In this document: positions 1 through 64,000 of the stretch, piece by piece | How the letters are laid out: each line of letters starts with the position of its first letter | Position numbering within the stretch: position 1 is the first letter of the stretch | DNA from: a virus | DNA length: 64,000 nucleotides | Virus record (IMG/VR): IMGVR_UViG_3300034072_000758 | Coordinates: 363,030-427,029 of that record | Reading direction: 5' to 3' (one strand) | Made by a program: the position numbers and the translations under genes | The notes under the pieces: model-generated | Told to the model about the DNA's origin: nothing | Seen by the model: the letters and a program-made list of their open reading frames with translations, nothing else | Databases searched by the model: none

Positions 1-1
1 G

Positions 2-1333
2 CCCGCCCTTGCCCGTGGTGATTTGCGTTGTATCGGTTCTACGACATATGAGGAATATCGTAAGTTTGTGGAAAAGGACAAGGCACTCGCGCGCCGCTTC
101 AAGAAGCTGGATGTCAACGAACCTACGGTCGAAGACGCTAAGGCGATTTTGAAAGGCTCCAAGAGCTATTACGAGACCTTCCACGGTCTGTACTTCGATG
201 ACGAAGCTCTGGATGCCGCTGTGGACCTCTCACATCGTTATGTGAAGGGTTTCCTGCCCGACAAGGCATTCGATCTGATTGATGACGCTGCGGCTCATAT
301 TAAGCTCTCTGGTAACCTTCGTAATCTGAATGTCGATGACATCGAGGCCGAAGTTTCCAAGACAGCCCGTATTCCCCCGGCGACGGTATCGGAATCGGAA
401 AATCAAAAGCTCGAAAATCTTGAAGGTGATCTTTTGGGCGAAATTTTCGGCCAAGATGCTGCGATCACCGAATTGACCGATTCTATCATCATTTCCAGAT
501 CGGGATTGCGTGAACCCAATAAACCCGCTGCTGCCTATCTGTTTGCTGGACCAACCGGTGTCGGTAAGACCGAAGTAGCAAAGCAACTGGCTCGAACCCT
601 TGGTATCGAACTAGTGCGTATGGACATGTCGGAATATATGGAAAAGCACTCGGTCTCTAAGTTGATCGGTGCTGGCCCCGGTTATGTCGGGTATGGTGAA
701 GGCGGGAATGGATCGGGTAAACTGATCAACGCCATCGACACCACGCCACATTGCGTCCTTTTGATTGATGAAATCGAAAAGGCTCATGCTGATGTACAGA
801 ACATTTTCCTTCAAGTCATGGACAACGCTTCGTTGGAATCGTCTTCCGGTAAGAAAGTTGATTTCCAAAATGTCATTATCATTATGACGACAAATGCCGG
901 ATCGGCCATCAGTGAGAAAAGCTCAATCGGCTTCGGGAACAGCACCAATACGGATAACTCCGGGGAACAAGATAAGGCCATCAAGGCTATGTTCTCTCCT
1001 GAGTTCCGTAATCGTCTGGATGCGATCATTCGGTTCTCCGCTTTGGATGAACGCAACATGGTCAGCATTGCTAACAAATTCGTTGGTGAAATGATCTCTC
1101 AAGCCAAGGTTTCAAAGGGTGTGACGATTACGGTTGCTGATGAAGTGGTATCGTTCTTGGCTGTCAAGGGTTACGACCGCGCATATGGTGCTCGTCCTAT
1201 GAAGCGCGCGATCACCGATTACATCAAGAAGCCTCTGGCGCGTCTTTTGTTGAAGGCAAAGGCTGGGGATCATCTTCGTATCGAATTAAACGAAGTACCG
1301 GTAGTCAAGATTATCGAACAAATTGAGGCATAA
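2..1333 (+). CDS. clpA: ClpA-type AAA+ unfoldase, C-terminal part (5' end outside window)
   Basis: The reading frame is open from base 2, so the gene begins upstream; the TTG at 23 is internal. The protein would be an ATP-driven Hsp100 unfoldase feeding substrates to ClpP. The visible part begins in the D1 AAA module (RCIGSTTYEEY, then ALARRFKKLDVNEP). It continues with a complete D2 module: Walker A GPTGVGKTE, Walker B VLLIDEIEKAH, sensor 1 MTTNAG, arginine finger region FRNRLD and sensor 2 GARPM. An IGF tripeptide (KSSIGFGN) sits where ClpA and ClpX carry the ClpP-binding [LIV]-G-[FL] loop. Docking to host ClpP is therefore plausible by inference. A bidirectional terminator follows. Confidence 0.93.
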   Translation, partial: PALARGDLRCIGSTTYEEYRKFVEKDKALARRFKKLDVNEPTVEDAKAILKGSKSYYETFHGLYFDDEALDAAVDLSHRYVKGFLPDKAFDLIDDAAAHIKLSGNLRNLNVDDIEAEVSKTARIPPATVSESENQKLENLEGDLLGEIFGQDAAITELTDSIIISRSGLREPNKPAAAYLFAGPTGVGKTEVAKQLARTLGIELVRMDMSEYMEKHSVSKLIGAGPGYVGYGEGGNGSGKLINAIDTTPHCVLLIDEIEKAHADVQNIFLQVMDNASLESSSGKKVDFQNVIIIMTTNAGSAISEKSSIGFGNSTNTDNSGEQDKAIKAMFSPEFRNRLDAIIRFSALDERNMVSIANKFVGEMISQAKVSKGVTITVADEVVSFLAVKGYDRAYGARPMKRAITDYIKKPLARLLLKAKAGDHLRIELNEVPVVKIIEQIEA

Positions 1334-1334
1334 G

Positions 1335-1361
1335 AAAGGGGAGCATTGCTCCCCTTTTTTT
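1335..1361. terminator. bidirectional intrinsic terminator
   Basis: A near-perfect inverted repeat, AAAGGGGAGC/GCTCCCCTTT, with a T run on the plus side and A residues on the other. It lies between the convergent clpA and the minus-strand gene ending at 1364. Confidence 0.85.
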
Positions 1362-1363
1362 GT

Positions 1364-1822
1364 TTAACCTACGCACCAACCAAGATTGCGACAAAAGGCG
1401 TATCGCGGAACAGCGCGCGTCATGGCCTCTTCGGCTTCCTTGATTGTATAGTAGGGGTCGGAGTAGTTGTCTGCAATTTCGCCGTCTACACTTTGAAGTT
1501 CGACAACGTGTGAGGCGCGTTTGATGGTGTTGATGCGGAACTCGAAGACCGTTTTGTCTTCGCGGGTCAGAAAGTAATGACCTTCACCGAATGGATAATT
1601 CTTATTGCGATCAACAACGTATTGACCAGCAGCGGTTGGGCGATAGGCGCGTGAGTTAGCCGGGGTCCACACACCCTGAACGCGGACGATTTCTTCGACC
1701 AAACCCATTTCTACCAGCTTCTTACGAGAAGCAACTTTCCAGTTGTGGGGATAACCACCCGAAATGGCCGTTTGCTTGGCGATGTCCAATAGAGCGATGC
1801 GCAGGGTTTCGGTCATTTTCAT
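1364..1822 (-). CDS. hypothetical protein, 152 aa
   Basis: No family recognised. The start at 1822 is supported by AGGAG about nine bases upstream. The protein is mixed alpha/beta and basic at the N terminus. Residues 1-65 (TLRIALLDIAKQTA, then KLVEMGLVEEI) could form a winged-helix-like fold, which is only a guess. It is served by a consensus promoter (TTGACA-16-TATAGT), suggesting early expression. Confidence 0.75.
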   Translation of the reverse strand: MKMTETLRIALLDIAKQTAISGGYPHNWKVASRKKLVEMGLVEEIVRVQGVWTPANSRAYRPTAAGQYVVDRNKNYPFGEGHYFLTREDKTVFEFRINTIKRASHVVELQSVDGEIADNYSDPYYTIKEAEEAMTRAVPRYAFCRNLGWCVG

Positions 1823-1851
1823 ATGAGTGGTCTCCTATATAATATGAAACC

Positions 1852-1879
1852 ACTATAGCATATGTTGTTAGGATGTCAA
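1852..1879 (-). promoter_or_regulatory. sigma70-like promoter, early type
   Basis: On the minus strand TTGACA (1879-1874) is followed after 16 bases by TATAGT (1857-1852). It drives the gene starting at 1822 and overlaps the 3' end of the upstream gene. Confidence 0.7.
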
Positions 1880-2125
1880 GTTACGTAAGAAAGAAAATGC
1901 TTCTTCCTTGGTATTAAACCTACGATTTACTGGTGGATTGTAGAGAGATACGTGTATTAAATTGTCGGAAAACAATCTAACCATACCTCTTCCGGGGAAT
2001 CGACCATTGCCAGCTTGTCTATTGTTCCATCTGGTCTTGTATGGGTACGGAAACTTTCTATAGAAGGTTTCGGTTTGGAGTATTTGCGAGACGGTCTCGT
2101 AAAATTCTTTTTCATCTGTTTTCAT
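1868..2125 (-). CDS. hypothetical small protein, 85 aa
   Basis: No family recognised; basic, with aromatic and Asn/Arg-rich segments. No Shine-Dalgarno is visible. The predicted promoter (TTGACA-17-GACAAT) would start transcription only three or four bases before the ATG at 2125, so a near-leaderless mRNA is possible. Co-oriented with the gene at 1364-1822. Confidence 0.6.
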   Translation of the reverse strand: MKTDEKEFYETVSQILQTETFYRKFPYPYKTRWNNRQAGNGRFPGRGMVRLFSDNLIHVSLYNPPVNRRFNTKEEAFSFLRNLTS

Positions 2126-2135
2126 ATTGTTATAT

Positions 2136-2164
2136 ATTGTCGCTTAGAAAAATCGTTTTGTCAA
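2136..2164 (-). promoter_or_regulatory. sigma70-like promoter
   Basis: Minus strand TTGACA (2164-2159), 17-base spacer, GACAAT (2141-2136). The predicted start of transcription lies a few bases before the ATG at 2125. Confidence 0.5.
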
Positions 2165-2166
2165 CA

Positions 2167-2174
2167 GCTAAATA
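2167..2174 (+). promoter_or_regulatory. late-promoter-like box GCTAAATA
   Basis: The TAAATA core of T4-type late promoters lies five bases before the ATG at 2180. With T4 spacing, the +1 base is the A of that ATG. The first two bases differ from the T4 consensus TATAAATA. Confidence 0.4.
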
Positions 2175-2179
2175 ATCAT

Positions 2180-3016
2180 ATGGCTATTGAAACGTATGGT
2201 TTTTCCAATGGGTCTTGGCGAAAGGCCAAGCAAATCTTTGTCAAATCCGGTGGTAATTGGGTTGACTGTAAGGAAGTGTGGACAAAATCTGGCGGTGTGT
2301 GGAGACAAGTCTTCAAGAAGAACTACCAGTTTATCTACAACATTGGGACTCAATATGATTTCAATTTGCGTAATGCTGCGCTGGCAAACGGTTGGGATGG
2401 TAATACCCCACTCGAAGCCATTCTGACAGTTACGGGAGTTCTGGGGGCGTCCTCTACATCATCTGTGGCATTTAATACCGACAATATTCCTGCCGAATCA
2501 GTCATTTCTCTGACAATTAATTCCGGTTGCTATATTGTAGGCGCTGGTGGTAAAGGCTCAAGTGCCACACAAAGTGGTAATGCGCAGTCTGCTATTACTG
2601 CTACACCGGGCCAAAATGGCGGGCCAGCTATGCGTTTATCGTATCCAGTGTCGATCATTAATAATGGAACCATCGGTGGCGGAGGCGGCGGTGGCGGAGG
2701 CTATAGAGAACTTTTTGGTAAAGCTTTTCAAAGGTACTATCCCGGAGGCGGAGGCGCAGGATCGGTCGGCGGCGCTGGCGGTACATATTCGGGTGGTGGC
2801 GGGTCTGCGACCGGCCAACAAGGGTCAACGACTTCGGGTGGTCAAGGCGGAACCATTGCTGGAACTGGTGGTCGCGGCGGCGATCTGGGCCAACAAGGGG
2901 CTATGCCAAGTGGCGCATCGGCGACATATTTCCCCGGCTCACCCGGCAATGCCATAGAAGGTGGTAGTTATGCCAATTTCTTGGTATACGGAAGCGTGTT
3001 GGGCGCTATAGTTTAA
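2180..3016 (+). CDS. glycine-rich tail-tip adhesin / tail fibre protein
   Basis: Probable receptor-binding tail tip. The N terminus (about residues 1-50) has paired motifs KSGGNWVDCKEVWTKSGGVW typical of phage fibre attachment domains. The C-terminal half is dominated by glycine runs (GGGGGGGG, GGGGAGSVGGAGG), as in T4-type gp38 adhesins and other polyglycine-loop tips. The ATG at 2180 is chosen because the upstream in-frame extension covers the promoter region of the divergent gene. It starts the tail-fibre module and overlaps the 3' end of the antisense nucleotidyltransferase gene by 11 bases. Confidence 0.75.
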   Translation: MAIETYGFSNGSWRKAKQIFVKSGGNWVDCKEVWTKSGGVWRQVFKKNYQFIYNIGTQYDFNLRNAALANGWDGNTPLEAILTVTGVLGASSTSSVAFNTDNIPAESVISLTINSGCYIVGAGGKGSSATQSGNAQSAITATPGQNGGPAMRLSYPVSIINNGTIGGGGGGGGGYRELFGKAFQRYYPGGGGAGSVGGAGGTYSGGGGSATGQQGSTTSGGQGGTIAGTGGRGGDLGQQGAMPSGASATYFPGSPGNAIEGGSYANFLVYGSVLGAIV

Positions 3017-3842
3017 TAAACTCTTGTCCCAGAAACTCGTTTACCTCTACCTTGATGCGTTCTATTTGCTCGTCAGAAAAATTAATACCTTGTAGAATAG
3101 ACTGGTTGTGTTGAGTAATAGTTTCGCCTCGATCTCCCGAATATCGGTCCTCTCGCTTCATATCTGAAATGAAATAAAGAAGTTCGGATAAGCTCATAGT
3201 TTTTCCATGAACGTGTGCCTGTAAATATCCTTCATCGCTTCGAGAATAATATACGCGCTTGTCATCCAACTTGGCCGTGATCATGATGTCATCGTGTGAG
3301 CCTAGTTGATTTAAAGTCGTAGGGACAAACCCATAACGTAAATATTTGGCAACACGAAACATTTGTGTCGGGCGGGTTGGCCGCAATACTTTGTTCCAGA
3401 GATCACTCAACGACTCAGGATCGATGTAATATATTCCATCGTTATCCATAGCAAATTGACACACTGATAAATCGAAGTCTTGTAGCAGGGCTACGATAGA
3501 TTCAAATTCTTTGTGAACAACATTTACCGGAATGTTTTGTCCGTCGATTTGAATTTTAAACATTGTGCCATTTGAAGTCTTATAGTCGGCTTGCCCTTTA
3601 TGGTCGTAAATATACTTCATGACAAAATCAAATGTCTCTTTGTTTCGACAAAATATATCTATGTCACCGTTAGTAAGCTCGACATATTCCTTTCCAATTA
3701 ATTTTCGAACAAAGCCCCCGGCAACCCAAGGACCATGTTCTATACTTAAGAACGGGAAGTATTTGCTGATTTTTTTCAGCAACTCGAAGTTTAGGTCCAA
3801 AGACGAATATTTGTATAAATATGTATGATTTTGGAGGTTCAT
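3006..3842 (-). CDS. nucleotidyltransferase-fold protein (poly(A) polymerase/CCA-adding head-like)
   Basis: Near residues 35-65 there is WVAGGFVRKLIG followed by NGDIDIF. This is the GG...DxD signature of the polymerase-beta nucleotidyltransferase superfamily, in the arrangement used by class II CCA-adding enzymes and poly(A) polymerases. The length (278 aa) is short for a full CCA-adding enzyme and no tail domain is recognised. Start taken at the ATG at 3842, inside the start region of the divergent fibre gene; a GTG 12 codons upstream is possible. It sits antisense within the tail-fibre module. Substrate unknown; tRNA 3'-end work is conceivable because many window tRNAs lack an encoded CCA. 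Confidence 0.65.
   Translation of the reverse strand: MNLQNHTYLYKYSSLDLNFELLKKISKYFPFLSIEHGPWVAGGFVRKLIGKEYVELTNGDIDIFCRNKETFDFVMKYIYDHKGQADYKTSNGTMFKIQIDGQNIPVNVVHKEFESIVALLQDFDLSVCQFAMDNDGIYYIDPESLSDLWNKVLRPTRPTQMFRVAKYLRYGFVPTTLNQLGSHDDIMITAKLDDKRVYYSRSDEGYLQAHVHGKTMSLSELLYFISDMKREDRYSGDRGETITQHNQSILQGINFSDEQIERIKVEVNEFLGQEFIKL
3814..3821 (+). promoter_or_regulatory. T4-like late promoter TATAAATA
   Basis: A perfect TATAAATA 20 bases upstream of the fibre gene at 3841/3844. With T4 spacing, transcription would start about 3827 and leave GGAGG (3833-3837) in the leader. Confidence 0.7.
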
Positions 3843-3843
3843 G

Positions 3844-5736
3844 ATGCCGAGCGTAAATAAGAGTCGTGTGAAGACCACGGGGAAAGGTGAAATATACTAT
3901 GCCGACGAAGATACACTGTCAACGTCGAATGTAGCAACCCCAACGGAAGAAGGGGACACACAAACGTATTTCCTGAGCGGGGATAACATCGGCTATGGTC
4001 ATGGTATTTTTGCTGGCGTCAATGGCGATGAATCTAATACTATCATGGAGTTCAAGTCTCTCGTAGCAGGGACCGGTATTTTCCTGACTTCGACCGATTC
4101 GGTTATTACGATCTCCACAACGTCAAATACGATTGGAAATGGATCATCTATCGCAAATGGTCTTATGCTTCCCCTCGGAAACACAAATTTTGCTGGCGGC
4201 GCGGTCAATCTTACCGAGAATATGGACACCACATCGGCCATAAACGATATTAATAAGCTTCTGGGTCTTCTTGTTCCACCAGCACCTACCGCATTCCCTA
4301 ACGCCGCGCTGACTATTGCTAACCTGAACGGTAATCAACCTCTTTTGGCTGCTGCGGTTCCAAACAACACAGACTCCGGTGCTCCTGCTGCCGGTAACGC
4401 AGTCAACCGCGTGTCTGGTCTGGTTGTTAGTTCGAATAATTTCAACGACATTGGCCCGGTATCCAACGGTACATTGAGCCTGATGTTGAACGATTCCCCG
4501 GCCTCGATCATTACTCTGGACGGCAACGCTCATTCGGTTACAGGTCTGGTCGTAAGTGATCTTAAGAATTTCCCAGCGAACGTGGCTGGTTTCTGGAAAT
4601 CGATGGATGTTGCGGTAGTGAACCGTTCGGTATCTGCTGGTGTTAACAAAATGAAAATTGTTCACTCTGCTGCTGGTAACACCAATAACGTTTATTTCGT
4701 TACGGATACAATGACTTCTACTCCAAATCTGGTTTCGACCGGTTTGGCTCAAGCATCGGCTGGTACGTTTGCTTATTCTTCGGGTGTTCCACATTACGGA
4801 ACTGGCGGGCAACTGATCGTTCAAGGTTCGATTACTAACCTTGCTGGTAATACTTACTATGGTGGCTCTGATCCCCTGTCGGTTTCGGGTACAAATAGTA
4901 TTATAAATGCTCAATCATTTACATATTCGAATTTAGGTATCAATACACCTATCGCAAAAGATACAACCGCCGCTACACCAATTACTTCGATTTTGGTGAA
5001 CGTGGATGGTTCTGTCCATGATGTTGGTTTGGTCCAAGGCATCGTTAAAAATGTTAACGGTCAATCGAGTGCTACGAACTTAGCTAACACAAAGATTTTG
5101 GTTAAGCGTGGATCAGCTTCGTCAACTCGTATTGATGAAATGGCTGTGCCGGTTACAGGTCTCGGTAATAATCCAAACGCCAATTCGGCGGTTCGTGTTT
5201 CGATCCTCAGCAACTCCGATACCCCAGCGGCCTCTCATGGTACATGGGCCTCGAACGCGACTCTGGTTAATTACGAAGCTGCTGTTGTTGGTGGTATTCT
5301 GGCTCATGACCAAACCGATTATTCAGTTGGTTTCTTACCCGTTGGACCGAACTTGTCTTCGGGAAGAAACGGAACACAGTATGCCACATTTGCGTTCAAC
5401 AGAGCCGTAGTATCGCAGTTCAAGATCAACGTAATTGGCACATATTCGGGATGCTGGGTGAAACTGCCGGGTGTTTCGGATAGTGGCTCTATTTCACCAA
5501 ACTCCGCAAATGGTTGGTGGAATGCTTTCCTCCCATACAACGGTGCTGGTGTACCGGGCAACATTTCTGACTCGTCGGCTGGTATCGCAGTCGGTTCAGT
5601 GATGAGCGGCGCGTCGGGTTCCTACAATGTGACCTTCGGCCCACAATCGTCAACAAATTCTATCGGTAATATTATTCTGGTCCGTTTTAAACTGACAGCC
5701 GGTCAAAAAATAACAGCTTTGAGCTTCACAAACTAA
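3844..5736 (+). CDS. virion structural / tail fibre protein, 630 aa
   Basis: Large Ser/Thr/Asn/Gly-rich protein made of beta-strand-like segments (for example TYFLSGDNIGYGHGIF and SVITISTTSN), as expected for fibre or baseplate decoration proteins. No catalytic motif seen. GGAGG is six bases before the ATG at 3844 and three before that at 3841, so 3844 is preferred. Driven by the perfect late promoter at 3814. It begins a run of four large co-oriented fibre genes. Exact position in the virion is unknown. Confidence 0.7.
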   Translation: MPSVNKSRVKTTGKGEIYYADEDTLSTSNVATPTEEGDTQTYFLSGDNIGYGHGIFAGVNGDESNTIMEFKSLVAGTGIFLTSTDSVITISTTSNTIGNGSSIANGLMLPLGNTNFAGGAVNLTENMDTTSAINDINKLLGLLVPPAPTAFPNAALTIANLNGNQPLLAAAVPNNTDSGAPAAGNAVNRVSGLVVSSNNFNDIGPVSNGTLSLMLNDSPASIITLDGNAHSVTGLVVSDLKNFPANVAGFWKSMDVAVVNRSVSAGVNKMKIVHSAAGNTNNVYFVTDTMTSTPNLVSTGLAQASAGTFAYSSGVPHYGTGGQLIVQGSITNLAGNTYYGGSDPLSVSGTNSIINAQSFTYSNLGINTPIAKDTTAATPITSILVNVDGSVHDVGLVQGIVKNVNGQSSATNLANTKILVKRGSASSTRIDEMAVPVTGLGNNPNANSAVRVSILSNSDTPAASHGTWASNATLVNYEAAVVGGILAHDQTDYSVGFLPVGPNLSSGRNGTQYATFAFNRAVVSQFKINVIGTYSGCWVKLPGVSDSGSISPNSANGWWNAFLPYNGAGVPGNISDSSAGIAVGSVMSGASGSYNVTFGPQSSTNSIGNIILVRFKLTAGQKITALSFTN

Positions 5737-5746
5737 GGGAATATAA

Positions 5747-8569
5747 ATGCCAATAAACGATTCTGAAAAATTAGACTATCTCTGGAAGAAGATTGGTTAT
5801 GGAGCCGCGAAGACCGCTAACTCAGCATTGAAATATGCGACCAACGAACGTCTTTCTTCCCCATTGACCGTTTTCTCGAATAATATCTGGTCAGATGCGC
5901 AATCACTCCCAGAAGTTCCAAGCACATCGGAGACTGCTTATAGCAAGCCGTATATTGGCGCTAATCGCATCCGTATGTCCCCGGATACAACATCGCCTTC
6001 AAACCAAACATGGATTGCTGCCTCCACGTTCGGAAACATCGATACTCGTTTGACAGACTTCATCCCGCCAACAGTATTTGGTGACGGTTATTTGGTTCAA
6101 GTCTACATAGGTGATCCTAATGTCGGTCCAGCGGCTCGTATCTTCCCAGATACTACAAATGAAGAATATTACTTCGATTATGATGCTGGTGTATTAATTT
6201 TCTTAACTACTATTCCGGGTTCGAAGGCGGCGACTATTGGTTCCGGTAACGTATCCATTTCTACACACGGTATCTATATCAATGCTCACCAATACATTGG
6301 TAACAAAGGCGTAGGTTCGGGCGGTGGCGGAAATTACGTATATCGTACTGGCGACACTATGAATGGTGCTCTGGCATTTGACGATTCTAGTTTCGATACT
6401 GTCAAGTTCCGCCAAGCCAATGTCGGAAATTATGAATTTGGTATGGGTCTGGAAAATGGCAATCTCGTCATTTATGGTCCAAAGAACGTATCAAATGGTA
6501 AGGTTTCCATTGGTCACCGAGATCAAAACGATGTTCTCACCACTGATCTGAGTATTGACTCGAATGGTGTTGTTACTATCGGTGGTACAGATGACGCTTA
6601 TGTTCTTACTCAACACGGCAAGAGACTTGTTCTCGGTCATGAGGACAATGGTGTTACTTATGAGCGCGTAACCGTTGATGCTAATGGTGTTCTCTTTGTT
6701 GGAAGCAACATAGTATATCACACCGGCAACTTGAATATGAGCAACGGTGGTAGTAGCAATGGTGCGGGTATTCAATCGGCTGTAGTCGATGGTAACGGCG
6801 ACCTGATCATTACCCTGACCGATCTCACAACAATCAATGCGGGCCACGTAGTTGGTGCCAATGGTGCTCAAGGTCCACAGGGACCAATTGGTAACACCGG
6901 CCTCCAAGGACCAATCGGCAACACCGGTCTTCAAGGGCTTCCGGGTATCGCAGGTACGAATGGAACTTCGATTAATAGCACTTTGGTCAACGGTAACGGT
7001 GACCTGATCATCACCTATTCTAATGGCGCTACAGCCAATGCCGGACATGTGGTAGGGGCTGCTGGTGCCAACGGGGCTGCTGGTGTTAATGGCGCAAATG
7101 GTATCTCTATCGTGAATGCTACGCTGACATTGGGTAGCTTGTTCCTGACATATTCGAACGGACTCACATCAAATGTTGGTTATGTTCAAGGTCCAGCCGG
7201 GGCGAATGGTGCTACTGGCGCAAACGGATCGACTGGCGCAGCAGGAGCGAATGGTATCTCGGTGGTTTCTGCGAATATTTCATCGGGCTATCTGAATCTG
7301 ACATATTCTAACGGCGTCATTTCAAACGTGGGGTATGTTGTTGGCCCACAAGGTCTTCAAGGTCCAGCCGGGGCGAATGGCGTTGCGGGTGCTAACGGGG
7401 TAGCTGGCGCTAATGGTGTAAACGGTACAGATGGTATCGACGGTATCTCTATCAGCAACGCAGTCGTTAACGGCTCTGGCGATCTTATCATCACTTATTC
7501 GAATGGGACTACGGCCAATGCTGGACACGTAGTTGGTTCAGGCAGCGGTGGAAACGCGGTTTCGATTAGCAACGCGGTTGTAAATGGCTCTGGTGACCTG
7601 ATCATCACCTATTCCAACGGTGCTACCGCCAATGCTGGTCACGTAGTTGGTGCTGCTGGCGCTAATGGCGCGGCGGGTGCTAACGGCGTAAATGGCGCAA
7701 ACGGAGTGAACGGAGCTAATGGTGTAGACGGAGTAGGTATTGTATCTGCGAATGTTCTATCTGGTTATCTGACCTTTACTCTCTCAAACGGTGCTACCGC
7801 CAATGCTGGGTACGTCATGGGTGCCAACGGCGTGAACGGAGCTAATGGTGCCGCTGGGGCTAACGGTGTGGCAGGTGCTAATGGCGTTGCTGGGGCTAAT
7901 GGTATATCTATCACTAATGCTGTTGTGAATGGCTCCGGTGACCTGATTATCACCTATTCTAATGGAACAATTGCTAATGCTGGTCACGTAGTTGGTTCCG
8001 GGGGTGGCAACGGTGGTACAATTGCTACCAGCTATAACGGAAACACGGTCGTTGCTTCGACCACAACTATCAATTTGATCAGTGCTGGTATTCAAGGAGC
8101 CGCCGCATCGTTGACAGACGGTGGAAGCGGTATTGCGAACCTGAGTGTTCCTAACAGAACAGAATATGTTGTTCTCAAGTATTCTGGCGGTAACAGCGGC
8201 ACATTGAATTTGGCCGATGCTGTTTATGCTAATACTTCTGGCGTAACTGCGATTATTGATGTTGGTAACTCTTCCTCGGTTGTCGGTTTTGTATTTGGTA
8301 GTCAGTATACACACCCTCCATCAAGCATCACGATCTACGGTCAATCGTCATTTGCCAATAACAATTGGGTAGTCAAGTCTCTGGCCACCGAAATTGCTAC
8401 AAGGTCGTTTGCCAACGTTGCGGGTACAAGCACGGCTCCGCTGTTGTTTGGTGCTTTTGGTGGTGGAAACACAACGCTCAGATTACAATTGTCGAAAACT
8501 GACACAGGAACGGACTCCGCGCCGGGTATCGGTAATCGTCCGTTCTGTGGAATTGTGTTCCGTTTCTAA
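5747..8569 (+). CDS. collagen-like tail fibre protein
   Basis: 940 aa. Residues 1-200 form an attachment-like region. From about residue 340 to 755, a 30-residue module containing GDLIITYSNG...NAGHVVG occurs eight times with variation. The copies are separated by Gly-X-Y collagen-like stretches (GPQGPIGNTGLQGPIGNTG and GANGVNGANG types). Such triple-helical segments make trimeric, flexible fibre shafts. The C terminus (about 790-940) is non-repetitive and may be the tip. The ATG follows the upstream stop by ten bases with AGGGA as ribosome-binding site. Confidence 0.85.
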   Translation: MPINDSEKLDYLWKKIGYGAAKTANSALKYATNERLSSPLTVFSNNIWSDAQSLPEVPSTSETAYSKPYIGANRIRMSPDTTSPSNQTWIAASTFGNIDTRLTDFIPPTVFGDGYLVQVYIGDPNVGPAARIFPDTTNEEYYFDYDAGVLIFLTTIPGSKAATIGSGNVSISTHGIYINAHQYIGNKGVGSGGGGNYVYRTGDTMNGALAFDDSSFDTVKFRQANVGNYEFGMGLENGNLVIYGPKNVSNGKVSIGHRDQNDVLTTDLSIDSNGVVTIGGTDDAYVLTQHGKRLVLGHEDNGVTYERVTVDANGVLFVGSNIVYHTGNLNMSNGGSSNGAGIQSAVVDGNGDLIITLTDLTTINAGHVVGANGAQGPQGPIGNTGLQGPIGNTGLQGLPGIAGTNGTSINSTLVNGNGDLIITYSNGATANAGHVVGAAGANGAAGVNGANGISIVNATLTLGSLFLTYSNGLTSNVGYVQGPAGANGATGANGSTGAAGANGISVVSANISSGYLNLTYSNGVISNVGYVVGPQGLQGPAGANGVAGANGVAGANGVNGTDGIDGISISNAVVNGSGDLIITYSNGTTANAGHVVGSGSGGNAVSISNAVVNGSGDLIITYSNGATANAGHVVGAAGANGAAGANGVNGANGVNGANGVDGVGIVSANVLSGYLTFTLSNGATANAGYVMGANGVNGANGAAGANGVAGANGVAGANGISITNAVVNGSGDLIITYSNGTIANAGHVVGSGGGNGGTIATSYNGNTVVASTTTINLISAGIQGAAASLTDGGSGIANLSVPNRTEYVVLKYSGGNSGTLNLADAVYANTSGVTAIIDVGNSSSVVGFVFGSQYTHPPSSITIYGQSSFANNNWVVKSLATEIATRSFANVAGTSTAPLLFGAFGGGNTTLRLQLSKTDTGTDSAPGIGNRPFCGIVFRF

Positions 8570-8571
8570 GG

Positions 8572-8579
8572 CATAAATA
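8572..8579 (+). promoter_or_regulatory. late-promoter-like box CATAAATA
   Basis: Lies five bases upstream of the ATG at 8585. T4 spacing places +1 exactly on the A of that ATG, predicting a leaderless late transcript. Confidence 0.45.
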
Positions 8580-8584
8580 TACTA

Positions 8585-10549
8585 ATGAACAAGAACAAAG
8601 TAAACATTCCATCCAAAGTCCTTTCGGGGAAATTGCTTACTTCCGTTGGTAAAGACCTTTGGAATTTTAATGACGGTGATGAGTATTGGAGCGGGGGTTC
8701 GCAACCTCGCTTCTATACGTGGAATGTTACTTTGTCGGTTTCTTCTCAGAGACATTCATCGTCTCAAACTCGCAAGCCATATTTTTATGATGGTTTGGAT
8801 ATAAACACAAATATGTGGATTGCTGAACAGTCAACCGGTATTGCGCTTAAAATAACCTCCATAACATCTAAGACTGAGACCACAATTGATTGTGTGGTAG
8901 AAGATTATCTGCGTTATAATACATTGCGATTCTCTGGCGGAACAGGAAATGGTATCTTCGGCGAAGATACTCCGATTGTTATATTTCAATTAAATGAAGA
9001 TAATCTTCCTTTGATTGATCCGGTTCCTACTACTACTTCGAGTAGTTTCTATCCAAATTTGATGTCTCGTTTTTCGTTCACCGCGAAAAATTATTATTTT
9101 GAACTGTACAAAATCAATCATGATTTCAAAATTGGTGATCTTATTTCTGCTGATCCAGCCGGGTCGTCTTTTCAAAAAACCAGCCCCGATTATCCGCATA
9201 TTATCGGAGAGGTGACTTACACCTCCAACGGATCGAGTGTTTTTTTGGTCGATCCGTTTCAACAGATCAATGAAGATTTCGATTCGTTAATTGGTGATGT
9301 GGGCCAAGTCATTTATGCTAATGCTTCGGACGCTGGTGGAATGTCCCTTATGGGTAACCTTCCGGTCATGATTAAGCTTAGAAATAACACTAATTCTTTC
9401 GTGATTGGAAGTGGTTCCTCAACTGATGCCGGTGGTATCGTTAAACTAAATGGTATTTCGACTTCGGTTGGTGATGGTTCGGCATCCGATTTTGTTTCGT
9501 ATGTCAATGCTAATACGAATTTACATGGATGTGTGGCTTCTCTTCTCGCATCCCCTACAGTTATTTCCTCTGATCCTTCGCAGTTGGGATATGGTGAACC
9601 AGCTTTTTACATCACGGGTGGGAATTATCCGGTCGCATCTATCAATGGTGTAAATGTTACATTTACTACCACAACTGTTGGCGAAGCGTCATACGGGGAT
9701 ACTTATGCGCTGGAAGAAGATTTGGCGACCGACATCAATGCCGCTAATATTCCGTTTATTGTGGCTTCCACGGAAATGAATAAATTGAAAATCAGTAATA
9801 CTGATGGTGGTCCAATTGATATTGTAAACATCACTCCCGATTCTAGTGGCTACCATTTTGCTGGTACAGCTTCGGCATCTGGTCTTCCGCTTTCTACCCC
9901 AGCGAATACAAGTAGCGGGATGATTCGCTTGGATGCGGTCGATGCTCGCGCTATCAACGTGTATGACGAAATTGGTACAGCAGTAGATGATTTCGGATTG
10001 TATAGTTCTGAAAACGGTATCAAAGCTGCTGGTATTGTTATCGAGCAAGGTCTTCGCACTTCATCTAGCTATGTTGTGACGAACATTCCGGCCCGCGATT
10101 CTTTGAATGCGGTTTTTGGTGACATATGTTTCGTAACAGATAAAGGTAACTCGGAGTGGGGCTACTATATCTATACTCTTGCGTCAGAGTGGGTGAAATT
10201 CGCAGATAAGGATTCCGCCGCAACAGATGCGCAATCTCTCGAAATCGAGATCGACGCTGAGAGTGATTTAGAGGGTCTGATCGCCGTGGTTTCAAACGGA
10301 AGCGGTATCAATATGGTCACGGTCAAAGTAATAGAAGCTTTTGACGCACCAGCAACCGTATCGGTAGGAGACGACATAAACAACGTGAGATTAATGGATG
10401 TATCTCTCAATGATCTGACCGTTATTTCTGAATATTCATACACGCCATCATATCATTATACAACTGGTGGTGACACCAATATCAACTATTACTTGAACTT
10501 AAATGGTGCGACTACTGGTCGCGCAAAAATATCGATTTCTTACTCATAA
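8585..10549 (+). CDS. virion structural protein, probably tail fibre associated, 654 aa
   Basis: No domain recognised by name. Composition is rich in Ser, Thr, Asn and Asp, with repeated short beta-like stretches and no catalytic motif. Its position between two obvious fibre genes and the late-type box just upstream support a structural role. No Shine-Dalgarno precedes the ATG. Confidence 0.65.
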   Translation: MNKNKVNIPSKVLSGKLLTSVGKDLWNFNDGDEYWSGGSQPRFYTWNVTLSVSSQRHSSSQTRKPYFYDGLDINTNMWIAEQSTGIALKITSITSKTETTIDCVVEDYLRYNTLRFSGGTGNGIFGEDTPIVIFQLNEDNLPLIDPVPTTTSSSFYPNLMSRFSFTAKNYYFELYKINHDFKIGDLISADPAGSSFQKTSPDYPHIIGEVTYTSNGSSVFLVDPFQQINEDFDSLIGDVGQVIYANASDAGGMSLMGNLPVMIKLRNNTNSFVIGSGSSTDAGGIVKLNGISTSVGDGSASDFVSYVNANTNLHGCVASLLASPTVISSDPSQLGYGEPAFYITGGNYPVASINGVNVTFTTTTVGEASYGDTYALEEDLATDINAANIPFIVASTEMNKLKISNTDGGPIDIVNITPDSSGYHFAGTASASGLPLSTPANTSSGMIRLDAVDARAINVYDEIGTAVDDFGLYSSENGIKAAGIVIEQGLRTSSSYVVTNIPARDSLNAVFGDICFVTDKGNSEWGYYIYTLASEWVKFADKDSAATDAQSLEIEIDAESDLEGLIAVVSNGSGINMVTVKVIEAFDAPATVSVGDDINNVRLMDVSLNDLTVISEYSYTPSYHYTTGGDTNINYYLNLNGATTGRAKISISYS

Positions 10550-10595
10550 GAATACGATTTTTTCTAAGTCTGTAGTTAATAAAAACGACTTTCTC

Positions 10596-10603
10596 CATAA
10601 ATA
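10596..10603 (+). promoter_or_regulatory. T4-like late promoter CATAAATA
   Basis: Located 67 bases upstream of the coiled-coil fibre gene, in the only sizeable gap of the fibre module. Predicted transcription start about 10609. The leader then carries a GGTTAATAGTTAACC inverted repeat (about 10619) and AGGAG before the ATG. Confidence 0.6.
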
Positions 10604-10670
10604 CTGGTGCCTGAATTTTGGTTAATAGTTAACCAACACTTTAGTTTCAAACACCCTATAGGAGATACGT

Positions 10671-13600
10671 ATGTCTAATTTTAAAAATTTTGGACTTACA
10701 GGTGTCAGCAACGATGTTCAGTTTGGTAAAGGCGGCGCGCGCCTTACACAAATCAACGGGACATTTGCGGCAAAGAACGCTCAAGGTAACGCATTCGTAA
10801 GATTGCAAGTTGCCGAAGGTAATGCCGCTGAGGATGCTGTAACCGTAAGCCAACTGTCGAACGCAATTGCGAACGTCACAAGCCTCAATGATGGTCTTCA
10901 AGCCGAAATCGATGCTATTGAACTTGGCGCTGGTCTGAACACAGACGGCACATATTCGGCCCCGGTTTCGTCCAATTATCTGGAAAACGCAACCAGCCTC
11001 CGTGACGCTGATTCGCTTTTGGACGCCGCTCTCAAGTCGAACGTTGACGCTGTTTATACACGTCTCGATTCGGCAGACGCAAACACTACCGCTCTGTCCG
11101 GTAACGTAACTGCCCTAGAAGGCGATGTCGCCGCTCTGGAAGGCCGCGTTGACACAGTTGAAACAGACCTTGCTACATTGGAATCTGATCTGGCTGCTGA
11201 GACCTCCGCTCGTGAAGCCGCTGATCTGGCTATCAATTCGAACGTTTCGGCTGTTGCTGCTAACGTAGCCGCTGTTGCTTCGGGCCTGTCAAACACCAAC
11301 GCAAACGTTTCCGCTCTGGAAGGTCGTGTAGTCACAGCCGAAGGCGACATCGACGCTCTCGAAACACGCATGACAGCCGTCGAAGCCAACACTTCCGGCA
11401 TCGCCGACCGTGTTGACGCTCTGGAAGCTAACGTCACAACACTTCAAGGTGATGTTTCCGCTCTGGAAATCGATCTGGCTGCTGAGACCTCCGCTCGTGA
11501 AGCCGCTGATCTGGCTATCAATTCGAACGTTTCGGCTGTTGCTGCTAACGTATCGGCTCTCCAAAGCGACGTTGCTGATCTGGAAGCTGGTCTGGCACAA
11601 GAAATCCTCGACCGTACCGCTGCGGATGATGCTCTGGAACTGGCTCTGGCCAATACAGATGCAAACGTTGCTACACTGTCGGGTTCCCTGTCGAACACCA
11701 ACGCTAACGTAGCCGCTCTGGCTGCTAACGCTGTTCTTAAGGACGGTTCGGTTGCCTTCACTGGCGCTCTGAACATGGGTAACCACCTGATCTCGAACGT
11801 GGCTGAACCAGTATCCGCTCAGGACGCTGCTACAAAGAACTACGTCGATGGTAAGGTTGCTGGTCTGGGTAACGCTTTTGACTACAAAGGCACAATCGAC
11901 GCAGAAGGCGGTATCGACGCTGATACAGACACACAGTTTGATCTCGGTCGTGAAGCTGGTGACTACTATAAGATTGCCGTTGCTGGTGAAGTTACATCCG
12001 GCGCTGTCACAATCTTCTTCAACGTAGGCGACGGTCTGGTTTGGAACATTGCTGGTGGTATCGATAAGATCGACAACACTGATTCGGTTGTTCTCGGAAC
12101 TGCTGGTCAGATTGAAGTTTCTGGTACAACAGACGTAGGCTTTACCGTTTCTATCGATGGTGATTATACTGCCGCTCGTCAACAAGAAGTTTCTGACGAA
12201 GCTAACGCTCGTGTCGCCGCCGATGGTATTCTGACACAAGCTATTTCCGACGAAGCTAACACCCGCGCTGCTGCTGATACTCTGATCAACAACGCCATCG
12301 ACGCTGTTGAAGCTGATCTGGCTAACACCAACGCTAACGTAGCGGTCGTTGTTTCCAATCTGGCCAACACAGACGCAAACGTTGCCGCTCTGGATGGTCG
12401 TGTAGACACTGCCGAAGCCGACATCAACGCTCTGGAACTGGCTCTGGCCAACACAGACGCAAACGTTGCCGCTCTGGATGGTCGTCTGACAGCAGTTGAA
12501 GCCAACACAACCGGCATTGCTGGTCGTGTTGACGCTCTGGAAGCTAATTCGGTAATCCTGTTCTCGAATGTTGCCGCTCTGGAAGCCGCTGATACAGCAA
12601 TCAATGCCAACGTTGCCGCTCTGGCCGCTGATCTGGCTAATACCAATGCTGATCTGGCTACTCTGGAAGGCCGCGTTGACACTGTTGAAACAGACCTCGC
12701 CACACTGGAAGGTCGTGTTGATACAGCCGAAGCCGACATCAACGCTCTGGAAGCTGCTGACGTTCTGATCAATTCGAACGTAACGGCTCTGACCGGAACT
12801 GTTTCGGACCTTCAAGATGAAGTTGACGCAACACAAGCGGGTGCTGGTCTGGCAACAGACGGTTCATATGTTGTGCCAACAGGTACAACTTATATCAACA
12901 ACACAACATCGCTCGCCAATGCCACTCTGGCTCTGGACGTTGCTGTTGCTAACGTTGCGCAAGCTCTCGAAAACCTCCAACAAGACGAAATCATTTCGCT
13001 CGATACTTTCACATCGGTTAAGGCTGCTAACACAGGCACACAGTTCAACGGAAACGTTGACGGTACTAAGACCCTCGTTGGTGAAGTTCTGGCCGGTGCG
13101 GCGACAGACTCCAAGTTCGTTCTTGACACAAGAACTGCTGGTGAAATCGCTATCTCGGCTGTTTCTAACACTGCCACAGACGTTGATCTGCGACTGGTTG
13201 CGCAAGGCGCTGGTCACGTAATCATCGGCGAAACAGGCGTTGGTTTCATCCAAGCCGACGATGGCTACGACATGACCGTTGCTGGTGGTGTTGGTGCTGA
13301 TCTGAATCTCTTGGGCGCTGCCGTAAAGATCGGTTCGGAAGATGGAACATCGGTTGCTGAGTTCGTCGGTACAAACGGCGCTGCTACAAAGGTAACTGTA
13401 ACCAACGGCAACACTGCTGTTACTTTCGCTGCTACTGGCGCAACAAACACAGACCTCGTATTTGCTCCTTCGGGAACAGGTTCGGTCAATGTTTCGAACG
13501 CTAAGATCACAGGCGTTGCTAACGCTGTTGCTACCACAGACGCAGTAAACAAGGGTCAACTGGATACAGCGGTCGCCGCTTCTCAAGTTGGTTCCCTGCG

Positions 13601-13913
13601 CACTGTAGTTGCTTCGCTCACAGAAGTTGACGGCACAGTTGACATCGGCGTTGTTCTCGGAACAGTCGTTCGTATCAAGGTTCTGGTAACTGGTGCTTTC
13701 GGTTCGGGTACAACTATCACAGTTGGTTCGGACGCTGGTACAGCTAACGAACTCGCAACTGCTTCGGACATCGATGAAGCTGCCGCTGGTGTTTACATCA
13801 TCGAAACAGTTAAACAATACCTGTCGTCTTCGACAATCCAAGCAACAATCACCAACTCTACTCTGTCGGGTACTGGTGCTGCTAAGGTTATCGTTGAGTA
13901 CATCGCTGAGTAA
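10671..13913 (+). CDS. long coiled-coil tail fibre protein
   Basis: 1080 aa. The N terminus (FGLTGVSNDVQFGKGG, then AFVRLQVAEGNAAEDAVTVSQL) resembles the virion-attachment start of structural proteins in T4-like phages. Residues about 130-360 and 500-700 are heptad-like repeats built from LEGRVDTVETDLATLE and ALANTDANVAALDGR. These predict a long trimeric coiled coil. Between them lies a typical fibre linker (FTGALNMGNHLISNV...AATKNYVDGK). The C terminus is beta-rich. AGGAG precedes the ATG, and a strong terminator follows. Confidence 0.85.
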   Translation: MSNFKNFGLTGVSNDVQFGKGGARLTQINGTFAAKNAQGNAFVRLQVAEGNAAEDAVTVSQLSNAIANVTSLNDGLQAEIDAIELGAGLNTDGTYSAPVSSNYLENATSLRDADSLLDAALKSNVDAVYTRLDSADANTTALSGNVTALEGDVAALEGRVDTVETDLATLESDLAAETSAREAADLAINSNVSAVAANVAAVASGLSNTNANVSALEGRVVTAEGDIDALETRMTAVEANTSGIADRVDALEANVTTLQGDVSALEIDLAAETSAREAADLAINSNVSAVAANVSALQSDVADLEAGLAQEILDRTAADDALELALANTDANVATLSGSLSNTNANVAALAANAVLKDGSVAFTGALNMGNHLISNVAEPVSAQDAATKNYVDGKVAGLGNAFDYKGTIDAEGGIDADTDTQFDLGREAGDYYKIAVAGEVTSGAVTIFFNVGDGLVWNIAGGIDKIDNTDSVVLGTAGQIEVSGTTDVGFTVSIDGDYTAARQQEVSDEANARVAADGILTQAISDEANTRAAADTLINNAIDAVEADLANTNANVAVVVSNLANTDANVAALDGRVDTAEADINALELALANTDANVAALDGRLTAVEANTTGIAGRVDALEANSVILFSNVAALEAADTAINANVAALAADLANTNADLATLEGRVDTVETDLATLEGRVDTAEADINALEAADVLINSNVTALTGTVSDLQDEVDATQAGAGLATDGSYVVPTGTTYINNTTSLANATLALDVAVANVAQALENLQQDEIISLDTFTSVKAANTGTQFNGNVDGTKTLVGEVLAGAATDSKFVLDTRTAGEIAISAVSNTATDVDLRLVAQGAGHVIIGETGVGFIQADDGYDMTVAGGVGADLNLLGAAVKIGSEDGTSVAEFVGTNGAATKVTVTNGNTAVTFAATGATNTDLVFAPSGTGSVNVSNAKITGVANAVATTDAVNKGQLDTAVAASQVGSLRTVVASLTEVDGTVDIGVVLGTVVRIKVLVTGAFGSGTTITVGSDAGTANELATASDIDEAAAGVYIIETVKQYLSSSTIQATITNSTLSGTGAAKVIVEYIAE

Positions 13914-13940
13914 TCAGTAATATACAAGACTAAAAACACT

Positions 13941-13970
13941 AAGGACTGTGCTTCGGCACAGTCCTTTTTT
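13941..13970 (+). terminator. intrinsic terminator of the fibre operon
   Basis: Stem AAGGACTGTG/CACAGTCCTT with a CTTCGG-type loop and a six-T tail. Confidence 0.9.
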
Positions 13971-14005
13971 ATTGATCTAAAGTAAAATTCTTTAATTTCA
14001 GTGGG

Positions 14006-14033
14006 TTGACAGCATTCTTATATGTGATATAAT
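14006..14033 (+). promoter_or_regulatory. consensus sigma70 promoter
   Basis: TTGACA (14006-14011), 16 bases, TATAAT (14028-14033): perfect match to both hexamers. It drives the metalloprotease gene and shows that the earlier in-frame ATG at 14032 lies inside the -10 box. Confidence 0.85.
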
Positions 14034-14082
14034 GGTGTCTGTAGTGGTGAATACCATTCTTTCTAATTTGGGAAGTAATAAT

Positions 14083-14607
14083 ATGAAAAGAGAACGCGAT
14101 TCTCAGCGCTCTAAGCTTTATAAAGCCGAAGGGGTATTAGGGAAATATTCTAAACGTCTCGAAACTGTACCGCAGATAGAGCGTTATGTAAAAAAGGTCA
14201 GTGAGAAAGCCACCATCCAGCGTCGATATAAGCGTTTCTTGACGAGAAATATTATTGTGCGAGACGGGCGAGGTCGTCTCAGTGCTGGGGGTGACTATTC
14301 TGGAATTTGGATGCCGGTATGGTCTCGCACGGAATATCTGGTACTTCACGAATTGTCTCACACGCTTACTCAGCGAAAATACGGCCAGAAAGTCGCCGGT
14401 CATGGTTGGCAATATGCGGCGATCTATCTGGACCTTGTTCGTTTTGCATTGGGTGTAGAAGCGTTCGAATCTCTCAAAGAAAGTTTCAAAAAACATAAGG
14501 TTCGTTTCTCGGAAAAGAAAACTCGTCAGATTACAGATGAGCAACGCAAAGTTCTTATCGAACGAATGGCAAAGGCGCGCGAAGCAAAAGGGAAAAAGGC
14601 GGCGTAA
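14083..14607 (+). CDS. SprT-like zinc metalloprotease
   Basis: 174 aa. The zincin motif HELSH (in YLVLHELSHTLTQRKYG) is followed by GHGWQYAAIY. A third His just before a Trp is the arrangement of SprT/Spartan-type proteases, which act on DNA-bound proteins. The N-terminal third is very basic, as is the C-terminal tail (KAREAKGKKAA), suiting nucleic-acid association. No C-terminal zinc ribbon is present. ATG 14083 preferred: the upstream ATG falls in the promoter and GGAAG precedes this one. Confidence 0.75.
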   Translation: MKRERDSQRSKLYKAEGVLGKYSKRLETVPQIERYVKKVSEKATIQRRYKRFLTRNIIVRDGRGRLSAGGDYSGIWMPVWSRTEYLVLHELSHTLTQRKYGQKVAGHGWQYAAIYLDLVRFALGVEAFESLKESFKKHKVRFSEKKTRQITDEQRKVLIERMAKAREAKGKKAA

Positions 14608-14618
14608 GCCGTCTTTTT
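14595..14618 (+). terminator. intrinsic terminator overlapping a stop codon
   Basis: Stem AAAGGCGGC/GCCGTCTTT (one G-T pair) with loop GTAA, which contains the stop codon, then T residues. A late-type promoter starts immediately after it. Confidence 0.65.
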
Positions 14619-14626
14619 CATAAATA
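14619..14626 (+). promoter_or_regulatory. T4-like late promoter CATAAATA
   Basis: About 38 bases upstream of the RyR-domain gene, just after a terminator. Predicted +1 about 14632. Confidence 0.5.
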
Positions 14627-14664
14627 TATACATAGTATTAAAAGGAAAATGGATCAATAGGATA

Positions 14665-15240
14665 ATGGAATTAAAGCTTATCAGCCTTGTTGAACTGCCA
14701 CTGGAAGTCATGAAAGACTGGTATTCCTGTGTAAAGATGTATGCACCGGAAGGATGTATATCGACGGTACAGAAGAAAACTCCAACGGGGTATAAGGATG
14801 TTTGCCTTGCGGTCAAGCGTATTGGTGATAAGTTTGAATACGTAATCGCATTAACCCGCAATCTCTCCGAAGAGGAAGTCGAAGAGATCATCGAAAACTT
14901 CGATTACAACGGGGATTATTCCATTGAATCATCGTCCGATCCAATTCAATCTCTGACGATGGACGAAGACAATTACGAGCATATCTGTACCCAGATGGCT
15001 AAACATCGCCACGAGAAGTGGGTAAGAGAGCGTATAGAAGATGGCTGGCGATATGGCCCAGCTATGAGCTTGAAGAACAAGACTTCGCCTCTTCTTAAGC
15101 CGTGGCATGAATTATCAGACGAGCATAAGACCGTTGATCGTGATGAACCAGAACAGATCATAAAGATGCTGGCCGACAACGGCTATTATGTGATCAGTAA
15201 ACACGAACTTGAAGGTATTAAAGCTCTGTTGAGGCTCTGA
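14665..15240 (+). CDS. RyR (ryanodine receptor repeat) domain protein
   Basis: 191 aa. Residues about 95-180 match the RyR domain pattern: an HEKWVRERIEDGWRYGP core, then a KTSPLLKPWHELSDEHK segment, then an EQIIKMLADNGY helix. In ryanodine receptors these repeats are structural. In prokaryotic and phage proteins their role is unclear and may involve ligand binding. The N-terminal 90 residues form an unrecognised alpha/beta region. The late-type promoter upstream would suit late expression. Confidence 0.7.
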   Translation: MELKLISLVELPLEVMKDWYSCVKMYAPEGCISTVQKKTPTGYKDVCLAVKRIGDKFEYVIALTRNLSEEEVEEIIENFDYNGDYSIESSSDPIQSLTMDEDNYEHICTQMAKHRHEKWVRERIEDGWRYGPAMSLKNKTSPLLKPWHELSDEHKTVDRDEPEQIIKMLADNGYYVISKHELEGIKALLRL

Positions 15241-15248
15241 TATTTAAA

Positions 15249-15278
15249 TTGAAAGTAAATTCGTTCATATGTTATGGT
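15249..15278 (+). promoter_or_regulatory. sigma70-like promoter of the ligase gene
   Basis: TTGAAA (15249-15254) preceded by TTTAAA, 18-base spacer, TATGGT (15273-15278). Predicted +1 falls on or next to the ATG at 15285. Confidence 0.5.
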
Positions 15279-15284
15279 TAATCC

Positions 15285-16631
15285 ATGAACGAGATTTTGA
15301 ACATCATAGCCGCCCTCGAAGCTACCACAAAACGTAGTGACAAAGATCAAATCCTCATGGATGCCTTCATGTCGAAGAACTACCAGTTCTTCATTGGCCT
15401 CCAATATGCTTATGACAGTATGATCACGTTCGGCGTCAAAAAAGTCCCTCTGATAGAAGATACCGAAGAGATCGAAGGAACTCTGACATTTGATCAGTTC
15501 ATTGCTCTTTGTGACCAATTAGCCGCGCGCAAACTTACAGGAAACGCAGCAAAGACAGCGATCAACAACGCGGCTATGGCTTGTGACGCGAATCTCTGGA
15601 ACAATTTCTTCCGCCGCATCTTGTTGAAGGATATGCGCTGTGGAATCGATGTGAGTTCGATCAACAAGGTGCTGACGAAACTTTCCATATCCGGGGGTGA
15701 TCGTTTCCTTGTTCCCACCTTCGAATGTCAATCGGGGTATGACGTAAATAAGCATCCAAAGAAAATGGTCGGTCAGAAAATGATCGACACTAAGATGGAT
15801 GGTGCTCGCTGCTTGGCGGTAATCGATCCGGTGAATATGACGGCAAAGCTCTATACGCGCACCGGTAATGACATCGTAAATTACCCACATATCGAACGCG
15901 CGCTATTAAATCATTTCGCGCCCGCCTTTGACCAGAAGATCGTATTGGATGGCGAACTTATGGCTGACACGTTCAAAGGTGTCATGGAACAACTGAATCG
16001 AAAAAAGAATGTAGATACGTCCACTTCTCGATACTGTGTGTTTGACATCATCCCTTATGATCATTTCGCCAAGGGACAGTCGCCCATTACACAAATCGAA
16101 CGTCACCAGATGCTTATGGCACTCCATGAACAATTCACGTCCAGCGGGGGCGTCGTGTCCCTCACGCCGAAGATGATGATCAATCTGGACACCGAAGAAG
16201 GCCGACTGGCTCTGAAAGAGTACAACAAGACCGTGCTGGAAAATGGTTTTGAAGGCGTTATGATCAAAGACCCATTCGCGCCATATATTTGTAAAAAGAA
16301 CACAAATTGGCTCAAGCTCAAGCCATTTATTGAGGTGAGTCTGAAAGTTGTAGGTCTTCTCGATGGCGACGAAAATAAAAAATTCAGCGATGTAGTTGGA
16401 TCACTCGTGTGTGAGGGCGAAGACGAAGGTGTGTTTTATAAAGCGCAAGTCAGCAGCGGTATTTCCGAGGAAGAACGTGCTTTATGGAAAGCCGATCCTA
16501 ATTTAGTGCTTGGACTTGTCGCAGAAATAATTGCGATGGAGTCGGACTTTGTTGAAAAAGGTAATTATTACTCTTTGCGTCATCCTCGTTTGAAAGGATT
16601 TCGAGGATTTAAGAAGGGTGAAAAAATATAA
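15285..16631 (+). CDS. ATP-dependent DNA ligase
   Basis: 448 aa, close to the T4 gp30 size class. It seals nicks, for example between Okazaki fragments, through a lysyl-AMP intermediate. Motif I is DTKMDGAR with the nucleophilic Lys near residue 170. Motif III region DGELM, motif IV EGVMIKD and motif V WLKLKPF follow in order. The N-terminal 150 residues are the helical DNA-binding domain. No Shine-Dalgarno is visible, and the promoter position suggests a leaderless mRNA. Confidence 0.92.
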   Translation: MNEILNIIAALEATTKRSDKDQILMDAFMSKNYQFFIGLQYAYDSMITFGVKKVPLIEDTEEIEGTLTFDQFIALCDQLAARKLTGNAAKTAINNAAMACDANLWNNFFRRILLKDMRCGIDVSSINKVLTKLSISGGDRFLVPTFECQSGYDVNKHPKKMVGQKMIDTKMDGARCLAVIDPVNMTAKLYTRTGNDIVNYPHIERALLNHFAPAFDQKIVLDGELMADTFKGVMEQLNRKKNVDTSTSRYCVFDIIPYDHFAKGQSPITQIERHQMLMALHEQFTSSGGVVSLTPKMMINLDTEEGRLALKEYNKTVLENGFEGVMIKDPFAPYICKKNTNWLKLKPFIEVSLKVVGLLDGDENKKFSDVVGSLVCEGEDEGVFYKAQVSSGISEEERALWKADPNLVLGLVAEIIAMESDFVEKGNYYSLRHPRLKGFRGFKKGEKI

Positions 16632-16705
16632 CGTTTCTTAACAATTTTCTTATTGCGGCGGGCTTCATCTTTATGATACGGTTACGTTAACCATAATTAT
16701 AGAGT

Positions 16706-17296
16706 ATGCGTATGTCCTCAGTCTCACAAGCCGAACAGACCCCCGCCAAGTATGGAGTTGTGATTACAAAGAAGTTCTACAAGGATTTCAAAATTGAGCC
16801 TACGAGTCGGTTGTTCTACGGCAAGTTTCCATATCGTATAGAATACGTAAGTCGTCACACCTATTTGACGCCGCAAGGTGATAAAGAAATATATCACCAA
16901 AATAGAAGCAAATATTTCAAGAATGTTGAGGATATGAATGCTTTCATTGCTGAATATTCTCCACGCCGCACGTTACACAAGTTTAAGGTCATAAATGTGC
17001 CGATCTCGGAAAAGCATATGACCGCTCTCAAATCTCCCAATAAAGATCATTTGAATAAAGTCGTATATCGACAGACATATTTTCTACGGGAATATAAGTA
17101 TTGCTGGGAGCTTCGCCGCGAAGTAACCGAGCTTCAACGAAATCTACTCAATGAAAAGTACCCGGAACTTGTAGTGAGTTCTCGAAACTTATTCGCTAAA
17201 ATTTCCCTAGATGACGATATGCACGTGTTCCTTGAAGTAGCAGGAATGCGAGTGAAACAAGTAACAGAAGTAATCCTTATAGAGGAAGTCGCGTAA
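16706..17296 (+). CDS. hypothetical protein, 196 aa
   Basis: No family recognised. Basic, with aromatic-rich segments such as YRQTYFLREYKYCWELRRE. A second ATG at 16712 has better spacing to AGAG and may be the true start. Upstream (about 16690) is a GTTAACCATAAT element, similar to sequences before several other genes here. First of a three-gene run with touching ends. Confidence 0.65.
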   Translation: MRMSSVSQAEQTPAKYGVVITKKFYKDFKIEPTSRLFYGKFPYRIEYVSRHTYLTPQGDKEIYHQNRSKYFKNVEDMNAFIAEYSPRRTLHKFKVINVPISEKHMTALKSPNKDHLNKVVYRQTYFLREYKYCWELRREVTELQRNLLNEKYPELVVSSRNLFAKISLDDDMHVFLEVAGMRVKQVTEVILIEEVA

Positions 17297-17650
17297 ATGA
17301 CAAAGCTTAATACAAAAATCGTTCGCCAACTGGTTTCATCTGGCGACATTCGTTTGAATACCGAAATTGAAGCTACCTATAGTGTGGCTGATTTGTCTGG
17401 ACTTCCTGTAGCGACTTCGACCGGACGCTTCCGGGTACAAACTATTAAGATTATTAACGAGATCGCATACATTCATTGCTTAGACCCTGATTCCAAGACA
17501 CATAAAATCATTGCCGAAAACGTACTATCCATAGACGGTATGGATGTATCCCGGTTCGTTAATTCAAGTTTCAACAGTAACGTCCAGTCTTCAATCATCA
17601 CCGCACCGCGTAAGCGCGGTCGGCCAAGAAAGAATGCTATCAATGGCTGA
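17297..17650 (+). CDS. hypothetical protein with AT-hook-like C terminus, 117 aa
   Basis: The start follows the previous stop directly. The body looks beta-rich and unknown. The C terminus ends in PRKRGRPRKN, a GRP core flanked by basic residues as in AT-hook minor-groove DNA-binding motifs. A DNA-associated role is inferred from that alone. Confidence 0.65.
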   Translation: MTKLNTKIVRQLVSSGDIRLNTEIEATYSVADLSGLPVATSTGRFRVQTIKIINEIAYIHCLDPDSKTHKIIAENVLSIDGMDVSRFVNSSFNSNVQSSIITAPRKRGRPRKNAING

Positions 17651-17897
17651 TAATATCATTGATAGCCCAATACTTCGTATCACCAAAGATTACGAAAAAA
17701 GACTTCGAGCAAAGCAAAAAGAGATTGATGATCTCCAAACAAAGATTAATACTGTTCGCGGTATTAATGAAATGCTTAAGCTTGAAATTTTAAACTTGGA
17801 GAATACTATTATGAATTTGAATAATTCCGTAGTACAAGCCACCGAACACGTCAAAAAATTAAAGAATAATCTACCAGAAGACCTTGATAATATTTGA
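17643..17897 (+). CDS. small coiled-coil protein, 84 aa
   Basis: Starts at the ATG at 17643, overlapping the previous stop by eight bases. Nearly the whole protein is a predicted coiled coil (KDYEKRLRAKQKEIDDLQ, then heptads to the end). Function unknown; probably oligomeric. Confidence 0.65.
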   Translation: MADNIIDSPILRITKDYEKRLRAKQKEIDDLQTKINTVRGINEMLKLEILNLENTIMNLNNSVVQATEHVKKLKNNLPEDLDNI

Positions 17898-17912
17898 TCC
17901 CTCTGTTAGAAT
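17884..17912 (+). promoter_or_regulatory. sigma70-like promoter of the HNH gene
   Basis: TTGATA (17884-17889), 17 bases, TAGAAT (17907-17912). The predicted +1 is about three bases before the ATG at 17922. Confidence 0.55.
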
Positions 17913-17921
17913 AGCAGTATT

Positions 17922-18506
17922 ATGATGGGTGATACATTAGTTCTTAACACGGATGGCCAGCCGGTGAGCGTTACGCCACTGTCCGTCATGACGTGGCAAG
18001 ATGCTATCAAGTCTATCTGGATTGGTAGCGTAAAAGTAGTTGAAGAATACGACGATTGGGTTGTTCGCAGCCCGTCGATGACCATGCGCGTCCCTTCGGT
18101 CGTCATGACCAAGTATTATATCGACGTGAAAAAGTCTGTCGGTTACAAGAAGGAAAATATCTTCCTTCGTGACCACTATCAGTGTCAGTATTGCCATAAG
18201 AAGTTCCCAGAGCATCTTTTGACAATCGACCACGTACATCCTCAATCCAAGGGTGGTGCGTCGGTTTGGGAAAACGTCGCTACCTCTTGTTCGCCATGTA
18301 ACAACAAGCGTGGGAACAATGGCAGTATCATGCCGTTGAACAAGCCATATCGTCCGTCTTATTACAAGCTGGTCGAACTCCGTAAACAATACCCGATTGT
18401 TGTTCCACATCAGTCTTGGGTAGATTACTTGGATTGGGACGAAAGTAAAATTAAAGTAATCGCAAGAAAAAAATCTTTCCAAAAAGATTTAATACTTGAT
18501 TTTTGA
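17922..18506 (+). CDS. HNH endonuclease
   Basis: 194 aa. Contains CQYCHKKF, then LLTIDHVHPQSKGG, ENVATSCSPCNNKRG. This is the HNH nuclease with the DH pair, the central Asn and two zinc-binding CxxC pairs. Such proteins cut DNA and may be free-standing homing nucleases or serve phage DNA metabolism. An N-terminal region of about 75 residues precedes the nuclease core. Own promoter and probably a very short leader. Confidence 0.85.
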   Translation: MMGDTLVLNTDGQPVSVTPLSVMTWQDAIKSIWIGSVKVVEEYDDWVVRSPSMTMRVPSVVMTKYYIDVKKSVGYKKENIFLRDHYQCQYCHKKFPEHLLTIDHVHPQSKGGASVWENVATSCSPCNNKRGNNGSIMPLNKPYRPSYYKLVELRKQYPIVVPHQSWVDYLDWDESKIKVIARKKSFQKDLILDF

Positions 18507-18524
18507 GCGTCTGTTAACTATACT
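18496..18524 (+). promoter_or_regulatory. promoter with GTTAAC element
   Basis: TTGATT (18496-18501), 17 bases, TATACT (18519-18524), with GTTAAC immediately before the -10 box. The same GTTAAC/ATTAAC + TATAAT-like arrangement occurs before genes at 37701 and, on the minus strand, 50265. Confidence 0.55.
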
Positions 18525-18552
18525 TAATTAATTCCTACGGAGAATTAATTAA

Positions 18553-18777
18553 ATGACAGACAATACTCAAGACAACGTTCCGTCTTTGGAAGTCACCGAT
18601 ATTCAAAACGCTATCAAGATCATTGATTTTGCTTGCGATCAAGGTGCTTTCAAAGGCTGGAACGTCATTAAGCAAGTGAACGGCGTCCGCGAACGCCTCA
18701 ATGCTTTCGCCGAATTTGTAGAATCGCAAAAGTCGGAAGAAGAAGCCGCTCCGCAAGCATCGTCGGAGACCGCTTAA
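18553..18777 (+). CDS. hypothetical small acidic protein, 74 aa
   Basis: Good ribosome-binding site (ACGGAGAATT before the ATG). Mostly helical, with an acidic/Ala-rich C terminus (SEEEAAPQASSE). Ends one base before the next gene, so the two are likely translated together. Function unknown. Confidence 0.65.
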   Translation: MTDNTQDNVPSLEVTDIQNAIKIIDFACDQGAFKGWNVIKQVNGVRERLNAFAEFVESQKSEEEAAPQASSETA

Positions 18778-18778
18778 C

Positions 18779-19450
18779 ATGTCAGCAACAGCAACGCCCC
18801 CAACAAGACACTTGGCCCAATTGGTCAACACTGGCACACGAGTAGCTGTCGTCTACATGCAACTCCCTAACGATCCAGAATATGCACTCGTTGTTGGTAT
18901 CGATAGCCTTCCCCCGGTATTCCAAGACTTCATCACCGATCTTCTGCTGCGTGATGGTCAAAAGGTTACCAGTTTCGCTCAGACTCTTATGGGTCGTCAG
19001 ATGCCGAACTCCACCAAGAGTGTTCTTCAAGGTCTCCATGAATCGGCTCTGCTTCAACGTGTGAGCGTTGATAATGTCATGATGTTGCCGCGCGCCAACA
19101 TGCCGATCCCTCTTCGTGCGATCCTCGAAGAAATGGGTAACTTGACCCGCACCGAGAACTCTACCAAGATCAACCAGTTCATGTTGAATGATCAGGTTGG
19201 TAAGTCTGAAAGCGCTAGGCAGCAAGCTAACGACTTTATTGCACAAGCTCAATTGCTCGAAGCCGATGCCCGCGCCTACCGCGAAAAGGCTTATGCTCTT
19301 TGGCCGGAACTGCGCCCAGCACCAGCCCCTATTTCCCAGCCGATTTCTGAAAGCGAGGTGTCTACGACAACCACGGCGACGAAACGTGCGGCTCCAAAGG
19401 CCAAAGCTCCTGCCGCTAAGAAGAATACAAAGTCTAAAGTTGCCGGATAA
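18779..19450 (+). CDS. hypothetical protein with basic Ala/Lys tail, 223 aa
   Basis: No family recognised. Residues 1-70 look like a compact alpha/beta domain. A helical segment spans about 120-175, and a low-complexity tail (AAPKAKAPAAKKNTK) is typical of nonspecific nucleic-acid contact. Paired with the 74-aa gene upstream. GGAGA before the ATG lies inside the upstream gene. Confidence 0.65.
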   Translation: MSATATPPTRHLAQLVNTGTRVAVVYMQLPNDPEYALVVGIDSLPPVFQDFITDLLLRDGQKVTSFAQTLMGRQMPNSTKSVLQGLHESALLQRVSVDNVMMLPRANMPIPLRAILEEMGNLTRTENSTKINQFMLNDQVGKSESARQQANDFIAQAQLLEADARAYREKAYALWPELRPAPAPISQPISESEVSTTTTATKRAAPKAKAPAAKKNTKSKVAG

Positions 19451-19453
19451 ATA
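19446..19453 (+). promoter_or_regulatory. late-promoter-like box GATAAATA
   Basis: Overlaps the stop codon of the upstream gene. Predicted +1 about 19459, 50 bases before the ATG at 19509. Confidence 0.35.
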
Positions 19454-19508
19454 TGGTACTACTGGTTGAAATACACCAGTAGTATTGCAACATGGTATAG
19501 GGATTCAA

Positions 19509-19802
19509 ATGGAAGATAAAAATTTTCTCAATCACATATTGGCGACCATGTACCCGTTGATCATAGATCAGAAATATGTAATTAGCGCTGACCTTACTGA
19601 CTATACGGGGAAAAATATTATTCTTAGTGGTGACGACACTATGAAGCTTAAAGATAAGCGCTTCATGTCTCGTATTGATCGGATTGCTCTTACCGTCGAT
19701 GTTCCGTTGCTGATGCGTGATTTTGTAAACAACTATATCACTCATATAGAAATGGAAGCTGACGATGACGATGACGCATCAAGACCAACCTTACCTGAGT
19801 AG
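19509..19802 (+). CDS. hypothetical protein, 97 aa
   Basis: ATG 19509 preceded by AGGGA. Alpha/beta N-terminal part, strongly acidic C terminus (EADDDDDASR). Overlaps the next gene by 38 bases. Function unknown. Confidence 0.6.
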   Translation: MEDKNFLNHILATMYPLIIDQKYVISADLTDYTGKNIILSGDDTMKLKDKRFMSRIDRIALTVDVPLLMRDFVNNYITHIEMEADDDDDASRPTLPE

Positions 19803-20163
19803 TGACGCACTTGATGCGAACCCTCATCTTTCAACCGATGTAGATGTGCTTCAAAGAGCAATAATTTCGCTCAAGAATGAAGTGGCTGAGTGGCGAAAGA
19901 AAGCTGCGGAAAACGATATAAACATAAACACTACATTAGAGCGTAAACTTAGTGAAAATCTCATGTTACTAAGAACGATTGGTGATGATTATCACGCCAT
20001 TATAAATTATATGTGTTTGAAAGATATTGTAAAAGATAGCGAAGCTCTCCAAGCCCAATTCGATGAATTGTTTATTTGTTTGTCCCTCGTAATTTCTGAG
20101 GAAGACTACAATAAAAAATTGAAAGAGACCCGCCTAGAGTTATATAGTAAGGCTCGTAAGTAG
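19765..20163 (+). CDS. hypothetical coiled-coil protein, 132 aa
   Basis: Begins inside the previous gene; ATG at 19765 or 19771. Residues 25-70 are helical with heptad character (RAIISLKNEVAEWRKKAAE). Function unknown. Confidence 0.55.
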   Translation: MTMTHQDQPYLSSDALDANPHLSTDVDVLQRAIISLKNEVAEWRKKAAENDININTTLERKLSENLMLLRTIGDDYHAIINYMCLKDIVKDSEALQAQFDELFICLSLVISEEDYNKKLKETRLELYSKARK

Positions 20164-20182
20164 CGTAAAGAGTAAGCGTACA

Positions 20183-21181
20183 ATGACAAAAGCAAGTGAA
20201 ATGATTGGCGATCCAAACGCCAGACTTATTCTCGACCACGGGTTTGTCCGTCTGGTTGATCATATGGGTAGCGACGGAGCCGTTGTCCAAGCCGCCCGAA
20301 CCTCATATGGTGATGGTACTAAATCCGTATCCGCTGACACGGCCCTGATCCGTTATTTGATGCGTCACCAACACACGTCTCCTTTTGAAATGTGTCAAGT
20401 GAAGCTTCATATCAAGATACCGATCTTCGTAATGCGTCAATTGGTTCGTCACCGCACAGCCTCACTGAATGAATATTCCGGTCGTTATTCTGTCATGACT
20501 GACGAGTTTTATGTGCCGGAAGATCATATGGTAAAGCCCCAGAGCCAAACCAATAACCAAGGCCGCGCCGGGGAACTTTCTGAAACAAATGTGGCTGGGG
20601 CGAAGTGGTTCATTCAGACAGCGAATGAAATGAGCTATGACATCTACAAGGCTCTCTTGGGACCAACGGAAGACACCGATAAGCGCGACGTGGTGTTTGA
20701 TCCATATGACCCGAATGACCCGATGTTTGATCCCGATTTCAATGGCATCGCCCGCGAATTGGCCCGCACGGTTCTCCCGGTCAGTAATTACACCGAACTC
20801 TATTGGTGTCAAAATCTTCGCAATCTGTTCCATTTGATCAAACTGCGTTGGGATAAACATGCGCAGGAAGAAATTCGTATTTTGGCGAATGCTATCTATG
20901 ATCTGGTTCTTCCTTTGTTCCCAGCCTCGGTCAAAGCATTTGATGATTATGTTCGTCTGGGTGTGTCTCTTTCCAGAATGGAAAAGGAAATCTTCGAGCG
21001 AATTATTGCTTCGACTGAATCCGCCAAGACTGTGTTCTCGCGCTGGTTGGTGGAAGCCGGTAGCGATAAAGTTTTCGCCGAGAAGAACGATCTTTCGGTT
21101 CGTGAATTGAAAGAGTTCGTTACTGAATGGAAGCTCCCGCTGTACGATGAAGCGGTAGAACATCTGGCCACGCTGGCTTAA
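20183..21181 (+). CDS. thyX: flavin-dependent thymidylate synthase ThyX
   Basis: 332 aa. Converts dUMP to dTMP using methylene-tetrahydrofolate, FAD and NADPH. The ThyX signature RHRTASLNEYSGRYS (RHRxxSxNxxSxR) is intact near residues 88-102, with the upstream helix IPIFVMRQLV. It is longer than many ThyX proteins (about 220-250 aa), with extra sequence between residues 110 and 190. Placed just before the polymerase operon, it fits dTTP supply during replication. An intrinsic terminator follows. Confidence 0.95.
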   Translation: MTKASEMIGDPNARLILDHGFVRLVDHMGSDGAVVQAARTSYGDGTKSVSADTALIRYLMRHQHTSPFEMCQVKLHIKIPIFVMRQLVRHRTASLNEYSGRYSVMTDEFYVPEDHMVKPQSQTNNQGRAGELSETNVAGAKWFIQTANEMSYDIYKALLGPTEDTDKRDVVFDPYDPNDPMFDPDFNGIARELARTVLPVSNYTELYWCQNLRNLFHLIKLRWDKHAQEEIRILANAIYDLVLPLFPASVKAFDDYVRLGVSLSRMEKEIFERIIASTESAKTVFSRWLVEAGSDKVFAEKNDLSVRELKEFVTEWKLPLYDEAVEHLATLA

Positions 21182-21191
21182 TATAAAAAAG

Positions 21192-21213
21192 AAGGGGCCG
21201 AAAGGCCCCTTTT
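21192..21213 (+). terminator. intrinsic terminator after thyX
   Basis: Stem AGGGGCC/GGCCCCT with a GAAA tetraloop, followed by T residues. Confidence 0.85.
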
Positions 21214-21379
21214 CAGTCGAAGTCGTAAGCAAAAAAGCAAGATCACAAGCAATCTTGTATTCGTATCCTACCCGACATCGAAAAATAGTCAACTGAGAAA
21301 ATACATTTAAATTGATTTTCTTTGTTCGACTCCGTTAATGTGGATTAACCATAATTCTTAAAAGAAGGATGAAAAGAAA

Positions 21380-21688
21380 ATGGCTCGCAAGAAGAAAGAA
21401 AAGATCAACGAGGTTAAGGAAATCCTGACCCCCGAAGATACCCGTCGCCTGAATGAGTACGTGGACGCTTCTCTGGCAATGTTCCTCGAAATTGACGACC
21501 GCAAGGAAGCTCAAACCGAGTTAGCTCAAAAGCTGGCCGAAGATTTCGGCTGGGAAAAGTCGGAAGTGATGGAAATCGCCAAGACCGCTTACAAGGGTTC
21601 CCTGCGTGACAAGGAACAAAAGATGGATCGTGTTCGCACGGCTCTGGAAGCTATTGGTCGCGGTTACGACTCCGAACAAGCCAACTAA
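21380..21688 (+). CDS. hypothetical small charged protein, 102 aa
   Basis: Very charged, mainly helical (NEVKEILTPEDTRRLNEYVD; LAQKLAEDFGWEKSEVMEI). Good Shine-Dalgarno (GAAGGATGAAAAG). About 30 bases upstream lies ATTAACCATAAT, close to the element before 16706, and farther up TTTAAATTGATT. Lies directly before the polymerase gene. Function unknown. Confidence 0.7.
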   Translation: MARKKKEKINEVKEILTPEDTRRLNEYVDASLAMFLEIDDRKEAQTELAQKLAEDFGWEKSEVMEIAKTAYKGSLRDKEQKMDRVRTALEAIGRGYDSEQAN

Positions 21689-21723
21689 ATATAACCCCAT
21701 AACCGGACAGGTGGAATTTAAAT

Positions 21724-24495
21724 ATGTATGTTGACGCACTTTTTGATAGAAAAACCGATACTATTCTCGTAGCAGAGAGAGTAAATGGGGTGCGTGAGTT
21801 TGTTGAATACAGACCAGAACATACTCTTTATTATTACCATCCGTCCGGTTCTTCTCGATCCATCTTTGGTGATCCACTTAAAAAGTTTGTCACCAACGAT
21901 ATGTTCAAGTTCAATAATGAACTGAAACGTCTACAAGACAAAGGCACCCAGATTTTCGAATCGGACGTGAACCCGGTGTTCCGTTCTTTGGGTAAACACT
22001 ACAAGGGCGTGGACTCTCCTGTCCTGAACGTTGCGTTTTTCGATATTGAGACCGACTTTCACAAGGAACGCGGGTTCGCCGACCCGAAAGACCCGTTCAA
22101 TGCCGTTACCGCTATTACGGTCTATTTCAGCCATACCGAAAAGATGCACACGCTCGTGCTCAAGCCGCCCACGGTCGATACCGAAGAGGCGTTCAAAATC
22201 TGTGCTGATTTTGAAGATACCGAGCTATACATCAACGAAGTCGATCTCTTGAAACGCTTTTTGGAAATGATCGATGATGTTGACGTATTCACCGGCTGGA
22301 ACTCTGAGACTTACGATATTCCATACACAGTAAACCGCATAGAGCGCCTTCTAGGTAAGGAAGCTCTCGCGGCCCTGTGTCTATGGGATAAGCTTCCGCG
22401 CGAACGCATTGTTATGAAGTTCAACAAGGAATATCAAACCTTTGATTTCCCCGGTCGCCCGCACTTAGATTATCTGGAACTTTATAAGAAACATAACCCC
22501 CAACAGCTTCACAGCTATAAGCTGGATTTCGTATCCGAACATGAAGTTGGCGCGAACAAGACCAAATACACCGGTACTCTGGATGATCTTTACAAAAAAG
22601 ATTTTCGTCTGTTCATCGAATATAACAGAACTGACGTTGGCCTTCTTGTAAAGATCGATAAGAAGAAGAAATTCTTGGACTTGGCCAACCAAGTCGCTCA
22701 CGACAATGGTGTCGTTCTCCGCACGACTATGGGTTCGGTGGCGCTGGTCGAACAGGCTATTTTAAACGAGATTCACGAAATGGGTCTCGTAGCACCAAAT
22801 CGCCGCGTTGAAGAGGAAGAAATCGAAGACCTGTCCGATGATACGGATGGCTTCTACGACGATGAAGATGATGATGACGGTGAAGACGATGGCAAGAAGC
22901 CGGTCGTTGGCGCTTATGTCGCGGTCCCGAAAGTTGGTATTCAAACCGACATCGGATGTATCGACATTAATTCCCTGTATCCGTCTTGTATTCGCGCTTT
23001 GAATATGAGTCCTGAGACTCTGGCTGGACAGTTTATTCCGACTTATACGGACGCTTTTATCAATGAGCGTCTTGCTGTTCTACCTAAGAACAAGAAAGCC
23101 GACGCATGGGAAGGCGTGTTCTTCTGTAAAGAATACGGGCTGATCATGGATGAAGATACCGAGCATCCGATCACGTTGGAAGCTCTGGATGGTCGTCATA
23201 TCACGAAGACTGGTAAAGAGTGGTATGAGTTCATCTTTAATCCAGCCAACCATGTTTGTATCACTGCTAACGGAACCTTGTTCAAAACGGACAAGGATGG
23301 GATCATCCCTGCCCTTTTGGCTCGCTGGTATTCCCAGCGTAAAGAGATGCAAAAGAATGAGCGTAAGTATACGGACCTTCTTAAAGACCCGGATTTAGGT
23401 GAAGATCAGCGCAAGGAATACAAATTCCTCGAAGGTTTCTGGAACCAGCGCCAACAAGCACGTAAGATTTTGCTCAACTCCCTGTACGGCGCTCTGTTGA
23501 ATGAAGGTCTGCGTTTCTATGACGCTCGTTTGGGTAAATCTGTTACTCTGACTGGACGTTCTATTGTCAAGCATATGAACTCCAAGATCAATGAAATCAT
23601 TACCGGTGTATACGACTACAAGGGTGATGCGATCTTCTATTCAGATACCGACTCGTCATATTTCTCTGCCTATCATTTCCGTGATCAATATCTTCCGTTG
23701 GAATGGAACCGAGATAACGTCATCGACATCTACGACATGATCTCGGATATGGTCAACGAGAGCTTTCCGGGTTTCATGAACAAGGCTTTCAACACCTCTA
23801 TGGAGCGTGGTGGAGTTATTAAGGGTGGCCGCGAACTGGTGGCATCGAAGACGTTGTTCATTCGTAAGAAGAAGTATGCGGCCCTTATGTACGACAAAGA
23901 AGGGGATCGCTACGACCTTGACGGCAAGCCGGGTAAGCTGAAAGCGATGGGTCTTGATCTAAAGCGCGCCGACACGCCGAGCTATATGCAAGACTTCCTC
24001 AAGGACATCCTAATGGGCGTCTTGACCGATACACCGATTGACGATCTGTACGAGCGCACCAAGCGATTCCGCGAAGAGTTCGTGGATAAGGACGGTTGGG
24101 AAAAAGGAACGCCCAAGGCAATCAAATCTTTCTCGGACTTCCTGAAACGCTTTGAAACGGGCGACACATCTAAAACAATTCCCGGCCACGTCCGCGCTGG
24201 GATCAATTGGAATCGCATGTGTGATGTTTATGATGATCGTTTTGCCATGCGTTGTACGGATGGCACCAAAGTTATCATGTGTGCGCTGAAAAAGAATGCT
24301 TTGGGTATGGAGCGTATCGCTTATCCGATTGACGAACCGCATTTACCAGACTGGTTCAAGGAGCTTCCATTTGATCATGAGGCGATGGAAGAAACCATTA
24401 TCGATAAGAAACTCGATAACCTGATTGGTGTTCTTGAGTGGGACATCAATAAAACTAAGAATTTCATGGCCGAAGACCTGTTCGTGTTTGAATAA
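21724..24495 (+). CDS. family B DNA polymerase (T4 gp43-like)
   Basis: 923 aa, the replicative polymerase. The N-terminal 3'-5' exonuclease has FFDIETDF (Exo I). The polymerase domain has DINSLYPS (motif A, catalytic Asp about 417), KILLNSLYGALLNEG (motif B) and YSDTDSSYFS (motif C, Asp about 641 and 643). An unusually acidic insertion (about residues 360-390, runs of Asp/Glu) lies between the exonuclease and palm. AGGTGG precedes the ATG. The sliding clamp is the next gene. Confidence 0.96.
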   Translation: MYVDALFDRKTDTILVAERVNGVREFVEYRPEHTLYYYHPSGSSRSIFGDPLKKFVTNDMFKFNNELKRLQDKGTQIFESDVNPVFRSLGKHYKGVDSPVLNVAFFDIETDFHKERGFADPKDPFNAVTAITVYFSHTEKMHTLVLKPPTVDTEEAFKICADFEDTELYINEVDLLKRFLEMIDDVDVFTGWNSETYDIPYTVNRIERLLGKEALAALCLWDKLPRERIVMKFNKEYQTFDFPGRPHLDYLELYKKHNPQQLHSYKLDFVSEHEVGANKTKYTGTLDDLYKKDFRLFIEYNRTDVGLLVKIDKKKKFLDLANQVAHDNGVVLRTTMGSVALVEQAILNEIHEMGLVAPNRRVEEEEIEDLSDDTDGFYDDEDDDDGEDDGKKPVVGAYVAVPKVGIQTDIGCIDINSLYPSCIRALNMSPETLAGQFIPTYTDAFINERLAVLPKNKKADAWEGVFFCKEYGLIMDEDTEHPITLEALDGRHITKTGKEWYEFIFNPANHVCITANGTLFKTDKDGIIPALLARWYSQRKEMQKNERKYTDLLKDPDLGEDQRKEYKFLEGFWNQRQQARKILLNSLYGALLNEGLRFYDARLGKSVTLTGRSIVKHMNSKINEIITGVYDYKGDAIFYSDTDSSYFSAYHFRDQYLPLEWNRDNVIDIYDMISDMVNESFPGFMNKAFNTSMERGGVIKGGRELVASKTLFIRKKKYAALMYDKEGDRYDLDGKPGKLKAMGLDLKRADTPSYMQDFLKDILMGVLTDTPIDDLYERTKRFREEFVDKDGWEKGTPKAIKSFSDFLKRFETGDTSKTIPGHVRAGINWNRMCDVYDDRFAMRCTDGTKVIMCALKKNALGMERIAYPIDEPHLPDWFKELPFDHEAMEETIIDKKLDNLIGVLEWDINKTKNFMAEDLFVFE

Positions 24496-24500
24496 AATTG

Positions 24501-24530
24501 AAAAACCCGCAGTTATCTGCTAGTTTTTCT
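24501..24530 (+). terminator. possible weak terminator after the polymerase gene
   Basis: AAAAAC/GTTTTT closing helix and inner GCAG/CTGC around TTAT, separated by a 2x2 internal loop. Could attenuate rather than stop transcription into the clamp gene. Confidence 0.4.
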
Positions 24531-24551
24531 TTCGTGAGGTAAATAAAAAGT

Positions 24552-25283
24552 ATGCGTAACCAGTTGTTAGATGTGCTCTCAAAGACAGCAAGACTCTTTG
24601 ATGCTTTGAAATTCACAGTAAGTGGAGATCGTGAGATCACCATTATTGGTTGGGACACATCCCAACACCTTTTCGTTGTTGGTACATTGACCAATGATGT
24701 TCCTGAGTTTGCTGGTGATTTTGCGATCACCAACCTGAAACTCTTGGATGGTCTGTTGAATTTCCCCAACTACAAGACTGATGACGCTGTTATCACTGCC
24801 AAGAAGCGCGAAATAGATGGTTCAACAACTATCGAGTCTTTGGAGTTCAGGAATCCAAAGACTAAAAACTTCTCGGATTTTCGTCTGAGAAACACGAAGC
24901 TGATGAAAACGCCAAAGATCGTGAAGCCCGATTGGGATGTCACGGTAACTCTGGATGCCGGTAAGCTGGCTGAGTTTGAAAAATTGGTTTCGCTGTACAA
25001 AGAGTTCGATAAAGACTTTGGCCTCCATATAAAAGATGGCGACCTCTATGCGACGATTGGCACACAATCCAGCGCCACCCAAAGCACACAAATGGTTTTG
25101 GTCGAAGGTGTGGATTCCGAACTCCGTTCTGGCTTGGTTTGGAGCATGGCTATGTTCCAAGCTGTTATCGGTCAGGTCGGCAAGACCCCCACCATTAAAG
25201 TAGCTCGTGGTGGCGTCATGTCCATTTCCACGAAATCCGAACATGGGGTCTACGAATATCTAATCAGAGCAAAGAGAGTATAA
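24552..25283 (+). CDS. sliding clamp, DNA polymerase processivity factor (gp45-like)
   Basis: 243 aa, close to the T4 gp45 length (228). The repeated clamp folds are suggested by two similar beta-rich halves. The start (LLDVLSKTARLFDALKFTVS) and the IREYIKVA-like end (HGVYEYLIRAKRV) are typical of T4-like clamps. It forms a trimeric ring that tethers the polymerase and, in T4, also activates late transcription. That second role fits the nnTAAATA promoters here. Located between polymerase and RNase H. Confidence 0.85.
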   Translation: MRNQLLDVLSKTARLFDALKFTVSGDREITIIGWDTSQHLFVVGTLTNDVPEFAGDFAITNLKLLDGLLNFPNYKTDDAVITAKKREIDGSTTIESLEFRNPKTKNFSDFRLRNTKLMKTPKIVKPDWDVTVTLDAGKLAEFEKLVSLYKEFDKDFGLHIKDGDLYATIGTQSSATQSTQMVLVEGVDSELRSGLVWSMAMFQAVIGQVGKTPTIKVARGGVMSISTKSEHGVYEYLIRAKRV

Positions 25284-25289
25284 AATATA

Positions 25290-25835
25290 ATGTTTAAAAT
25301 ACCATTTAAATGGCTCCCAGCCGCATGGGGATTGAAAGGTAAGGCTTATAAGCAAGCCGAAGCCTATTACAATTTCAAAGAGGGCGAAACTCTCGACCGT
25401 AAACTACTCGATATTGAGTTTGACGGTCAACCGCCAGAAGAGAAAGTTCTGGCACTAGACAAGAAGTATGGAAAGCTTTCGAGCTACGATTACGATCTTG
25501 AATTGATCGAGCAACAAGACTTGGACCTCGATAGTAAAAACCTTGCTATTCTCGAAGTGAAGAAGAAGCACGGTAAAATTCAAGACTTTGAGTATCGCCG
25601 AGACAAAGCTGAAATTGAACAAGAGCCTTGGGTTGACATCATCGATCACGGTTTCGACCCGGAGCAAATGATCAACGGTTTCTATATGTCGTTTGCTTGG
25701 AACTCTCATTGGATCGATCTTTTGAGACGCCACGGATACAACGGAAAGACCGAAGAAGAAATTATCGACCAGTGGTACACCGATGTGTGTAACAGTCAGG
25801 TCCAAAGCGTTTTAGACGGAAAAGAAGACGAGTAA
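25290..25835 (+). CDS. hypothetical protein, 181 aa, in the replication operon
   Basis: Not recognised. Acidic, with an N-terminal patch MFKIPFKWLPAAWG. A repeat-like pair, EEKVLALDKKYGKLSSYDYD and KNLAILEVKKKHGKIQDFEY (residues about 50-70 and 85-105), has a duplicated helix-turn-Tyr pattern. Its stop overlaps the next start (TAATG), so it is coupled to the RNase H gene. Confidence 0.7.
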   Translation: MFKIPFKWLPAAWGLKGKAYKQAEAYYNFKEGETLDRKLLDIEFDGQPPEEKVLALDKKYGKLSSYDYDLELIEQQDLDLDSKNLAILEVKKKHGKIQDFEYRRDKAEIEQEPWVDIIDHGFDPEQMINGFYMSFAWNSHWIDLLRRHGYNGKTEEEIIDQWYTDVCNSQVQSVLDGKEDE

Positions 25836-26950
25836 TGACTACCTACGCTATAGTTGACGTTGCTAACCTGTTTCATCGGGCCAGACATGCGGTGCGAGGC
25901 GACACGTTCACCAAAGCCGGAATGACCCTGAATATTATTTTCAGAAGCATCAAGAAACTATATCGTGACTTCAATGCCGATCACGTGGTTCTGTGTGCGG
26001 AAGGTCGTAGCTGGCGTTATGACCTTTTCCCAGAATACAAGATCAAGAGTAAGTTGAAGCGCATTAATCTGGATGCCAACGACAAAGAAGAAGAACAGAT
26101 TTTCTACGACACAATGAATGAGTTCATTGAGTTTATGAGAACCCAATCTCGTTGTACAGTCCTTCAAGCCCAAGGCGTCGAAGGCGATGATTTCATGGCG
26201 CGCTGGACCCAACTTCACCCGGAAGATAATCATATCATATTGTCCGGCGATAACGATTTCCTTCAATTGGTATCCGATAATGTTTCTCTCTATAACGGGA
26301 TGGAAAATTACCATATAACCAGCAAGGGTGTGTTCAATGAAAAGCAACAGGAAATGTATTTCCTGATTTCGCCATCAGACGGTAAGCTGAAAGTAAAAGG
26401 CACCGTTGAGGACGTGCGTAAAAAGCATGAAAAGGACGAAAAAGCCAAGGTGAAAGCTGACCCCAATTATGAACCCACCCCATTTGAGTTCGCTCCCGAA
26501 AAAGAATGGTGGAAGAAAGCCCTATTCTTGAAGATCATTCGTGGTGATGCCAGTGATGGCATATTCTCAGCCTACCCCGGTGTTCGATATAATGGTTCCT
26601 CGAAGCGCGTGGGTATTCACGAAGCTTGGGAGGATCGTGAAGCCCAAGGATACGCATGGAATAACTTCATGCTCTCGACTTGGGAAAAGGCCGAATATGG
26701 TGGTGAAACCAAGACGGTTACAGTCAAGGAAGAGTTCGCGTTTAACGAAATGCTTATCGATTTGACTAAGCAACCTGATAACATCAAAGAGATCATGGAT
26801 CACGCGATCATCCAAGCGGTCAATAAGCCAACGGTTTCTATGGTTGGAATCAATTTCACCCGTTTCTGTAAGAAGCATGAACTCCCGCTCTTGTCTAAGG
26901 AATCGGATTTCCACGCTCAATATCTGGGGGCTGGATATGGCCGCAATTAA
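25835..26950 (+). CDS. 5'-3' exonuclease / RNase H (FEN family, T4 rnh-like)
   Basis: 371 aa. Removes RNA primers and flaps from lagging-strand fragments. FEN-family acidic residues are visible: AIVDVANLFHRAR near the N terminus, VVLCAEGRSWRYDLFPEYK, VEGDDFMARW and ILSGDNDFLQL, plus the later GDASDGI helix-hairpin segment. An insertion rich in Lys/Glu (about 190-225) separates the two halves. Starts within the previous stop (TAATG). Confidence 0.85.
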   Translation: MTTYAIVDVANLFHRARHAVRGDTFTKAGMTLNIIFRSIKKLYRDFNADHVVLCAEGRSWRYDLFPEYKIKSKLKRINLDANDKEEEQIFYDTMNEFIEFMRTQSRCTVLQAQGVEGDDFMARWTQLHPEDNHIILSGDNDFLQLVSDNVSLYNGMENYHITSKGVFNEKQQEMYFLISPSDGKLKVKGTVEDVRKKHEKDEKAKVKADPNYEPTPFEFAPEKEWWKKALFLKIIRGDASDGIFSAYPGVRYNGSSKRVGIHEAWEDREAQGYAWNNFMLSTWEKAEYGGETKTVTVKEEFAFNEMLIDLTKQPDNIKEIMDHAIIQAVNKPTVSMVGINFTRFCKKHELPLLSKESDFHAQYLGAGYGRN

Positions 26951-27146
26951 AGACTTTTCAGCCAAGGTGAAAAAAGCCAATCTTATTGGCTCCAATGAGA
27001 TCAGGCTTTCGACTAAGGAAGCCATCGATCTCGTTACGGACATTAATGCGGTCCTTGCCGACTTAGCCGAACTCTCTCGTAAGCTACAGGCCACAGAGAA
27101 GCTTCTGGGGGCCGAAATCATCATGGATGGTGGTGAATTTGAGTGA
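26937..27146 (+). CDS. small helical protein, 69 aa
   Basis: Starts inside the RNase H gene (14-base overlap; GGGG upstream). Helical throughout (LSTKEAIDLVTDINAVLADL), probably a coiled coil. Conserved coupling to RNase H is suggested by the overlap only. Function unknown. Confidence 0.6.
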   Translation: MAAIKDFSAKVKKANLIGSNEIRLSTKEAIDLVTDINAVLADLAELSRKLQATEKLLGAEIIMDGGEFE

Positions 27147-27474
27147 CGCGCCTTTGAGGACGGCTTTGGCCGCTACTATCGATGGTTTGTGGGAAATCAC
27201 CACGGCTGTTGTGGATACCGATCCCAACAAAGACACAAATGTATCCCATCTGCGATGGATGTTGGAAACCCTTGAAGAGAACATAAACGATTATCCCACC
27301 GATAAGATTAGTCGATGGATCGGATACGTTCAAGGTGTCATGGCTATGAAGGGTTTGATCAGCGTGAAAGCCGAGCGGGATAGAACCCGCCCGTTATTTC
27401 ATGATGCATATTCGGCAATGGGACAGTCAATCCCGCCTACACTCTCGAATAAAACTGAGGATCACGAACGTTAA
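27127..27474 (+). CDS. hypothetical protein, 115 aa
   Basis: Overlaps the previous gene by 20 bases and the convergent ATPase gene by 38. Helical (LRTALAATIDGLWEITTAVV; SHLRWMLETLEENIND). Last gene of the polymerase operon. Function unknown. Confidence 0.6.
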   Translation: MVVNLSDAPLRTALAATIDGLWEITTAVVDTDPNKDTNVSHLRWMLETLEENINDYPTDKISRWIGYVQGVMAMKGLISVKAERDRTRPLFHDAYSAMGQSIPPTLSNKTEDHER

Positions 27475-28363
27475 GGGCGATCAGTCGCAGCCAGTTCGGC
27501 GAATTGCGAAGATCAAACGAGTTCTGAACCAGACGGATAGTCACCGGCTTGGTGAGAATACCATTGCGTTCCAACTCGCGGATAACTTCGATCACTTCAT
27601 GCTTTTGCTGATCCGTGAGATTGGACTTGATGTGATCCTTGATCTGATCGATATAGCCTAACATTTCTTGGTTCGTGAACCAAAGATCGATAGTATAGGC
27701 GCGCGAAACAACGGCGCTGTCCCATTGAGACAGACGGCGATTTGAAATGAAGATGATCCTTCCCGAATAATCGATCTTGTTAGGAAGATGGGCGCAGACG
27801 TAGGAATAGACCGCCATTTTTTTGATAGGATCGATATGGCTGTCGTCGCTGAAATCGTCAACTTCGCAATAGTCCTTCGGCGTCTTATAAGACGTATAAG
27901 GCAGGAAACGTTCAATATCTTCGAGTGTGGGAACGTTGCGAAGAATACGGGACATGGATTCGACCCAAATCTTGCGCTCGTCCGGGGTCATGACCGCTGT
28001 GTTGAACGACCGGGCGGTGTCATAAGAGACTTGTTTGACTTCGCCGGTATTGAGAGCGCCTTTGAGGATGTTGATACCGTTGGCATCATCGATCACAGCA
28101 TCACAATCATCGAATACCAGAAGGCCGTCGAGATTTTCCACGAGCTTGCGATACAGAGACGCGACGGTGATGTTACCAGTGGCCGAACAGAAGTCGATAC
28201 CTTCCTTAAGACCAAGTTCCTCGATCTTCTTGAAAACGTGGTGGGATTTACCGCAGCCGGGAGCACCGGTAACGATCAGAGACTTCGTATTCATAGTCTT
28301 TCCGCCAGCGATCAGTTCAACGTAATCGTTGAGAATATCGTACTGCTGGTTCATATCGCGCAT
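27437..28363 (-). CDS. AAA+ ATPase
   Basis: 308 aa from the ATG at 28363, which has AGGAG seven bases upstream. Walker A GAPGCGKS, Walker B LLVFDDCDA, sensor-1-like RIIFISN and a downstream arginine (SRAYTID) define an AAA+ core. The substrate is unknown. It is not the T4 gp44 clamp loader by motif order, and it resembles the AAA+ protein at 49030-50265 only in general fold. Confidence 0.75.
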   Translation of the reverse strand: MRDMNQQYDILNDYVELIAGGKTMNTKSLIVTGAPGCGKSHHVFKKIEELGLKEGIDFCSATGNITVASLYRKLVENLDGLLVFDDCDAVIDDANGINILKGALNTGEVKQVSYDTARSFNTAVMTPDERKIWVESMSRILRNVPTLEDIERFLPYTSYKTPKDYCEVDDFSDDSHIDPIKKMAVYSYVCAHLPNKIDYSGRIIFISNRRLSQWDSAVVSRAYTIDLWFTNQEMLGYIDQIKDHIKSNLTDQQKHEVIEVIRELERNGILTKPVTIRLVQNSFDLRNSPNWLRLIALNVRDPQFYSRV

Positions 28364-28426
28364 TCGAAGTCTCCTATATTTTGTATTACTCAACTCTACT
28401 ATAAATCCAATAAATGTCAATGTATG

Positions 28427-28455
28427 TTGACAGCATAAAAACAAAATATTATACT
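28427..28455 (+). promoter_or_regulatory. consensus-like promoter
   Basis: TTGACA (28427-28432), 17 bases, TATACT (28450-28455). The predicted +1 coincides with the ATG at 28462. Confidence 0.7.
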
Positions 28456-28461
28456 GCGCCT

Positions 28462-29022
28462 ATGAAAATGATAGATAGTGAAAATCCCGCATCTGTAAAA
28501 TTACAGAAAGACGCATTTGAGTTCGCTGCGACCGCGCACCGTTCGATTAATCAACTGCGTAAGTATACCCAGACGCCGTATGAAGGTCATCCCTTTGCGG
28601 TGGGTCAAATGCTGATCAATCTGGTTCCAGAAGCAACACCGGAAGATGTCGCATCCGCGTATTTACATGACGTGGTTGAAGATACTCCCGTGAAGATCGA
28701 AGAAATCTATGAGAAGTTTGGTCCGGTGGTTGGACAAAACGTTGATGGCTTGACTGACGTAAGCAAGCCAGAAGACGGCAACCGCAAATTCCGTAAGGAA
28801 ATGGACAAAGAACATACTCTGGAACAACCAGTCAATGTTCTGAACATCAAGCTGGTGGACTTTCTTCATAACCAAGAGAGTATCTTGGAATATGACCCGG
28901 ACTTTGCGACCGTGTGGTGTCGTGAAAAGGCCAAGATTATCTTCGATCCGAGGATGGATAAGGCGTCTCCGGTCCTTCTGGAAAAGGCTCGTAACGCATT
29001 CAGGTCGTGGTACAAAGCTTGA
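28462..29022 (+). CDS. HD-domain hydrolase, (p)ppGpp hydrolase-like (SpoT/Mesh1 type)
   Basis: 186 aa. The pattern FAATAHRS, HPFAVGQML, ASAYLHDVVEDT, IYEKFGPVV, VDGLTDV and IKLVDFLHNQESI matches the HD hydrolase part of RelA/SpoT and small Mesh1-like alarmone hydrolases. There is no synthetase domain. If active, it could remove (p)ppGpp and blunt the host stringent response. The start is placed at 28462 (or 28468) because the promoter covers the upstream ATG; no Shine-Dalgarno is present. Confidence 0.75.
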   Translation: MKMIDSENPASVKLQKDAFEFAATAHRSINQLRKYTQTPYEGHPFAVGQMLINLVPEATPEDVASAYLHDVVEDTPVKIEEIYEKFGPVVGQNVDGLTDVSKPEDGNRKFRKEMDKEHTLEQPVNVLNIKLVDFLHNQESILEYDPDFATVWCREKAKIIFDPRMDKASPVLLEKARNAFRSWYKA

Positions 29023-29047
29023 CAATACTTTGATCCTATACTATAAG
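29019..29047 (+). promoter_or_regulatory. sigma70-like promoter
   Basis: TTGACA (29019-29024) overlapping the previous stop codon, 17 bases, TATAAG (29042-29047). Leader of about 25 bases with AAAGGGA before the ATG at 29078. Confidence 0.65.
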
Positions 29048-29077
29048 TGTGGGGAAACTAATATAAAGGGACATTTT

Positions 29078-29989
29078 ATGGACTATATCTTCGACATCGA
29101 TGGTACTATTGCGGACGTTAAGCACCGCTTACACTTCATCGAGAATGGTAATCGTGACTGGCCGGGGTTCTTCAAGGCCATGATTCACGACTCGCCTATC
29201 GTTGATATGTTTACGATGGCCCATGAATTGAAAAAGGCTGGCGGAAACATTTTGGTTTCGACCGCGCGCCCCGATGACTATCAGCAAGAGACTATCGACT
29301 GGATGGTTGCTTTGGGCTTCCCATACGACAAGCTGTATATGCGCGCGGCTGGTGACTTCCGCCGCGACAGCATTGTCAAGGAAGAACTGCTGTTACAGAT
29401 GGTTCAAGACGGCTATGATCCGAAGGTCGCATTCGATGACAAGGTTAATGTTATCGAAATGTACCGCAACAACGGTCTGATCGCTTTACAGTGCGACGCT
29501 GACGCCGAGAAGATCAGCCCGTATGCTGGTCAAACTCTGCTTCACGTTCTGGTCGGGCCTTCGGGCGCGGGTAAGTCTACGTATATCGCCAAGAACTACA
29601 AGGAAACCGATGTGGTGTCTTCGGACGGCATTCGTCTCTGGTTGTTCGGTGATTTTGATACGGCGCATACCCCGGAAAATTTGAAGCGTACTTGGTCTAC
29701 GGTCTATGCGTTCGTCGCTGCCCGTCTGGCGAATGGTATTTTCACGGTTCTCGATGCGACCAACATCAAGGCCAAGGATCGTCTGGAAGTTTTCAAGCAT
29801 GTCCCCAAGGGCGTTCTCGTGAACTACATTCTGATTGATCGTCCTCTGGATGATAAGCTGCGGGATCGTGGCTGGCGTCCTGAGTCTTTGGTGTTGAAGC
29901 ACCACAAGACTTTCCAGTCGTCCGTTAAGTCGGCTCTGGCTGGGGATGACCGCCCTGACGTGTTCGTATTCGATAAGCGTGAAAAGTAA
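29078..29989 (+). CDS. polynucleotide 3'-phosphatase/5'-kinase with phosphatase-first domain order
   Basis: 303 aa, almost the T4 Pnkp length (301). The N-terminal half is a HAD phosphatase: FDIDGT (Asp6, Asp8), LVSTARPDDY, RRDSIVKEELLL, and FDDKVNVIEMYRNNG, which parallels the T4 phosphatase DDRTQVVEMW segment. The C-terminal half is a P-loop kinase: GPSGAGKST (residues 160-168), SSDGIRLWL carrying the candidate general base, and LDATNIKAKDR. T4 Pnkp has the kinase first, so the order here is reversed, as in animal PNKP. It repairs RNA or DNA ends by inference. TAATG couples it to the next gene. Confidence 0.85.
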   Translation: MDYIFDIDGTIADVKHRLHFIENGNRDWPGFFKAMIHDSPIVDMFTMAHELKKAGGNILVSTARPDDYQQETIDWMVALGFPYDKLYMRAAGDFRRDSIVKEELLLQMVQDGYDPKVAFDDKVNVIEMYRNNGLIALQCDADAEKISPYAGQTLLHVLVGPSGAGKSTYIAKNYKETDVVSSDGIRLWLFGDFDTAHTPENLKRTWSTVYAFVAARLANGIFTVLDATNIKAKDRLEVFKHVPKGVLVNYILIDRPLDDKLRDRGWRPESLVLKHHKTFQSSVKSALAGDDRPDVFVFDKREK

Positions 29990-31143
29990 TGTATATTTCG
30001 CAAGAACAGGTGGATGCCTATCTCGCCAAAGTGGATTTATCCGACAGCGAGAATGGTGTCCACGCCATCAATATCATCAAGGACCGGGTTATTCAGGCAA
30101 TTTCTGAATGGTCCGGCCTTGAACCGGCTGTGATTAATCCAGACCCAATCGTTGAAGTCTCAGATAACTTCGACAATTTGTATTATGACGAGAACGCCAT
30201 CGCGCGTGACCCTCGTTATACGCATTATGTCGATGCTCACCACATTTTCCGTACCCAAATGACATCGGCTATTCCGCCGTTCCTGAGAAAGTACGCCAGA
30301 TCATACACGGGCCTCGACACATCCTTGTTCCTTGCGGCACACGGGCTGGTCTATCGCCGGGATGTTATCGACCGCACCCATGTGGGTGAACCACACCAAT
30401 TGGACCTATGGGTTCTGAATCGGTCGCGCCGCTTGAATCGGAATGATCTGGTGGATATGATCGGTGTGGTTTTGAACACATTGCTTCCCGGCTGTAAATA
30501 TCGTTGTAATGAGACCTATCACCCATACACTATCAATGGTCTCGAAGTTGAAGTGTGGTTTGGTACGGAAAAGACAGGGCGGTGGGTGGAAGTATTAGAA
30601 TGTGGTGAAGCGCACCCTTGGCTTCTGGACGATACCTATATGAACAGCAGACATGACCGTTGGACCGGCCTTGCTATGGGTATCGGTCTGGATCGTCTGT
30701 GTATGCTTCTCAAGGGCATTGATGACATTCGCCTGTTGCGCAGCACGGACCCTCGCGTGGCCGTTCAGATGGCGAACCTTAAGCCGTACAAGGGAGTCAG
30801 TAAGCAACCGGCCATCAACCGCGATATGTCTCTGTGCGTTCAAGAAGTCGATATGGAAAATATCGGCGGTCGTGTCCGTGAGGCTCTTGGCGAGCGCGCC
30901 GATTGGTTGGAAGAAATCGAGCTTCGTAAGGATTTCTCTTATGATGAAATACCCGATCAGGCGCGGGAGCGTCTGGGTATCCAACCGGGTCAGCGCAATA
31001 TTCTGTTGCGTTTGATCCTGCGTTCCCCCACCGATAGCATTCCCAAAGAAATTGGGAATGAAATTTATGACATCGTATACCGAGTCATTAACGAAGGAGC
31101 CGGGGGATACGAAATAAAATACTCTGGAAAAGGAAAAGAATAA
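29989..31143 (+). CDS. phenylalanyl-tRNA synthetase-like protein (PheS core plus FDX-ACB domain)
   Basis: 384 aa. Class II aminoacyl-tRNA synthetase of PheRS type. Motif 2 is YRRDVIDRTHVGEPHQLD (from residue 122), paralleling the PheS R-D-x-x-D-x-x-H pattern. Motif 3 is GLAMGIGLDRLCMLLKGIDD (from about 227). From about residue 267, YKGVSKQPAINRDMSLCV opens a ferredoxin-fold anticodon-binding domain, normally at the PheT C terminus. This is the monomeric layout of mitochondrial PheRS. Whether it charges tRNA-Phe is untested; the window also holds two tRNA-Phe(GAA) genes. Confidence 0.85.
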   Translation: MYISQEQVDAYLAKVDLSDSENGVHAINIIKDRVIQAISEWSGLEPAVINPDPIVEVSDNFDNLYYDENAIARDPRYTHYVDAHHIFRTQMTSAIPPFLRKYARSYTGLDTSLFLAAHGLVYRRDVIDRTHVGEPHQLDLWVLNRSRRLNRNDLVDMIGVVLNTLLPGCKYRCNETYHPYTINGLEVEVWFGTEKTGRWVEVLECGEAHPWLLDDTYMNSRHDRWTGLAMGIGLDRLCMLLKGIDDIRLLRSTDPRVAVQMANLKPYKGVSKQPAINRDMSLCVQEVDMENIGGRVREALGERADWLEEIELRKDFSYDEIPDQARERLGIQPGQRNILLRLILRSPTDSIPKEIGNEIYDIVYRVINEGAGGYEIKYSGKGKE

Positions 31144-31144
31144 T

Positions 31145-31549
31145 ATGTCTCAACCACCGTATGCTACGATTACCGCTCACAAGGGTCACCTTGTCTGTGA
31201 ACTTCTGGTAGATGGTGACGTTCCCGGTGCCGTAGCGTCCAGTATCAATAACCCCGGTCGTTTCGGTCAGGTTATCATGGACACCAGTATCCATCTGGGT
31301 ATTTCGGCAGAAGCCGTTGCGCTTCTGAAAACGATCAAGCGCGGGAGGGACGCTATCGGTGATGTCGATTGGTTCACCACGGCGGACGGTAAGGCGGCGT
31401 TTTGTTGGATTGGTGGTCCAAAGGCTCTGATCCGAGTCGAAGGGGCTGTTGGTTCTCGTGAATATATCGGCGCTACTAATATCGAGGGTAAGTACGTGCT
31501 CGTAGCCAATGATGTTCCAGCCGAAGCCATAGAAGCCATCGAAGCATAG
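31145..31549 (+). CDS. hypothetical protein, 134 aa
   Basis: Two bases after the PheRS-like gene, with AGGAAA before the ATG; last gene of this operon. Compact beta-rich composition with an EAIEAIEA C-terminal repeat. No family recognised. Confidence 0.65.
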   Translation: MSQPPYATITAHKGHLVCELLVDGDVPGAVASSINNPGRFGQVIMDTSIHLGISAEAVALLKTIKRGRDAIGDVDWFTTADGKAAFCWIGGPKALIRVEGAVGSREYIGATNIEGKYVLVANDVPAEAIEAIEA

Positions 31550-31550
31550 A

Positions 31551-31575
31551 AAAAGCCCCTTTCGGGGCTTTTTTG
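31551..31575. terminator. bidirectional terminator
   Basis: AAAAGCCCC/GGGGCTTTT with a TTTC loop, exactly filling the gap between convergent genes. Confidence 0.85.
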
Positions 31576-31851
31576 TTATCGTTTGGATCGGGATACGCTG
31601 CGAAGAGGATGTCGTTTTTTCGGGTGAACCCGGCGTTCGAGAAGTAGGGGCTTGCGCGCTTCGCCGTCATCGTACTTTTTATATTTAAAGATCGGCCCTT
31701 CAAAGTCGCGCTTAAATAGTTCGTCACGGATTACGATCCCCTCACGTCTTTCTTCGTTTATAACTTGAATGTCAGGATCGATTTTCGCCGTTTCTTGGCG
31801 AATGTGATCTAGTTCCTCAGCGGTAGCATTCTCAACAACAAAAATCTTCAT
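31576..31851 (-). CDS. hypothetical small basic protein, 91 aa
   Basis: ATG at 31851 with GGAGG seven bases upstream. N-terminal half acidic (ENATAEELDHIRQETAKID), C-terminal tail strongly basic (RRVHPKKRHPLRSVSRSKR). Upstream is TTGACA (31907-31902) with TAGAGT 16 bases on. Function unknown. Confidence 0.65.
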   Translation of the reverse strand: MKIFVVENATAEELDHIRQETAKIDPDIQVINEERREGIVIRDELFKRDFEGPIFKYKKYDDGEARKPLLLERRVHPKKRHPLRSVSRSKR

Positions 31852-31879
31852 GTGACCCTCCAACCAAATAATATTCGTT

Positions 31880-31907
31880 ACTCTATATTATATCTACAGA
31901 TTGTCAA
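31880..31907 (-). promoter_or_regulatory. sigma70-like promoter
   Basis: Minus strand TTGACA (31907-31902), 16 bases, TAGAGT (31885-31880), upstream of the gene starting at 31851. Confidence 0.45.
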
Positions 31908-31926
31908 GTAATAATTCAGAAAAAAA

Positions 31927-31956
31927 TTGATTTACTGTATTCCTCTAAGTTATACT
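31927..31956 (+). promoter_or_regulatory. sigma70-like promoter of the glycan module
   Basis: TTGATT (31927-31932), 18 bases, TATACT (31951-31956), 22 bases before the ATG at 31979. Confidence 0.6.
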
Positions 31957-31978
31957 TAAGAATCTTTGAGGATAAAAT

Positions 31979-32710
31979 ATGAGTAATACTTTAGTAACCG
32001 CATGGTTTGATATTGGTAGAGTAAATTGGAACCAACACTCAAGAAGCGCGGAAGAATATATCGACCGATTTTCTAATCTAGCAAAGCTAGATACCAATTT
32101 GATAATTTACACTACCCGCAATTACGCGGGTAGACTTGAGAAGATCAGAGCCGATAACGGATTCTCGAATTTGACGAAAGTTGTAATCGTTGAATTTCCC
32201 GATCCAAAGTACGCCGATATATTAAAAGCTATTGAAGAAACCCAACAACATCCTGATTTCACTAAGCATTTAATGGCTGATGTTACAGGTCTCCCTCAGT
32301 ATCAATATCCCGAATACGTGCTCGTTACTACCCTCAAGTCCTCATTCGTGGCGGATGCCATTGAACGTGGGTTAGTAACCACCGAACATGCCACTTGGGT
32401 AGATTTCGGCTTCATGGTGACACCATCAACTGAACTGGTTATCCCACCATTGTATCCTGAGCATATTTCAGCTTTTCCGCTCGAAGAAATCGCGGACCCG
32501 GATGCGTTCATTTATGACTCTATCGTCAATGCGTATTCAACACCGTCCACCAAATTATTCACAGCCCCGGTAACCATGTGGCGTTCATTATCAGATGAAA
32601 TGCTTATTGCTTTGGAACTGGTGCTTGAAAATGGAATGGTGGCCAAAGATACCGTTCTGTTTTCCATTTGTAACATTAAATTCCCGCATGTTTTTGAGAG
32701 CAATCGATAA
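31979..32710 (+). CDS. HtrL/YibB-like protein (putative glycosyltransferase fold)
   Basis: 243 aa. The N terminus LVTAWFDIGRVNWNQHSRS, then EEYIDRFSNLAKLDTNLIIYT and later ATWVDFGF, match the HtrL/YibB family. That family is linked to polysaccharide loci and thought to be glycosyltransferase-like. Shorter than typical members. First gene of a four- or five-gene sugar-related run; TAATG coupling to the next. Confidence 0.65.
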   Translation: MSNTLVTAWFDIGRVNWNQHSRSAEEYIDRFSNLAKLDTNLIIYTTRNYAGRLEKIRADNGFSNLTKVVIVEFPDPKYADILKAIEETQQHPDFTKHLMADVTGLPQYQYPEYVLVTTLKSSFVADAIERGLVTTEHATWVDFGFMVTPSTELVIPPLYPEHISAFPLEEIADPDAFIYDSIVNAYSTPSTKLFTAPVTMWRSLSDEMLIALELVLENGMVAKDTVLFSICNIKFPHVFESNR

Positions 32711-34086
32711 TGAATAAGCTTGTAATATTTGATCTTGACGGTGTTTTGCTTGATAGCCGAGAACTCCATTATGAATCGCTCAACGCGGCCTTAGCCAAGG
32801 TTGGCCAAGAATATATCATCACCCGCGACGAACACCTGAGCCTGTACGATGGCCTCAACACCACGAAGAAGCTTCGTATGCTCACCGAGCGTAAGGGCCT
32901 CCCAGCGGGCTTACACCAGCAAGTATGGGAAGACAAGCAAGCGGCCACCTTTGACCTGATCAAGCGCTTCCCACTGTCTCCCAAGGCCGTACAAGCGTGT
33001 CAGGAGATTAAGAAACGCGGCTGGAAGATCGCCGTGGCCTCCAACAGCATCCGCGAGACTGTAAAGCTGGCTTTGATGGCTATTGGTATCATGGAATATG
33101 TAGACGTGTTCGTAAGCAACGAAGACGTGACCCGGACGAAGCCTTACCCGGAAATGTATTGGCAAGCTATGACCAAATTGAACGCCTTGCCCCGCAACAC
33201 CATCATCTGTGAAGACTCACACATTGGCCGACAAGGCGCGCTGGATTCGGGTGCTAATCTGTTACCTATCGAAAATTCAGAGACTTGGACCGTCTCTGAC
33301 ATAACAAATCTTATTCAAGAAGTGGAAAACAAATCTATGGAACGCATTGCGTGGATTGATAAAAAGCTCAACGTTCTTATCCCGATGGCGGGCGCTGGAT
33401 CGCGCTTCGCCGATGCGGGCTATACCTTCCCTAAGCCTCTGATCGAGGTCCGTGGTAAGCCGATGATACAAGTGGTCGTTGAGAATCTTAACATACAAGC
33501 TAATTATATTTTCGTGGTCCAGAAAGCGCACTATGAAAAATATGATCTGGAACATGTGCTGAATAACATTGCCCCCGGCTGTAAGATTATTCAGACCGAT
33601 GGCTTGACCGAAGGCGCTGCCTGTACTGCCCTGCTGGCCAAGGAATATATCGACAACGATGCCCCGCTGTTTTTTGCCAACTCGGATCAATTTGTGGAAT
33701 GGAACAGCAATGAAGTCCTGTATGCCTTCAACGCGGATGGGATCGACGGTGGTATCGTTACGTTCGATGCCAATCACCCGAAATGGTCTTATGCCAAGGT
33801 AGGCGAAGATGGTTTTGTTTCGGAAGTTGCTGAGAAGAAAGTAATCTCCAACGATGCTACGGTCGGCTTCTATTGGTGGAAACAAGGTTCGGATTTTGTA
33901 AAATATGCCGAACAAATGATAGAAAAGAATATCCGTGTCAACAATGAGTTCTATGTTTGCCCGGTATTTAATCAGGCTATCGAAGACGGTAAGAAGATTC
34001 GTGTCAAGAAGACCGATGGTATGTGGGGGATCGGAACGCCGGAAGACCTCAACACCTTCTTGGAAAACTACAAGGGTAAAATTTAA
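32710..34086 (+). CDS. fusion: HAD phosphatase plus sugar-phosphate nucleotidyltransferase
   Basis: 458 aa. Residues 1-200 form a beta-phosphoglucomutase-type HAD domain (FDLDGVLLDS, VASNS, KPYPEMY, CEDSHIG). From about residue 220, an NTP-transferase domain has the nucleotide-binding loop IPMAGAGSRFADAGYTFPKP and a later ANSDQFVEW metal-binding segment. The combination would make or remodel an activated sugar (NDP-sugar). Exact sugar unknown. Downstream genes look like glycan transfer or hydrolysis enzymes. Confidence 0.85.
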   Translation: MNKLVIFDLDGVLLDSRELHYESLNAALAKVGQEYIITRDEHLSLYDGLNTTKKLRMLTERKGLPAGLHQQVWEDKQAATFDLIKRFPLSPKAVQACQEIKKRGWKIAVASNSIRETVKLALMAIGIMEYVDVFVSNEDVTRTKPYPEMYWQAMTKLNALPRNTIICEDSHIGRQGALDSGANLLPIENSETWTVSDITNLIQEVENKSMERIAWIDKKLNVLIPMAGAGSRFADAGYTFPKPLIEVRGKPMIQVVVENLNIQANYIFVVQKAHYEKYDLEHVLNNIAPGCKIIQTDGLTEGAACTALLAKEYIDNDAPLFFANSDQFVEWNSNEVLYAFNADGIDGGIVTFDANHPKWSYAKVGEDGFVSEVAEKKVISNDATVGFYWWKQGSDFVKYAEQMIEKNIRVNNEFYVCPVFNQAIEDGKKIRVKKTDGMWGIGTPEDLNTFLENYKGKI

Positions 34087-34089
34087 CCC

Positions 34090-34827
34090 ATGAAAGTCGC
34101 CGTTCTATTTTATGGCCAACCTCGCTTCTGTAATGTTCTTGAATTGGTCAAGAACATTCAGGAGACGATCATCAATAATGGTCATGATGTTGACGTGTAT
34201 TCCCACTGCTGGTTTGAGCCGTCTGGGAGCTACACTGCTTCCACTTGGACCAACATGACCAGCACGACGAAAATGGTTCCAGACAACGCTATTGAGGTCA
34301 TACGTAAGGAATATAAACCCGTTCGTATGCTGATCGATAAGCCACAGACATTCACGATTGATCCTGAAATACTGGCATTCATCAATGATCCGGCTAAACA
34401 CTGGAACCATGTCGGTGTTCCGTGGAACCAAAATATTTCAAATGTTCTCAGTCAGCTTAAAAGTGTTCAGAACGTTTCTCGATTAGTTGATGATAGCTAT
34501 GATTGGTATATTTTGGCTCGCTATGATGCTATCATTAAGAACTTTCCAGACCTGAATACTTGTGATCCTTCTTTGTTCTATTTGAACAATGTACATCATA
34601 AAATGCCAGATATGATCCAATTGTTTAGCAAGAAGTATCTGACTTGGGCGCAGAATGTATTCGATGATCATAAGCAAGTTTATACCAATCTGATCGAACC
34701 CAGCCCCGAAGGCTTTAAACTTGCCGCTTTTGAAAAATATCACACGCGCCAAGACCTTAATCCTACAAATATGAGGGCTTACGCCCTTCGAATACAAGGC
34801 GATCAGTTGGTCGTTCAATGGAATTAA
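34090..34827 (+). CDS. glycosyltransferase-like protein, 245 aa
   Basis: Begins VAVLFYGQPRF, contains DVYSHCWFEP and DWYILARYDAII. These features are shared with uncharacterised GT-A-like proteins of surface polysaccharide loci, in which RYD resembles the donor-side acidic motif. Three bases after the previous gene. Assignment rests on motif resemblance and context. Confidence 0.55.
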   Translation: MKVAVLFYGQPRFCNVLELVKNIQETIINNGHDVDVYSHCWFEPSGSYTASTWTNMTSTTKMVPDNAIEVIRKEYKPVRMLIDKPQTFTIDPEILAFINDPAKHWNHVGVPWNQNISNVLSQLKSVQNVSRLVDDSYDWYILARYDAIIKNFPDLNTCDPSLFYLNNVHHKMPDMIQLFSKKYLTWAQNVFDDHKQVYTNLIEPSPEGFKLAAFEKYHTRQDLNPTNMRAYALRIQGDQLVVQWN

Positions 34828-34844
34828 TATATAGGAAATATAAT

Positions 34845-35099
34845 ATGAGAATAAAAATTGGAAACACTTGGTTCAGCCCAAAAGATCATGCGATCATGGT
34901 TGAACTTACAGACGCTGACAAAGAAAATATCGCGGCCATGCCAGAAGAAGCACACAAGTATGCTCAATTTCCCGACACTGATTTGTCGTCTGCGGATGAT
35001 AAAAGAGCGTGGATGCGTGATGAACTAGAAATCGTTGAATCGATTTACATGAAAGCAAACGTGAATACCACGACCAGTTATAAGTTGGACCGGTCATGA
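34845..35099 (+). CDS. hypothetical small acidic protein, 84 aa
   Basis: ATG 34845 with AGGAAA upstream. The sequence (WFSPKDHAIMVELTDADKEN) gives no family. Its end overlaps the next gene by four bases (ATGA). Confidence 0.6.
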   Translation: MRIKIGNTWFSPKDHAIMVELTDADKENIAAMPEEAHKYAQFPDTDLSSADDKRAWMRDELEIVESIYMKANVNTTTSYKLDRS

Positions 35100-35554
35100 T
35101 ACTCATTGCTCACCGTGGATTATTCGAAGGACCGAATGAAAACCTAGAGAATACCCCCGAACAGATCGTCACGGCTTTGTATGAAGGATACCATGCTGAG
35201 ATCGATGTTTGGTACGAAGATGGCACTTGGTGGCTGGGGCATGATGCTCCGCAATATGAAACCACTTATGATTTCCTTTCACAAGATGGTCTCTGGATAC
35301 ATTGTAAAAATATGGAGGCTGCTAGTAAGCTCGCTCTCGACCCCACAAAACATATCTTCTACCACAACACGGATGCCTTGACCCTGACATCCAAAAGTAT
35401 TTTGTGGACCTATCCCGGCCAACAGTTGTTTGGCAATAGCATTTGGGTACAGCCGGAATGGGAACGCGGGTGGGAAGATCATGTCACGAAAACAAATTGC
35501 TTTGGTATATGCTCCAAGCATGTTCAAAAGATAAGAGCCATCCTCAGAAAGTAA
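35096..35554 (+). CDS. glycerophosphodiester phosphodiesterase-like (GDPD) protein, 152 aa
   Basis: AHRG at residues 5-8, NLENTPEQI, HAEIDVWYEDGTWWLGHD and later IHCKN reproduce the GDPD TIM-barrel signature (HR, E-N-T, E-D, H). At 152 aa it lacks the second half of the barrel found in enzymes of about 230-250 aa. It may be minimal or degenerate. In this context it may act on a glycerophospho- or sugar-phosphate product. Confidence 0.7.
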   Translation: MILIAHRGLFEGPNENLENTPEQIVTALYEGYHAEIDVWYEDGTWWLGHDAPQYETTYDFLSQDGLWIHCKNMEAASKLALDPTKHIFYHNTDALTLTSKSILWTYPGQQLFGNSIWVQPEWERGWEDHVTKTNCFGICSKHVQKIRAILRK

Positions 35555-35555
35555 G

Positions 35556-35580
35556 AAAGCCGCCCCAGAAGGGCGGCTTT
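35556..35580. terminator. bidirectional terminator
   Basis: AAAGCCGCCC/GGGCGGCTTT with a five-base loop, between convergent genes. Confidence 0.9.
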
Positions 35581-35582
35581 TA

Positions 35583-36425
35583 TTATGCGGCGACCTTTTC
35601 TTTGACCAGTGCCGGTCGTTCGAGAACCGTTTGACATTGGCCATTGTATTCGTCGTGTTCCTTGACCGTGCCTTTCAGCTTGATCACCTTACCCAGATCA
35701 TTTCTGTCCGGCGAGAACGATACGCTCTTGATCACATAGCAGACGCCGTTAGCATCTACCAGAGTGGTGATGGATACCCACTCGGTCACCCCGAAGCGCA
35801 TGTACGCTTGGCGATGATAGCCGCTGATACGGATGATGGTAGCCTCGATAGACAGGCGCTCGCCGACTTCACCCACAGTTTTGAGGGGATCGGGCTTCGG
35901 TAGAAGAAGATGCGTGTATCGCGTGTTGATTTCCGTGCGCAGGACTTCCATAAGCGAATCGACTTCAAACGTGTCGCATTCCGATACCCATTGGATATAG
36001 CCCAGCGGGAGATTTTCGATGCGATAGCCTTTATACTTACCGAAAGAGACCAGACCTTGAAGAAGATCGTGACGCAGGGACACTTCGCGGGCGGCGCGTT
36101 CGGCCTTCCAGCGAATTTCGCGTTCTTCGGCTTCCTTGGCACGACGCTCGCGTTCTTCCTTGTTGGCGCGGGTGATGTCGCGCAGTTCGCGTTCGATCAG
36201 GCTTTTTTCGTCGGCGCGCAGCGGAATGTCCGTGGTCAGCGAAATGACGATAGCCTTTTCGATAGCTAGATCGAGATCGTTGGACAGATTTTGGAGGTGG
36301 AACGAGCGGACTTCGCGGCAAACTGTTCCGTTGCGCAGATGATACTCGTGAACATAGGTCTGGCGCAGGGTGAACAGAGCGTTCGTGGCACCGATGCTGA
36401 TGAAGAGATTAGCGGTGAAAGCCAT
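35583..36425 (-). CDS. protein with a GKYKG (DUF3820-like) motif and possible OB fold, 280 aa
   Basis: Three parts. Residues 1-85 are unknown. A charged helix (about 85-120) is rich in Glu/Arg. The segment VSFGKYKGYRIENLPLGYIQ matches the small 'FGKYKG...LP..YL.W' motif of DUF3820-type proteins. The C-terminal 100 residues (ATIIRISGYHR; GKVIKLKGTVKEHDEYNG) look like an OB-type nucleic-acid-binding fold. A role in DNA metabolism is inferred. AGGAG precedes the ATG. Confidence 0.65.
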   Translation of the reverse strand: MAFTANLFISIGATNALFTLRQTYVHEYHLRNGTVCREVRSFHLQNLSNDLDLAIEKAIVISLTTDIPLRADEKSLIERELRDITRANKEERERRAKEAEEREIRWKAERAAREVSLRHDLLQGLVSFGKYKGYRIENLPLGYIQWVSECDTFEVDSLMEVLRTEINTRYTHLLLPKPDPLKTVGEVGERLSIEATIIRISGYHRQAYMRFGVTEWVSITTLVDANGVCYVIKSVSFSPDRNDLGKVIKLKGTVKEHDEYNGQCQTVLERPALVKEKVAA

Positions 36426-36458
36426 ATTTTATTCTCCTATCCAATATTCAATATGAAC

Positions 36459-36486
36459 ATCATACAGGAGTTTATGTTGTTGTCAA
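36459..36486 (-). promoter_or_regulatory. sigma70-like promoter
   Basis: Minus strand TTGACA (36486-36481), 16 bases, TATGAT (36464-36459), for the gene starting at 36425. Confidence 0.65.
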
Positions 36487-36492
36487 GACAAC

Positions 36493-36897
36493 CTATGCGT
36501 ATTTTACCGCGAAAGCTGTAAGATAATTCTCAACATCTTCTGGTTTGGTTTTTTTGTAAATCTTTAAGGTTGTTTTCTTTCGGTCGAACTCGCATTGAAG
36601 AATATGAATAGCACCACCCTCGTAGTTCAAATAATATTCGTCGCAAGTGTAATCGAACAATTCCTCTACATGGAAATCGAAAGATAGAAATAAATTGAAT
36701 AGCTTTTTATGGATAATGGTTAGTTCCATACGCAAACCAGATATAAAATTCAATCGTAGTTGAACCTCGTCATTAGATCGAATGATTACCGTTCTTCGAT
36801 TGGATTTTCCATCCAGCCCATAAAAATTAACTTGTTCGTTGCCAGTGGTTTCCCACAAGTTGTAGATCAACCTAGCTGTGATAAATGAGAAGCCCAT
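36493..36897 (-). CDS. hypothetical protein, 134 aa
   Basis: No family recognised; beta-rich with alternating hydrophobic residues (VQLRLNFISGLRMELTIIH). AAGG about nine bases before the ATG. The region 36898-37045 upstream is AT-rich and shared with the divergent plus-strand gene. Confidence 0.65.
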   Translation of the reverse strand: MGFSFITARLIYNLWETTGNEQVNFYGLDGKSNRRTVIIRSNDEVQLRLNFISGLRMELTIIHKKLFNLFLSFDFHVEELFDYTCDEYYLNYEGGAIHILQCEFDRKKTTLKIYKKTKPEDVENYLTAFAVKYA

Positions 36898-37045
36898 TGG
36901 GAAAACCTTGTTATTTTTCTCTTATTATTCCGATATTTAAGAGATAAATTCAGTATATGTCAAGTTGTAATTCGGAAAAAACCACCCTAAACTAATAGCC
37001 TAAAAGTGTCTAAATATTTTAGACGAACAGTAAAATGAAAACAAA

Positions 37046-37285
37046 ATGGACATCATCAAGTTCCCAAAATCAGGTAAAAAACCCTTTGAAGTGACCAAGC
37101 TTGAAAAAGATAAGCTTATGACTTCATCGTCAATGACTTTTAGCTGTGACTGTGGAAATAAAATGGAAATTACTACTTCACACATGCTGTTCAAGAACAT
37201 GGAGTTCTATTGCCCCAACTGTGGGACCGCATATCGAATAAACAATCCCGCTTTCAAACAGCCTCCTAAACCACCAATCAAGTAA
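37046..37285 (+). CDS. zinc-ribbon protein, 79 aa
   Basis: CDCGNKMEI and FYCPNCGTAYRI give two CxC/CxxC knuckles about 30 residues apart, a zinc ribbon probably binding nucleic acid or protein. No Shine-Dalgarno visible. Its 3' end overlaps the convergent gene by eight bases. Confidence 0.65.
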   Translation: MDIIKFPKSGKKPFEVTKLEKDKLMTSSSMTFSCDCGNKMEITTSHMLFKNMEFYCPNCGTAYRINNPAFKQPPKPPIK

Positions 37286-37631
37286 AGTCGCCGATTCCAT
37301 ATTTCTGGCAAAGAGCAATGAGAGCTTTTGCCCCAGCTTCCTTTGTGAAAGTTATATGGAAGTGTTCTACGCCATCACCCCAATCACCTCGATCAATAAT
37401 CAGCGCGTGAGCATGAGCCGCAAGTACATCTTTTACTTCGGGCGACAATTCATACATTGCGCGAGTTATTTCATTATGTTCGGCTTTTATAGTTAGTGGA
37501 TTGTCGAATGATGGGTCGATCATAAATTTCCATTTGGCTGGAATCACTTGCCTTTTGGTGTGCTCATAACTAACTCTTGACTTATTGATGTAGTCTATTT
37601 GTTCTTCTTTGCTCAAATCATTCCACCGCAT
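37278..37631 (-). CDS. hypothetical protein, 117 aa
   Basis: Not recognised. The N terminus RWNDLSKEEQIDYINKSRVS is helical; the middle holds AHAHALIIDRGDWGDGVEHF. AAAGAGGTA precedes the ATG. Confidence 0.6.
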   Translation of the reverse strand: MRWNDLSKEEQIDYINKSRVSYEHTKRQVIPAKWKFMIDPSFDNPLTIKAEHNEITRAMYELSPEVKDVLAAHAHALIIDRGDWGDGVEHFHITFTKEAGAKALIALCQKYGIGDFT

Positions 37632-37647
37632 AGCTACCTCTTTTAAA

Positions 37648-37676
37648 TTGTGTTTTCATTTCTCATTAACTATAAT
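37648..37676 (+). promoter_or_regulatory. promoter with ATTAAC element
   Basis: TTGTGT (37648-37653), 17 bases, perfect TATAAT (37671-37676) with ATTAAC immediately upstream. 24 bases before the co-chaperonin gene. Confidence 0.6.
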
Positions 37677-37700
37677 CACAATACACTATTGAGGTAAAAT

Positions 37701-38066
37701 ATGTCAATTCCTTCCTTCACACCAAATAGACAAACGGTTCAACTCAAGTCTTTCAAACCATTGCCTAACCGTTTGTTCGTCACCGATATGGACCGTGGCG
37801 AAAAAAAGACCAAGAGTGGTCTCATTGTCATCGATGATAACGGTACAGATCGTGGCATCCGCCCCCGCTGGGCTAAAGTCTGGGCTATCGGCGAAGGTGT
37901 TCAAGACATCGAAGTCGGTCAATGGATTTTGATTGAACATGGCCGCTGGTCATTCAAGATGACCTTCGAATTTGAAGGTCAGGATGAAGCCGTAAATGTT
38001 TGGCAGGTTGACTATCTTGGCGATCATATTATGCTCGTGTCGGACACTCCACCACTGGAAGACTAA
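37701..38066 (+). CDS. GroES-like co-chaperonin (gp31-type role)
   Basis: 121 aa. FKPLPNRLFVTDM, then KTKSGLIVIDDN, RPRWAKVWAIGEG and VGQWILIEHGRW follow the GroES beta-barrel pattern (PLxDRVLV...GGIxLP...V.A.G.G..VGD.VLF). The region after KTKSGLIV would be the mobile loop docking host GroEL. The analogous T4 gp31 helps GroEL fold the large capsid protein. TAATG coupling to the next gene. Confidence 0.75.
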   Translation: MSIPSFTPNRQTVQLKSFKPLPNRLFVTDMDRGEKKTKSGLIVIDDNGTDRGIRPRWAKVWAIGEGVQDIEVGQWILIEHGRWSFKMTFEFEGQDEAVNVWQVDYLGDHIMLVSDTPPLED

Positions 38067-38644
38067 TGCTTCTGACCAATGATAATATTTGTATGTCAGG
38101 TGGCGCTATCGGCGCAGACCTCCAATGGGGCGCTATAGCTGGCTGTATGGGCCATACGGTGATCCATTGGGGGTTTGCTGGCCATCGAACAGATGCTCCC
38201 CCACAGGAGGTCGTGAAGCTTACGGACGAGCAATTGGATGTAGCTAACGAGCATTGTAAGCGAGCCAGCTTGTCTTTGAAGCGTTACTATCCGCCAAAAA
38301 GCGAGTTCGTTAAAAATTTACTTCGCCGTAATTATTATCAAATATGTGAGTCGGATAGGGTCTACGCTATTGCTGAGATCGTAGATAATCAGGTACAGGG
38401 CGGAACAGCTTGGGCCGTTCAAATGTTCATTGATAAGAACAATGGCGACGTTTGTGAAGTCTATGTGTTCGACCAAGACCAAGATTGTTGGTTCATGTGG
38501 GGCGGAGCTATCTGGGTAGCCGTAGACCAACCTCCTACGCCTCACGGTGTTTGGGCGGGTATCGGTACTCGAAAGCTACGAGACAACGGTAAGAACGCCA
38601 TCAGAGCCATTTTGGGATGGACAAAAGACAAAGCCCCCGCATAG
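38066..38644 (+). CDS. SLOG-domain (LOG/DprA-like Rossmann) protein
   Basis: 192 aa. The N terminus CMSGGAIGADLQWGAIAGCMGH is the glycine-rich loop of the SLOG superfamily (nucleotide-derived ligand binding; relatives include LOG, DprA and TIR-associated SLOG sensors). Later NQVQGGTAWAVQMFI resembles the second conserved loop. Phage examples are common but their ligand is unknown. Confidence 0.7.
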   Translation: MLLTNDNICMSGGAIGADLQWGAIAGCMGHTVIHWGFAGHRTDAPPQEVVKLTDEQLDVANEHCKRASLSLKRYYPPKSEFVKNLLRRNYYQICESDRVYAIAEIVDNQVQGGTAWAVQMFIDKNNGDVCEVYVFDQDQDCWFMWGGAIWVAVDQPPTPHGVWAGIGTRKLRDNGKNAIRAILGWTKDKAPA

Positions 38645-38655
38645 CGAGGGCTTTT
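38630..38655. terminator. terminator overlapping a stop codon
   Basis: AAAGCCC...GGGCTTT with an inner CGC/GCG pairing. The loop contains the TAG stop; followed by T residues and close to the convergent small gene. Confidence 0.75.
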
Positions 38656-38656
38656 C

Positions 38657-38803
38657 TTATTTGTTGCGCTGGCGCGTCTTGGCGTCGAACACATCGATTT
38701 TGTATTTCTTCCGCAACTCCCTAATCTTGTCCGAGTTTTGCTCGTGCTCGATGGTGGCGAGTTGGACCAAAAGAAATTCTATGTCCCGGCGTTCTTCGGT
38801 CAC
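38657..38803 (-). CDS. small charged helical protein, 48 aa, GTG start
   Basis: Frame ends at TAA (38659-38657) and starts at GTG 38803, overlapping the upstream stop as GTGA, which indicates translational coupling. Sequence begins (f)MTEERRDIEFLLVQLATIE and ends VFDAKTRQRNK: one amphipathic helix with a basic tail. Function unknown. Confidence 0.55.
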   Translation of the reverse strand: MTEERRDIEFLLVQLATIEHEQNSDKIRELRKKYKIDVFDAKTRQRNK

Positions 38804-39084
38804 ATCGCCCAACTTTTGCCGTCTTCGAAATTACGAGCCAGATCAGAGAGTTGGTTATAATAAACGGCCACCCCACAGGGGATGCCGTTCGGAAACTTTT
38901 CCATGACCATTTGCCAGATCGCGCTCTCACCACGCGAGTATAGGATAAGAGCGTTTTCAAACGCTAGATCGGCGCGTAGTTTTTCTTGTAGGCGAGTATT
39001 GTCCGCAACCCGTTCTTCGCCGTGATGTTTGCTGGTATATTCGCCGTTGGCGGCATCACGAGCAACAGTGCTTTCGTTTTTCAT
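38800..39084 (-). CDS. hypothetical protein, 94 aa
   Basis: Middle gene of a three-gene minus-strand operon; AAGGAGA before the ATG. Charged N terminus, helical middle (LRADLAFENALILYSRGESA). Function unknown. Confidence 0.65.
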   Translation of the reverse strand: MKNESTVARDAANGEYTSKHHGEERVADNTRLQEKLRADLAFENALILYSRGESAIWQMVMEKFPNGIPCGVAVYYNQLSDLARNFEDGKSWAM

Positions 39085-39093
39085 TATCTCTCC

Positions 39094-39432
39094 TTAAAAG
39101 TCTGCCATGTTGAAGTCCATCGAAATCGAGGCCCAAGCCTTGAGTTCGTTGATATTGTAATCGCCGATGGAAGCCAGCGGGAAGGTCAGTTCACGCAGAA
39201 CTTGTTGAGCGACCAGCTTCTTGTCGCCGTCATACTTTTCGAAGAGAACCTTGAGGCTCGCCAGAACATTGGCGCGCGTCGAATATTCGGTGAAGTCGCG
39301 CACCAGATAGGCTGTCAGACCACGGTTGTCAGTCAGGCTCTTGGCCAGAAGCTCGCTGTTTTGTTTGGCCAGCGTATCGCAGCGGGCGATTTCGGTATTG
39401 ATGGTTTCGAGATCAAAGGCCAGACGGGGCAT
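39094..39432 (-). CDS. hypothetical protein, 112 aa
   Basis: Helical (LETINTEIARCDTLAKQNSE; NVLASLKVLFEKYDGDKK). GGAGA before the ATG; TTGACA-type promoter upstream. First gene of the small minus-strand operon 39432-38657. Confidence 0.65.
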   Translation of the reverse strand: MPRLAFDLETINTEIARCDTLAKQNSELLAKSLTDNRGLTAYLVRDFTEYSTRANVLASLKVLFEKYDGDKKLVAQQVLRELTFPLASIGDYNINELKAWASISMDFNMADF

Positions 39433-39466
39433 ATTTTATGTCTCCATAGTGATTGAATATAGTCCC

Positions 39467-39494
39467 AATGTATCATAAGATTATTTGCTGTCAA
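39467..39494 (-). promoter_or_regulatory. sigma70-like promoter
   Basis: Minus strand TTGACA (39494-39489), 16 bases, TACATT (39472-39467). Confidence 0.55.
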
Positions 39495-39496
39495 TG

Positions 39497-39504
39497 GATA
39501 AATA
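39497..39504 (+). promoter_or_regulatory. late promoter-like box GATAAATA
   Basis: Predicted +1 about 39510, 18 bases before the ATG at 39528, leaving TTGGAGA as ribosome-binding site. It is adjacent to, but opposite, the TTGACA promoter. Confidence 0.55.
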
Positions 39505-39527
39505 TAGTAATATTTGGAGATACACTT

Positions 39528-40736
39528 ATGTCGAATAACGATTGGTATAAAAATTTCAAGAAGCTCACAGAAGCAGCAGACGACCAAGAAGAAACAGGCG
39601 ACGTAAATTTCTACGTTTATGCTCAGGATATTACTCAACACATGAACGAGAAGTTCATGAAAAAAGAAAACCTCAAGAGTGTTTTTGAACTTATGTTGAT
39701 CTGTGATGGTGAAGCTACTCACGTCGCATCCCTCACCGCCTCTAGCTATTATATCACGCTGGGTTATCGCGTTGTTCCAAACTACTCGGTGGATACCGAA
39801 GAACAGAGAGAACACATCGATTCTCTGGAAATGGACCTGAAAGCAGAAGATCACGAAGGTCACGGCTATACGAAGTTTATGGATTATCATTCCATCCCGA
39901 AAGATCGTGTTTCTGAATTGGTTCCATTTGAGCGCCAAGATACCGATAAAGAGACTTGGGAAGAAGCCGAAGAATATTTTAGTGGTAACGATCATTCTCC
40001 ACCCATCACTCATTATCATTCATCGGTTCATGAAGAGGTTGTGGATGAGCAAGCACCGCCCGTTCAAGATACCGAAGAGTTTGTTCCGGGTGATGATGTT
40101 CATCTAGGTTTCGGCGTCAAGGGTGGCGCGGGTTTTACTGGCAAGCTGGATAAAATCGAGAATGGTCAAGCTCATATTACAAACGCTCAAGGTAAAACCT
40201 ACAAAGGTCCAGCCGACCGCTTGAGCCGTGATCAAAATGCAAAGCCAAATGGTGTCGGACAGGCGAAAGGCCAACCAACACCAGCCAATATGGTTAAGAA
40301 GCTTCCAGCCAATTTCGTAAAGCTCCCAGAAGGCGATGAGCAATTCGAAAAGCCTCGCCTCAAGCTTGTAAAAGCATTCTCCGGTGAAACTAACGGTAAG
40401 CAACTCATGGCCAAGGTCTATAAAGATATGGATTGGAATGAGTATCGCGTAAAGCATTATGAGAATGGTAGCCACCTCACGGAAGCCGATTATCATACGA
40501 ATGATAAAGAAGAGGCTCTTGAATATGCTAAGAATTATGCGAATGGTAAATTTGAAACTCAAACCCACCAACCCGAATATCGTTACGATTATGACCGCTT
40601 GTCGGGAACGGGTATTATCGTTCGACTTTCAGATAATACTACCTCTCTACGCTATACCGGAGAAGATGCGGAACGTCTTCGTCACATGTCAGATGATGAA
40701 TTAAAAGACGAAGCCGAAACACAAGATTTTGACTAA
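39528..40736 (+). CDS. hypothetical protein, possibly virion-associated, 402 aa
   Basis: ATG 39528 preferred over the upstream in-frame ATG at 39453 because of TTGGAGA and the promoter position. Starts SNNDWYKNFKKLTEAA, like the gene at 48033 (SNWYKKLQEA). Acidic middle with a His-rich stretch, then a short beta domain with GDDVHLGFGVKGGAGFTG (about 190-230) similar to KOW/SH3-like barrels. The late-type promoter and next-door gp15 suggest late expression. Confidence 0.6.
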   Translation: MSNNDWYKNFKKLTEAADDQEETGDVNFYVYAQDITQHMNEKFMKKENLKSVFELMLICDGEATHVASLTASSYYITLGYRVVPNYSVDTEEQREHIDSLEMDLKAEDHEGHGYTKFMDYHSIPKDRVSELVPFERQDTDKETWEEAEEYFSGNDHSPPITHYHSSVHEEVVDEQAPPVQDTEEFVPGDDVHLGFGVKGGAGFTGKLDKIENGQAHITNAQGKTYKGPADRLSRDQNAKPNGVGQAKGQPTPANMVKKLPANFVKLPEGDEQFEKPRLKLVKAFSGETNGKQLMAKVYKDMDWNEYRVKHYENGSHLTEADYHTNDKEEALEYAKNYANGKFETQTHQPEYRYDYDRLSGTGIIVRLSDNTTSLRYTGEDAERLRHMSDDELKDEAETQDFD

Positions 40737-40766
40737 AAAAGGCGGGGAACTTCCCCGCCTTTTTTA
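40735..40766. terminator. bidirectional terminator
   Basis: Perfect AAAAAAGGCGGGGAA/TTCCCCGCCTTTTTT inverted repeat between convergent genes. Confidence 0.92.
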
Positions 40767-42119
40767 TAGTATAAGTCTCCAAAGAGCGTTCGAAAACACA
40801 CCTTCGAGGGGTAATATCCATTCTCCATCTACCCACTTAAGCTGTTTGTTATTGTGGTTATTCACAACAAACTCTTCGTCAGGGCTTGTGGCTGCGGAGA
40901 ATACGACTTCCCAATGATTGTTGACATATTGAATTATGTCATTTTCTTTAGCGGTCAGAGCACCCCATGCTTGAGATACGCCGCCGATGTCGTTGAGAAG
41001 CAGATAGCGTTGGCCATTTACTTCCGGTGGAAGCTTCTGGTTTGGGTAGGTTTCCATCGGGTTGATTACCGCATCAATGGGCGGCAATGTATTCGACGGA
41101 AGAGTCATTGGGTCAATTGACCAGTACAGAACACTAGGATCGTTCGTATATTCGATTGTTCCCAAAATACCAGTTCTGTCATCAACCTTCGCGGTAAGTA
41201 ATATTTGGCTTGCTGCTGGTCGCAATACCCCAAAAGTGCTGATCAATTTGCGCCACGAATATGGATCACCATTTTCATCAACTTCACTTGCTTTCGGCCC
41301 CAATAGCTTCATGCGATTACCGCTAATCATGACAGAGTGGTTACCAAGTGTTTCAACGACATAACCCATATCGGTTGACAGCATGTCGCCCCCATCCATT
41401 ATAACCCCCGGAATAGGAGCACTGTCGGTCATGTTGGTAATGACGCGCTCGATCAGCTTTTGTTCCGTGACCAAGGCCGGTGGAGATAGCCAGAATTTAA
41501 TCTTGAGCGTAATCGACGCGATGTCGATTTCGTCAGATGAACCGATAGGAATACTGCGCGAAGACAGAGTAAGGTCCGGGTCTGGGGTACAGAGCGTAAT
41601 AGCACCCCAATCCAATGGGTTCTCGCTATTTTGAATTTGGAAATCGGGATAGATTGCTAAACCAATTTGTTCGAGTATCTGTTGTTTTTGATCCCAATTG
41701 CTCGTCCAAAGATCGACCTGAATAGTCATTTCAAACGGTAATGGCATCAGGCGACGAACGGAATACGAACGCCCGCGATCCCCGGTGTATTGTCCGGTCT
41801 GTTCATCGAAATGGCGTTCGGTCACTTGAACGGTGCTCTCGTGTGTTGGGTTCTGTAAGTCTTCACGGCTAAAGCGCAAGCCGGTTTGGAAAACAGTGAT
41901 CATCGGACACACGTTCAGAGCCGATTCGCTTTGGTTTCGGATAATGTTTGCTACAACTTCGTTCGTAATAGCCATGCGGCAAGGCACAGATTTAAGCTCA
42001 GGCTCCAAATCACCACGACGCCCGGTCATGTATTGGTAACCTGAGAAAGCACGAACAATTTGTTCTAGGTAGCGGACTTGCTGACGATCATAAAAATAAT
42101 CGATCTTAGTGATTGCCAT
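40764..42119 (-). CDS. tail sheath stabiliser / tail completion protein (gp15-like)
   Basis: 451 aa. The N-terminal half follows T4 gp15: a start with YFYDRQQVRYLEQIVRAFSG (T4 YFYNSSFRRY...LFSN), then PLPFEMTIQVDLWTSNWDQK, a QILEQIGLAIYPDFQ segment and IASITLKIKFWLSPP. In T4, gp15 caps the tail and joins it to the neck. About 190 extra C-terminal residues (from roughly 260) are not in T4 gp15. Last gene of a minus-strand late operon. Confidence 0.8.
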   Translation of the reverse strand: MAITKIDYFYDRQQVRYLEQIVRAFSGYQYMTGRRGDLEPELKSVPCRMAITNEVVANIIRNQSESALNVCPMITVFQTGLRFSREDLQNPTHESTVQVTERHFDEQTGQYTGDRGRSYSVRRLMPLPFEMTIQVDLWTSNWDQKQQILEQIGLAIYPDFQIQNSENPLDWGAITLCTPDPDLTLSSRSIPIGSSDEIDIASITLKIKFWLSPPALVTEQKLIERVITNMTDSAPIPGVIMDGGDMLSTDMGYVVETLGNHSVMISGNRMKLLGPKASEVDENGDPYSWRKLISTFGVLRPAASQILLTAKVDDRTGILGTIEYTNDPSVLYWSIDPMTLPSNTLPPIDAVINPMETYPNQKLPPEVNGQRYLLLNDIGGVSQAWGALTAKENDIIQYVNNHWEVVFSAATSPDEEFVVNNHNNKQLKWVDGEWILPLEGVFSNALWRLIL

Positions 42120-42122
42120 TTA

Positions 42123-42458
42123 TTACTCCTTTGGAGCTTCTGGCTCGCTCTTTTGCTCATCATCTTGGTCGTTGTCAAACTCGACTTCGCCCGACAATAC
42201 GCCATTGCTCAGAGAAATCTTTTCGATCTTCCCAAAAGCCAGTGTCACGACAATAACACCAATAAGTCCCAGAACAATCCAGAGGCCAACAGCCAAAGCA
42301 TTCACTCGACCTTCGGCGGCGGTTTCTGGCCACGGAAGGTAAGCGATGCTGGCGATGATCCAAGACGCAAGGGCGGTAACCACCATACCCGCGCCTAAAA
42401 GGATAGCGAATGTGATCAGTTGAAGCTTGCGTAAAGCGTTTATAATTTTATCCCACAT
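42123..42458 (-). CDS. small inner-membrane protein with two transmembrane segments, 111 aa
   Basis: Hydrophobic segments at about residues 15-40 (TFAILLGAGMVVTALASWII) and 50-72 (LAVGLWIVLGLIGVIVVTLA), followed by an acidic tail (DNDQDDEQKSEPEAPKE). Ends three bases before gp15 starts. A holin or superinfection role is conceivable from topology but unproven. Confidence 0.65.
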   Translation of the reverse strand: MWDKIINALRKLQLITFAILLGAGMVVTALASWIIASIAYLPWPETAAEGRVNALAVGLWIVLGLIGVIVVTLAFGKIEKISLSNGVLSGEVEFDNDQDDEQKSEPEAPKE

Positions 42459-42470
42459 TCGCGTATTTCC

Positions 42471-42797
42471 TTATTCTTCGTCTACGAGTTTACGGCCTTT
42501 CTTTTCGGCAGTCTTTGGTGTTTGCTTTTCAACAGGAGCGGCAGCAAGCTTCTTGATAGCTTCTGCTGGCGATTCAAAGAAATCATCACCCATGTCCTTT
42601 ATGGAAACTTGTCTGACCTTTACGGCCTTCGGGTTATGCTTGTTGTACTTCTGAGCTTCGGCAGTCAGAACTTCACCACGCGCACCAATCAGGTCGCCAC
42701 GAGCGTTCATTTTACCATTACCCAGAGCAATGGCATTGGGATTGGCGGCGATCAAAGCGGCCATGTTTACTTGTCTACCTTTGAGAGACTTAGCCAT
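42471..42797 (-). CDS. hypothetical basic protein, 108 aa, late operon
   Basis: Starts KSLKGRQVNMAALIAANPNA; conserved-looking Gly/Asn middle and charged tail. First gene of the operon with the membrane protein and gp15, behind a perfect late promoter. Probably virion-associated; function unknown. Confidence 0.65.
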   Translation of the reverse strand: MAKSLKGRQVNMAALIAANPNAIALGNGKMNARGDLIGARGEVLTAEAQKYNKHNPKAVKVRQVSIKDMGDDFFESPAEAIKKLAAAPVEKQTPKTAEKKGRKLVDEE

Positions 42798-42827
42798 AGT
42801 AATTAATACCTCAATATTGTGTACTAT

Positions 42828-42835
42828 TATTTATA
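42828..42835 (-). promoter_or_regulatory. T4-like late promoter TATAAATA
   Basis: Perfect TATAAATA on the minus strand. Predicted +1 about 42822, 25 bases before the ATG at 42797. Confidence 0.7.
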
Positions 42836-42884
42836 TGAAAATAGTCCCCTAGATTTCGATGAAATTTTTAATTACCGATTTAAA

Positions 42885-42914
42885 TTGAAAAATATAGTTA
42901 ATATTTGGTAGGAT
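42885..42914 (+). promoter_or_regulatory. sigma70-like promoter of the UvsW gene
   Basis: TTTAAA followed by TTGAAA (42885-42890), 18 bases, TAGGAT (42909-42914). Confidence 0.45.
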
Positions 42915-42954
42915 CGATTTCGACTAGATAATTGGCACCCAAAAAACAAGCACC

Positions 42955-44412
42955 ATGAGCAAAGAAGCAACTCTCAAGATTTTGGACGAAGTGAACGTCA
43001 AATTTGACGGCCTCGATCCTTCCACTCGTCGCAAGATTAGTGACGCATGTAAGTATTTCATGCCCTATGCGCGCCACACCCCCCTATTCAAGTTAGGACG
43101 CTGGGATGGATATGTTAACTTCGCTACTGTTGGTGGTGGAACATATCTCAATCTTCTTGAGCAAGTCTTACCTATCGTAGTTGAAGAGGGCTACGATCTC
43201 AAGCTCGATGATCGACGGGTCAATTACAATTTCGATTTCAAGCCAATTGGAACGGATTTCCTTTCGGATACTCTTTGGCCGGAAGGTCACCGTTTCGCGG
43301 GCGAACCGATCATGCTGCGTGAAGATCAGGTAGAGGCCGTCAATCGATACCTTGCCAACCCTCATGGCATCCAGTGTCTCTCTACGGGGTTTGGTAAGAC
43401 GATCCTCTCCGCCACATTGTCAAAGATTGTGGAGCCTTATGGTCGATCAATTGTGATCGTCCCGTCTAAGACACTTGTTGAACAGACCGAAGAAGATTTT
43501 AAGAACATCGGTCTTGATGCTGGTGTGTTTTTCGGTGACCGCAAAGAATGGAATAAGACCCACACGATTTGTACATGGCAATCACTTTCTGTGCTCACAA
43601 AGAAAACTCGCCGCGATGAAGTGGAATGTACGATCCACGATTTCCTAGATGGCGTGATCGCAGTTCAAGTGGACGAATGCCACGGCCTGAAAGCCAACGA
43701 GCTTCGTGATGTAATGTGTGGTCCTATGGCCAATGTGCCAATCCGCTGGGGAATGACCGGCACTATTCCAAAGCAAGACTTCGAGCGAGTGTCCTTACAA
43801 ATTACCATCGGTGGTGTCGTTGGCGAAGTTCGGGCTAAAGAACTTCAAGACGCCGGGTTCCTGTCAAAATGTGAGATCAACATTCTTCAAACTGAGGATG
43901 ATCATGTGTCGTTCGCGGCCTATGACAAGGAATATAAATTCCTGACATCAGACGAAGATAGGTTGCGCTGGATTGGTGAACTCGCCAATAGCCTAGAAGG
44001 CAACACGTTGGTTCTTGTCAATCGCATTGAAACTGGCAAGTCCTTGACGGCCATGATCGATAATGCGGTATTCGTCTCTGGTGGGATGAAAACTAAAGCG
44101 CGCAAAGAAGAGTTCAAGGACACTAACCAATCGGACAACAAAACCCTTGTGGCAACATTCGGGGTTATGTCTACGGGTGTGAATATCCCGAAGATTCACA
44201 ATCTCATTCTGGTAGAATGCGGCAAGTCGTTTGAGCGTACTATTCAGTCGGTAGGCCGTGTTCTTCGCCGTGCTGATGGTAAAAGCAAAGCTGACATCTA
44301 CGATGTGTGCTCTACGCTCAAGTTCTCCAAGAAGCATCTTACCGAGCGTAAGAAGTATTACAAGGAAGCTGAATACCCATTCAAGATCACGAAAGTGAAA
44401 TACAATGCGTAG
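42955..44412 (+). CDS. uvsW: UvsW-like SF2 helicase
   Basis: 485 aa, same class as T4 UvsW (503 aa), which unwinds branched DNA and R-loops and shuts off origin-primed replication. Motif I STGFGKTIL, Ia VPSKTLVEQ, II VDECHGLKA, III GMTGTIP, and later motif VI QSVGRVLRRADGK are present. The N-terminal about 100 residues match the UvsW DNA-binding region preceding the helicase core (RKISDACKYFMPYA). Overlaps the next gene by eight bases. Confidence 0.9.
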   Translation: MSKEATLKILDEVNVKFDGLDPSTRRKISDACKYFMPYARHTPLFKLGRWDGYVNFATVGGGTYLNLLEQVLPIVVEEGYDLKLDDRRVNYNFDFKPIGTDFLSDTLWPEGHRFAGEPIMLREDQVEAVNRYLANPHGIQCLSTGFGKTILSATLSKIVEPYGRSIVIVPSKTLVEQTEEDFKNIGLDAGVFFGDRKEWNKTHTICTWQSLSVLTKKTRRDEVECTIHDFLDGVIAVQVDECHGLKANELRDVMCGPMANVPIRWGMTGTIPKQDFERVSLQITIGGVVGEVRAKELQDAGFLSKCEINILQTEDDHVSFAAYDKEYKFLTSDEDRLRWIGELANSLEGNTLVLVNRIETGKSLTAMIDNAVFVSGGMKTKARKEEFKDTNQSDNKTLVATFGVMSTGVNIPKIHNLILVECGKSFERTIQSVGRVLRRADGKSKADIYDVCSTLKFSKKHLTERKKYYKEAEYPFKITKVKYNA

Positions 44413-44839
44413 GCACGGCTATTTCCTTACCATGAGTAAAACACAACGAGAAATCTATGTCGAGCGCGTCTTGCCGGTAGATGAAGAAATTGTGTTTCCT
44501 ATTTTGGTGGAAATAGCCCCTCAACTTCCTGAGATACAGGAAAACAAGTTTTACTACTATATCATGAAGGGAAAGGCGAGAATTGCTTTCATCACAAAGC
44601 GCCTCGATAACATGTGTGTGGGGAGATATATTCTCAAGGATGGAAAATGGTCAGCCCCGACTTGTTTCAAAAACGAATGCTTCGCGCGAGGTCGATCATT
44701 GACCGCTATTCTTCCGCCGTTTCTGATAGACGAAGAATGGGCTAAAGAAGTCGCGGACAAGTCAGTATATGGGCGTTCTAAAGCTTTATCTCTGGCGGAC
44801 TTGGAACGCATTGGTGGTGGTACTCCCGACCAGAATTGA
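44405..44839 (+). CDS. hypothetical protein, 144 aa
   Basis: Starts within the uvsW 3' end. Alpha/beta, no family recognised. The last 22 bases lie antisense to the CCA end and acceptor stem of a tRNA-Glu gene. Confidence 0.6.
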   Translation: MRRHGYFLTMSKTQREIYVERVLPVDEEIVFPILVEIAPQLPEIQENKFYYYIMKGKARIAFITKRLDNMCVGRYILKDGKWSAPTCFKNECFARGRSLTAILPPFLIDEEWAKEVADKSVYGRSKALSLADLERIGGGTPDQN

Positions 44840-44892
44840 ACTGGCACTCTCCGCTTGAAAGGCGGGCGTCATGACCATTAGACCACGGGAGC
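44818..44892 (-). tRNA. tRNA-Glu (anticodon TTC)
   Basis: Cloverleaf on the minus strand: GCTCCCG/CGGGAGT acceptor, CTTTCAA anticodon loop, T loop TTCAATT, encoded CCA (44820-44818). The 27-43 pair is C-A. Its 3' end overlaps the stop region of the opposite gene. Confidence 0.85.
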
Positions 44893-44916
44893 ATAGTCAA
44901 CAAAGTGTTAAATTGT

Positions 44917-44991
44917 TGGTACTCCCAACGGGATTCGAACCCGTGTCGCCGGATTGAAAGTCCAGCATCCTGACCACTAGAAGATGGGAGC
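44917..44991 (-). tRNA. tRNA-Glu (anticodon TTC), second copy
   Basis: Acceptor GCTCCCA/TGGGAGT, fully paired anticodon stem CTGGA/TCCGG around CTTTCAA, T arm ACGGG-TTCGAAT-CCCGT, encoded CCA. Confidence 0.92.
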
Positions 44992-45024
44992 ATAGAAAAT
45001 CAAAAGCCCGATCTCTCGTTCTTT

Positions 45025-45098
45025 TGGTACTCCCTACGGGAATCGAACCCGCGTTGTCAGATTGAAAGTCTGTTGTCCTGCCATTAGACGAAGGGAGC
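45025..45098 (-). tRNA. tRNA-Glu (anticodon TTC), third copy
   Basis: Acceptor GCTCCCT/AGGGAGT, CTTTCAA anticodon loop in stem ACAGA/TCTGA (one terminal mismatch), T loop TTCGATT, encoded CCA. Same anticodon as its two neighbours but a different body. Confidence 0.9.
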
Positions 45099-45218
45099 AT
45101 AAAGCCTCAAACCCTCGTCTATAAACGAAGGTGAGGTTAGCGTTCCTCTCGTTCCTCTCGGATGGCAAACATAACAACAGTTCCTTAAAAAGCGCACATG
45201 CGCGTTGGTAGATAATTG

Positions 45219-45247
45219 TTCTATCAGAAACTATTTATCTGTGTCAA
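45219..45247 (-). promoter_or_regulatory. possible promoter of the tRNA-Glu cluster
   Basis: Minus strand TTGACA (45247-45242) with ATAGAA 17 bases on. A leader of about 110 bases follows, with an inverted repeat (CCTC...CGAAGG type) that may form a processing hairpin. The -10 match is poor. Confidence 0.4.
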
Positions 45248-45624
45248 GCTTTTTGTTGTAAATAGTTTGGAATAAAATGCGACACGTTCGGGTAAACCCA
45301 GCATGGGTCTTCTCGGTCGATCTCGATTGATTCCTCAGCATCAAAATCGTATCTGGTTAAAAATTCGTCTAACGTATAAACGAATAAAAAATTTTGTGTC
45401 GGAATGCCATTTTTTAGGCGATGATACTCATCGAATGAGAGGATTTTTTTATACGCAAAAGAGCGGTGTATTTCCCCTATTTGTGCGTTTGGCATTGGCA
45501 CGAACGCATTGAGTTCAGCAAAGACCCGTTCATATTCGGCGTCAAGATCGTTGAGAAATGATTTCTTGCTTTCTCGTTCAACGGTGAAAATACCACCATC
45601 TACTACAATGATCAGACGTTCCAT
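45244..45624 (-). CDS. hypothetical protein, 126 aa
   Basis: N-terminal RLIIVVDGGIFTVERE suggests a beta hairpin; the rest is acidic and aromatic. AGGGA before the ATG. Upstream is TTGACA (45684-45679) with TATATC 18 bases on. Function unknown. Confidence 0.6.
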   Translation of the reverse strand: MERLIIVVDGGIFTVERESKKSFLNDLDAEYERVFAELNAFVPMPNAQIGEIHRSFAYKKILSFDEYHRLKNGIPTQNFLFVYTLDEFLTRYDFDAEESIEIDREDPCWVYPNVSHFIPNYLQQKA

Positions 45625-45693
45625 TGCTGTATATCCCTGTCAGTTAGTTCTCTCGATATAGCGCCACATTTATCAATTTGTCAAATTCTAAAA

Positions 45694-45723
45694 TTGACAT
45701 CAAGAAAGGTGATTTGGTAGTTT
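45694..45723 (+). promoter_or_regulatory. possible promoter
   Basis: TTGACA (45694-45699), 18 bases, TAGTTT (45718-45723), 19 bases before the ATG at 45743. Divergent from the promoter of the gene ending at 45244. Confidence 0.4.
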
Positions 45724-45742
45724 TAAAAATGGAGTAAAGAGT

Positions 45743-46360
45743 ATGGTCAATTTCGCAGCCCTAGTAGCCAAACCTATCGGACATGGTTTCACAGCCAATG
45801 CCGTGAAATATTATGAAGATACGGTGGTTGAACTTGCTTATAGCGGTAAGTTCGAAGAAGGCTCTTTTGATCATCGGTTCATCGAAAGTCTCAGCAATCA
45901 GGCCGAATGGACAACAAGACAGTTCGATTGTCTTAAGAAACTGTTCGACCGCAATAAGATCGACCACTCGTCTCATAGATTGCGCACTCCCGTCCGCGAA
46001 AGCAACCGTCTCCTAGAGGATGAAATTCGATTTCTGGGCGATAACTTAGTAATCGTAACTAACAGCAACAGACGGTATTCCGAGAAGCAAGAAATACTGA
46101 CTGAACTTGGGGCCGAATATATCAAGAAACATCGGTTCTGGCAGATTACCATCGATAATCTGGATGTCATAGATATTCTGATTACTTATGCCGAAGAGTT
46201 CGGGGCGACTGTTGACGAAATAACCGCCCTGTATCTTGAAAGCTGCGATAGAAATATCGTAACGGTAGATGTTCAAGATGACGCTATTCATCTTCATTTG
46301 GTGGGTGAACCTCTTCTCGAATGCTTTATTAAAAATATGATGATCGGGGAAGCGATATGA
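45743..46360 (+). CDS. hypothetical protein, 205 aa
   Basis: No family recognised. Residues 100-150 (VIVTNSNRRYSEKQEILTEL) look alpha/beta. GGAGTAAAGAGT precedes the ATG. Ends in an ATGA overlap with the next gene, so the pair is co-translated. Confidence 0.65.
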   Translation: MVNFAALVAKPIGHGFTANAVKYYEDTVVELAYSGKFEEGSFDHRFIESLSNQAEWTTRQFDCLKKLFDRNKIDHSSHRLRTPVRESNRLLEDEIRFLGDNLVIVTNSNRRYSEKQEILTELGAEYIKKHRFWQITIDNLDVIDILITYAEEFGATVDEITALYLESCDRNIVTVDVQDDAIHLHLVGEPLLECFIKNMMIGEAI

Positions 46361-46923
46361 ACCGCAACTTCAAACTCCCGTATACGTCCGCGAATTGTCG
46401 CCAATTGGTTCGATTGAGCCAGCTAAAAGAAATAGTGCTTCCCGACGAAATAATTGAGAAAGCAAAAGAAGACGTGGTTTCTTGTCCAGACTTATCAGCA
46501 CAAGAAGCCGAGACCGTACAGCGAATGATTGATCTTGATTTCGATTTTACCCTACGATCTTCGCCGTTTATGTTATCTCTGTTGATCTATGCGGCGGACA
46601 AAGCTGGTCGATCATTGAAATATTATGATCGCTTAAATCGATATGAGAAATCCGAAGAATACAGCATTCTTCGAGAAATGGATCAAATCGCAGCGCCGGA
46701 TTTGATGACGATAAAAGAAAATATTATTGTCACTACTCGTGGTAATTTGAAATACATGCCCGGTGTAAAGCTTATAATGGGGCGTTTGACAGATGCCTTG
46801 TTCTCGGAACTTATAGAGAAAAATCTTTTACTAGAAAAAAGTAGAATGACTACTTTGACAGAAGAACGATTGTCTAGCTATGACAGTCAATTGATGAAAT
46901 TTTATTTGAATTTGATCGAATAA
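46357..46923 (+). CDS. hypothetical protein, 188 aa
   Basis: Partner of the preceding gene. Helical, charged, with AADKAGRSLKYYDRLNRYEK in the middle. No family recognised. A 22-bp palindrome follows the stop codon. Confidence 0.65.
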   Translation: MNRNFKLPYTSANCRQLVRLSQLKEIVLPDEIIEKAKEDVVSCPDLSAQEAETVQRMIDLDFDFTLRSSPFMLSLLIYAADKAGRSLKYYDRLNRYEKSEEYSILREMDQIAAPDLMTIKENIIVTTRGNLKYMPGVKLIMGRLTDALFSELIEKNLLLEKSRMTTLTEERLSSYDSQLMKFYLNLIE

Positions 46924-46925
46924 AA

Positions 46926-46947
46926 TCATTAAAACCGGTTTTAATGA
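46926..46947. repeat. 22-bp perfect palindrome
   Basis: TCATTAAAACC/GGTTTTAATGA, perfect over 22 bases, between a stop codon and the GIY-YIG-type gene. It could be an operator, a terminator-like hairpin (no T run) or a translation-control stem. Confidence 0.8.
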
Positions 46948-46966
46948 ACATAAATACTATATGTTC
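46946..46966 (+). promoter_or_regulatory. late box CATAAATA inside a start-codon hairpin
   Basis: CATAAATA (46949-46956) ends four bases before the ATG at 46961. GAACAT (46946-46951) and ATGTTC (46961-46966) are complementary, so a longer transcript from upstream would hide the start codon. A late transcript starting at the ATG would lack the hairpin. Confidence 0.45.
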
Positions 46967-47263
46967 ATATACATCATCAGCGACGGCACCAGTGTTAAAA
47001 TTGGGATTAGCAAGACACCCGAAAAGCGCCTTAAGCAGCTTCAAACCGGGCATCCCAAGAAGCTGATCTTGTGTAAGGTCCGCGAGGTTCCCGACGACCG
47101 CGCCAAGAAGCTGGAAAACATCATTCACAGAACTTGCGGCCATTACCGTCTCAAAGGAGAGTGGTTCTCGATGTCATTGCCTCTGGCTGAATCGATGGTT
47201 CATGATGTTCTTTTGAGAACTGATGAATTGAAAAATCTTGACAATTATTTCATACTTAACTAA
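46961..47263 (+). CDS. T5orf172/MUG113-type GIY-YIG-like nuclease domain protein, 100 aa
   Basis: FIYIISDGTSVKIGISKTP, KRLKQLQTGHPKKL, an internal ENIIHRTCGH segment and KGEWF follow the T5orf172 (MUG113) branch of the GIY-YIG superfamily. Tyr, Lys-Ile-Gly, Arg and Glu positions are preserved. A small free-standing nuclease domain; possible homing or DNA-processing role. No Shine-Dalgarno; the start codon is in a hairpin. Confidence 0.75.
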   Translation: MFIYIISDGTSVKIGISKTPEKRLKQLQTGHPKKLILCKVREVPDDRAKKLENIIHRTCGHYRLKGEWFSMSLPLAESMVHDVLLRTDELKNLDNYFILN

Positions 47264-47294
47264 AATATGGAGGATTAGCACGGAGTAATGTAAA

Positions 47295-47834
47295 GTGATT
47301 TACGGATACGAATATGATGAAGAAGAAATAAATGATTTCAATGAAGTTGAATTGTCTCTTCCAGAGAGAACTATTATTTACAACCAACTCGAATTACTTA
47401 AAGCTGCCGATTATAAGCATCAAGATACTTATACAAAAGCACAATCCATCCTTGAACTAGGATTAGAAAATGTGTATCCACAAGAAGTGTTTTTAACTTA
47501 TCACCCAATTTTGAAACCGAAAGATACGATGAAATTTGTCTCTAACGTTTTGGAAATGTTTGTTCGCATACGTAGGTCTTATTTGAAACATAATCTGGAT
47601 GAAGTATTGAAATATGACGGATTCGATTCTACGGACGAATCAGATTATTACACAGCCGCTAATTTTCTTTTTGATAATAATGTGGATTATCGTGAAATAA
47701 AGAAGTATCACCACAATTCTTTTTGTAACGAAGGTCGGTATACAGACTTACTTATGAAATACAAGCTTATGTTAATTCCGTCTGAATACCATTTAACTGT
47801 TGAAAATTTGCGAAACTTAGAGAGCGGTTATTAA
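47295..47834 (+). CDS. hypothetical protein, 179 aa, GTG start
   Basis: GTG at 47295 with GGAG farther upstream. Acidic and Tyr-rich (YGYEYDEEEINDFNEVEL), helical. Converges on and overlaps the next minus-strand gene by four bases. Function unknown. Confidence 0.6.
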   Translation: MIYGYEYDEEEINDFNEVELSLPERTIIYNQLELLKAADYKHQDTYTKAQSILELGLENVYPQEVFLTYHPILKPKDTMKFVSNVLEMFVRIRRSYLKHNLDEVLKYDGFDSTDESDYYTAANFLFDNNVDYREIKKYHHNSFCNEGRYTDLLMKYKLMLIPSEYHLTVENLRNLESGY

Positions 47835-48046
47835 CCGCGCTCGTATTTCGATTTACCCTCAAACAGGCTCTCGTATGTTCCTGAGTCTTTATGCTCGTTG
47901 TACAAGGCTTCCAGATCGACCGGAGCATCTTCCAACAGCGCATCTAGCTCTGGGTCAAGATGGTCGTAAGTAGCGTTCAAGAGGGTCTGTAGAACGTCCT
48001 CTGGAAGCTCATGAACGTAATAGACTTGGCGACTATCCTTCGTCAT
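47831..48046 (-). CDS. hypothetical small acidic protein, 71 aa
   Basis: Starts 14 bases inside the upstream gene. Helical with DHLDPELDALLEDAPVDLEA. Function unknown. Confidence 0.6.
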   Translation of the reverse strand: MTKDSRQVYYVHELPEDVLQTLLNATYDHLDPELDALLEDAPVDLEALYNEHKDSGTYESLFEGKSKYERG

Positions 48047-48374
48047 GATCAGGACGCTGGAACAGGGTTTGGGTAACTGTGAATTTGAAGTTCTCTATCT
48101 TGGCATTCACGCAGCTATGAGCGAAGCGCGGCAAAACATTTGTCTTGCGAAACTCGTCATATGCCGAAGGGACGTTGGTTTGGACAGGGGCCTTTACGTG
48201 ATCATCTTCAATGTAATAAAGATAGGCCGTATTGATGTCTACGGCAAATTCTTGACCATTTTCAGAGCCAAGTAAGAAAGTCGATTCTAAAACAGAAACG
48301 TTCTTCAATGGGAGATCGTGATCCGATTCAATCAGCGCCAATGCTTCTTGTAATTTCTTATACCAATTCGACAT
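48033..48374 (-). CDS. hypothetical protein with NWYKKL start, 113 aa
   Basis: Begins SNWYKKLQEALALIES, similar to the start of the gene at 39528. Both sit behind late-type boxes, so a shared N-terminal signal is possible. AGAGG before the ATG. Function unknown. Confidence 0.65.
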   Translation of the reverse strand: MSNWYKKLQEALALIESDHDLPLKNVSVLESTFLLGSENGQEFAVDINTAYLYYIEDDHVKAPVQTNVPSAYDEFRKTNVLPRFAHSCVNAKIENFKFTVTQTLFQRPDHDEG

Positions 48375-48395
48375 ATCAATACCTCTAATATAAGG

Positions 48396-48403
48396 TATTT
48401 ATG
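48396..48403 (-). promoter_or_regulatory. T4-like late promoter CATAAATA
   Basis: On the minus strand, predicted +1 about 48390, 16 bases before the ATG at 48374. Confidence 0.55.
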
Positions 48404-48428
48404 AAAAAACCGCCGATTAACGGCGGTT
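48404..48428 (-). terminator. terminator
   Basis: Minus strand AACCGCCG/CGGCGGTT with TTAAT loop and a T run; ends the minus-strand operon whose last gene stops at 48434. Confidence 0.85.
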
Positions 48429-48433
48429 TAACT

Positions 48434-48673
48434 TTAGTCTCTTTTGTGTCCGGTATTGATCTCTTGAATCAAAATCGATGGCGCATTATCGCCTGTCAGG
48501 CGTTCGACGCATTTTTCGATATTGTCAAATTTATCTTCAAGCTGGGGATCGGTACGGGCTACCTTGACCGTGATGCCCTTTTCTTCCAGAGCATTGACGA
48601 TGACCGGGATTAACGAAGTTTTACCTTCATGCTCGTTGCCTTGGATGCTGATAACAATGTTAGCGAGTGCCAT
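48434..48673 (-). CDS. small P-loop protein, 79 aa
   Basis: IVISIQGNEHEGKTSLIPVI carries a Walker A loop (GNEHEGKTS). The rest is too short for a complete NTPase. Possibly a regulatory nucleotide-binding domain. AGGAGA before the ATG. Confidence 0.6.
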   Translation of the reverse strand: MALANIVISIQGNEHEGKTSLIPVIVNALEEKGITVKVARTDPQLEDKFDNIEKCVERLTGDNAPSILIQEINTGHKRD

Positions 48674-48682
48674 ATCTTTCTC

Positions 48683-49033
48683 CTATAAGTTCATTCGGCG
48701 TTTTGCGTTGGCGAGATAGGTGTGAATGTTCTCCTTACCAATCTCGTTCATGCTGTGTACCGTGTAGGCTGGGAGCTTGAGGTCATTGTCTATACAATGA
48801 TCTACCAACCATTTGGCACAATCATAGCCTGTTTTTTCTACGTTGAACACCCCGCCATAATGTAGATCAGCCAAATCGTGATCGAAAGACACATGTGCGG
48901 GGAGGCCGTTATTTATGATGTAATCTTTGAACTCGTCAAAGTTACGGACAATAACGTATGAAGCCACCGGAAGCTTCACCCAAGTGACTTCCGATGGCTC
49001 ACGCATGTCATCTAAGAACAGATGATATGTCAA
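48683..49033 (-). CDS. cREC-type receiver-like domain protein, 116 aa
   Basis: HLFLDDMREP, VRNFDEFKDYI, HVSFDHDLADL, KTGYDCAKWLVDHC and VHSMNEIGKENI follow the family described as cyclic-phosphate-processing receiver domains (cREC_REC). Conserved DD, FDHDL and HS are candidate active-site residues. These occur in phages and defence-linked loci; the biochemical role is not established. ATGA coupling with the AAA+ gene upstream. Confidence 0.7.
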   Translation of the reverse strand: MTYHLFLDDMREPSEVTWVKLPVASYVIVRNFDEFKDYIINNGLPAHVSFDHDLADLHYGGVFNVEKTGYDCAKWLVDHCIDNDLKLPAYTVHSMNEIGKENIHTYLANAKRRMNL

Positions 49034-50265
49034 AGAAGGCTATCCCATGTGTTGCGATGGCGGGATGCCACGCGCATCAGTTCGACTTCAACCACTTGGT
49101 CTTCGAACTTGATCTGATAAGTGAACGTGCCAATCTTGCGGTTGATACCAACCAGATGTTCACCACTGAACAGGATGGGGTGACACCAAACACGAATGAC
49201 TTTGCGCTGAGGCGCGTCATTGGTTTGGACCGCATCTTCGTCACCATCTTCGTCGTCGTCCTCTCCATACGCTTCGTATTCGAGGAAGTCTTCTTCAACC
49301 GAAATACCAGCCTTAGCAGCCGAGATAGGGTCGTAGATAGTGGTCATGTGTGAACGCTCACCCAGCTTTTTACCGAGGAAGTAAATGTCCACGCGGTTTT
49401 CATCTGTCCCGAACGGATTGATCCACAGTTCCTTTTGGTTCTGTCTCAACACCGGCTCACCATTCAGTGTCGTGCGAATAGTGAACATGCTGGTTTCGTT
49501 AGCCGGGGTGACGTTCAGGACAGAAATAGCCTGTGTCACGGTTTCCGAATAGCGATTCATTTCTTCAACCAGCGACTTCAAGATGTCGAAGTTGAGCTTT
49601 TCGCCCATCGTGAACTTCAAGTTCAGAATTTGCGCGGTCTTAGACTGGTCTTTCAGGCAGTCCTTACAATATTCCGTGATGAAGTCTTCTTCCAGACCCT
49701 TGTATTCGAAGCGATAAAATACGCGACTAGGACGGTTCGTGATATGCGAGTTCAGGCGGTACTCGTCATTACAAGTCAGCAGGAACAGTTTTTTACTGTT
49801 GAACACGCCATCCAGAAGGGTCAGGAGGTGTGGCTGATGTTCGTCCTTGTCATACACCTTCTCGAACTCGTCAAAGATGACCACAGCCGGGGTATCGATG
49901 CTCGACATGAAGGTATTGAAAGGATCGCCGTAGAACGGGGAGTTGATCAGGATAACCGGAAGGCCCGTTTCCTGAGCCAGCAAGGCGATGCGCTTGGCCA
50001 ACAGGGTTTTACCCGAACCCTTTTCACCGATCAGCAGAGCGCCGGTTTGCGCTGGACGATCATGGAAGGTTCCGAGGATGCGGTTCGCGCGAGTGTCGAT
50101 GTCACCGTAAATCTTCTTCGGCATTTCGAAATCATCGACTGTTTCGAGGAAAAAGCCTCGTGTTTGCGAAAGCTTAACCACGTAGGTCTTCGGTTCGAGA
50201 AAATCAGTCGTGGCGCTGGAACTGGCGATGAATACGCAGTTACCTTCTTTCGTATAATGGGTCAT
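49030..50265 (-). CDS. AAA+ ATPase, 411 aa
   Basis: Walker A GEKGSGKTLLAKR (about residues 80-92), Walker B AVVIFDEFEKVYD, sensor 1 LLTCNDEYRLN, arginine region NRPSRVFYRFEY. The C-terminal third has a very acidic patch (EDDDEDGDED) and a beta-rich end. Substrate unknown: remodelling of DNA or protein complexes is inferred. GTTAAC-type promoter upstream. Confidence 0.8.
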   Translation of the reverse strand: MTHYTKEGNCVFIASSSATTDFLEPKTYVVKLSQTRGFFLETVDDFEMPKKIYGDIDTRANRILGTFHDRPAQTGALLIGEKGSGKTLLAKRIALLAQETGLPVILINSPFYGDPFNTFMSSIDTPAVVIFDEFEKVYDKDEHQPHLLTLLDGVFNSKKLFLLTCNDEYRLNSHITNRPSRVFYRFEYKGLEEDFITEYCKDCLKDQSKTAQILNLKFTMGEKLNFDILKSLVEEMNRYSETVTQAISVLNVTPANETSMFTIRTTLNGEPVLRQNQKELWINPFGTDENRVDIYFLGKKLGERSHMTTIYDPISAAKAGISVEEDFLEYEAYGEDDDEDGDEDAVQTNDAPQRKVIRVWCHPILFSGEHLVGINRKIGTFTYQIKFEDQVVEVELMRVASRHRNTWDSLL

Positions 50266-50299
50266 TAAATCCTCTGGGGAACGCTACTGGATGCCGTAA

Positions 50300-50311
50300 G
50301 TTATAGTTAAC
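50300..50311 (-). promoter_or_regulatory. GTTAACTATAAC element
   Basis: On the minus strand GTTAAC directly precedes a TATAAC -10-like box, as upstream of 18553 and 37701. About 35 bases before the AAA+ gene. Confidence 0.4.
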
Positions 50312-50366
50312 AGGATTTATTTCGAGACACAATAAAAAAATGGTAAATATCTTATGAAAAAATAAA

Positions 50367-50396
50367 TTGATTTTTCATAGGCCAGAGGACTAGAAT
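50367..50396 (+). promoter_or_regulatory. sigma70-like promoter
   Basis: TTGATT (50367-50372), 18 bases, TAGAAT (50391-50396). Predicted +1 is at or beside the ATG at 50402. Confidence 0.5.
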
Positions 50397-50401
50397 TTCA
50401 C

Positions 50402-50740
50402 ATGCTAATGGACTTTTCGCATCTGAGTACAGAAGAACTCAGTAAACGTATGATGGAGCTTTCCAAAAAATTCAATATCGCACAGCGCACTAATAGTGGT
50501 TCTACCGAGCAACTACAAGTCGTTTTGAACAGTCTTCGTTTTGAATTACAATCCAGAATGAGCACGAAGATTGCCGAGGACATGTATAAGAAGATACCAA
50601 CCGTGGTAGATTCTGATCCAGACCTCAACGAGAAGAATTATAAGCCGAAGCCGCCGAAAACGGACACTGAAAAGAAAAAAGAAAAGATCACTCAGAACCC
50701 GTTCCAAAAAACATCTAAACCAACTTCGGGAGAATTTTAA
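50402..50740 (+). CDS. hypothetical charged protein, 112 aa
   Basis: ATG 50402 or 50408; probable leaderless message. N-terminal helix (LSTEELSKRMMELSKKFNIA), then a Lys/Pro-rich tail (KPKPPKTDTEKKKEKITQ) that is probably disordered. TAATG coupling to the next gene. Confidence 0.65.
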   Translation: MLMDFSHLSTEELSKRMMELSKKFNIAQRTNSGSTEQLQVVLNSLRFELQSRMSTKIAEDMYKKIPTVVDSDPDLNEKNYKPKPPKTDTEKKKEKITQNPFQKTSKPTSGEF

Positions 50741-51444
50741 TGGACGAAGACGACGATACACCGATGATCACGCAGCGCTTTCATTTCAATGCGCAAGCCA
50801 CACGCTACATCGATAACGCGGTGTTTCCCTTCATCATCGAAGCCAGAGCGCTATTTGATTATCACAGCGAAAATGAAGACGAAATCGTTTTCTGCCTAGA
50901 GAAAATCCAATACTGGATCGACCATGTTCTTGATAATTCAGTCATGTTTTCGGTCTCCAACAAAACCGCTCGATCCATTTTCCTTAGTGAAAATCAAGCC
51001 CCCGATAACATGATGATCATTACCCCGGATGACCCGGATGATGATATGTTCTTGGCGGTAGTCTTGGCAAAACTTCAAGCTTTGGGTGGTGATCATATCA
51101 CTTTTGGTTCTCTGGAATTGACACGCCCCAACCGCATGGGTATTTCGTCCATCATCTTCAACGGTGCTGATAAGGAGCCATGCTCTCTTCTGCCTAGTGG
51201 AGAGGATTGGTTCGGTGACGCCCCTCGTAGGTATTTTGATAAGCCGTGGTGGGAACGTGATGACGGAAGCTCATTCGATGCTTTGCCGTCCGATAACCAA
51301 GATCATACGGTTCGTCCAGCTTGGGCTTTCGATTTCGAGTTCTTACGAGAGAAGCACCCAATCACCCCAAATAGACCAAAACCAACCCCACCAACAGGCG
51401 GCGTCGGGTTCGTAGCAAAAATTATTGACGGCGGCAAAAAGTGA
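50740..51444 (+). CDS. hypothetical protein, 234 aa
   Basis: No family recognised. Acidic N-terminus, mixed alpha/beta body, Pro-rich segment near the end (NRPKPTPPTGG). Coupled on both sides (TAATG before, GTGA after), so it is co-expressed with the DnaE-like fragment. Confidence 0.65.
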   Translation: MDEDDDTPMITQRFHFNAQATRYIDNAVFPFIIEARALFDYHSENEDEIVFCLEKIQYWIDHVLDNSVMFSVSNKTARSIFLSENQAPDNMMIITPDDPDDDMFLAVVLAKLQALGGDHITFGSLELTRPNRMGISSIIFNGADKEPCSLLPSGEDWFGDAPRRYFDKPWWERDDGSSFDALPSDNQDHTVRPAWAFDFEFLREKHPITPNRPKPTPPTGGVGFVAKIIDGGKK

Positions 51445-51962
51445 ACCGACTTGTAAATCGGGATGGAAGCATTATCGTAAGCGCTGAGGATATTTCCAAG
51501 GCACTTACGACCGCCTGTCCCTCCGACAAAATCTTTGTAGATCGCATCACCGATGATGTACGTGCCTACAATGAATGGTGTGAGAAGCGCTTCAAGCCAG
51601 ATTTCAAGATCGAAGTGAGGGAATATACGCCACCCACCCCGGAAGATCATGTTCAGCAATCACAAATCTGGAACATACCCTCTGGCTATAAAACGGTTGA
51701 TGCTAGAGAATATGTTTTGGGGTTGTGTCAGACCCCGGCTGAACTGGATCGCGTAAATTACGAAATGGCTCTATTTGAAGAACGTGAGCTAATGCCACTT
51801 CTCCAATTGATGATTTATTTGGTTGACGAGTTCCGCAAACACAAAATCGTTTGGGGTGTCGGTCGCGGGTCATCTTGTGCCAGTTATGTCCTGTTCCTGA
51901 TTGGTATCCACAAAATCGATTCAATCAAGTACGGATTGGACGTTCACGAGTTCCTTAAGTAG
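51441..51962 (+). CDS. DnaE-like fragment 1 (palm N-terminal piece, GRGSS motif)
   Basis: 173 aa, GTG start overlapping the upstream stop (GTGA). The last 60 residues follow bacterial replicative polymerase III alpha: LDRVNYEMALFEERE..., then VWGVGRGSSCASYVLFLIG (from about residue 138) and IDSIKYGLDVHEFLK. The cellular protein reads GRGSAAGSLVAYxLGIxxIDPLxYxLLFERFL. It ends where cellular DnaE continues into PDIDIDF. That next motif is the start of the separate gene at 55185. No PHP domain is seen. Function unknown. Confidence 0.75.
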   Translation: MNRLVNRDGSIIVSAEDISKALTTACPSDKIFVDRITDDVRAYNEWCEKRFKPDFKIEVREYTPPTPEDHVQQSQIWNIPSGYKTVDAREYVLGLCQTPAELDRVNYEMALFEERELMPLLQLMIYLVDEFRKHKIVWGVGRGSSCASYVLFLIGIHKIDSIKYGLDVHEFLK

Positions 51963-52245
51963 ATTCGATTATTTCGAGATCGTTGAGGCCATTCAACACC
52001 ATTTCGGAAGGAATGGTGTTGTTGTGATTCAGGCTCCACAAAGCGCTGGTATGGGGGATATTCGCTTTGTGTAAAGCTTCTTGAGCAAGCGACAATCCCA
52101 TTTCGTCACGAAGGGTAGCGCTCATTTCCTTTGCGCTGGTGAAGGTATAATTCTTCGTCACCGGAGCAATCAGATAACCCATATGAAAGGTCATATTATC
52201 AAAATCGATATGAAAATATCGATCCGCTGATTTACAAATGAACAT
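51955..52245 (-). CDS. hypothetical protein, 96 aa
   Basis: Beta-rich start (FICKSADRYFHIDFDNMTF), helical end. GGAGG before the ATG. Separates DnaE-like fragment 1 from the following plus-strand genes; overlaps it tail-to-tail by eight bases. Function unknown. Confidence 0.65.
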   Translation of the reverse strand: MFICKSADRYFHIDFDNMTFHMGYLIAPVTKNYTFTSAKEMSATLRDEMGLSLAQEALHKANIPHTSALWSLNHNNTIPSEMVLNGLNDLEIIEST

Positions 52246-52274
52246 ATGGCCTCCATGTATAACGTAATTATTTG

Positions 52275-52302
52275 ATTATCTCATATTTTTTACATATGTC
52301 AA
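52275..52302 (-). promoter_or_regulatory. sigma70-like promoter
   Basis: Minus strand TTGACA (52302-52297), 16 bases, GATAAT (52280-52275). Confidence 0.65.
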
Positions 52303-52315
52303 TAGAAATAAATTG

Positions 52316-52344
52316 TTGAGACTCCATCAATATGATACTATATT
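52316..52344 (+). promoter_or_regulatory. sigma70-like promoter
   Basis: TTGAGA (52316-52321), 17 bases, TATATT (52339-52344), for the long plus-strand operon beginning at 52366. Confidence 0.6.
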
Positions 52345-52365
52345 ATAATAAAGGAAATACTATAC

Positions 52366-52869
52366 ATGAGAATACTTTTAGAAAACAATAAATCTTTCCA
52401 TCTAAATGAGATACCAGATACAGTCGATCACATTTATTATTGTGTACTCGATTATTCTAATCCCAATACTGATGTTGATTTCTTTCAAATTCCGTTGATC
52501 TTCATGGAACAGTTTCCTAGACCATCGGCGGAATTAATGATTGGGAAGTATCGTATTCAAATGCCGTTGGATTGGTCAGTAATCATCGCGGATAAAAACC
52601 TTGGTTTGCTTGAGGTCATGGAAATCAAGCATTTGAATGATCGCCAGTTCGACGCATTCGTTCTTAATCCTTCGGCTTATATGCCGCAATTTTACGACAT
52701 CAGTATCAATAATATCTACCCAGATGTGAACTGGTGCGTACCTAAGCTGAAAAAAGGGCATATTCTCGTAGTGCCTCTGTCAGACGAACCCGATCCGCCT
52801 TGTGCGTATTTCGTCAAGGAAACAAACAAGCTTCACGACAGCTTGGATATTTCGAGAATTTTATCATAG
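52366..52869 (+). CDS. hypothetical protein, 167 aa
   Basis: No family recognised; beta-rich with many aromatic residues (DHIYYCVLDYSNPNTDVDFF). AAAGGAAA before the ATG. First gene of an operon that runs with small overlaps to the dNMP kinase. Confidence 0.65.
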   Translation: MRILLENNKSFHLNEIPDTVDHIYYCVLDYSNPNTDVDFFQIPLIFMEQFPRPSAELMIGKYRIQMPLDWSVIIADKNLGLLEVMEIKHLNDRQFDAFVLNPSAYMPQFYDISINNIYPDVNWCVPKLKKGHILVVPLSDEPDPPCAYFVKETNKLHDSLDISRILS

Positions 52870-52881
52870 GAAGAATGTAAC

Positions 52882-53220
52882 ATGTCAAGAAAAAACAAGA
52901 TTTTAGCAATGGTCCAAGACCATGATCGTTTTATAGGTATCGGAAACGTCAAGCAATCGGGCTACCTCGCCAAGGAAATTTTTCATGAATTGCTTGGTTA
53001 TGTTGATGATCTGGAAGAACGTGTCTCGAAGCTGGAAGCGTCAACTACAGTTACCGTCGCGTCTTCTGTTCCAGAAGGTCTTATCCAGCCAAAGCCGGTA
53101 AAAAAGGCCACCGCACCAAAAAATACATTGAAAACCGCCGCAACTACGGTTAAGAAAGAAAGTGAATCGGTTCCTTCCACACCGTCAAAGCGTCCTGTAA
53201 AGAAGAATGTCAAAGTTTAA
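52882..53220 (+). CDS. small protein with basic Lys/Ala/Pro tail, 112 aa
   Basis: Short coiled coil around residues 35-50 (LGYVDDLEERVSKLEAS), then a low-complexity histone-H1-like tail (KPVKKATAPKNTLKTAATTV). Nonspecific DNA association is inferred. Overlaps the next gene by 14 bases. Confidence 0.65.
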   Translation: MSRKNKILAMVQDHDRFIGIGNVKQSGYLAKEIFHELLGYVDDLEERVSKLEASTTVTVASSVPEGLIQPKPVKKATAPKNTLKTAATTVKKESESVPSTPSKRPVKKNVKV

Positions 53221-53698
53221 GCTCGACATATTTGAGACCCTAGCGGCGGTTGATAGCCGCAACTTTGATTTCCTTCAAAGTAAATCCGATGATGAACGGA
53301 AAGCTTTCGCCCCCGTGGTGGTTATGCGATGGGCTTCCGCCATCACCGATGGTAAATCGGCGGGGAATCAGATCGTAGCGGTGAACGAGAAAGTCAATAA
53401 GGACTTCTGGGACATCGCCGATCACCCCGATTTACAATTCCGCCTGATGGCATCCGCAGGAATGGGGCGAAAACAACGCCACGAATGGATTGCTAACGCC
53501 AAGGCAGACAAGTCTTCCAATAAGCTCATTTCTTTCATACAGTCGATTTATCCTGAATACAATGACATGGAAGCGAACATAGTCCTGAGTAAGTTTAATA
53601 TTGACTCGTTCAAATACTTTTTAGTATCTTGTGCTGTAGAAGAAAAAGAAGAAAAAGACTTACTCAATGCCTTCAAAGCCCACCTTAAGTATCTTTAA
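53207..53698 (+). CDS. probable clamp-loader small subunit (gp62-like)
   Basis: 163 aa. Layout follows the gp62 family of T4-like phages: short N terminus, then FAPVVVMRWAS, a run including AVNEKVNKDFWDIADHPDLQ, then RLMASAGMGRKQRHEWI, as in the 'NxxxYP.LD..LQY..L.....RKR...W' pattern of cyanophage gp62. In T4, gp62 joins gp44 to load gp45. No gp44 gene is in this window. Similarity is distant, so the call is tentative. Confidence 0.55.
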   Translation: MSKFKLDIFETLAAVDSRNFDFLQSKSDDERKAFAPVVVMRWASAITDGKSAGNQIVAVNEKVNKDFWDIADHPDLQFRLMASAGMGRKQRHEWIANAKADKSSNKLISFIQSIYPEYNDMEANIVLSKFNIDSFKYFLVSCAVEEKEEKDLLNAFKAHLKYL

Positions 53699-54494
53699 GT
53701 GCCATAGTTGTGGTGGTGAGTTCAAGTCAAAGGCTCGCTACCAGAATCATGTATGCGGCGCACCGCTCAAATGCGATACACCTAAGCCCAAAAAAACCCC
53801 GCGCCCCAAGATCGTGAAGAACGACATATTTGAGTGCGAGTTTTGCGGTAAAGAATATAAATCACAAGCATCGTTTGAAAAACACGCTTGTGAAAAAAAG
53901 CTTCGCTACATAAATCGAGACGAACGAGTTGAACGGACAGCATTCGACATCTATGCCAAGTGGTATAGAATGACTATGTACCGCGACACTACGGAAATTC
54001 TTTTCATAAAGAGTCCTTCGTATTCGGCTTTTATAGATTTCGCCAAGTTCATTATCGAAGTCCAACCACCGCAAAAATGGTTTCACTATTTGGAGTGGTT
54101 GGTGAAAAAGCAAGTTCGAAATACCGATTGGTGTACTCAAGAAAAGTACAGCGAATACTTGCGGTTCCTGATCCGCAATGAGACCTACGAAAATGCCATC
54201 GAGAGATCGGCAATTGTCGTATTGAAGCACTGTGTTCAAAGCGGAATTGAGCCTCGTGATTTTATGGCCAAAGTGTCCATCCCGTTGGTGGTACTCTGGT
54301 TGGAAACTGGACGTATCAGCCCGTGGATTTTGCTGATGTCCGATAATAAAAACAAACTCATGTCTCGACTGTCCAATGAAGAAGCAACTCGCATGACGCA
54401 GATCATCGATGTCCAATATTGGAACAAAAAAATTGACTTCGACCAGAAAAGAAAGGATACTGCTAAGTATCTACTTAGACAGTTAGAAATATGA
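53667..54494 (+). CDS. tandem C2H2-type zinc-finger protein, 275 aa
   Basis: Two fingers: FKCHSCGGEFKSKARYQNHV and FECEFCGKEYKSQASFEKHA (C-x2-C-x12-H type, then HxC endings), joined by a basic Pro linker. The remaining 190 residues form an unknown helical domain (AKWYRMTMYRDTTEILFIKS). Probably DNA- or RNA-binding. Overlaps gp62-like by 32 bases and the next gene by four. Confidence 0.7.
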   Translation: MPSKPTLSIFKCHSCGGEFKSKARYQNHVCGAPLKCDTPKPKKTPRPKIVKNDIFECEFCGKEYKSQASFEKHACEKKLRYINRDERVERTAFDIYAKWYRMTMYRDTTEILFIKSPSYSAFIDFAKFIIEVQPPQKWFHYLEWLVKKQVRNTDWCTQEKYSEYLRFLIRNETYENAIERSAIVVLKHCVQSGIEPRDFMAKVSIPLVVLWLETGRISPWILLMSDNKNKLMSRLSNEEATRMTQIIDVQYWNKKIDFDQKRKDTAKYLLRQLEI

Positions 54495-54736
54495 GTGAAG
54501 AACAAGTACCGGCGGGAATGTATTCCCAGCCGCACAATATGGATACCCCAGACGATATTCCCGCTAGATTGTCTACCGATGGTTTGCGCGACCGTGCGTT
54601 GATTGCGCAGTGCTTGAAGGAAAATCAGCTTCTTAGGGAACAAATAAGTAAGCTGAACCGCAAAATGCTATCACTCTCCAATCAATTACATACCATAAAA
54701 AACGAACTTAAAAGAAAAGTCGATAAGAGGGACTGA
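54491..54736 (+). CDS. small coiled-coil protein, 81 aa
   Basis: ATGA overlap with the zinc-finger gene. The C-terminal half is a heptad coiled coil (ENQLLREQISKLNRKMLSLS) ending in a basic tail. Function unknown; size and placement would allow a transcription co-factor of gp33 type, without sequence support. Confidence 0.6.
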   Translation: MSEEQVPAGMYSQPHNMDTPDDIPARLSTDGLRDRALIAQCLKENQLLREQISKLNRKMLSLSNQLHTIKNELKRKVDKRD

Positions 54737-54739
54737 TAC

Positions 54740-55192
54740 ATGGCGTATGTCAGAGTAAATGATATGGAGACCGACCGCCGTTTGGACTTCATTGTATTCC
54801 CAGATGATGATTATCTGGACGATTTCTGGGAAAAGGAAGACCCGTTACTTAAAGCAATCACGCATGATTTCTTTAAGGATCGTGTTCGCTGGTGTGATCT
54901 GTCCCCGGTACATTATCGCTTTCTCATAATCGAGACAATGAAAGTCTTGACCAAACTGGACGATCCCCGATTCCGCGACGAAGACGATGAAGTGGTCAAG
55001 AACCTCAAGTTCCTCCTATGCGGCCTCGTGAGATCAACGCAGGATGTTACTGATGCTTTGGTGGAGTTCATTAAGATCGACCGTCTAAACGATGGTGAAG
55101 TTCTGTTCAATTTCACCATGTCCGCAAACATGCTTCTTGAACTGAGTAGGAAGCCGAAGAAAGGCTTGAAGGTCGTTGTAGATAATGGCTAA
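54740..55192 (+). CDS. hypothetical protein, 150 aa
   Basis: Acidic, helical (LDFIVFPDDDYLDDFWEKED). Overlaps the DnaE-like fragment 2 start by eight bases and is therefore coupled to it. Function unknown. Confidence 0.65.
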   Translation: MAYVRVNDMETDRRLDFIVFPDDDYLDDFWEKEDPLLKAITHDFFKDRVRWCDLSPVHYRFLIIETMKVLTKLDDPRFRDEDDEVVKNLKFLLCGLVRSTQDVTDALVEFIKIDRLNDGEVLFNFTMSANMLLELSRKPKKGLKVVVDNG

Positions 55193-55769
55193 GGTCAATA
55201 CAGACATCGATATAGATTTTGCGGATCGTGCGGCTATTCTCGTCAAATTGCCGCATATACCGGCTATGCTTCAAAAGAGCGATGGTCCGGCTCCGCACAA
55301 TTCTGGTGTTTATTTTCAGCAGCCTATCATTGACCCGATCAACAAGCTACCCATTCTGGATGCCGATCAAGCCGAAGAACACGGGTTCTTCAAGATCGAT
55401 TTTTTGAACAATTCATTGTATGACGGTATCCGAGACGAAGCTCACTTAATCGATCTCATGACACAAGAACCCATGTGGGAACTGTTGTGGAATGAGGCGG
55501 TGTCGTCTAAGCTGGCCCATTTGGGTAAGGCTCAAGCCATAATAAACAAAATACAACCACAAAATATTGAGGAACTGGCGATAGTAATATCGCTAACGCG
55601 ACCGGGTAAAGCGTACCTTCTGGATGCCTCCATTGAAGAAATTCGTGAGAATATTTGGAAGAAAGAAGAGAAATTTTATTTCAAAAAAGCTCACGCAATA
55701 GCTTACGCTACCTCCATTGTGGTTCAATTGAACTTCATGTGCGAAAAGCTGCTGGCTGATGACCGATGA
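55185..55769 (+). CDS. DnaE-like fragment 2 (palm with catalytic Asp motifs)
   Basis: 194 aa. Starts with NTDIDIDFADR, the PDIDIDF motif of bacterial polymerase III alpha (E. coli D401/D403; here Asp7/Asp9). Then HNSGVYF (HAGG region), GFFKIDFLNN (equivalent of the third catalytic Asp, D555), QNIEELAIVISLTRPG and FKKAHAIAYATSIVVQLNFM (SHAxAYAxxxYQTAYLK). All palm landmarks occur in order but the fingers are reduced to a few residues. It continues the sequence of the gene at 51441, 3.2 kb upstream. Confidence 0.75.
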   Translation: MAKVNTDIDIDFADRAAILVKLPHIPAMLQKSDGPAPHNSGVYFQQPIIDPINKLPILDADQAEEHGFFKIDFLNNSLYDGIRDEAHLIDLMTQEPMWELLWNEAVSSKLAHLGKAQAIINKIQPQNIEELAIVISLTRPGKAYLLDASIEEIRENIWKKEEKFYFKKAHAIAYATSIVVQLNFMCEKLLADDR

Positions 55770-56094
55770 ATTAATTGTATATAGCACAACACTCTTTGCT
55801 CAAAGTAAGCACTTTAGGGTGCCATTGATCGATCTCACGATTAACGAATGCCATCTGGATAGTGGGCGGTTCTATAAATTTCGTAAAATAGAATGTTCGT
55901 ATACTGTCCCCATTATGATTGATAGAAGCTCTAGTCAGCGGGTTGTAGATTTTTTTACTGACAAAGTAGAGCTAATCAAAGATAAGCCGTGGGATGTGGA
56001 AATTCTTTCACACCATGTTAATAAAATTGAAATTCGATTTAAATTTCATTATGATGAAGACGCAGTAATTTTTAAGTTGTTGAGTACCCAATGA
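55759..56094 (+). CDS. hypothetical protein, 111 aa
   Basis: Overlaps fragment 2 by 11 bases. Beta-rich (RVPLIDLTINECHLDSGRF). Ends ATGA into the next gene. Function unknown. Confidence 0.6.
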   Translation: MTDELIVYSTTLFAQSKHFRVPLIDLTINECHLDSGRFYKFRKIECSYTVPIMIDRSSSQRVVDFFTDKVELIKDKPWDVEILSHHVNKIEIRFKFHYDEDAVIFKLLSTQ

Positions 56095-56618
56095 TACACA
56101 TGGTTCCAAAAGATGTTCTTCACATCACAGATTGTAATCTGATCAGTACAAATAACGGATATAGTTCGAGCGGTATTAACGTATCTCTCGACTTATCCAA
56201 GATCAGCAATACCACTCGGTTCATGGATGATATTCAAGAAGGACTTATGAACCTTGGCTATGTTGTTGCGATTTTACAAAACTTTAACCTGTACGACAAG
56301 TTTTTAGAACCCACCGATGTTCGGAAATACTTTGATACCGTGCCATGTGATGTGTATATGCAACCCGTATACGGAATGACTTACAATCTTTTGTTCGCAG
56401 ACATAAATGAGTACAATCGATTTGTGACCTATAAAGGTTTTCATTCTTTTCGAGTGAAAAGCCAATCAGTCCACGCCGAAATTGATACTTATTTCCAACA
56501 AATGCCGCCTACTCAGCGCTTTAGACACGACCGGGCTTCCGACCGAGTTGTCTTCACGAGCGATCACGATGCTACAGCATTCAAAGTAAGATTTTCGGAA
56601 AATGTGTACGAAATATGA
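56091..56618 (+). CDS. hypothetical protein, 175 aa
   Basis: Mixed alpha/beta; no motif recognised. ATGA overlaps on both sides place it in one translational unit with dNMP kinase. Confidence 0.6.
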   Translation: MIHMVPKDVLHITDCNLISTNNGYSSSGINVSLDLSKISNTTRFMDDIQEGLMNLGYVVAILQNFNLYDKFLEPTDVRKYFDTVPCDVYMQPVYGMTYNLLFADINEYNRFVTYKGFHSFRVKSQSVHAEIDTYFQQMPPTQRFRHDRASDRVVFTSDHDATAFKVRFSENVYEI

Positions 56619-57226
56619 GAAATATAGTAGCGTTCGTCGGATTTAAAGGTTGTGGTAAGAACTCCGCAGCAAACATACTCACTCGATATGGATATACCAA
56701 CTTTGCTTATGCCGATTCACTAAAGGATACGGTGGCTACGATCTTTTGCTGGGATCGTAAAATGGTCGAAGGTGATACCGCAGAAAGTCGCGTTTGGCGC
56801 GAAACTGTGGACACTTGGTGGGCTAAGAAGCTGGATATGCCACACTTCACACCGCGCTTCGCACTTCAATACGTTGGAACTGATCTTTTTCGTAAACATT
56901 TTCACACTAATGTGTGGCTGATGAATATGGAGCGCCGAATTGATTTGGTGGGAACCGATATTGCTATAACAGATTGTCGTTTTCCAAATGAAATCGGATT
57001 AGTTCGTGAGCTTGGGGGTACGATCATTCGTATCAAACGTGGTGATGAACCTATTTGGTATAACGATGCTTTGCTTGCGAATACCGAACAAAACTTTTCC
57101 ATTATGGAAAAACACGGCATTCATGAAAGTGAATGGGCTTGGATTGGCCAACATTATCATCACGTAATCGAGAACTCTTCTTCTATTGACAGATTAGAAC
57201 AGGCCGTGCTATCTGTCGTGAAATAA
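56615..57226 (+). CDS. deoxynucleoside monophosphate kinase (T4 gp1-like)
   Basis: 203 aa. P-loop GFKGCGKNSAA near the N terminus, YADSLKDTVATIF lid/substrate helix, TPRFALQYVGTDLFR, and ITDCRFPNEIGLVRELGG, all typical of phage dNMP kinases. It phosphorylates dTMP, dGMP and modified dCMP to diphosphates, complementing ThyX in dNTP supply. Asn replaces the usual Thr/Ser-adjacent residue after Lys in the P-loop (GKN), as seen in T4 gp1-like enzymes. Confidence 0.85.
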   Translation: MRNIVAFVGFKGCGKNSAANILTRYGYTNFAYADSLKDTVATIFCWDRKMVEGDTAESRVWRETVDTWWAKKLDMPHFTPRFALQYVGTDLFRKHFHTNVWLMNMERRIDLVGTDIAITDCRFPNEIGLVRELGGTIIRIKRGDEPIWYNDALLANTEQNFSIMEKHGIHESEWAWIGQHYHHVIENSSSIDRLEQAVLSVVK

Positions 57227-57244
57227 ATCACGTTAGGAGTAGTC

Positions 57245-57772
57245 ATGCGCCGCAAGCTGTCATTTCAAACTAAAGATATAAAGACCCCGGAATTGCTGGT
57301 TCTTTATGTGCTTGTTCGCACCGACATGGCCTCTATGAGTAGCGGTCGATCCGCCGCCCAAGTCGGCCACGCGACTACTCAGTTCGAGTTCGACGCCAGC
57401 AACTCACCATCGAATGACCCGGAAATCGATGCTCTGCGTGTTCTGTCCGGCATCACTTCGACTGGTCCCGTGAATCCGGCTCTGGATCAAAAGATCGCCG
57501 CGTGGAAAGCTTCAACCCGTGGTGGCTTCGGTACACAAATCGTTCTGAATTGCCCGTCCGCCGCAGAAATGTATGCGCGGGTTGAGAAGGCTCAGGCAGC
57601 TAACGTTCACGCTGGGATTGTCAACGACCCGGAGTATTTCGTTCAAGATGGGCGCGCATTTCATCCAATTTCCGTGGATACCTGCGCATACATCTTCGGG
57701 CGGAAGGACGAATGTTTCCCCTTCGTCGGGGATATGGCATTGCTGATGGATAAAGATTTTCTGAATAGGTAA
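57245..57772 (+). CDS. PTH2-type peptidyl-tRNA hydrolase-like protein, 175 aa
   Basis: LLVLYVLVRTDMASMSSGRSAAQVGHA matches the PTH2 start (VxRxDLxMGxGKxAAQxAHA) and is followed by GGFGTQIVLNCPSAAEMYAR, then VDTCAYIFGRKDE and FPFVGDMALL (T..aiGP...id.vTg.l.ll). PTH2 frees tRNA from stalled peptidyl-tRNA. It is typical of archaea and eukaryotes, so a phage copy fits the tRNA-rich genome. The usual GK is changed to GR, so activity needs proof. TTAGGAG before the ATG. Confidence 0.7.
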   Translation: MRRKLSFQTKDIKTPELLVLYVLVRTDMASMSSGRSAAQVGHATTQFEFDASNSPSNDPEIDALRVLSGITSTGPVNPALDQKIAAWKASTRGGFGTQIVLNCPSAAEMYARVEKAQAANVHAGIVNDPEYFVQDGRAFHPISVDTCAYIFGRKDECFPFVGDMALLMDKDFLNR

Positions 57773-57777
57773 TTGAT

Positions 57778-58365
57778 ATGGCTACCTATTCAGAACTTCC
57801 CGATCCACCAGAGTCGCCCAAGAAACAAGGCCGGAACATGCCAGCCAAAGAATTTTACAAGATCGTGAATGCCGAAGGTCATTACTTTGACAATAATAAC
57901 TTCGGCCCAAACAATCATGGCCAAATTTTCAAGGTCCACAATGACGCATTGGCTGTCGCGCGGCGACTGGCCATAAATGATGGTCATAATTGTACGCTGG
58001 AAACTTGCGTTACGGTGCCTGTGAGCCAAGAGGTCATGTTTGATGATCCGCAAGTTCTTTATCTGATCGAAGTTAGACAAAAGCTGAAAAATATCGATGG
58101 CAACATCGCACAGCATTTGTTCCGAATGTCTTTGACACACGATGTCAGGGAATACCCATTCGTTATTCATCGCAATCCGATTGATAAATCTGAAAACAAA
58201 TTTATCAAGACCGAAGCTGAGATCGATTATGTCATATCGTCCAAGAAGACGCGCTGGCGCTATCTCTCAGTTCGAACACTGGATGATGTCATGATGCTCA
58301 AGCTCATTATGGGAGCGGACTTTCTCATGGCCATCGATCTCGAAACTTTTGAAGTTTTGAAATAA
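57778..58365 (+). CDS. hypothetical protein, 195 aa
   Basis: Five bases after the PTH2-like gene. Pro-rich start (SELPDPPESPKKQG), then an alpha/beta body. No family recognised. Its stop abuts the stop of the convergent exported protein gene. Confidence 0.65.
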   Translation: MATYSELPDPPESPKKQGRNMPAKEFYKIVNAEGHYFDNNNFGPNNHGQIFKVHNDALAVARRLAINDGHNCTLETCVTVPVSQEVMFDDPQVLYLIEVRQKLKNIDGNIAQHLFRMSLTHDVREYPFVIHRNPIDKSENKFIKTEAEIDYVISSKKTRWRYLSVRTLDDVMMLKLIMGADFLMAIDLETFEVLK

Positions 58366-58743
58366 TCAGTCTGTTGCCATGTGAAGAATAAAACGGCCAT
58401 CATCTGCCTTGTTTATAAACAAGGGTGTCAGGTGAGGGCCGAAACCCGTGTCCGCAGCTTCAATATCTTTGTACACCAACCCAGACATCTGGTGAAGAAG
58501 AACGATACGATAGGCTTTGTTACAACGCACAAACAAAGTTAGCTTTATCTGATCATCTTTATATGGTTGTGAGCCTACAGGAATAGCGATACATTTTGTC
58601 GAAGCCTCCATATGGCTTACATCCGATACTTGCGGATTAACATAAATCGATGGGGGTGTAATTATAGGTGTTGCTACCGGCGCACTACTTACCAGCAACA
58701 TTGAACTCAATACTAAACTGATCATTGAAATACGGTCCTTCAT
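58366..58743 (-). CDS. small exported protein with signal peptide, 125 aa
   Basis: N-terminal MKDRISMISLVLSSMLLVSS is a classical Sec signal peptide, with APVATP as likely cleavage region. The mature part has two Cys (TKCIAIP, VRCNKAY) that could form a disulfide in the periplasm. No terminator or Shine-Dalgarno is clear. An envelope-directed role (for example exclusion or lysis control) is only inference. Confidence 0.65.
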   Translation of the reverse strand: MKDRISMISLVLSSMLLVSSAPVATPIITPPSIYVNPQVSDVSHMEASTKCIAIPVGSQPYKDDQIKLTLFVRCNKAYRIVLLHQMSGLVYKDIEAADTGFGPHLTPLFINKADDGRFILHMATD

Positions 58744-58781
58744 GGTATCTTTATAGTATCATAATCTTTTCTCAAATACTA

Positions 58782-58809
58782 TTGACAAATGAATTTCTAC
58801 TGGTAAATT
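58782..58809 (+). promoter_or_regulatory. sigma70-like promoter
   Basis: TTGACA (58782-58787), 16 bases, TAAATT (58804-58809), 21 bases before the ATG at 58831; GGAGG serves as ribosome-binding site. Confidence 0.6.
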
Positions 58810-58830
58810 GATTGTAACAATGGAGGTTTT

Positions 58831-59514
58831 ATGCTTATCCCTGATCTGGCTGAACTCATGTCCCGAAAAGAAGACCTCCACCCGGAATTGGCGGAGTGTC
58901 TTACCGATGGCGCTCTAGGCCGAATGATCCACAATCGCTATATCATTGAGCCGATTTATCATGAGCAAATGAATGCTCTGACCAATGCCCGCTATGTCGC
59001 CAAGAAGCTCGCCGCCGAAGAGGCTTTGGCTCAGGGTAATGCCTCGCGGTTTGTATACCTCAACGAGCGCCCTTATCGCTTTGAAGCCTTTATGGAAGCC
59101 ATAGCGGCCCGTGCTGTGGACGAAGAGGAAACCTTCAACACGCTCTTGTCGTCCGTCTGGATGGATAGCGAGAACATCCATGCGTATGTGGAAGAATGGA
59201 AAAGCGTGTGGAAGCTCTCGAATCCGGCATTGATAATGTCGGATGAAGACCGTGTTATCTTCGATTCGCTTCCAGCCACCATCACTATCTATCGTGGTCT
59301 TGACAACGTAACTGGTACTCTGGAAGGTATGTCGTGGACTGTCAGTAAGGAACGCGCTAAGTGGTTTGCCAAGCGCTTTTCGGCGGTCGAACCGGTGATC
59401 GCATCGGTTACTATCGCCAAAGATAAGATATATGCCTATCTGGGTGGTCGCAACGAGGAAGAAATCGTTGTAAACCCGGACGATCTCGAAGACATCATTG
59501 TGGAGGATTTATGA
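58831..59514 (+). CDS. possible ADP-ribosyltransferase-like protein, 227 aa
   Basis: C-terminal half: ITIYRGL (Arg about 155), GMSWTVSKERAKWFAKRF (Ser about 168), VIASVTIAKDKIYAYLGGR and NEEEIVV (Glu 209/211). Arg, S-x-T and E-x-E in this order suggest an R-S-E class ART fold, as in toxins and T4 Alt/Mod enzymes. The Arg-to-Ser spacing is short. Residues 1-135 are helical and unrecognised. First of a four-gene coupled operon (ATGA, ATGA, TGATG). Confidence 0.5.
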   Translation: MLIPDLAELMSRKEDLHPELAECLTDGALGRMIHNRYIIEPIYHEQMNALTNARYVAKKLAAEEALAQGNASRFVYLNERPYRFEAFMEAIAARAVDEEETFNTLLSSVWMDSENIHAYVEEWKSVWKLSNPALIMSDEDRVIFDSLPATITIYRGLDNVTGTLEGMSWTVSKERAKWFAKRFSAVEPVIASVTIAKDKIYAYLGGRNEEEIVVNPDDLEDIIVEDL

Positions 59515-59765
59515 TACGGAACCCGTTTAAGATCGATTATTCCCGCCGCAACTTTGATGGTGTCGTGAAGGCATATGAGACCAAAGGCCGTATGCTGTTC
59601 TACCCGGACGGTTCACGGTGTAACGGTAATTCGTTCGCCGCCGACTTCTGGCGTGGATACGATGGTATCAATGCGAAACAATGGGATACTGAGTCCCGCA
59701 AGATGCTAGGCTACGTGTTCTTCCGTGCGGGGCAGCTTGTCCGTAAAAACGAGGTATCCGCATGA
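59511..59765 (+). CDS. hypothetical protein, 84 aa
   Basis: ATGA overlap with the ART-like gene. Contains FYPDGSRCNGNSFAADFWRG, aromatic and Gly-rich, with no known motif. Confidence 0.6.
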   Translation: MIRNPFKIDYSRRNFDGVVKAYETKGRMLFYPDGSRCNGNSFAADFWRGYDGINAKQWDTESRKMLGYVFFRAGQLVRKNEVSA

Positions 59766-60118
59766 GCCGGGGCCTCAAAGTTCAGGTTAAGTGTGAGCGG
59801 TGTAAACAACCGTTCATGGCGCGCATAGCAGACCGCAAGCGCGGCTGGGGTAAATTTTGCTCCAAGTCCTGTAAAGCCGTAGTTCAGGAGAAGCGTACTG
59901 GTCAATACGCACATTTTATGAATGGCGTTAACAGCCCAGAGAAGTCTAATCGCTGGACGGACGAAGACGGCAACCAGAAGGCCCGCCGCTGGCTTCGCAA
60001 TGGTAAGTCCGTGGTGTCCACAACGGATCATATGACTGGTGAAGTCTCCATCGAACAGTTCAACCGACATGGCGAATCGGATGGCTTCTATCTGTCTCCG
60101 GGTGAGGATGACTTCTGA
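59762..60118 (+). CDS. zinc-finger protein, 118 aa
   Basis: VKCERCKQPFMARIADRKRG followed by KFCSKSCKAVVQ gives CxxC...CxxxC knuckles typical of small phage zinc-finger proteins. The C-terminal part is hydrophilic. Coupled by ATGA. Nucleic-acid binding is inferred. Confidence 0.65.
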   Translation: MSRGLKVQVKCERCKQPFMARIADRKRGWGKFCSKSCKAVVQEKRTGQYAHFMNGVNSPEKSNRWTDEDGNQKARRWLRNGKSVVSTTDHMTGEVSIEQFNRHGESDGFYLSPGEDDF

Positions 60119-60369
60119 TGAACATCAAAAGCATACGCCTTGTATACGAGTATGCGGGGGAGATCGCCGAACGGTTGGGCGGCGGTGTCCGGTATGAGAA
60201 GCGTGGCAATCACCCAAAGATCGTGTTTGAATATAAAGACACGACCTATAAGCTACCTGTAACGACGCACCCGAAGCGCGGCGAGCAAAATCAAATGGAT
60301 TGGGTACGTCAGCGCTTCACCCAACACGCCAAGCGCATTGATCAACGGGAACTAGAGATCGCCGAATAA
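60118..60369 (+). CDS. small basic protein, 83 aa
   Basis: TGATG coupling. A helix (YEYAGEIAERLGGGVRYEKR) then beta-strands and a basic helix; the shape resembles small HicA/dsRBD-like folds, but the active-site His is not evident. Last gene before a 950-base stretch of micro-ORFs. Confidence 0.55.
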   Translation: MNIKSIRLVYEYAGEIAERLGGGVRYEKRGNHPKIVFEYKDTTYKLPVTTHPKRGEQNQMDWVRQRFTQHAKRIDQRELEIAE

Positions 60370-60370
60370 G

Positions 60371-60463
60371 CTATAGCGTCTTCGGTGCTGGTAAGCGCTT
60401 GGCCATACTGACCGAAATCACGGTTGGATCATCGCTCAAGCGAGCGTAATCTTCCTCCGCCAT
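60371..60463 (-). CDS. micro-ORF, 30 aa
   Basis: ATG 60463 to TAG 60371; product starts MAEEDYARLSDDPTVISVSM. Nested out of frame at the end of the 34-aa micro-ORF. GGAGG lies just inside its own start, not upstream. Coding status uncertain. Confidence 0.25.
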   Translation of the reverse strand: MAEEDYARLSDDPTVISVSMAKRLPAPKTL

Positions 60464-60540
60464 GTCGATGGTATATGTCCCCGATAATCGATCTCACCGT
60501 TACATAATCGGGTGGGGAACTTCCGGCCTTCATTTTTCAT
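60436..60540 (-). CDS. micro-ORF with strong ribosome-binding site, 34 aa
   Basis: ATG 60540 preceded by CAGGAGACGAT; product starts MKNEGRKFPTRLCNGEIDYR. The terminator-like hairpin 60556-60592 lies directly upstream of its ribosome-binding site, so expression may depend on readthrough. Confidence 0.4.
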   Translation of the reverse strand: MKNEGRKFPTRLCNGEIDYRGHIPSTWRRKITLA

Positions 60541-60555
60541 ATCGTCTCCTGATAA

Positions 60556-60592
60556 AAAGACCCACCCGATTACTCAGGTGGGTCTTTGCTTT
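60556..60592. terminator. strong bidirectional terminator hairpin
   Basis: AAAGACCCACC/GGTGGGTCTTT, perfect 11-bp stem with a ten-base loop and A/T flanks. Ends the operon 58831-60369. Confidence 0.85.
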
Positions 60593-60629
60593 AACACAAG
60601 AGATAACCCACTCTTTTAGGGAGTTTTAT

Positions 60630-60649
60630 CGTGGGGCGTTCCACGTTTT
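60630..60649 (+). terminator. small hairpin with T run
   Basis: CGTGG/CCACG stem then TTTT, directly before the ribosome-binding site of the 25-aa micro-ORF. May be an attenuator or just a weak fold. Confidence 0.35.
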
Positions 60650-60660
60650 AGGAGACCGGC

Positions 60661-60738
60661 ATGACTAAACCCATCACCGATATAAAAAGCATACACCACT
60701 CATTGAAGATTGCGCAATTTATTTTTACAGTTTCTTAA
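60661..60738 (+). CDS. micro-ORF, 25 aa
   Basis: ATG with TTAGGAGACCGGC upstream; product starts MTKPITDIKSIHHSLKIAQF and ends in TVS. Enclosed between two hairpins. Coding is plausible but unproven. Confidence 0.4.
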   Translation: MTKPITDIKSIHHSLKIAQFIFTVS

Positions 60739-60746
60739 CATAAAAA

Positions 60747-60785
60747 AAAGAGCACCGGAACGAGGACCGATGCTCTTTCTTTTTC
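60747..60785 (+). terminator. intrinsic terminator
   Basis: AAAGAGCA/TGCTCTTT with an inner CGG/CCG pairing, then CTTTTTCC. Confidence 0.7.
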
Positions 60786-60860
60786 CAACCCCAAATTAAT
60801 GGGAACGGTGAGTTTCACTTGAACACCTCAAGAGTTGTTAACGCGGTGCGTTCCGCATCA

Positions 60861-60894
60861 CAGACATTCGAGAAAGGAGTAAACAAAATGTCTG
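60861..60894 (+). promoter_or_regulatory. hairpin enclosing ribosome-binding site and start codon
   Basis: CAGACATT (60861-60868) is exactly complementary to AATGTCTG (60887-60894), which contains the ATG. AAGGAG lies in the loop. Predicts translational control of the 23-aa micro-ORF. Confidence 0.5.
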
Positions 60895-60959
60895 CGAAGC
60901 CTTATAATATATGGGAAAATTTACTTAGTAAACTTTTTTTCAGAAAAATGAAAAAATAA
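60888..60959 (+). CDS. micro-ORF, 23 aa, basic
   Basis: ATG with AAAGGAG seven to eight bases upstream. Product begins MSAKPYNIWENLLSKLFFRK: an amphipathic segment with a basic end that could contact membrane or RNA. A consensus promoter begins right after its stop. Confidence 0.45.
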   Translation: MSAKPYNIWENLLSKLFFRKMKK

Positions 60960-60960
60960 T

Positions 60961-60990
60961 TTGACAAAGATTCGTGGATTTTGATAAATA
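60961..60990 (+). promoter_or_regulatory. sigma70-like promoter
   Basis: TTGACA (60961-60966) with GATAAA/TAAATA 16-18 bases on. GATAAATA also matches the late box core. Drives the 46-aa micro-ORF. Confidence 0.55.
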
Positions 60991-61065
60991 GAATTGTAAC
61001 GGACGAAACCGCATGTTGCGATCTCGCCCACCATCACGAAATTCAAGAAGGAAAGACCCTTTCAA

Positions 61066-61206
61066 ATGTTTGCCGCCGTCGCCACCATGATCAATATTGC
61101 CAATCAAGTCGATACCGACTTTGATATGGCTATTGCCATGCCCGCCACGCAGCAGCCATTTAGCGTGGGGTCAATCCATCTGACAGGTGATGATACTGGA
61201 ATTTAA
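61066..61206 (+). CDS. micro-ORF, 46 aa
   Basis: ATG 61066 with AAGGAAAG some 12 bases upstream. Product starts MFAAVATMINIANQVDTDFD. It has its own promoter (60961) and terminator (61241), the layout of a small monocistronic gene or of an RNA gene with a fortuitous ORF. Confidence 0.4.
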   Translation: MFAAVATMINIANQVDTDFDMAIAMPATQQPFSVGSIHLTGDDTGI

Positions 61207-61240
61207 AACAGTTCACACCAATCAAAACAGATAAGGATCG

Positions 61241-61274
61241 ACCCCCGAAGCGCAAAGTTTCGGGGGTTTTCTTT
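61241..61274 (+). terminator. strong intrinsic terminator
   Basis: CCCCCGAA/TTCGGGGG stem with eight-base loop and TTTTCTTTT tail. Insulates the tRNA array. Confidence 0.9.
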
Positions 61275-61286
61275 TGTCTAAACACT

Positions 61287-61316
61287 TTGTCCGAAGTTTG
61301 TATACAAATTTAGGAC
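61287..61316 (+). promoter_or_regulatory. possible promoter of the tRNA array
   Basis: TTGTCC (61287-61292), 18 bases, TAGGAC (61311-61316). The spacer contains the palindrome TTTGTATACAAA. Five bases later the first tRNA begins. Hexamers are weak. Confidence 0.35.
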
Positions 61317-61320
61317 ATAT

Positions 61321-61392
61321 GCCACGATAGCTGAGAAGGATTAGCGGCTGTCTGAAAAGCAGTAGAGAGACGTTCGATACGTCTTCGTGGCA
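61321..61392 (+). tRNA. tRNA-Phe (anticodon GAA), unusual copy
   Basis: GCCACGA/TCGTGGC acceptor, T arm AGACG-TTCGATA-CGTCT, anticodon loop CTGAAAA in a stem with two G-T pairs. CCA not encoded. The D arm is AT/GA-rich and unlike the other copy at 61566. Confidence 0.75.
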
Positions 61393-61393
61393 C

Positions 61394-61467
61394 AGTAGAT
61401 TAGCTCAGTCTGGTAGAGCACACGCTTGATAAGCGTTAGGTCACTGGTTCAAATCCAGTATCTACTA
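61394..61467 (+). tRNA. tRNA-Ile (anticodon GAT)
   Basis: AGTAGAT/ATCTACT acceptor, D arm GCTC/GAGC, loop TTGATAA, T loop TTCAAAT. CCA not encoded. Confidence 0.88.
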
Positions 61468-61468
61468 C

Positions 61469-61541
61469 GGTCGATTAGCTCAGTTGGTAGAGCACTGTCT
61501 TGATAAGGCATAGGTCGCTGGTTCGAATCCAGCATCGACTA
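61469..61541 (+). tRNA. tRNA-Ile (anticodon GAT), second copy
   Basis: GGTCGAT/ATCGACT acceptor (terminal G-T), loop TTGATAA, T loop TTCGAAT. CCA not encoded. Same anticodon as the preceding gene. Confidence 0.88.
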
Positions 61542-61565
61542 CCTCCTTCGGGAGACTTTATTAAT

Positions 61566-61639
61566 GTAGCCGTAGCTCAGTCTGGTAGAGCATCTGGTTG
61601 AAACCCAGAGTGTCAGTGGTTCAAATCCACTCGGTTACA
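61566..61639 (+). tRNA. tRNA-Phe (anticodon GAA)
   Basis: GTAGCCG/CGGTTAC acceptor, perfect TCTGG/CCAGA anticodon stem around TTGAAAC, T loop TTCAAAT. CCA not encoded. Possible substrate of the PheRS-like protein. Confidence 0.9.
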
Positions 61640-61641
61640 CT

Positions 61642-61719
61642 TGCGGATTGGGGGAGCTTGGAGTCCCCGCTGGCCTCATAAGCCAGAGATCACCGGTTCA
61701 AGTCCGGTATCCGCTCCCA
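61642..61719 (+). tRNA. tRNA with CAT anticodon (Met or Ile2)
   Basis: Perfect CTGGC/GCCAG anticodon stem around CTCATAA; GGGG/CCCC D stem; T arm ACCGG-TTCAAGT-CCGGT; encoded CCA. The first acceptor position is an unpaired T-T. That resembles the mismatch of initiator tRNAs, but the GGG/CCC initiator triplet is not complete (C31-G39). Confidence 0.85.
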
Positions 61720-61767
61720 ATACTTCCCTCCGGGGATGTAGTCTTTGACATTGTGAATAACGATTAT

Positions 61768-61841
61768 ACAAGCGTAGCTCAGTCCGGTAGAGCGACGGTC
61801 TCATACGCCGTTTGTCGCAGGTTCGAATCCTGCCGCTTGTA
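61768..61841 (+). tRNA. tRNA with CAT anticodon (second copy)
   Basis: ACAAGCG/CGCTTGT acceptor, ACGGT/GCCGT stem around CTCATAC, T loop TTCGAAT. CCA not encoded. One of the two CAT tRNAs may be a lysidine-type Ile2; the sequence does not settle which. Confidence 0.88.
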
Positions 61842-61842
61842 C

Positions 61843-61918
61843 TGAGGGTTGGTGTAGTAGGTAACATAGCTGACTTTGAATCAGAAGATGGCAGGTTCGA
61901 GACCTGCACCCTCAGCCA
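61843..61918 (+). tRNA. tRNA-Gln (anticodon TTG)
   Basis: TGAGGGT/ACCCTCA acceptor, loop CTTTGAA, T loop TTCGAGA, encoded CCA. Confidence 0.88.
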
Positions 61919-61922
61919 ATAT

Positions 61923-61994
61923 TTCCGTGTAGCTCAATGGTAGAGCACCCGCCTGTTAAGCGGACGGTTGCTGGTTCGAGTCCAGCCACGGGAG
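61923..61994 (+). tRNA. tRNA-Asn (anticodon GTT)
   Basis: TTCCGTG/CACGGGA acceptor, loop CTGTTAA, T loop TTCGAGT. CCA not encoded. Confidence 0.88.
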
Positions 61995-62054
61995 CGGAGG
62001 GATTGTAGGTGGACCAGATGGCATGGGGAACCTTCATATGTGAATGTCGTATAA

Positions 62055-62125
62055 GTGAACCCGTATAGGGTGAATACGCTCCCCCTATGTTGGGAGAGAT
62101 TGTGGTTCGAATCCACACGTTTACA
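62055..62125 (+). tRNA. degenerate or unusual tRNA, anticodon unclear
   Basis: Good T arm TGTGG-TTCGAAT-CCACA, near-complete GTGAACC/CGTTTAC acceptor, D arm GTAT/ATAC. The anticodon stem CTCCC/GGGAG encloses eight bases (CCTATGTT), and T8 is missing. Alternatively the 5' side is GTGAATG at 62040 (all seven pairs form) with an oversized D/anticodon region. Pseudo-tRNA, mis-sequenced base, or eight-base-loop tRNA. Confidence 0.45.
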
Positions 62126-62126
62126 C

Positions 62127-62202
62127 CTGAGTGTGGGGGAGTCTGGCCGTCCCTGTCGGTTTTGGAAACCGAAGATCGTGAGTTCAAATCTCACCACTCA
62201 GA
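62127..62202 (+). tRNA. tRNA-Pro (anticodon TGG)
   Basis: CTGAGTG/CACTCAG acceptor, perfect TCGGT/ACCGA stem around TTTGGAA, GGGG/TCCC D stem, T loop TTCAAAT. CCA not encoded. Confidence 0.88.
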
Positions 62203-62247
62203 CAAGGCATTGTAGGTGGGCGTTCGCGCGGTGAAACCTTCGATTAT

Positions 62248-62324
62248 GGTGATGTATCTCAGTCTGGTAGAGAGGCGCGTTGTCAGCGCGACGGTCGCGG
62301 GTTCGAATCCCGTCTTCACCGCCA
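62248..62324 (+). tRNA. tRNA-Asp (anticodon GTC)
   Basis: GGTGATG/CTTCACC acceptor with one T-T mismatch, loop TTGTCAG, T loop TTCGAAT, encoded CCA. Confidence 0.87.
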
Positions 62325-62325
62325 A

Positions 62326-62397
62326 GGTCTCATAGTTCATCGGTTAGAACACCGCCCTGTCACGGCGGAGGGACGGGTTCGATTCCCGTTGAGATCG
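62326..62397 (+). tRNA. tRNA-Asp (anticodon GTC), second copy
   Basis: GGTCTCA/TGAGATC acceptor, perfect CCGCC/GGCGG stem around CTGTCAC, T loop TTCGATT. CCA not encoded. Ends three bases from the convergent minus-strand gene. Confidence 0.9.
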
Positions 62398-62399
62398 CC

Positions 62400-62621
62400 C
62401 TACAGAATTGTAATCTCGTCAGCCTTCACAGTGAAAGCTAAATCCTTACCGGAGACTTCGAAATGGTATTCACCATTTCCCAGATCGACAAGCATATCGC
62501 TCACCGTACCTTTTTTCACCCTGCGATTTTGACCGTATTGAGTAACGGTGATCGACTTGTTGAGCGATGCTTTGAGCTTTGGTTGGCGAGCATACGCCAT
62601 GAGCTTTTCGGAGAGTTTCAT
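62400..62621 (-). CDS. hypothetical protein, 73 aa
   Basis: Last of four minus-strand genes joined by ATGA overlaps. Basic N terminus, beta-rich C terminus (YHFEVSGKDLAFTVKADEI). Function unknown. Confidence 0.6.
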   Translation of the reverse strand: MKLSEKLMAYARQPKLKASLNKSITVTQYGQNRRVKKGTVSDMLVDLGNGEYHFEVSGKDLAFTVKADEITIL

Positions 62622-62866
62622 GGTTTGTTCAGTGCCTCTAAAATGACTTTGATATTCTCGATCATCCGAGCTTTACCGGCGTCGTCGTGAGCCGCATAAA
62701 TTTCATCCAAAGTTTTTTCTTTGGGTTTAATCGGATCGGGAACTGATGTGTCGCCAGCCAATCGTAAGCTATTGCTCATGCTAACATATTCGCGGGCTTC
62801 TTCTAATGTGGAACAACCATGTCCCAATAAAGGTTGCCACCGATTGTCTGCGAAAAACTCGATCAT
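62618..62866 (-). CDS. hypothetical protein, 82 aa
   Basis: ATG 62866 is chosen because it forms an ATGA overlap with the upstream stop; the longer in-frame extension lies inside the upstream gene. Starts IEFFADNRWQPLLGHG; helical end. Function unknown. Confidence 0.6.
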   Translation of the reverse strand: MIEFFADNRWQPLLGHGCSTLEEAREYVSMSNSLRLAGDTSVPDPIKPKEKTLDEIYAAHDDAGKARMIENIKVILEALNKP

Positions 62867-63198
62867 ACGGATGTCAATCCGGCTTTGAGACACCATGCGT
62901 TCCATTGATCTTGGGCGTAGTTCATGGCGTCTTGTTCCGTGACACCCTTTTCGGAAAGACACTTCAAGCTATGGTCCGGGTTCTTCCCACCAAACCACGC
63001 AGTCATTTTGACATGTGGTCCATGAACGCTCATGTTGACGCAGCGATCACCGTGGTATGTGCGCTCGATAGTACAGACCCTATACGATCCTGACCAACCT
63101 TCGATCTTAGAGACGCCAGCCCAACTAATAGTGGGTAAGCCGGGAGCGCTCCAATCGTCCGGTGTCTTCTTGGTCTTTGGTTTCCAAACTAAGGTCAT
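62863..63198 (-). CDS. hypothetical protein, 111 aa
   Basis: Starts TLVWKPKTKKTPDDW; contains DQWNAWCLKAG near the end. ATGA overlap on both sides. Function unknown. Confidence 0.6.
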   Translation of the reverse strand: MTLVWKPKTKKTPDDWSAPGLPTISWAGVSKIEGWSGSYRVCTIERTYHGDRCVNMSVHGPHVKMTAWFGGKNPDHSLKCLSEKGVTEQDAMNYAQDQWNAWCLKAGLTSV

Positions 63199-63746
63199 TT
63201 CGTCACCAGTTCTGCCAACGCGGCCTTGGCTTCCTCGACAGCCAGTTGCATTTGACCCATTTCTTCAAAGGTCATTTGGATCGGACCATTGGTAGCTAAG
63301 TGGACGTTGATGCCCTTTGTGGGGTTCTTCATTTGGTCGAACCGTTCTTCGTCATAATAGTTCGATTGGAATTTAATGGCATCCTGTAATGTTTTATAAT
63401 TACCCGGATACCGAGCCATAGATTCTTTTGCCTGATGAAGAATGTATTCATCGACGGTGGCGAATTGAGCAAGATCGGGATTAGTCCCGCGATAATATTT
63501 GTAATTGTAACCTGAACCCAGATTGACGATGATTACCACCTGACTTCCACGAGAGAAAGTCTTTCGGATTTCGACTTGAGGAAAGCCTAGCTTAATCCCG
63601 GTGATTTTGGCTTTCCAAGCCACTTTATCATCGTCGCTCATGTTGGATTGATAGCCGCCCGTAGGACCACCATCGAAGCCATAGTCGTCGGCCCATTCTT
63701 GCTTGGTTTTGACTTTTTTGGGTTTATCCCACATTAGCAAGGGCAT
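63195..63746 (-). CDS. hypothetical protein, 183 aa
   Basis: Starts PLLMWDKPKKVKTKQEWADD, a Trp/Lys-rich opening like that of its downstream neighbour, so the two may be distant relatives. The C-terminal half ends in a helix (AVEEAKAALAELVTK). Function unknown. Confidence 0.6.
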   Translation of the reverse strand: MPLLMWDKPKKVKTKQEWADDYGFDGGPTGGYQSNMSDDDKVAWKAKITGIKLGFPQVEIRKTFSRGSQVVIIVNLGSGYNYKYYRGTNPDLAQFATVDEYILHQAKESMARYPGNYKTLQDAIKFQSNYYDEERFDQMKNPTKGINVHLATNGPIQMTFEEMGQMQLAVEEAKAALAELVTK

Positions 63747-63747
63747 A

Positions 63748-64000
63748 CTATTCCTCGATACGATGTTTGATTACGGTATGGACTGTTCGGGTTTCTACGA
63801 CAACATACTGTACGGGCGTTTTATTATATGTGCGCTGCCGCTCAATGAATGCCTTGGTACTTTCAAGCGTCGGAAAGCCATTGGCACGATCCCCGCGCCC
63901 CATGTTGATTTCTTGAAGATGTGGATAACCATTGTCGATCATCACCTCAAAATCGACGCTAGTGTATGTCTTCTCATTATTTTGAGGATCGCTCAAGATA
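63748..64000 (-). CDS. hypothetical protein, start uncertain or outside window
   Basis: Frame is open to the window edge; the only internal start near the edge is a TTG at 63996. Visible 82 residues include TYTSVDFEVMIDNGYPHLQE and a basic end. Function unknown. Confidence 0.5.
   Translation of the reverse strand, partial: ILSDPQNNEKTYTSVDFEVMIDNGYPHLQEINMGRGDRANGFPTLESTKAFIERQRTYNKTPVQYVVVETRTVHTVIKHRIEE

Follow-up and report, generated by a model that had tools for sequence, protein, structure and literature searches.

The analyzed window is a stretch of 64,000 nucleotides within a 516,805-base virus record. On its plus strand, at positions 29989-31143, lies srmL, which encodes a 384-aa PheS-related ligase with a class II core and an FDX-ACB domain. 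The assignment is based on the open reading frame, a family match and an AlphaFold (AF2) model. With NF051887, the NCBIfam model named 'PheS-related mystery ligase SrmL', the product scores 416.3 bits against a curated equivalog cut-off of 300, and the alignment covers positions 3-349 of 349. The scores obtained with the PheS model TIGR00468 (95.7 bits; cut-off, 237.45) and the pheS_mito model TIGR00469 (114.3 bits; cut-off, 258.35) were below the cut-offs. With a score above the SrmL cut-off, the protein does not count as a phage PheRS without a family. No published function for NF051887 or SrmL was found in a literature search, and no paper on a monomeric bacterial or phage PheRS was found in the open literature. 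NCBIfam already names the family; as far as could be found, its presence in huge phages, the placing of srmL around tRNA-Phe genes and the family-wide change of the pocket are new.

The gene directly before srmL encodes a polynucleotide kinase-phosphatase (PNK; HAD_PNKP and AAA_33) at about 29078-29989 on the plus strand. Its end overlaps the start of srmL in a TAATG, confirming what the preliminary description had reported. From this arrangement, it had been proposed that the phage repairs and recharges its tRNA. In the other viral loci examined, no PNK gene was found near srmL, and the pairing is seen only in the window phage; elsewhere in the sequence, five of the six viral records that carry srmL do encode an RNA ligase of the T4 type. 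Since the PNK neighbour is not conserved, the coupling of repair and recharging is weak and not supported. A conserved PNK-srmL operon was also considered and was rejected, as the two genes are neighbours in this phage only. An HD_4 phosphohydrolase gene is located at 28414-29022 of the window and is also found near srmL in two sister phages (loci L002 and L040; 33-37% identity). Downstream, at 31979-34086, the window encodes an HtrL_YibB-like protein and an HAD hydrolase fused to a nucleotidyltransferase.

The class II PheS core was detected in the window protein with PF01409 (2.8e-31). The FDX-ACB domain, of the anticodon-binding type, corresponds to residues 271-366 (30799-31086, plus strand). 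PF03147, the Pfam model of this domain, was found at the C-terminal segment in all 38 SrmL members scanned (best, 2.1e-10); with the window protein alone it gave 9.4e-4 and 20 bits, under the Pfam cut-off of 31.1. When the isolated C-domain was modelled (pLDDT 85), its Foldseek matches in the PDB were the C-terminal domain of the PheRS beta-subunit and FARS2. The full AF2 model (pLDDT 91, pTM 0.87) matched human mitochondrial PheRS (mtPheRS; 5mgv) over the full length, with 412 columns, an E-value of 1.6e-24 and a TMq of 0.73. Furthermore, mtPheRS was the top match of the SrmL profile in the PDB (2.4e-36), and this alignment extends into the C-domain of mtPheRS. The profile also touches SepRS (4.5e-5) and PylRS (9e-4). 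Judging from the sequence and the model, SrmL would be of the monomeric, mitochondrial type: a single chain with a class II core and FDX-ACB, without an editing domain. Thus, with the core, the C-domain and the full-length match to mtPheRS taken together, the single-chain layout claimed earlier holds, and so does the assignment of a PheS-type core with motifs 2 and 3 followed by FDX-ACB.

The active site was analyzed in an alignment of 41 SrmL, 14 PheS and human mtPheRS. The motif 2 region, residues 119-141 (G-L-V-Y-R-R-D ... H-V-G-E-P-H-Q-x-D-x-W), is encoded at 30343-30411, and motif 3, G227-L-A-M-G-I-G-L-D-R236, at 30667-30696, both on the plus strand. The catalytic residues R123, Q137 and R236 are retained in comparison with the PheS and mtPheRS sequences. 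Q137 is the equivalent of PheRS Gln218, and R236 is the class II ATP-binding Arg; with R123 and R236, the window protein has the catalytic arginines of both motifs. H178, Y180, T181, E204, H131-Q137, D139, W141 and R236 are invariant in 41/41 SrmL. R123 is kept in 40 of the 41, the remaining row being gapped there. Positions 90 and 92 vary (H/Q and S/T, respectively). A229, at the position that sets the tolerance for para-substituents, is retained.

The side-chain and adenine pockets of SrmL are unlike those of every PheRS compared. H178-P-Y180-T181 (30520-30531, plus strand) is located at the site of the substrate-ring motif Phe258-Pro-Phe260 of PheRS. F-P-F is present in all 14 PheS and in human mtPheRS, whereas H-x-Y is found across SrmL. 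E204-C-G (30598-30606, plus strand) is placed where PheRS has G-C-G as the floor of the Phe pocket, and E204 is present in 41/41 SrmL versus Gly in 14/14 PheS. In the adenine pocket, the adenine-stacking Phe (PheRS Phe216) is replaced by P135 and Glu220 by D139; for both residues, the role referred to is that in Thermus PheRS. Phe recognition is based on the Phe258/Phe260 pair and the glycine floor, and in human cytosolic PheRS, Asn410/Tyr412/Phe438 replace this pair (Klipcan et al., PMC3275996). SrmL has neither aromatic pair (Phe258/Phe260 or Tyr412/Phe438) nor the glycine floor: it has H178/Y180, Glu for Gly, and a non-aromatic residue at the Phe438 site.

The N-P-Y replacement in human cytosolic PheRS was confirmed by sequence, and Asn434 of this enzyme is at the position of the SrmL Glu. 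Human cytosolic PheRS is therefore like SrmL at two places, but SrmL is without the aromatic at the Phe438 site and has Glu for Asn434. Since the human enzyme with N-P-Y and Asn still uses Phe, the pocket change alone cannot exclude Phe, and we rejected H-x-Y as proof against this amino acid. Equally, since the pocket is rebuilt throughout the family, Phe charging cannot be assumed. Judged from these residues, Phe is a plausible substrate of SrmL. The preliminary description had made its PheRS assignment depend on two features of the alignment, and the outcome is split. The arginines of motifs 2 and 3 are intact, but throughout the family the pocket for the amino acid has changed, with H-x-Y for FPF, Glu for Gly, Pro for Phe216 and Asp for Glu220.

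The viral relatives are IMG/VR records of 578, 415, 508 and 181 kb, plus LR745206 (635 kb). The viral collection was scanned twice by alignment and once with a motif, and these scans gave only the four IMG/VR loci besides the window record. The 181-kb contig (IMGVR_UViG_3300047323_000673) may not be a huge phage: it carries srmL and tmRNA, has almost none of the other viral synthetase families, and has no tRNA genes near srmL. Bacterial srmL was found on 33 contigs, mostly of Actinomycetota; in Micrococcales, 9 of 297 genomes were over the family cut-off. Plasmid copies occur in Azotobacter and Glutamicibacter, and there is a partial match in Corynebacterium diphtheriae. The latter lies on plasmid OV884290, with erm(X) on one side and a tet gene on the other. 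An ordinary PheS is also present in all 13 srmL-bearing bacterial genomes tested, and general Phe charging in these bacteria therefore does not require SrmL. In the six viral records, no PheS scored above the cut-off. Beside bacterial srmL, neither a conserved neighbour nor a dedicated tRNA was found; high counts in the table of bacterial neighbour clusters are shadow ORFs of srmL itself. A pattern search gave at most one tRNA-Phe per srmL-bearing bacterial genome and missed tRNA-Phe altogether in many, so the search has no bearing on an extra tRNA-Phe.

In the core tree, 41 SrmL from huge phages, plasmids and bacteria form one side of a branch, apart from PheS (100/99). The window copy groups with two phage copies and a Roseinatronobacter gene (99/95). 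Human mtPheRS is on a separate long branch. Thus, in relation to bacterial PheS and human mtPheRS, SrmL is a clade of its own. As to whether SrmL and mtPheRS share a fusion, the C-domain profile alone is too weak a signal.

Two tRNA-Phe(GAA) genes are present on the plus strand of the window, as detected by ARAGORN: a divergent copy at 61321-61393 and a second copy with a T32/C38 anticodon loop (TTGAAAC) at 61566-61640. As stated in the preliminary description, the two differ strongly from each other. They are about 30 kb from srmL. The placing is closer in the sister phages. In the 415-kb phage, a stretch with 31 tRNAs has just two tRNA-Phe genes, and srmL lies between them; in the 578-kb phage, it closes the tRNA array just after tRNA-Phe and tRNA-Val. 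The earlier reading is thus upheld in part, as to the monomeric layout of the mitochondrial type and the tie to tRNA-Phe, and the sister phages speak for this tie more strongly than the window does. The strongest pointer to tRNA-Phe as the presumed acceptor comes from two related sister phages, in a pattern seen after the fact.

In the 508-kb phage, srmL comes after the SerRS and mini-HisRS genes in a cluster of synthetase and tRNA genes. The stretch around srmL also includes AspRS, ProRS (375 aa), GlnRS, ValRS (516 aa), LysRS, TrpRS (244 aa), a GlyRS-like 266-aa ORF and TyrRS. The tRNA nearest to srmL is tRNA-Glu, at 2.6 kb. The cognate tRNA is the nearest one for four of ten synthetase genes, a number reached in 43 of 20,000 label shuffles. 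In this phage (loci L097 and L041), the cognate tRNA is directly followed by the synthetase gene for ProRS, GlnRS, LysRS and SerRS, and several synthetases are compact, being shorter than expected for forms with an editing domain.

The window phage has 59 Rfam matches to tRNA; ARAGORN detected 57 tRNAs in the scanned stretches, and all 20 amino acids are covered. At least eight other synthetases, several of them compact, are encoded: ThrRS, SerRS, a HisRS core (184 aa), ValRS (506 aa), TrpRS, GluRS, CysRS and AspRS. Other synthetases were found in five of the six viral records. The 184-aa HisRS-like ORF (L090:12558-13109, minus strand; record 352558-353109) is outside the window, consists of the class II core only and adjoins two tRNA-His genes. 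To our knowledge, no HisRS is smaller. Each of the four remaining huge-phage records that carry srmL has a matching ORF, of 186-218 aa (including L041:7351-7983 and L103:10404-11057). Also outside the window, the family match of GluRS (L083:6979-8646, minus strand) starts at residue 112 of 556, so that about 110 residues precede it as an N-terminal extension. At record positions 117291-117364 (outside the window), ARAGORN further detected a tRNA whose anticodon is CTA and which it labels as Pyl; this tRNA is possibly an amber suppressor.

With moderate confidence, we propose that SrmL is a compact, single-chain tRNA-Phe synthetase in a phage-carried translation kit, with Phe as the most likely amino acid. 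Since each of the 20 amino acids has a tRNA in this phage and at least eight other synthetases are encoded, the slot of PheRS is most probably taken by SrmL. The enzyme would be a PheRS-type aminoacyl-tRNA synthetase without editing. In a class II site like that of mitochondrial PheRS, it would use ATP to activate an amino acid, with Phe as the likeliest one; the FDX-ACB domain would bind tRNA-Phe, which SrmL would then charge. Within the kit that the phage brings along, comprising tRNAs for 20 amino acids and several streamlined synthetases, SrmL would serve Phe, and it may keep Phe-tRNA available if the supply of host tRNA or PheST is limiting or inactivated. We infer Phe as the amino acid and, likewise, the benefit to the phage. 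The family-wide rebuilding of the pocket and the separation of SrmL from PheS by NCBI count against a role as a Phe synthetase, as do the 30 kb between srmL and the tRNA-Phe genes of the window, the tRNA-Glu nearest to srmL in the 508-kb phage and the PheS already present in the bacterial genomes tested.

The rebuilt pocket and the separation from PheS are consistent with a tRNA-dependent ligase in which the PheRS scaffold and FDX-ACB would load a polar or other non-Phe amino acid, or an analogue, on tRNA-Phe or another tRNA. The invariant H178, Y180 and E204 would make a polar pocket in place of the aromatic pair and glycine floor of PheRS, the bacterial genomes tested already have an ordinary PheS, and SepRS and PylRS, both touched by the SrmL profile, arose from the same scaffold. 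However, human cytosolic PheRS uses Phe with N-P-Y and Asn at the same sites, the Ala at the para-position is retained, the phage copies lie within ordinary arrays of synthetase and tRNA genes, and mischarged tRNA-Phe would be toxic unless controlled. We consider such a ligase rather unlikely. That SrmL charges tRNA-Phe, or one of the divergent tRNA-Phe copies of the phage, with something other than Phe, as a new specificity common to huge phages and scattered bacteria, is somewhat less likely still.

SrmL could also be an accessory PheRS, spread by mobile elements, that is resistant where the resident PheST is inhibited or modified, with MupA and IleRS as the parallel; phages would carry it to bypass a blocked host PheRS. 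The sporadic occurrence (9/297 Micrococcales genomes), the intact PheS alongside wherever tested, the lack of a conserved bacterial neighbour and the plasmid copies, two of which have resistance genes nearby, are consistent with this idea, and the changed sites are exactly the ATP and Phe pockets hit by PheRS inhibitors. Nevertheless, no biosynthetic or resistance cluster consistently co-occurs, the plasmid neighbours may be due to chance, and the C. diphtheriae copy matches only partly. Resistance is improbable in our view, and it is compatible with a tRNA-Phe synthetase rather than exclusive of it. Finally, SrmL may not charge tRNA at all. It may be a tRNA-binding regulator or a decoy, or it may ligate an amino acid to an acceptor other than tRNA, as several aaRS paralogues do (PMC9437257). 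Loss of the adenine-stacking Phe and the change of Glu220 to Asp could impair adenylate formation. Against this, SrmL conserves the arginines of motifs 2 and 3 together with the Gln218 equivalent and many residues of the core, the tRNA-binding domain is kept in all members scanned, and the phage copies are embedded in tRNA and synthetase arrays. A non-charging SrmL is thus very doubtful. The decoy role raised in the preliminary description appears unlikely because the catalytic and tRNA-domain residues are invariant.

SrmL, as a compact tRNA-Phe synthetase candidate, is a small, testable enzyme for specificity studies and could settle the role of the 'mystery ligase' of NCBI; the placing of srmL around tRNA-Phe in sister phages hints at its tRNA. 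A prokaryotic and phage family with the one-chain layout of mitochondrial PheRS also bears on the origin of that layout. The window copy shares all signature residues of NF051887, which was known only as a family annotated without a function, and the copies in the window and in the sister phages come from huge phages rich in genes for tRNAs and synthetases. Al-Shayeb et al. (2020; PMC7162821) reported huge phages with as many as 67 tRNAs and 15 synthetases. The srmL carriers are of the same size class, and a single-chain enzyme of the PheRS type is not described in the main-text passages covered. A description from 2010 (PMC3275996) had mitochondrial PheRS as the one enzyme known to carry this class II catalytic module in monomeric form. 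Like SrmL, mitochondrial PheRS (FARS2; 3cmq, 3tup and 5mgh) is one chain in which a PheS core is followed by FDX-ACB (B8), without an editing domain. The two differ in that the identity is about 22%, FPF/GCG is replaced by H-x-Y/ECG and the adenine-stacking Phe by Pro, and they are on separate branches. Bacterial PheRS (PheS and PheT) has a PheS core related to that of SrmL, and the SrmL C-domain is related to the end of PheT. Unlike bacterial PheRS, SrmL is one chain and has no coiled-coil arm, B3/B4 editing domain or separate beta subunit.

Follow-up and report, generated by a model that had tools for sequence, protein, structure and literature searches.

Against the anticodon nucleases of their hosts, phages deploy end-healing enzymes and an RNA ligase, and the kinase-phosphatase of T4 is the model for such enzymes. 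In T4, tRNA-Lys cut by PrrC is repaired by Pnk together with Rnl1 (PMC2610378). End-processing enzymes of jumbo phages generally co-occur with ATP-grasp RNA ligases, and the HAD phosphatase is usually joined to an N-terminal kinase (PMC7824862). The window, i.e., the whole 64,000-nt stretch of DNA analysed here, covers positions 363030-427029 of a 516,805-bp virus record and encodes a protein, HAD-Pnk, in which these two domains stand in the opposite order:

29078..29989, + strand: HAD-Pnk, predicted bifunctional 3'-phosphatase / 5'-polynucleotide kinase, open ORF, 303 aa
29078..29506, + strand: HAD phosphatase domain, residues 1-143 (PF25109, 5uj0 match, residue mapping)
29528..29986, + strand: P-loop 5'-OH polynucleotide kinase domain, residues 151-303 (CthPnkp kinase match, residue mapping)

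We read this gene, with a probability of about 0.85, as encoding an RNA end-healing enzyme with both activities, which would prepare tRNA for sealing by a phage ligase and which arose by a separate fusion.

Domain order, fold and active-site residues

The phosphatase motifs FDIDGT (residues 5-10) and DDKVNVIEMYRNNG (residues 120-133) precede the P-loop GPSGAGKST (residues 160-168). Pfam HAD_PNKP (PF25109) matched residues 3-140 with an E-value of 1.4e-24 and 87.3 bits, above its curated cut-off of 27.6 bits, and AAA_33 (PF13671) matched residues 155-256 (E 2.3e-14). The NCBIfam model of bacterial Pnkp, TIGR04075, matched residues 154-256 (E 4.7e-15) at 54.8 bits, below its cut-off of 750 bits, with the kinase part alone being matched. 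This phosphatase-then-kinase match is far beyond chance. The first-pass annotation had placed a HAD phosphatase at the N terminus and a P-loop kinase at the C terminus, the reverse of T4, and both statements are borne out by motifs, Pfam, NCBIfam and the predicted structure, the HAD domain of T4 PseT lying at residues ~160-300. An alternative in-frame ATG at 28892 would give a protein of 365 aa; 29078 is the likelier start, because the relatives begin one to a few residues ahead of IFDxDGT. A PADLOC search gave no match.

An AlphaFold2 model built from 31 family sequences reached a mean pLDDT of 94.2 and a pTM of only 0.64, so that the packing of the two domains is uncertain. In structural comparisons, residues 1-143 of this model came out closest in fold to the phosphatase of T4 Pnkp (Z 21.0 and rmsd 1.6 against 5uj0), and the HAD phosphatase of Capnocytophaga Pnkp1 also scored highly (Z 19.8). 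For residues 151-303 the best match was the Clostridium thermocellum Pnkp (CthPnkp) kinase (4jt2), with Z 19.2 and an rmsd of 1.8 across 147 residues; the T4 kinase 1ly1 came behind it (Z 15.1). All eight T4 phosphatase catalytic residues checked are identical: D6, D8, R17, R64, D97, K101, D120 and D121 correspond to T4 D165, D167, R176, R213, D254, K258, D277 and D278. On the kinase side, five out of seven are kept, with K166, S167, D183, R186 and R267 corresponding to T4 K15, S16, D35, R38 and R126, while T4 D85 and R122 lack a conserved counterpart in the alignment used. We take the T4 residues listed here to be the essential ones. Most of the phosphatase set and the P-loop K166, D183 and R186 are invariant in the 31 family members.

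The first-pass annotation had named an adenylate-kinase-like C terminus as the finding that would overturn its reading, and this possibility was checked and discarded. P-loop folds are common to both kinds of enzyme and adenylate kinases do appear in the Foldseek list (TMt ~0.5), but polynucleotide kinases give the top matches in both sequence and structure, D183 and R186 align with their T4 counterparts, and the kinase shares a DATN motif with CthPnkp. Together with the fusion to a PNKP-type phosphatase and the linkage to RNA ligases, this makes a small-molecule or nucleotide kinase that has no polynucleotide kinase function exceedingly unlikely.

Spread of the fusion and origin of the two halves

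HAD-Pnk is no isolated case: the same fusion occurs in dozens of phages. Matches over 80% of HAD-Pnk were found in 10 of 50,697 phage records, all of them Caulobacter Bertelyvirus jumbo phages, and two further family members used as queries retrieved the same ten. Their homologues are already labelled PNK, with the product name '3'-phosphatase, 5'-polynucleotide kinase'. With the window protein alone as query, a scan of viral contigs gave no match and alignments were needed; the scan of IMG/VR with a kinase alignment recovered 33 viral loci with a HAD domain ahead of the kinase, in ORFs of 269-392 aa, some of these loci being near-copies of each other. The same fusion was also found on one bacterial contig (Pseudaminobacter) and on one plasmid (Sphingosinicella), where it adjoins an 'RNA ligase family protein'. 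No description of the architecture was found in a search of openly accessible literature. What is new is the architecture and its evolutionary history; the kind of enzyme is known, the copies in isolates are annotated PNK, and functionally it is ordinary.

In a kinase tree of 92 rows, HAD-Pnk kinases and the kinase-metallophosphatases of jumbo phages form one clade (SH-aLRT 99), apart from T4-type and cellular Pnkp kinases, and a forced clade of HAD-Pnk and T4-type kinases was rejected (p-AU 0.0065). A permuted T4 Pnkp is ruled out by this tree and the AU test. In a careful tree rooted on cellular Pnkp-type kinases, the window kinase falls in a clade with other HAD-Pnk kinases (100/96), and the kinase-metallophosphatases (100/99) are nested within the HAD-Pnk group. 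Only 4% of bootstrap trees recovered HAD-Pnk kinases as monophyletic, while the branches that carry the nesting have modest support (84/78 to 90/82). This nesting points to an exchange of the phosphatase partner within the kinase lineage, the direction of which depends on the root. The phosphatase tree has too few columns to trace the HAD halves to a single fusion, and neither a single clade of HAD-Pnk HADs (p 0.675) nor a clade uniting them with T4-type HADs (p 0.575) was rejected.

The domain-wise phylogeny proposed in the first-pass annotation thus separated the kinase from the T4 type and left the phosphatase poorly resolved. The independent fusion or domain shuffling that it had suggested agrees with the kinase tree. 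Its term 'permutation' holds for the reversed order, but not for a rearranged T4 enzyme: the sequence comparisons support a T4-PseT-type phosphatase fused before a kinase of the bacterial Pnkp type, in an event separate from the fusion that gave the T4 kinase-phosphatase.

RNA ligases, neighbouring genes and the probable substrate

At 23 of the 32 HAD-Pnk loci compared, the 2.2 kb downstream contain a ligase gene of the T4-Rnl1 type on the same strand, which overlaps HAD-Pnk by exactly 4 bp in nine loci and by other, longer stretches in four. The ligase of one of these relatives (L020) matched the NCBIfam T4 RnlA model with an E-value of 2.6e-40. Because an Rnl1-type gene adjoins HAD-Pnk in most relatives, a role in RNA 'healing and sealing' is proposed; this recurring neighbour argues strongly for it and is the best evidence that the enzyme acts on RNA. 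The window HAD-Pnk has no intact ligase gene adjacent and a PheRS-like gene stands there instead. Targeted searches of the record located an Rnl1-type ligase at 70.7 kb, ~320 kb from HAD-Pnk, along with two clear ligases of the Rnl2 type, at 49.4 and 346.3 kb.

Some ligase-like genes were observed besides. A 95-aa ORF at 31576-31863 (- strand) matches only the C-terminal end of RNA_ligase PF09414 (E 0.0014, below cut-off); it is possibly a ligase remnant beside the PNK, or a chance match. Outside the window, at ~49-51 kb of the record (L005), a gene for an HNH-like plus Rnl2-type ligase precedes one for a complete tryptophanyl-tRNA synthetase (TIGR00233, 295 bits). At L118 and L134, two ORFs upstream of HAD-Pnk both match parts of this HNH-Rnl2-type ligase, consistent with a split ligase or with two separate genes.

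Mechanistically, HAD-Pnk is very probably an ordinary end-healing enzyme. A metal-independent RNase, for example a host anticodon nuclease, would leave a 3'-phosphate or 2',3'-cyclic phosphate, which the N-terminal HAD domain could take off with D6 as nucleophile and D8 as acid/base. The C-terminal kinase could then use the gamma-phosphate of ATP to phosphorylate the other fragment at its 5'-OH, with K166 and S167 binding phosphate and D183 serving as general base, and an ATP-dependent phage RNA ligase, probably the distant Rnl1 of the same record, would seal the tRNA. We infer both activities, an RNA (tRNA) rather than a DNA substrate, and the counter-nuclease role.

On the other hand, HAD-Pnk could process the ends of DNA strand breaks as animal PNKP does, readying nicks for the phage DNA ligase. 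The domain order is that of animal PNKP, as the first-pass annotation had pointed out, and an ATP-dependent DNA ligase is encoded in the window at 15285-16631. The shared order is, however, all that links the two enzymes: the kinase is matched by the CthPnkp profile with an E-value of 1.6e-26 versus 0.02 for animal PNKP, and the whole two-domain model could not be superposed on mouse PNKP (rmsd ~21 A across 255 residues). In addition, Pfam detected no FHA domain in HAD-Pnk, which starts at the HAD motif, and it is RNA ligases that neighbour the gene in relatives. DNA end processing is therefore distinctly improbable, and we retain RNA end healing.

The run of genes around HAD-Pnk comprises the following further features:

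28414..29022, + strand: HD_4 (RelA/SpoT-hydrolase-like) gene, ~55 nt upstream of HAD-Pnk (PF13328, E 5e-11; TIGR00691)
28427-28455: promoter-like site, 11/12 matches
29989..31143, + strand: PheRS-like protein, 'PheS-related mystery ligase SrmL', 384 aa (NF051887, 416 bits; PF01409)
31145..31549, + strand: 134-aa ORF, last gene of the run, with no Pfam or PHROG match
31549..31574, + strand: intrinsic terminator-like hairpin, 11 bp stem and T run, closing the run

The HD_4 gene is possibly on the same transcript as HAD-Pnk, and its product could degrade alarmone-type signals. The SrmL assignment exceeds the NCBIfam cut-off of 300 bits for NF051887, and the ATG of the SrmL gene overlaps the HAD-Pnk stop (TAATG). 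Homologues of SrmL occur in 508-kb and 635-kb phages, where they are not beside HAD-Pnk; in the 508-kb phage (L197), a SerRS-like gene, an ORF resembling a truncated class II synthetase, and the SrmL gene stand in a row. Above the family cut-off, no SrmL was found in 398 Pseudomonadota genomes. An AlphaFold2 model of SrmL from three sequences was too poor for use (pLDDT 62).

Fourteen tRNA genes were found in the window. Three near-adjacent tRNA-Glu(ttc) genes form a cluster at 44818-45098 (- strand), and eleven tRNAs, with Phe, Ile, Met and Asp duplicated, lie at 61321-62399 (+ strand). A PTH2-type peptidyl-tRNA hydrolase (PF01981) is encoded at 57245-57772 (+ strand); PTH2 is the archaeal/eukaryotic type and has been noted in jumbo phages (PMC7824862). 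A further apparent HAD fusion, recognized by eye, lies at 32710-34086 (+ strand) downstream of an HtrL_YibB gene (31979-32710) and combines a HAD phosphatase domain (FDLDGVLLDS) with a sugar-nucleotidyltransferase-like domain.

The stop/start overlap with the SrmL gene, along with the tRNA-Phe genes in the window, would suit RNA healing in a pathway coupled to PheRS/SrmL and working without a ligase, e.g., repair followed by re-charging of phage tRNA. Gene adjacency alone is weak, though, and a conserved PNK-PheRS pair was found neither among the compared HAD-Pnk relatives nor at the SrmL loci of other huge phages, the coupling being seen only in the window phage; we therefore consider such a pathway very unlikely. 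Gene order and coupling are the only grounds for linking HAD-Pnk to SrmL functionally, and such a link is speculative. A broader scenario would make HAD-Pnk a distinct phage RNA-repair lineage in which a C-terminal metallophosphatase of equivalent function took the place of an N-terminal HAD, an exchange proposed because the jumbo-phage kinase-metallophosphatases branch inside the HAD-Pnk lineage, and in which the coupling seen here would let SrmL act on healed tRNA/RNA ends; taken as a whole, this is improbable.

Comparison with known end-healing systems

The enzymes of the Bertelyvirus phages (CcrSC, CcrBL9, C1 and others) are like HAD-Pnk in order and in both domain families, with 34-36% identity over 98%, but they have a ~40-aa C-terminal extension and other neighbours, and their annotation is silent on the order. 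T4 PseT (Pnkp) resembles HAD-Pnk in the HAD domain, catalytic residues and total size, and a tRNA healing role is likewise expected; its kinase, however, is N-terminal and of another clade, its HAD is C-terminal, and by both family tests HAD-Pnk lies outside. The kinase of C. thermocellum Pnkp and bacterial Pnkp-Hen1 (TIGR04075) is the best sequence and structure match, but bacterial Pnkp is a kinase-metallophosphatase-ligase chain, whereas in HAD-Pnk a C-terminal kinase follows a HAD and there is no ligase domain. The kinase-metallophosphatases (~420 aa) of Agrobacterium phage Atu_ph07 and Sinorhizobium phage Phosso have kinases of the HAD-Pnk clade, yet their kinase is N-terminal, their metallophosphatase C-terminal, and a HAD is absent.

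Phosphatase-then-kinase order is also known from cellular enzymes. Animal PNKP differs by its FHA domain, its distant kinase sequence and, judged from the model, the way its domains pack. Deinococcus radiodurans PNKP DRB0098 (HD-Pnk) is a bacterial enzyme with this order (PMC1997131), but its phosphatase is an HD hydrolase, in contrast to the HAD of HAD-Pnk. Capnocytophaga Pnkp1, from the Pnkp1-Rnl-Hen1 system, is near in phosphatase structure and acts in RNA repair with a separate ligase (PMC4411300); unlike HAD-Pnk, it has a kinase-phosphatase order (kinase match at residues 13-121, HAD at 209-304) and a Hen1 partner.

We define here a phage HAD-Pnk plus Rnl1 cassette group: the window kinase falls in its HADK/K-MPP clade, and Rnl1 is not directly downstream. 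HAD-Pnk shows the domain order to be unconstrained and points to a kinase able to change its phosphatase partner; the family offers clean natural chimeras for testing interdomain coupling, while the SrmL link gives a lead on that protein family. Beside the T4 kinase-phosphatase, HAD-Pnk would stand as a second healing enzyme, separately assembled and opposite in order; dozens of environmental phages carry it, typically in translational coupling with Rnl1.

Follow-up and report, generated by a model that had tools for sequence, protein, structure and literature searches.

A split, minimal DnaE-type Pol III alpha core in a phage that also encodes a family B DNA polymerase

Introduction

Apart from the split forms considered here, C-family polymerases combine, to our knowledge, PHP, palm, thumb and fingers in one chain, and an unsplit C-family polymerase encoded by a phage is usually the sole replicase of that phage. 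In cyanobacteria, DnaE is split, and its parts are trans-spliced by an intein.

Jumbo phages of group 2.2 that have a family B polymerase have been described as encoding a split minimal Pol III alpha as well; its halves come from 'distantly located genes', and synthesis of one strand or repair was proposed as its role (Iyer et al. 2021, PMC7824862). Among cellular enzymes, Bacillus subtilis DnaE makes only short RNA-primer extensions (PMC3919608). No experimental study of the split jumbo-phage Pol III alpha was found in the open literature.

Here we analyse a system of this kind in a 64,000-nucleotide stretch of viral DNA (the window; positions 363,030 to 427,029 of IMG/VR record IMGVR_UViG_3300034072_000758). 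As in the system of Iyer et al., the same two proteins are encoded with the same cut, a family B polymerase is present and the other Pol III domains are absent. The split core itself is not new in kind, having been reported in 2021 (PMC7824862), and the novelty implied by an earlier sequence-only reading of the window does not stand. What is new here is the breadth of the system, its fixed boundary and strict pairing, a neighbourhood rule together with its exception in this phage, and an altered nucleotide pocket.

Results and Discussion

Two genes encode colinear parts of Pol III alpha

The two halves and the family B polymerase are located in the window as follows:

51441–51962, + strand: split Pol III alpha core, N half (starts with GTG; 173 aa; PF07733, phrog_11127)
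55185–55769, + strand: split Pol III alpha core, C half (starts with ATG; 194 aa; phrog_11778)
21724–24495, + strand: complete family B DNA polymerase of the same phage (923 aa; PF00136, 1.5e-25; PF03104 exonuclease, 2.8e-19)

Both open reading frames proposed by the sequence-only reading were recovered with these coordinates, and the family B polymerase that it had called complete does carry exonuclease and polymerase domains. The N half matches the Pfam family DNA_pol3_alpha (PF07733) at E=3e-9, exceeding the curated cut-off, and phrog_11127, annotated as 'DNA polymerase', at 7e-48; it is the counterpart of the N-terminal protein of Iyer et al., which has the NTP-binding part of the palm. 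For the C half, the phrog match is phrog_11778 (9e-56), likewise annotated as 'DNA polymerase', and a match to the Pfam finger domain stays under the cut-off (0.0017); with its three catalytic aspartates (D7, D9 and D72, see below) the C half corresponds to their separate C-terminal protein with the metal- and template-binding parts. When family profiles were compared with 177,635 PDB sequences, the N-half profile matched Pol III alpha chains only, and nothing else was returned for the C-half profile either.

Alignment with E. coli DnaE (NC_000913) using hhalign places the two halves on colinear, non-overlapping parts of the cellular protein. Residues 101–172 of the N half correspond to DnaE 321–392, and the C half aligns in three colinear pieces (from 398, 529–642 and 751–767); residues 1–100 of the N half had no DnaE counterpart detectable by this comparison. 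The palm begins in the N half, which includes the nucleotide-binding loop GVGRGSS and stops at the DnaE position before DxDxDF, so that the cut lies after the GRGSS loop and ahead of the DxDxDF strand. The same GRGS-to-DxDxDF palm core is found in the unsplit phage C-family polymerases (phrog_405, phrog_11165; for example in Streptomyces phage Faust), where, unlike in the split core, it is part of a single long chain. Pfam, phrog, hhalign and PDB profile searches therefore all relate both halves to Pol III alpha, and the split miniature DnaE-like core suggested by the sequence-only reading is, we are nearly certain, a real split Pol III alpha core.

The metal site is conserved and lies entirely in the C half

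The C half contains the TDIDIDF strand, HNSGV, KIDFL, RPG and FKKAHAIAYA. Its residues D7, D9 and D72 correspond to E. coli D401, D403 and D555 and are invariant across 74 aligned C halves, as are D11 and K70 (E. coli D405 and K553). DxDxD and K-x-D motifs were found in 110/110 C-half frames, the few that failed the scripted second pattern having been read by eye as KIDML, KLDML or KIDFI. The C half thus has the three catalytic aspartates that are the criterion for the C family (PMC3919608), all of which had been said to be kept. An extra aspartate, D405 in E. coli, is typical of DnaE and is replaced by asparagine in PolC (PMC3919608); by its sequence, the core with its invariant D11 is of the DnaE type, not PolC.

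The polymerase had been described as split exactly at the catalytic motif. This holds in that the cut, as placed by hhalign, precedes DxDxDF, but the triad itself is undivided. Since all three metal-binding aspartates are in the C half, the cut leaves the GS loop, which binds the nucleotide, on one chain and the metal site on the other.

AlphaFold2 modelled the C half, supplied with 74 natural relatives, with a pLDDT of 92.7 and a pTM of 0.78; in the model, D7 and D9 are at the first strand, and strand 71–75 carries D72. The 15 best PDB fold matches of this model were all C-family (14 Pol III alpha and one PolC apo), with modest E-values and TM-scores of ∼0.3–0.4. The N half alone was predicted with a pLDDT of 83.1 and a pTM of 0.64, its GRGSS end being less confident, and a PDB fold search with this model gave no Pol III alpha match (best E ∼1). 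This missing match counts against the two-chain reading given below, although the N half, as an incomplete palm, may depend on its partner.

The cut and the pairing are fixed among related phages

In tblastn searches, 84 phage records (RaK2, 121Q, GAP32, CBB and PA5oct relatives) matched each half with a coverage of 80% or more, and an alignment scan of IMG/VR gave at least 489 relatives of the C half. The N frame ends 9–14 residues past DSIKY in 100 frames, and in the C frames DxDxD is preceded by a median of 10 residues (maximum 42; <35 in 107/110). Fused versions, which the sequence-only reading had thought worth seeking among relatives, did not appear: no frame with both halves was seen in 216 loci, and no fusion among 110 C-half and 104 N-half loci. 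Co-occurrence, sought for the same reason, proved strict. In a set of 20 records, the N half was present in 20/20 and the C half in 14/20, always in single copy; the six records without a C half are contigs of at most 231 kb, and all of the 12 records of 265 kb or more encode both halves, in exactly one copy each. A family B polymerase is present in 17/20 of these records and in 11/12 of those of at least 265 kb. The conservation of the halves and their separate locations led us to reject a sequencing artefact. Apart from six contigs with a bacterial MAG label, one of them 335 kb long, no cellular homologues of the N half were found; we suspect these contigs to be misbinned phage.

Missing parts and an altered nucleotide pocket

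The two chains total 367 aa (173 + 194) compared with 1160 aa for E. coli Pol III alpha, in agreement with the ∼370 aa estimated before. According to hhalign, the thumb and ∼113 residues of the fingers (E. coli 643–755, including YQEQVM and RRAMGKK) are deleted, and the PHP domain and all E. coli DnaE sequence beyond position 767 are absent from the two halves, which bears out the earlier remark that PHP, most fingers and beta-binding domains are missing. The core departs from the C-family architecture of PHP, Pol3 and (HhH)2 in that PHP is lacking and Pol3 is only partly left. A PHP domain supplied in trans was considered and rejected, since none was found anywhere in this phage or in ten related phages (control genomes 14/14 positive). 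With the PHP, the thumb, most of the fingers and the clamp-, OB- and tau-binding parts lost, the split core could not be a processive replicase.

The core also differs from E. coli DnaE in its nucleotide pocket. In 54/55 N halves, Glu takes the place of E. coli R390, and the segment with RRAMGKK (E. coli 709–715) is deleted. We take R390 and the RR of RRAMGKK to be residues that touch the triphosphate of the incoming dNTP in ternary structures, so that ordinary dNTP polymerisation is not assured. Together with the retained metal ligands and with invariants that are new and specific to the C-half family (W98, W158, R139 and K142), these changes raise the possibility of one enzyme with a reaction other than templated dNTP synthesis, be it other nucleotidyl transfer, pyrophosphorolysis or primer trimming, or the use of NTPs. 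We consider this rather unlikely, because the GRGS loop, K70 (E. coli K553), the RPG element and the FKKAHAIAYA helix (FNKSHSAAYA in E. coli) are kept as in DnaE and because the genes are located among replication genes. The split core is quite likely to be catalytically active, and the chances that this putative enzyme is a dNTP polymerase appear about even. Somewhat doubtful is a two-chain nucleotidyltransferase that has kept the C-family metal site, has had its triphosphate side rebuilt (R390 to Glu, deletion of RRAMGKK, and new invariant Trp, Arg and Lys residues) and would provide a second replisome activity other than that of a standard DNA polymerase, for example specialised primer extension or primer processing beside the family B replicase.

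Probably two chains of one nucleotidyltransferase

We think it likely that the two genes encode two chains of one minimal DnaE-type nucleotidyltransferase that assembles non-covalently. The N chain would contribute the initial portion of the palm, in which the GRGSS loop holds the nucleotide. From the C chain would come the strands DxDxDF and KIDFL, bearing the three aspartates that bind metal, together with the little that is left of the fingers. A C-family pol-beta-fold heterodimer would thereby assemble without covalent joining, and the two halves very probably form one active site.

Separate action of the two proteins, with no shared active site, is in our view improbable. It would suit the positions of the genes, which lie 30–244 kb apart (linear distance) in 13 other records, once on opposite strands, and have different neighbourhoods. 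However, the palm is incomplete in each half, records of at least 265 kb never have one half alone, and the cut site is fixed within a few residues. Even less credible is a non-catalytic structural or regulatory relic that keeps only the fold, to which the large deletions and the complete family B polymerase in the same phage might point: the metal-binding aspartates are all invariant though the sequences are just 38–50% identical, every near-complete genome has the pair in single copy, and the halves are conserved at separate locations. Trans-splicing of a DnaE whose gene is broken by an intein or intron, for which the cyanobacterial DnaE sets an established precedent in that two separate genes encode one DnaE, was rejected as having next to no likelihood, since the end of the N half (9–14 residues past DSIKY) and the start of the C half (at most 42 residues before DxDxD) leave no room for intein parts, and the deleted thumb and fingers are not supplied elsewhere. 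This agrees with the sequence-only reading, which saw no intein motif. The cyanobacterial cut is, moreover, at another position.

If the two-chain enzyme is real, a 367-aa core with no catalytic aspartate missing would rank with the smallest C-family members known and would show the minimal needs of the family. Its presence in replisomes that bear PolB would be relevant to how two polymerase families share work, and also to a published proposal in which fragments of this kind are likened to an ancestral state. Owing to its fixed cut and strict pairing, the split core is directly testable.

Genome arrangement and possible role in the replisome

The genes surrounding the halves in the window are:

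50402–50740, + strand: small gene of the N-half module (112 aa; family in 56/70 distinct N-half loci)
50740–51444, + strand: gene overlapping the N-half start (234 aa; family in 21/70 N-half loci)
52366–52869, + strand: C-half upstream neighbour, phrog_11279 (167 aa; in 60/95 distinct C-half loci)
53207–53698, + strand: C-half upstream neighbour, phrog_11758 (163 aa; in 83/95 C-half loci)
53667–54494, + strand: C2H2 zinc-finger protein, phrog_11058 (275 aa; PF13894, 2.3e-6; in 87/95 C-half loci)
54740–55192, + strand: gene directly upstream, overlapping the C-half start (150 aa; family in 9/95 loci)

A GTGA overlap joins the start of the N half to the preceding gene. The Pfam match at 53667–54494 agrees with the zinc-finger gene of the sequence-only reading, but its 'gp62-like' label for 53207–53698 had to be discarded: hhalign to T4 gp62 gave a probability of 0.2%, and PF16790 was absent in 11 genomes.

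The usual C-half block includes a UvsW-type helicase, phrog_11279, phrog_11758, the C2H2 zinc-finger gene, a convergent 125-aa gene and a primase, and the C half is about 3–6 kb from DnaB in 10/10 other genomes. In the same ten genomes, the N half lies at most 2.6 kb from a gp44-type clamp loader, and in many loci GroES-like and phrog_14844 genes are found between the two. By analogy, linkage to primase, helicase and clamp loader fits short primer extension of the kind carried out by B. subtilis DnaE. The split core would most likely act distributively within a T4-like replisome, beside the family B polymerase, in tasks such as primer extension before hand-off or gap repair; primer extension as its particular role is a tentative suggestion. 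A role in the replisome is probable on the basis of gene neighbourhood, and it is these neighbourhoods that are broken in the present phage.

Here, the clamp loader is 54 kb from the N half, and the C half is ∼112 kb from DnaB even if the genome is assumed to be circular. This phage therefore breaks both usual links, that of the N half with the clamp loader and that of the C half with primase and DnaB, and its halves, unlike those of relatives of the type described by Iyer et al., are detached from their usual neighbours. Instead, a three-gene N module (50402–51962) lies between the UvsW-type helicase (42955–44412) and the remaining C block (52366 onward), and the halves are only 3.2 kb apart. 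This differs from the 'distantly located' genes of the published system, although it concerns arrangement and not a defining feature of the proteins. Two given genes would fall this near to each other in ∼1.5% of placements, and the proximity hints at a link between the halves but does not prove it.

A convergent ORF, a hairpin (51994–52021) and promoter-like sites around 52275–52344 are found between the halves. These sequence features suggest that, even at this distance, the two genes still belong to separate transcription units.

Conserved neighbours of the two halves

The N half, which encodes the first part of the palm with the GRGSS loop, is followed in about 64 of the 70 distinct loci compared by a phrog_14844 gene encoding a protein of 99–136 aa, and these proteins carry an N-M/V-NARGD motif. 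In 90 of the 95 distinct C-half loci, the C half has a convergent phrog_11637 gene (117–125 aa) as its neighbour, and the phrog_11637 products share a conserved WWWxxNRxIPI sequence; no phrog_11637 gene was found beside the C half in the window. The region upstream of the C half also retains a gene for a C2H2 zinc-finger protein in 87 of the 95 loci, and this protein is a candidate for a third partner in the split enzyme. These genes, with examples from two relatives' loci (L097 and L093, coordinates within the locus), are:

53667–54494, C2H2 zinc-finger protein
L097 5551–5922, phrog_14844 gene
L093 10494–10853, minus strand, phrog_11637 gene

Two strong promoter-like sites (52275–52344) separate the N half from the C-half operon; they lie back-to-back on opposite strands.

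An unsplit C-family polymerase in one relative

In L161, a relative's locus on the contig IMGVR_UViG_3300017824_000198, an unsplit C-family polymerase starts about 4.3 kb downstream of the C half (start of the gene, 9839–10567) and matches phrog_405 (1e-46) and phrog_11165 (9e-27). It has no PHP domain ahead of the palm. This phage contig carries a second Pol III alpha-type gene in addition to the C half.

Other genes in the window

The following genes were also annotated:

28892–29989, polynucleotide kinase-phosphatase-like protein (HAD_PNKP and AAA_33)
29989–31143, class II tRNA synthetase core, phenylalanyl type (PF01409, 2.8e-31)
32710–34086, fused HAD hydrolase and nucleotidyl transferase domains
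49030–50265, minus strand, 411-aa AAA+ ATPase (PF00004, 1e-8)

The AAA+ ATPase is distinct from the gp44 clamp loader, whose gene is located 54 kb from the N half.
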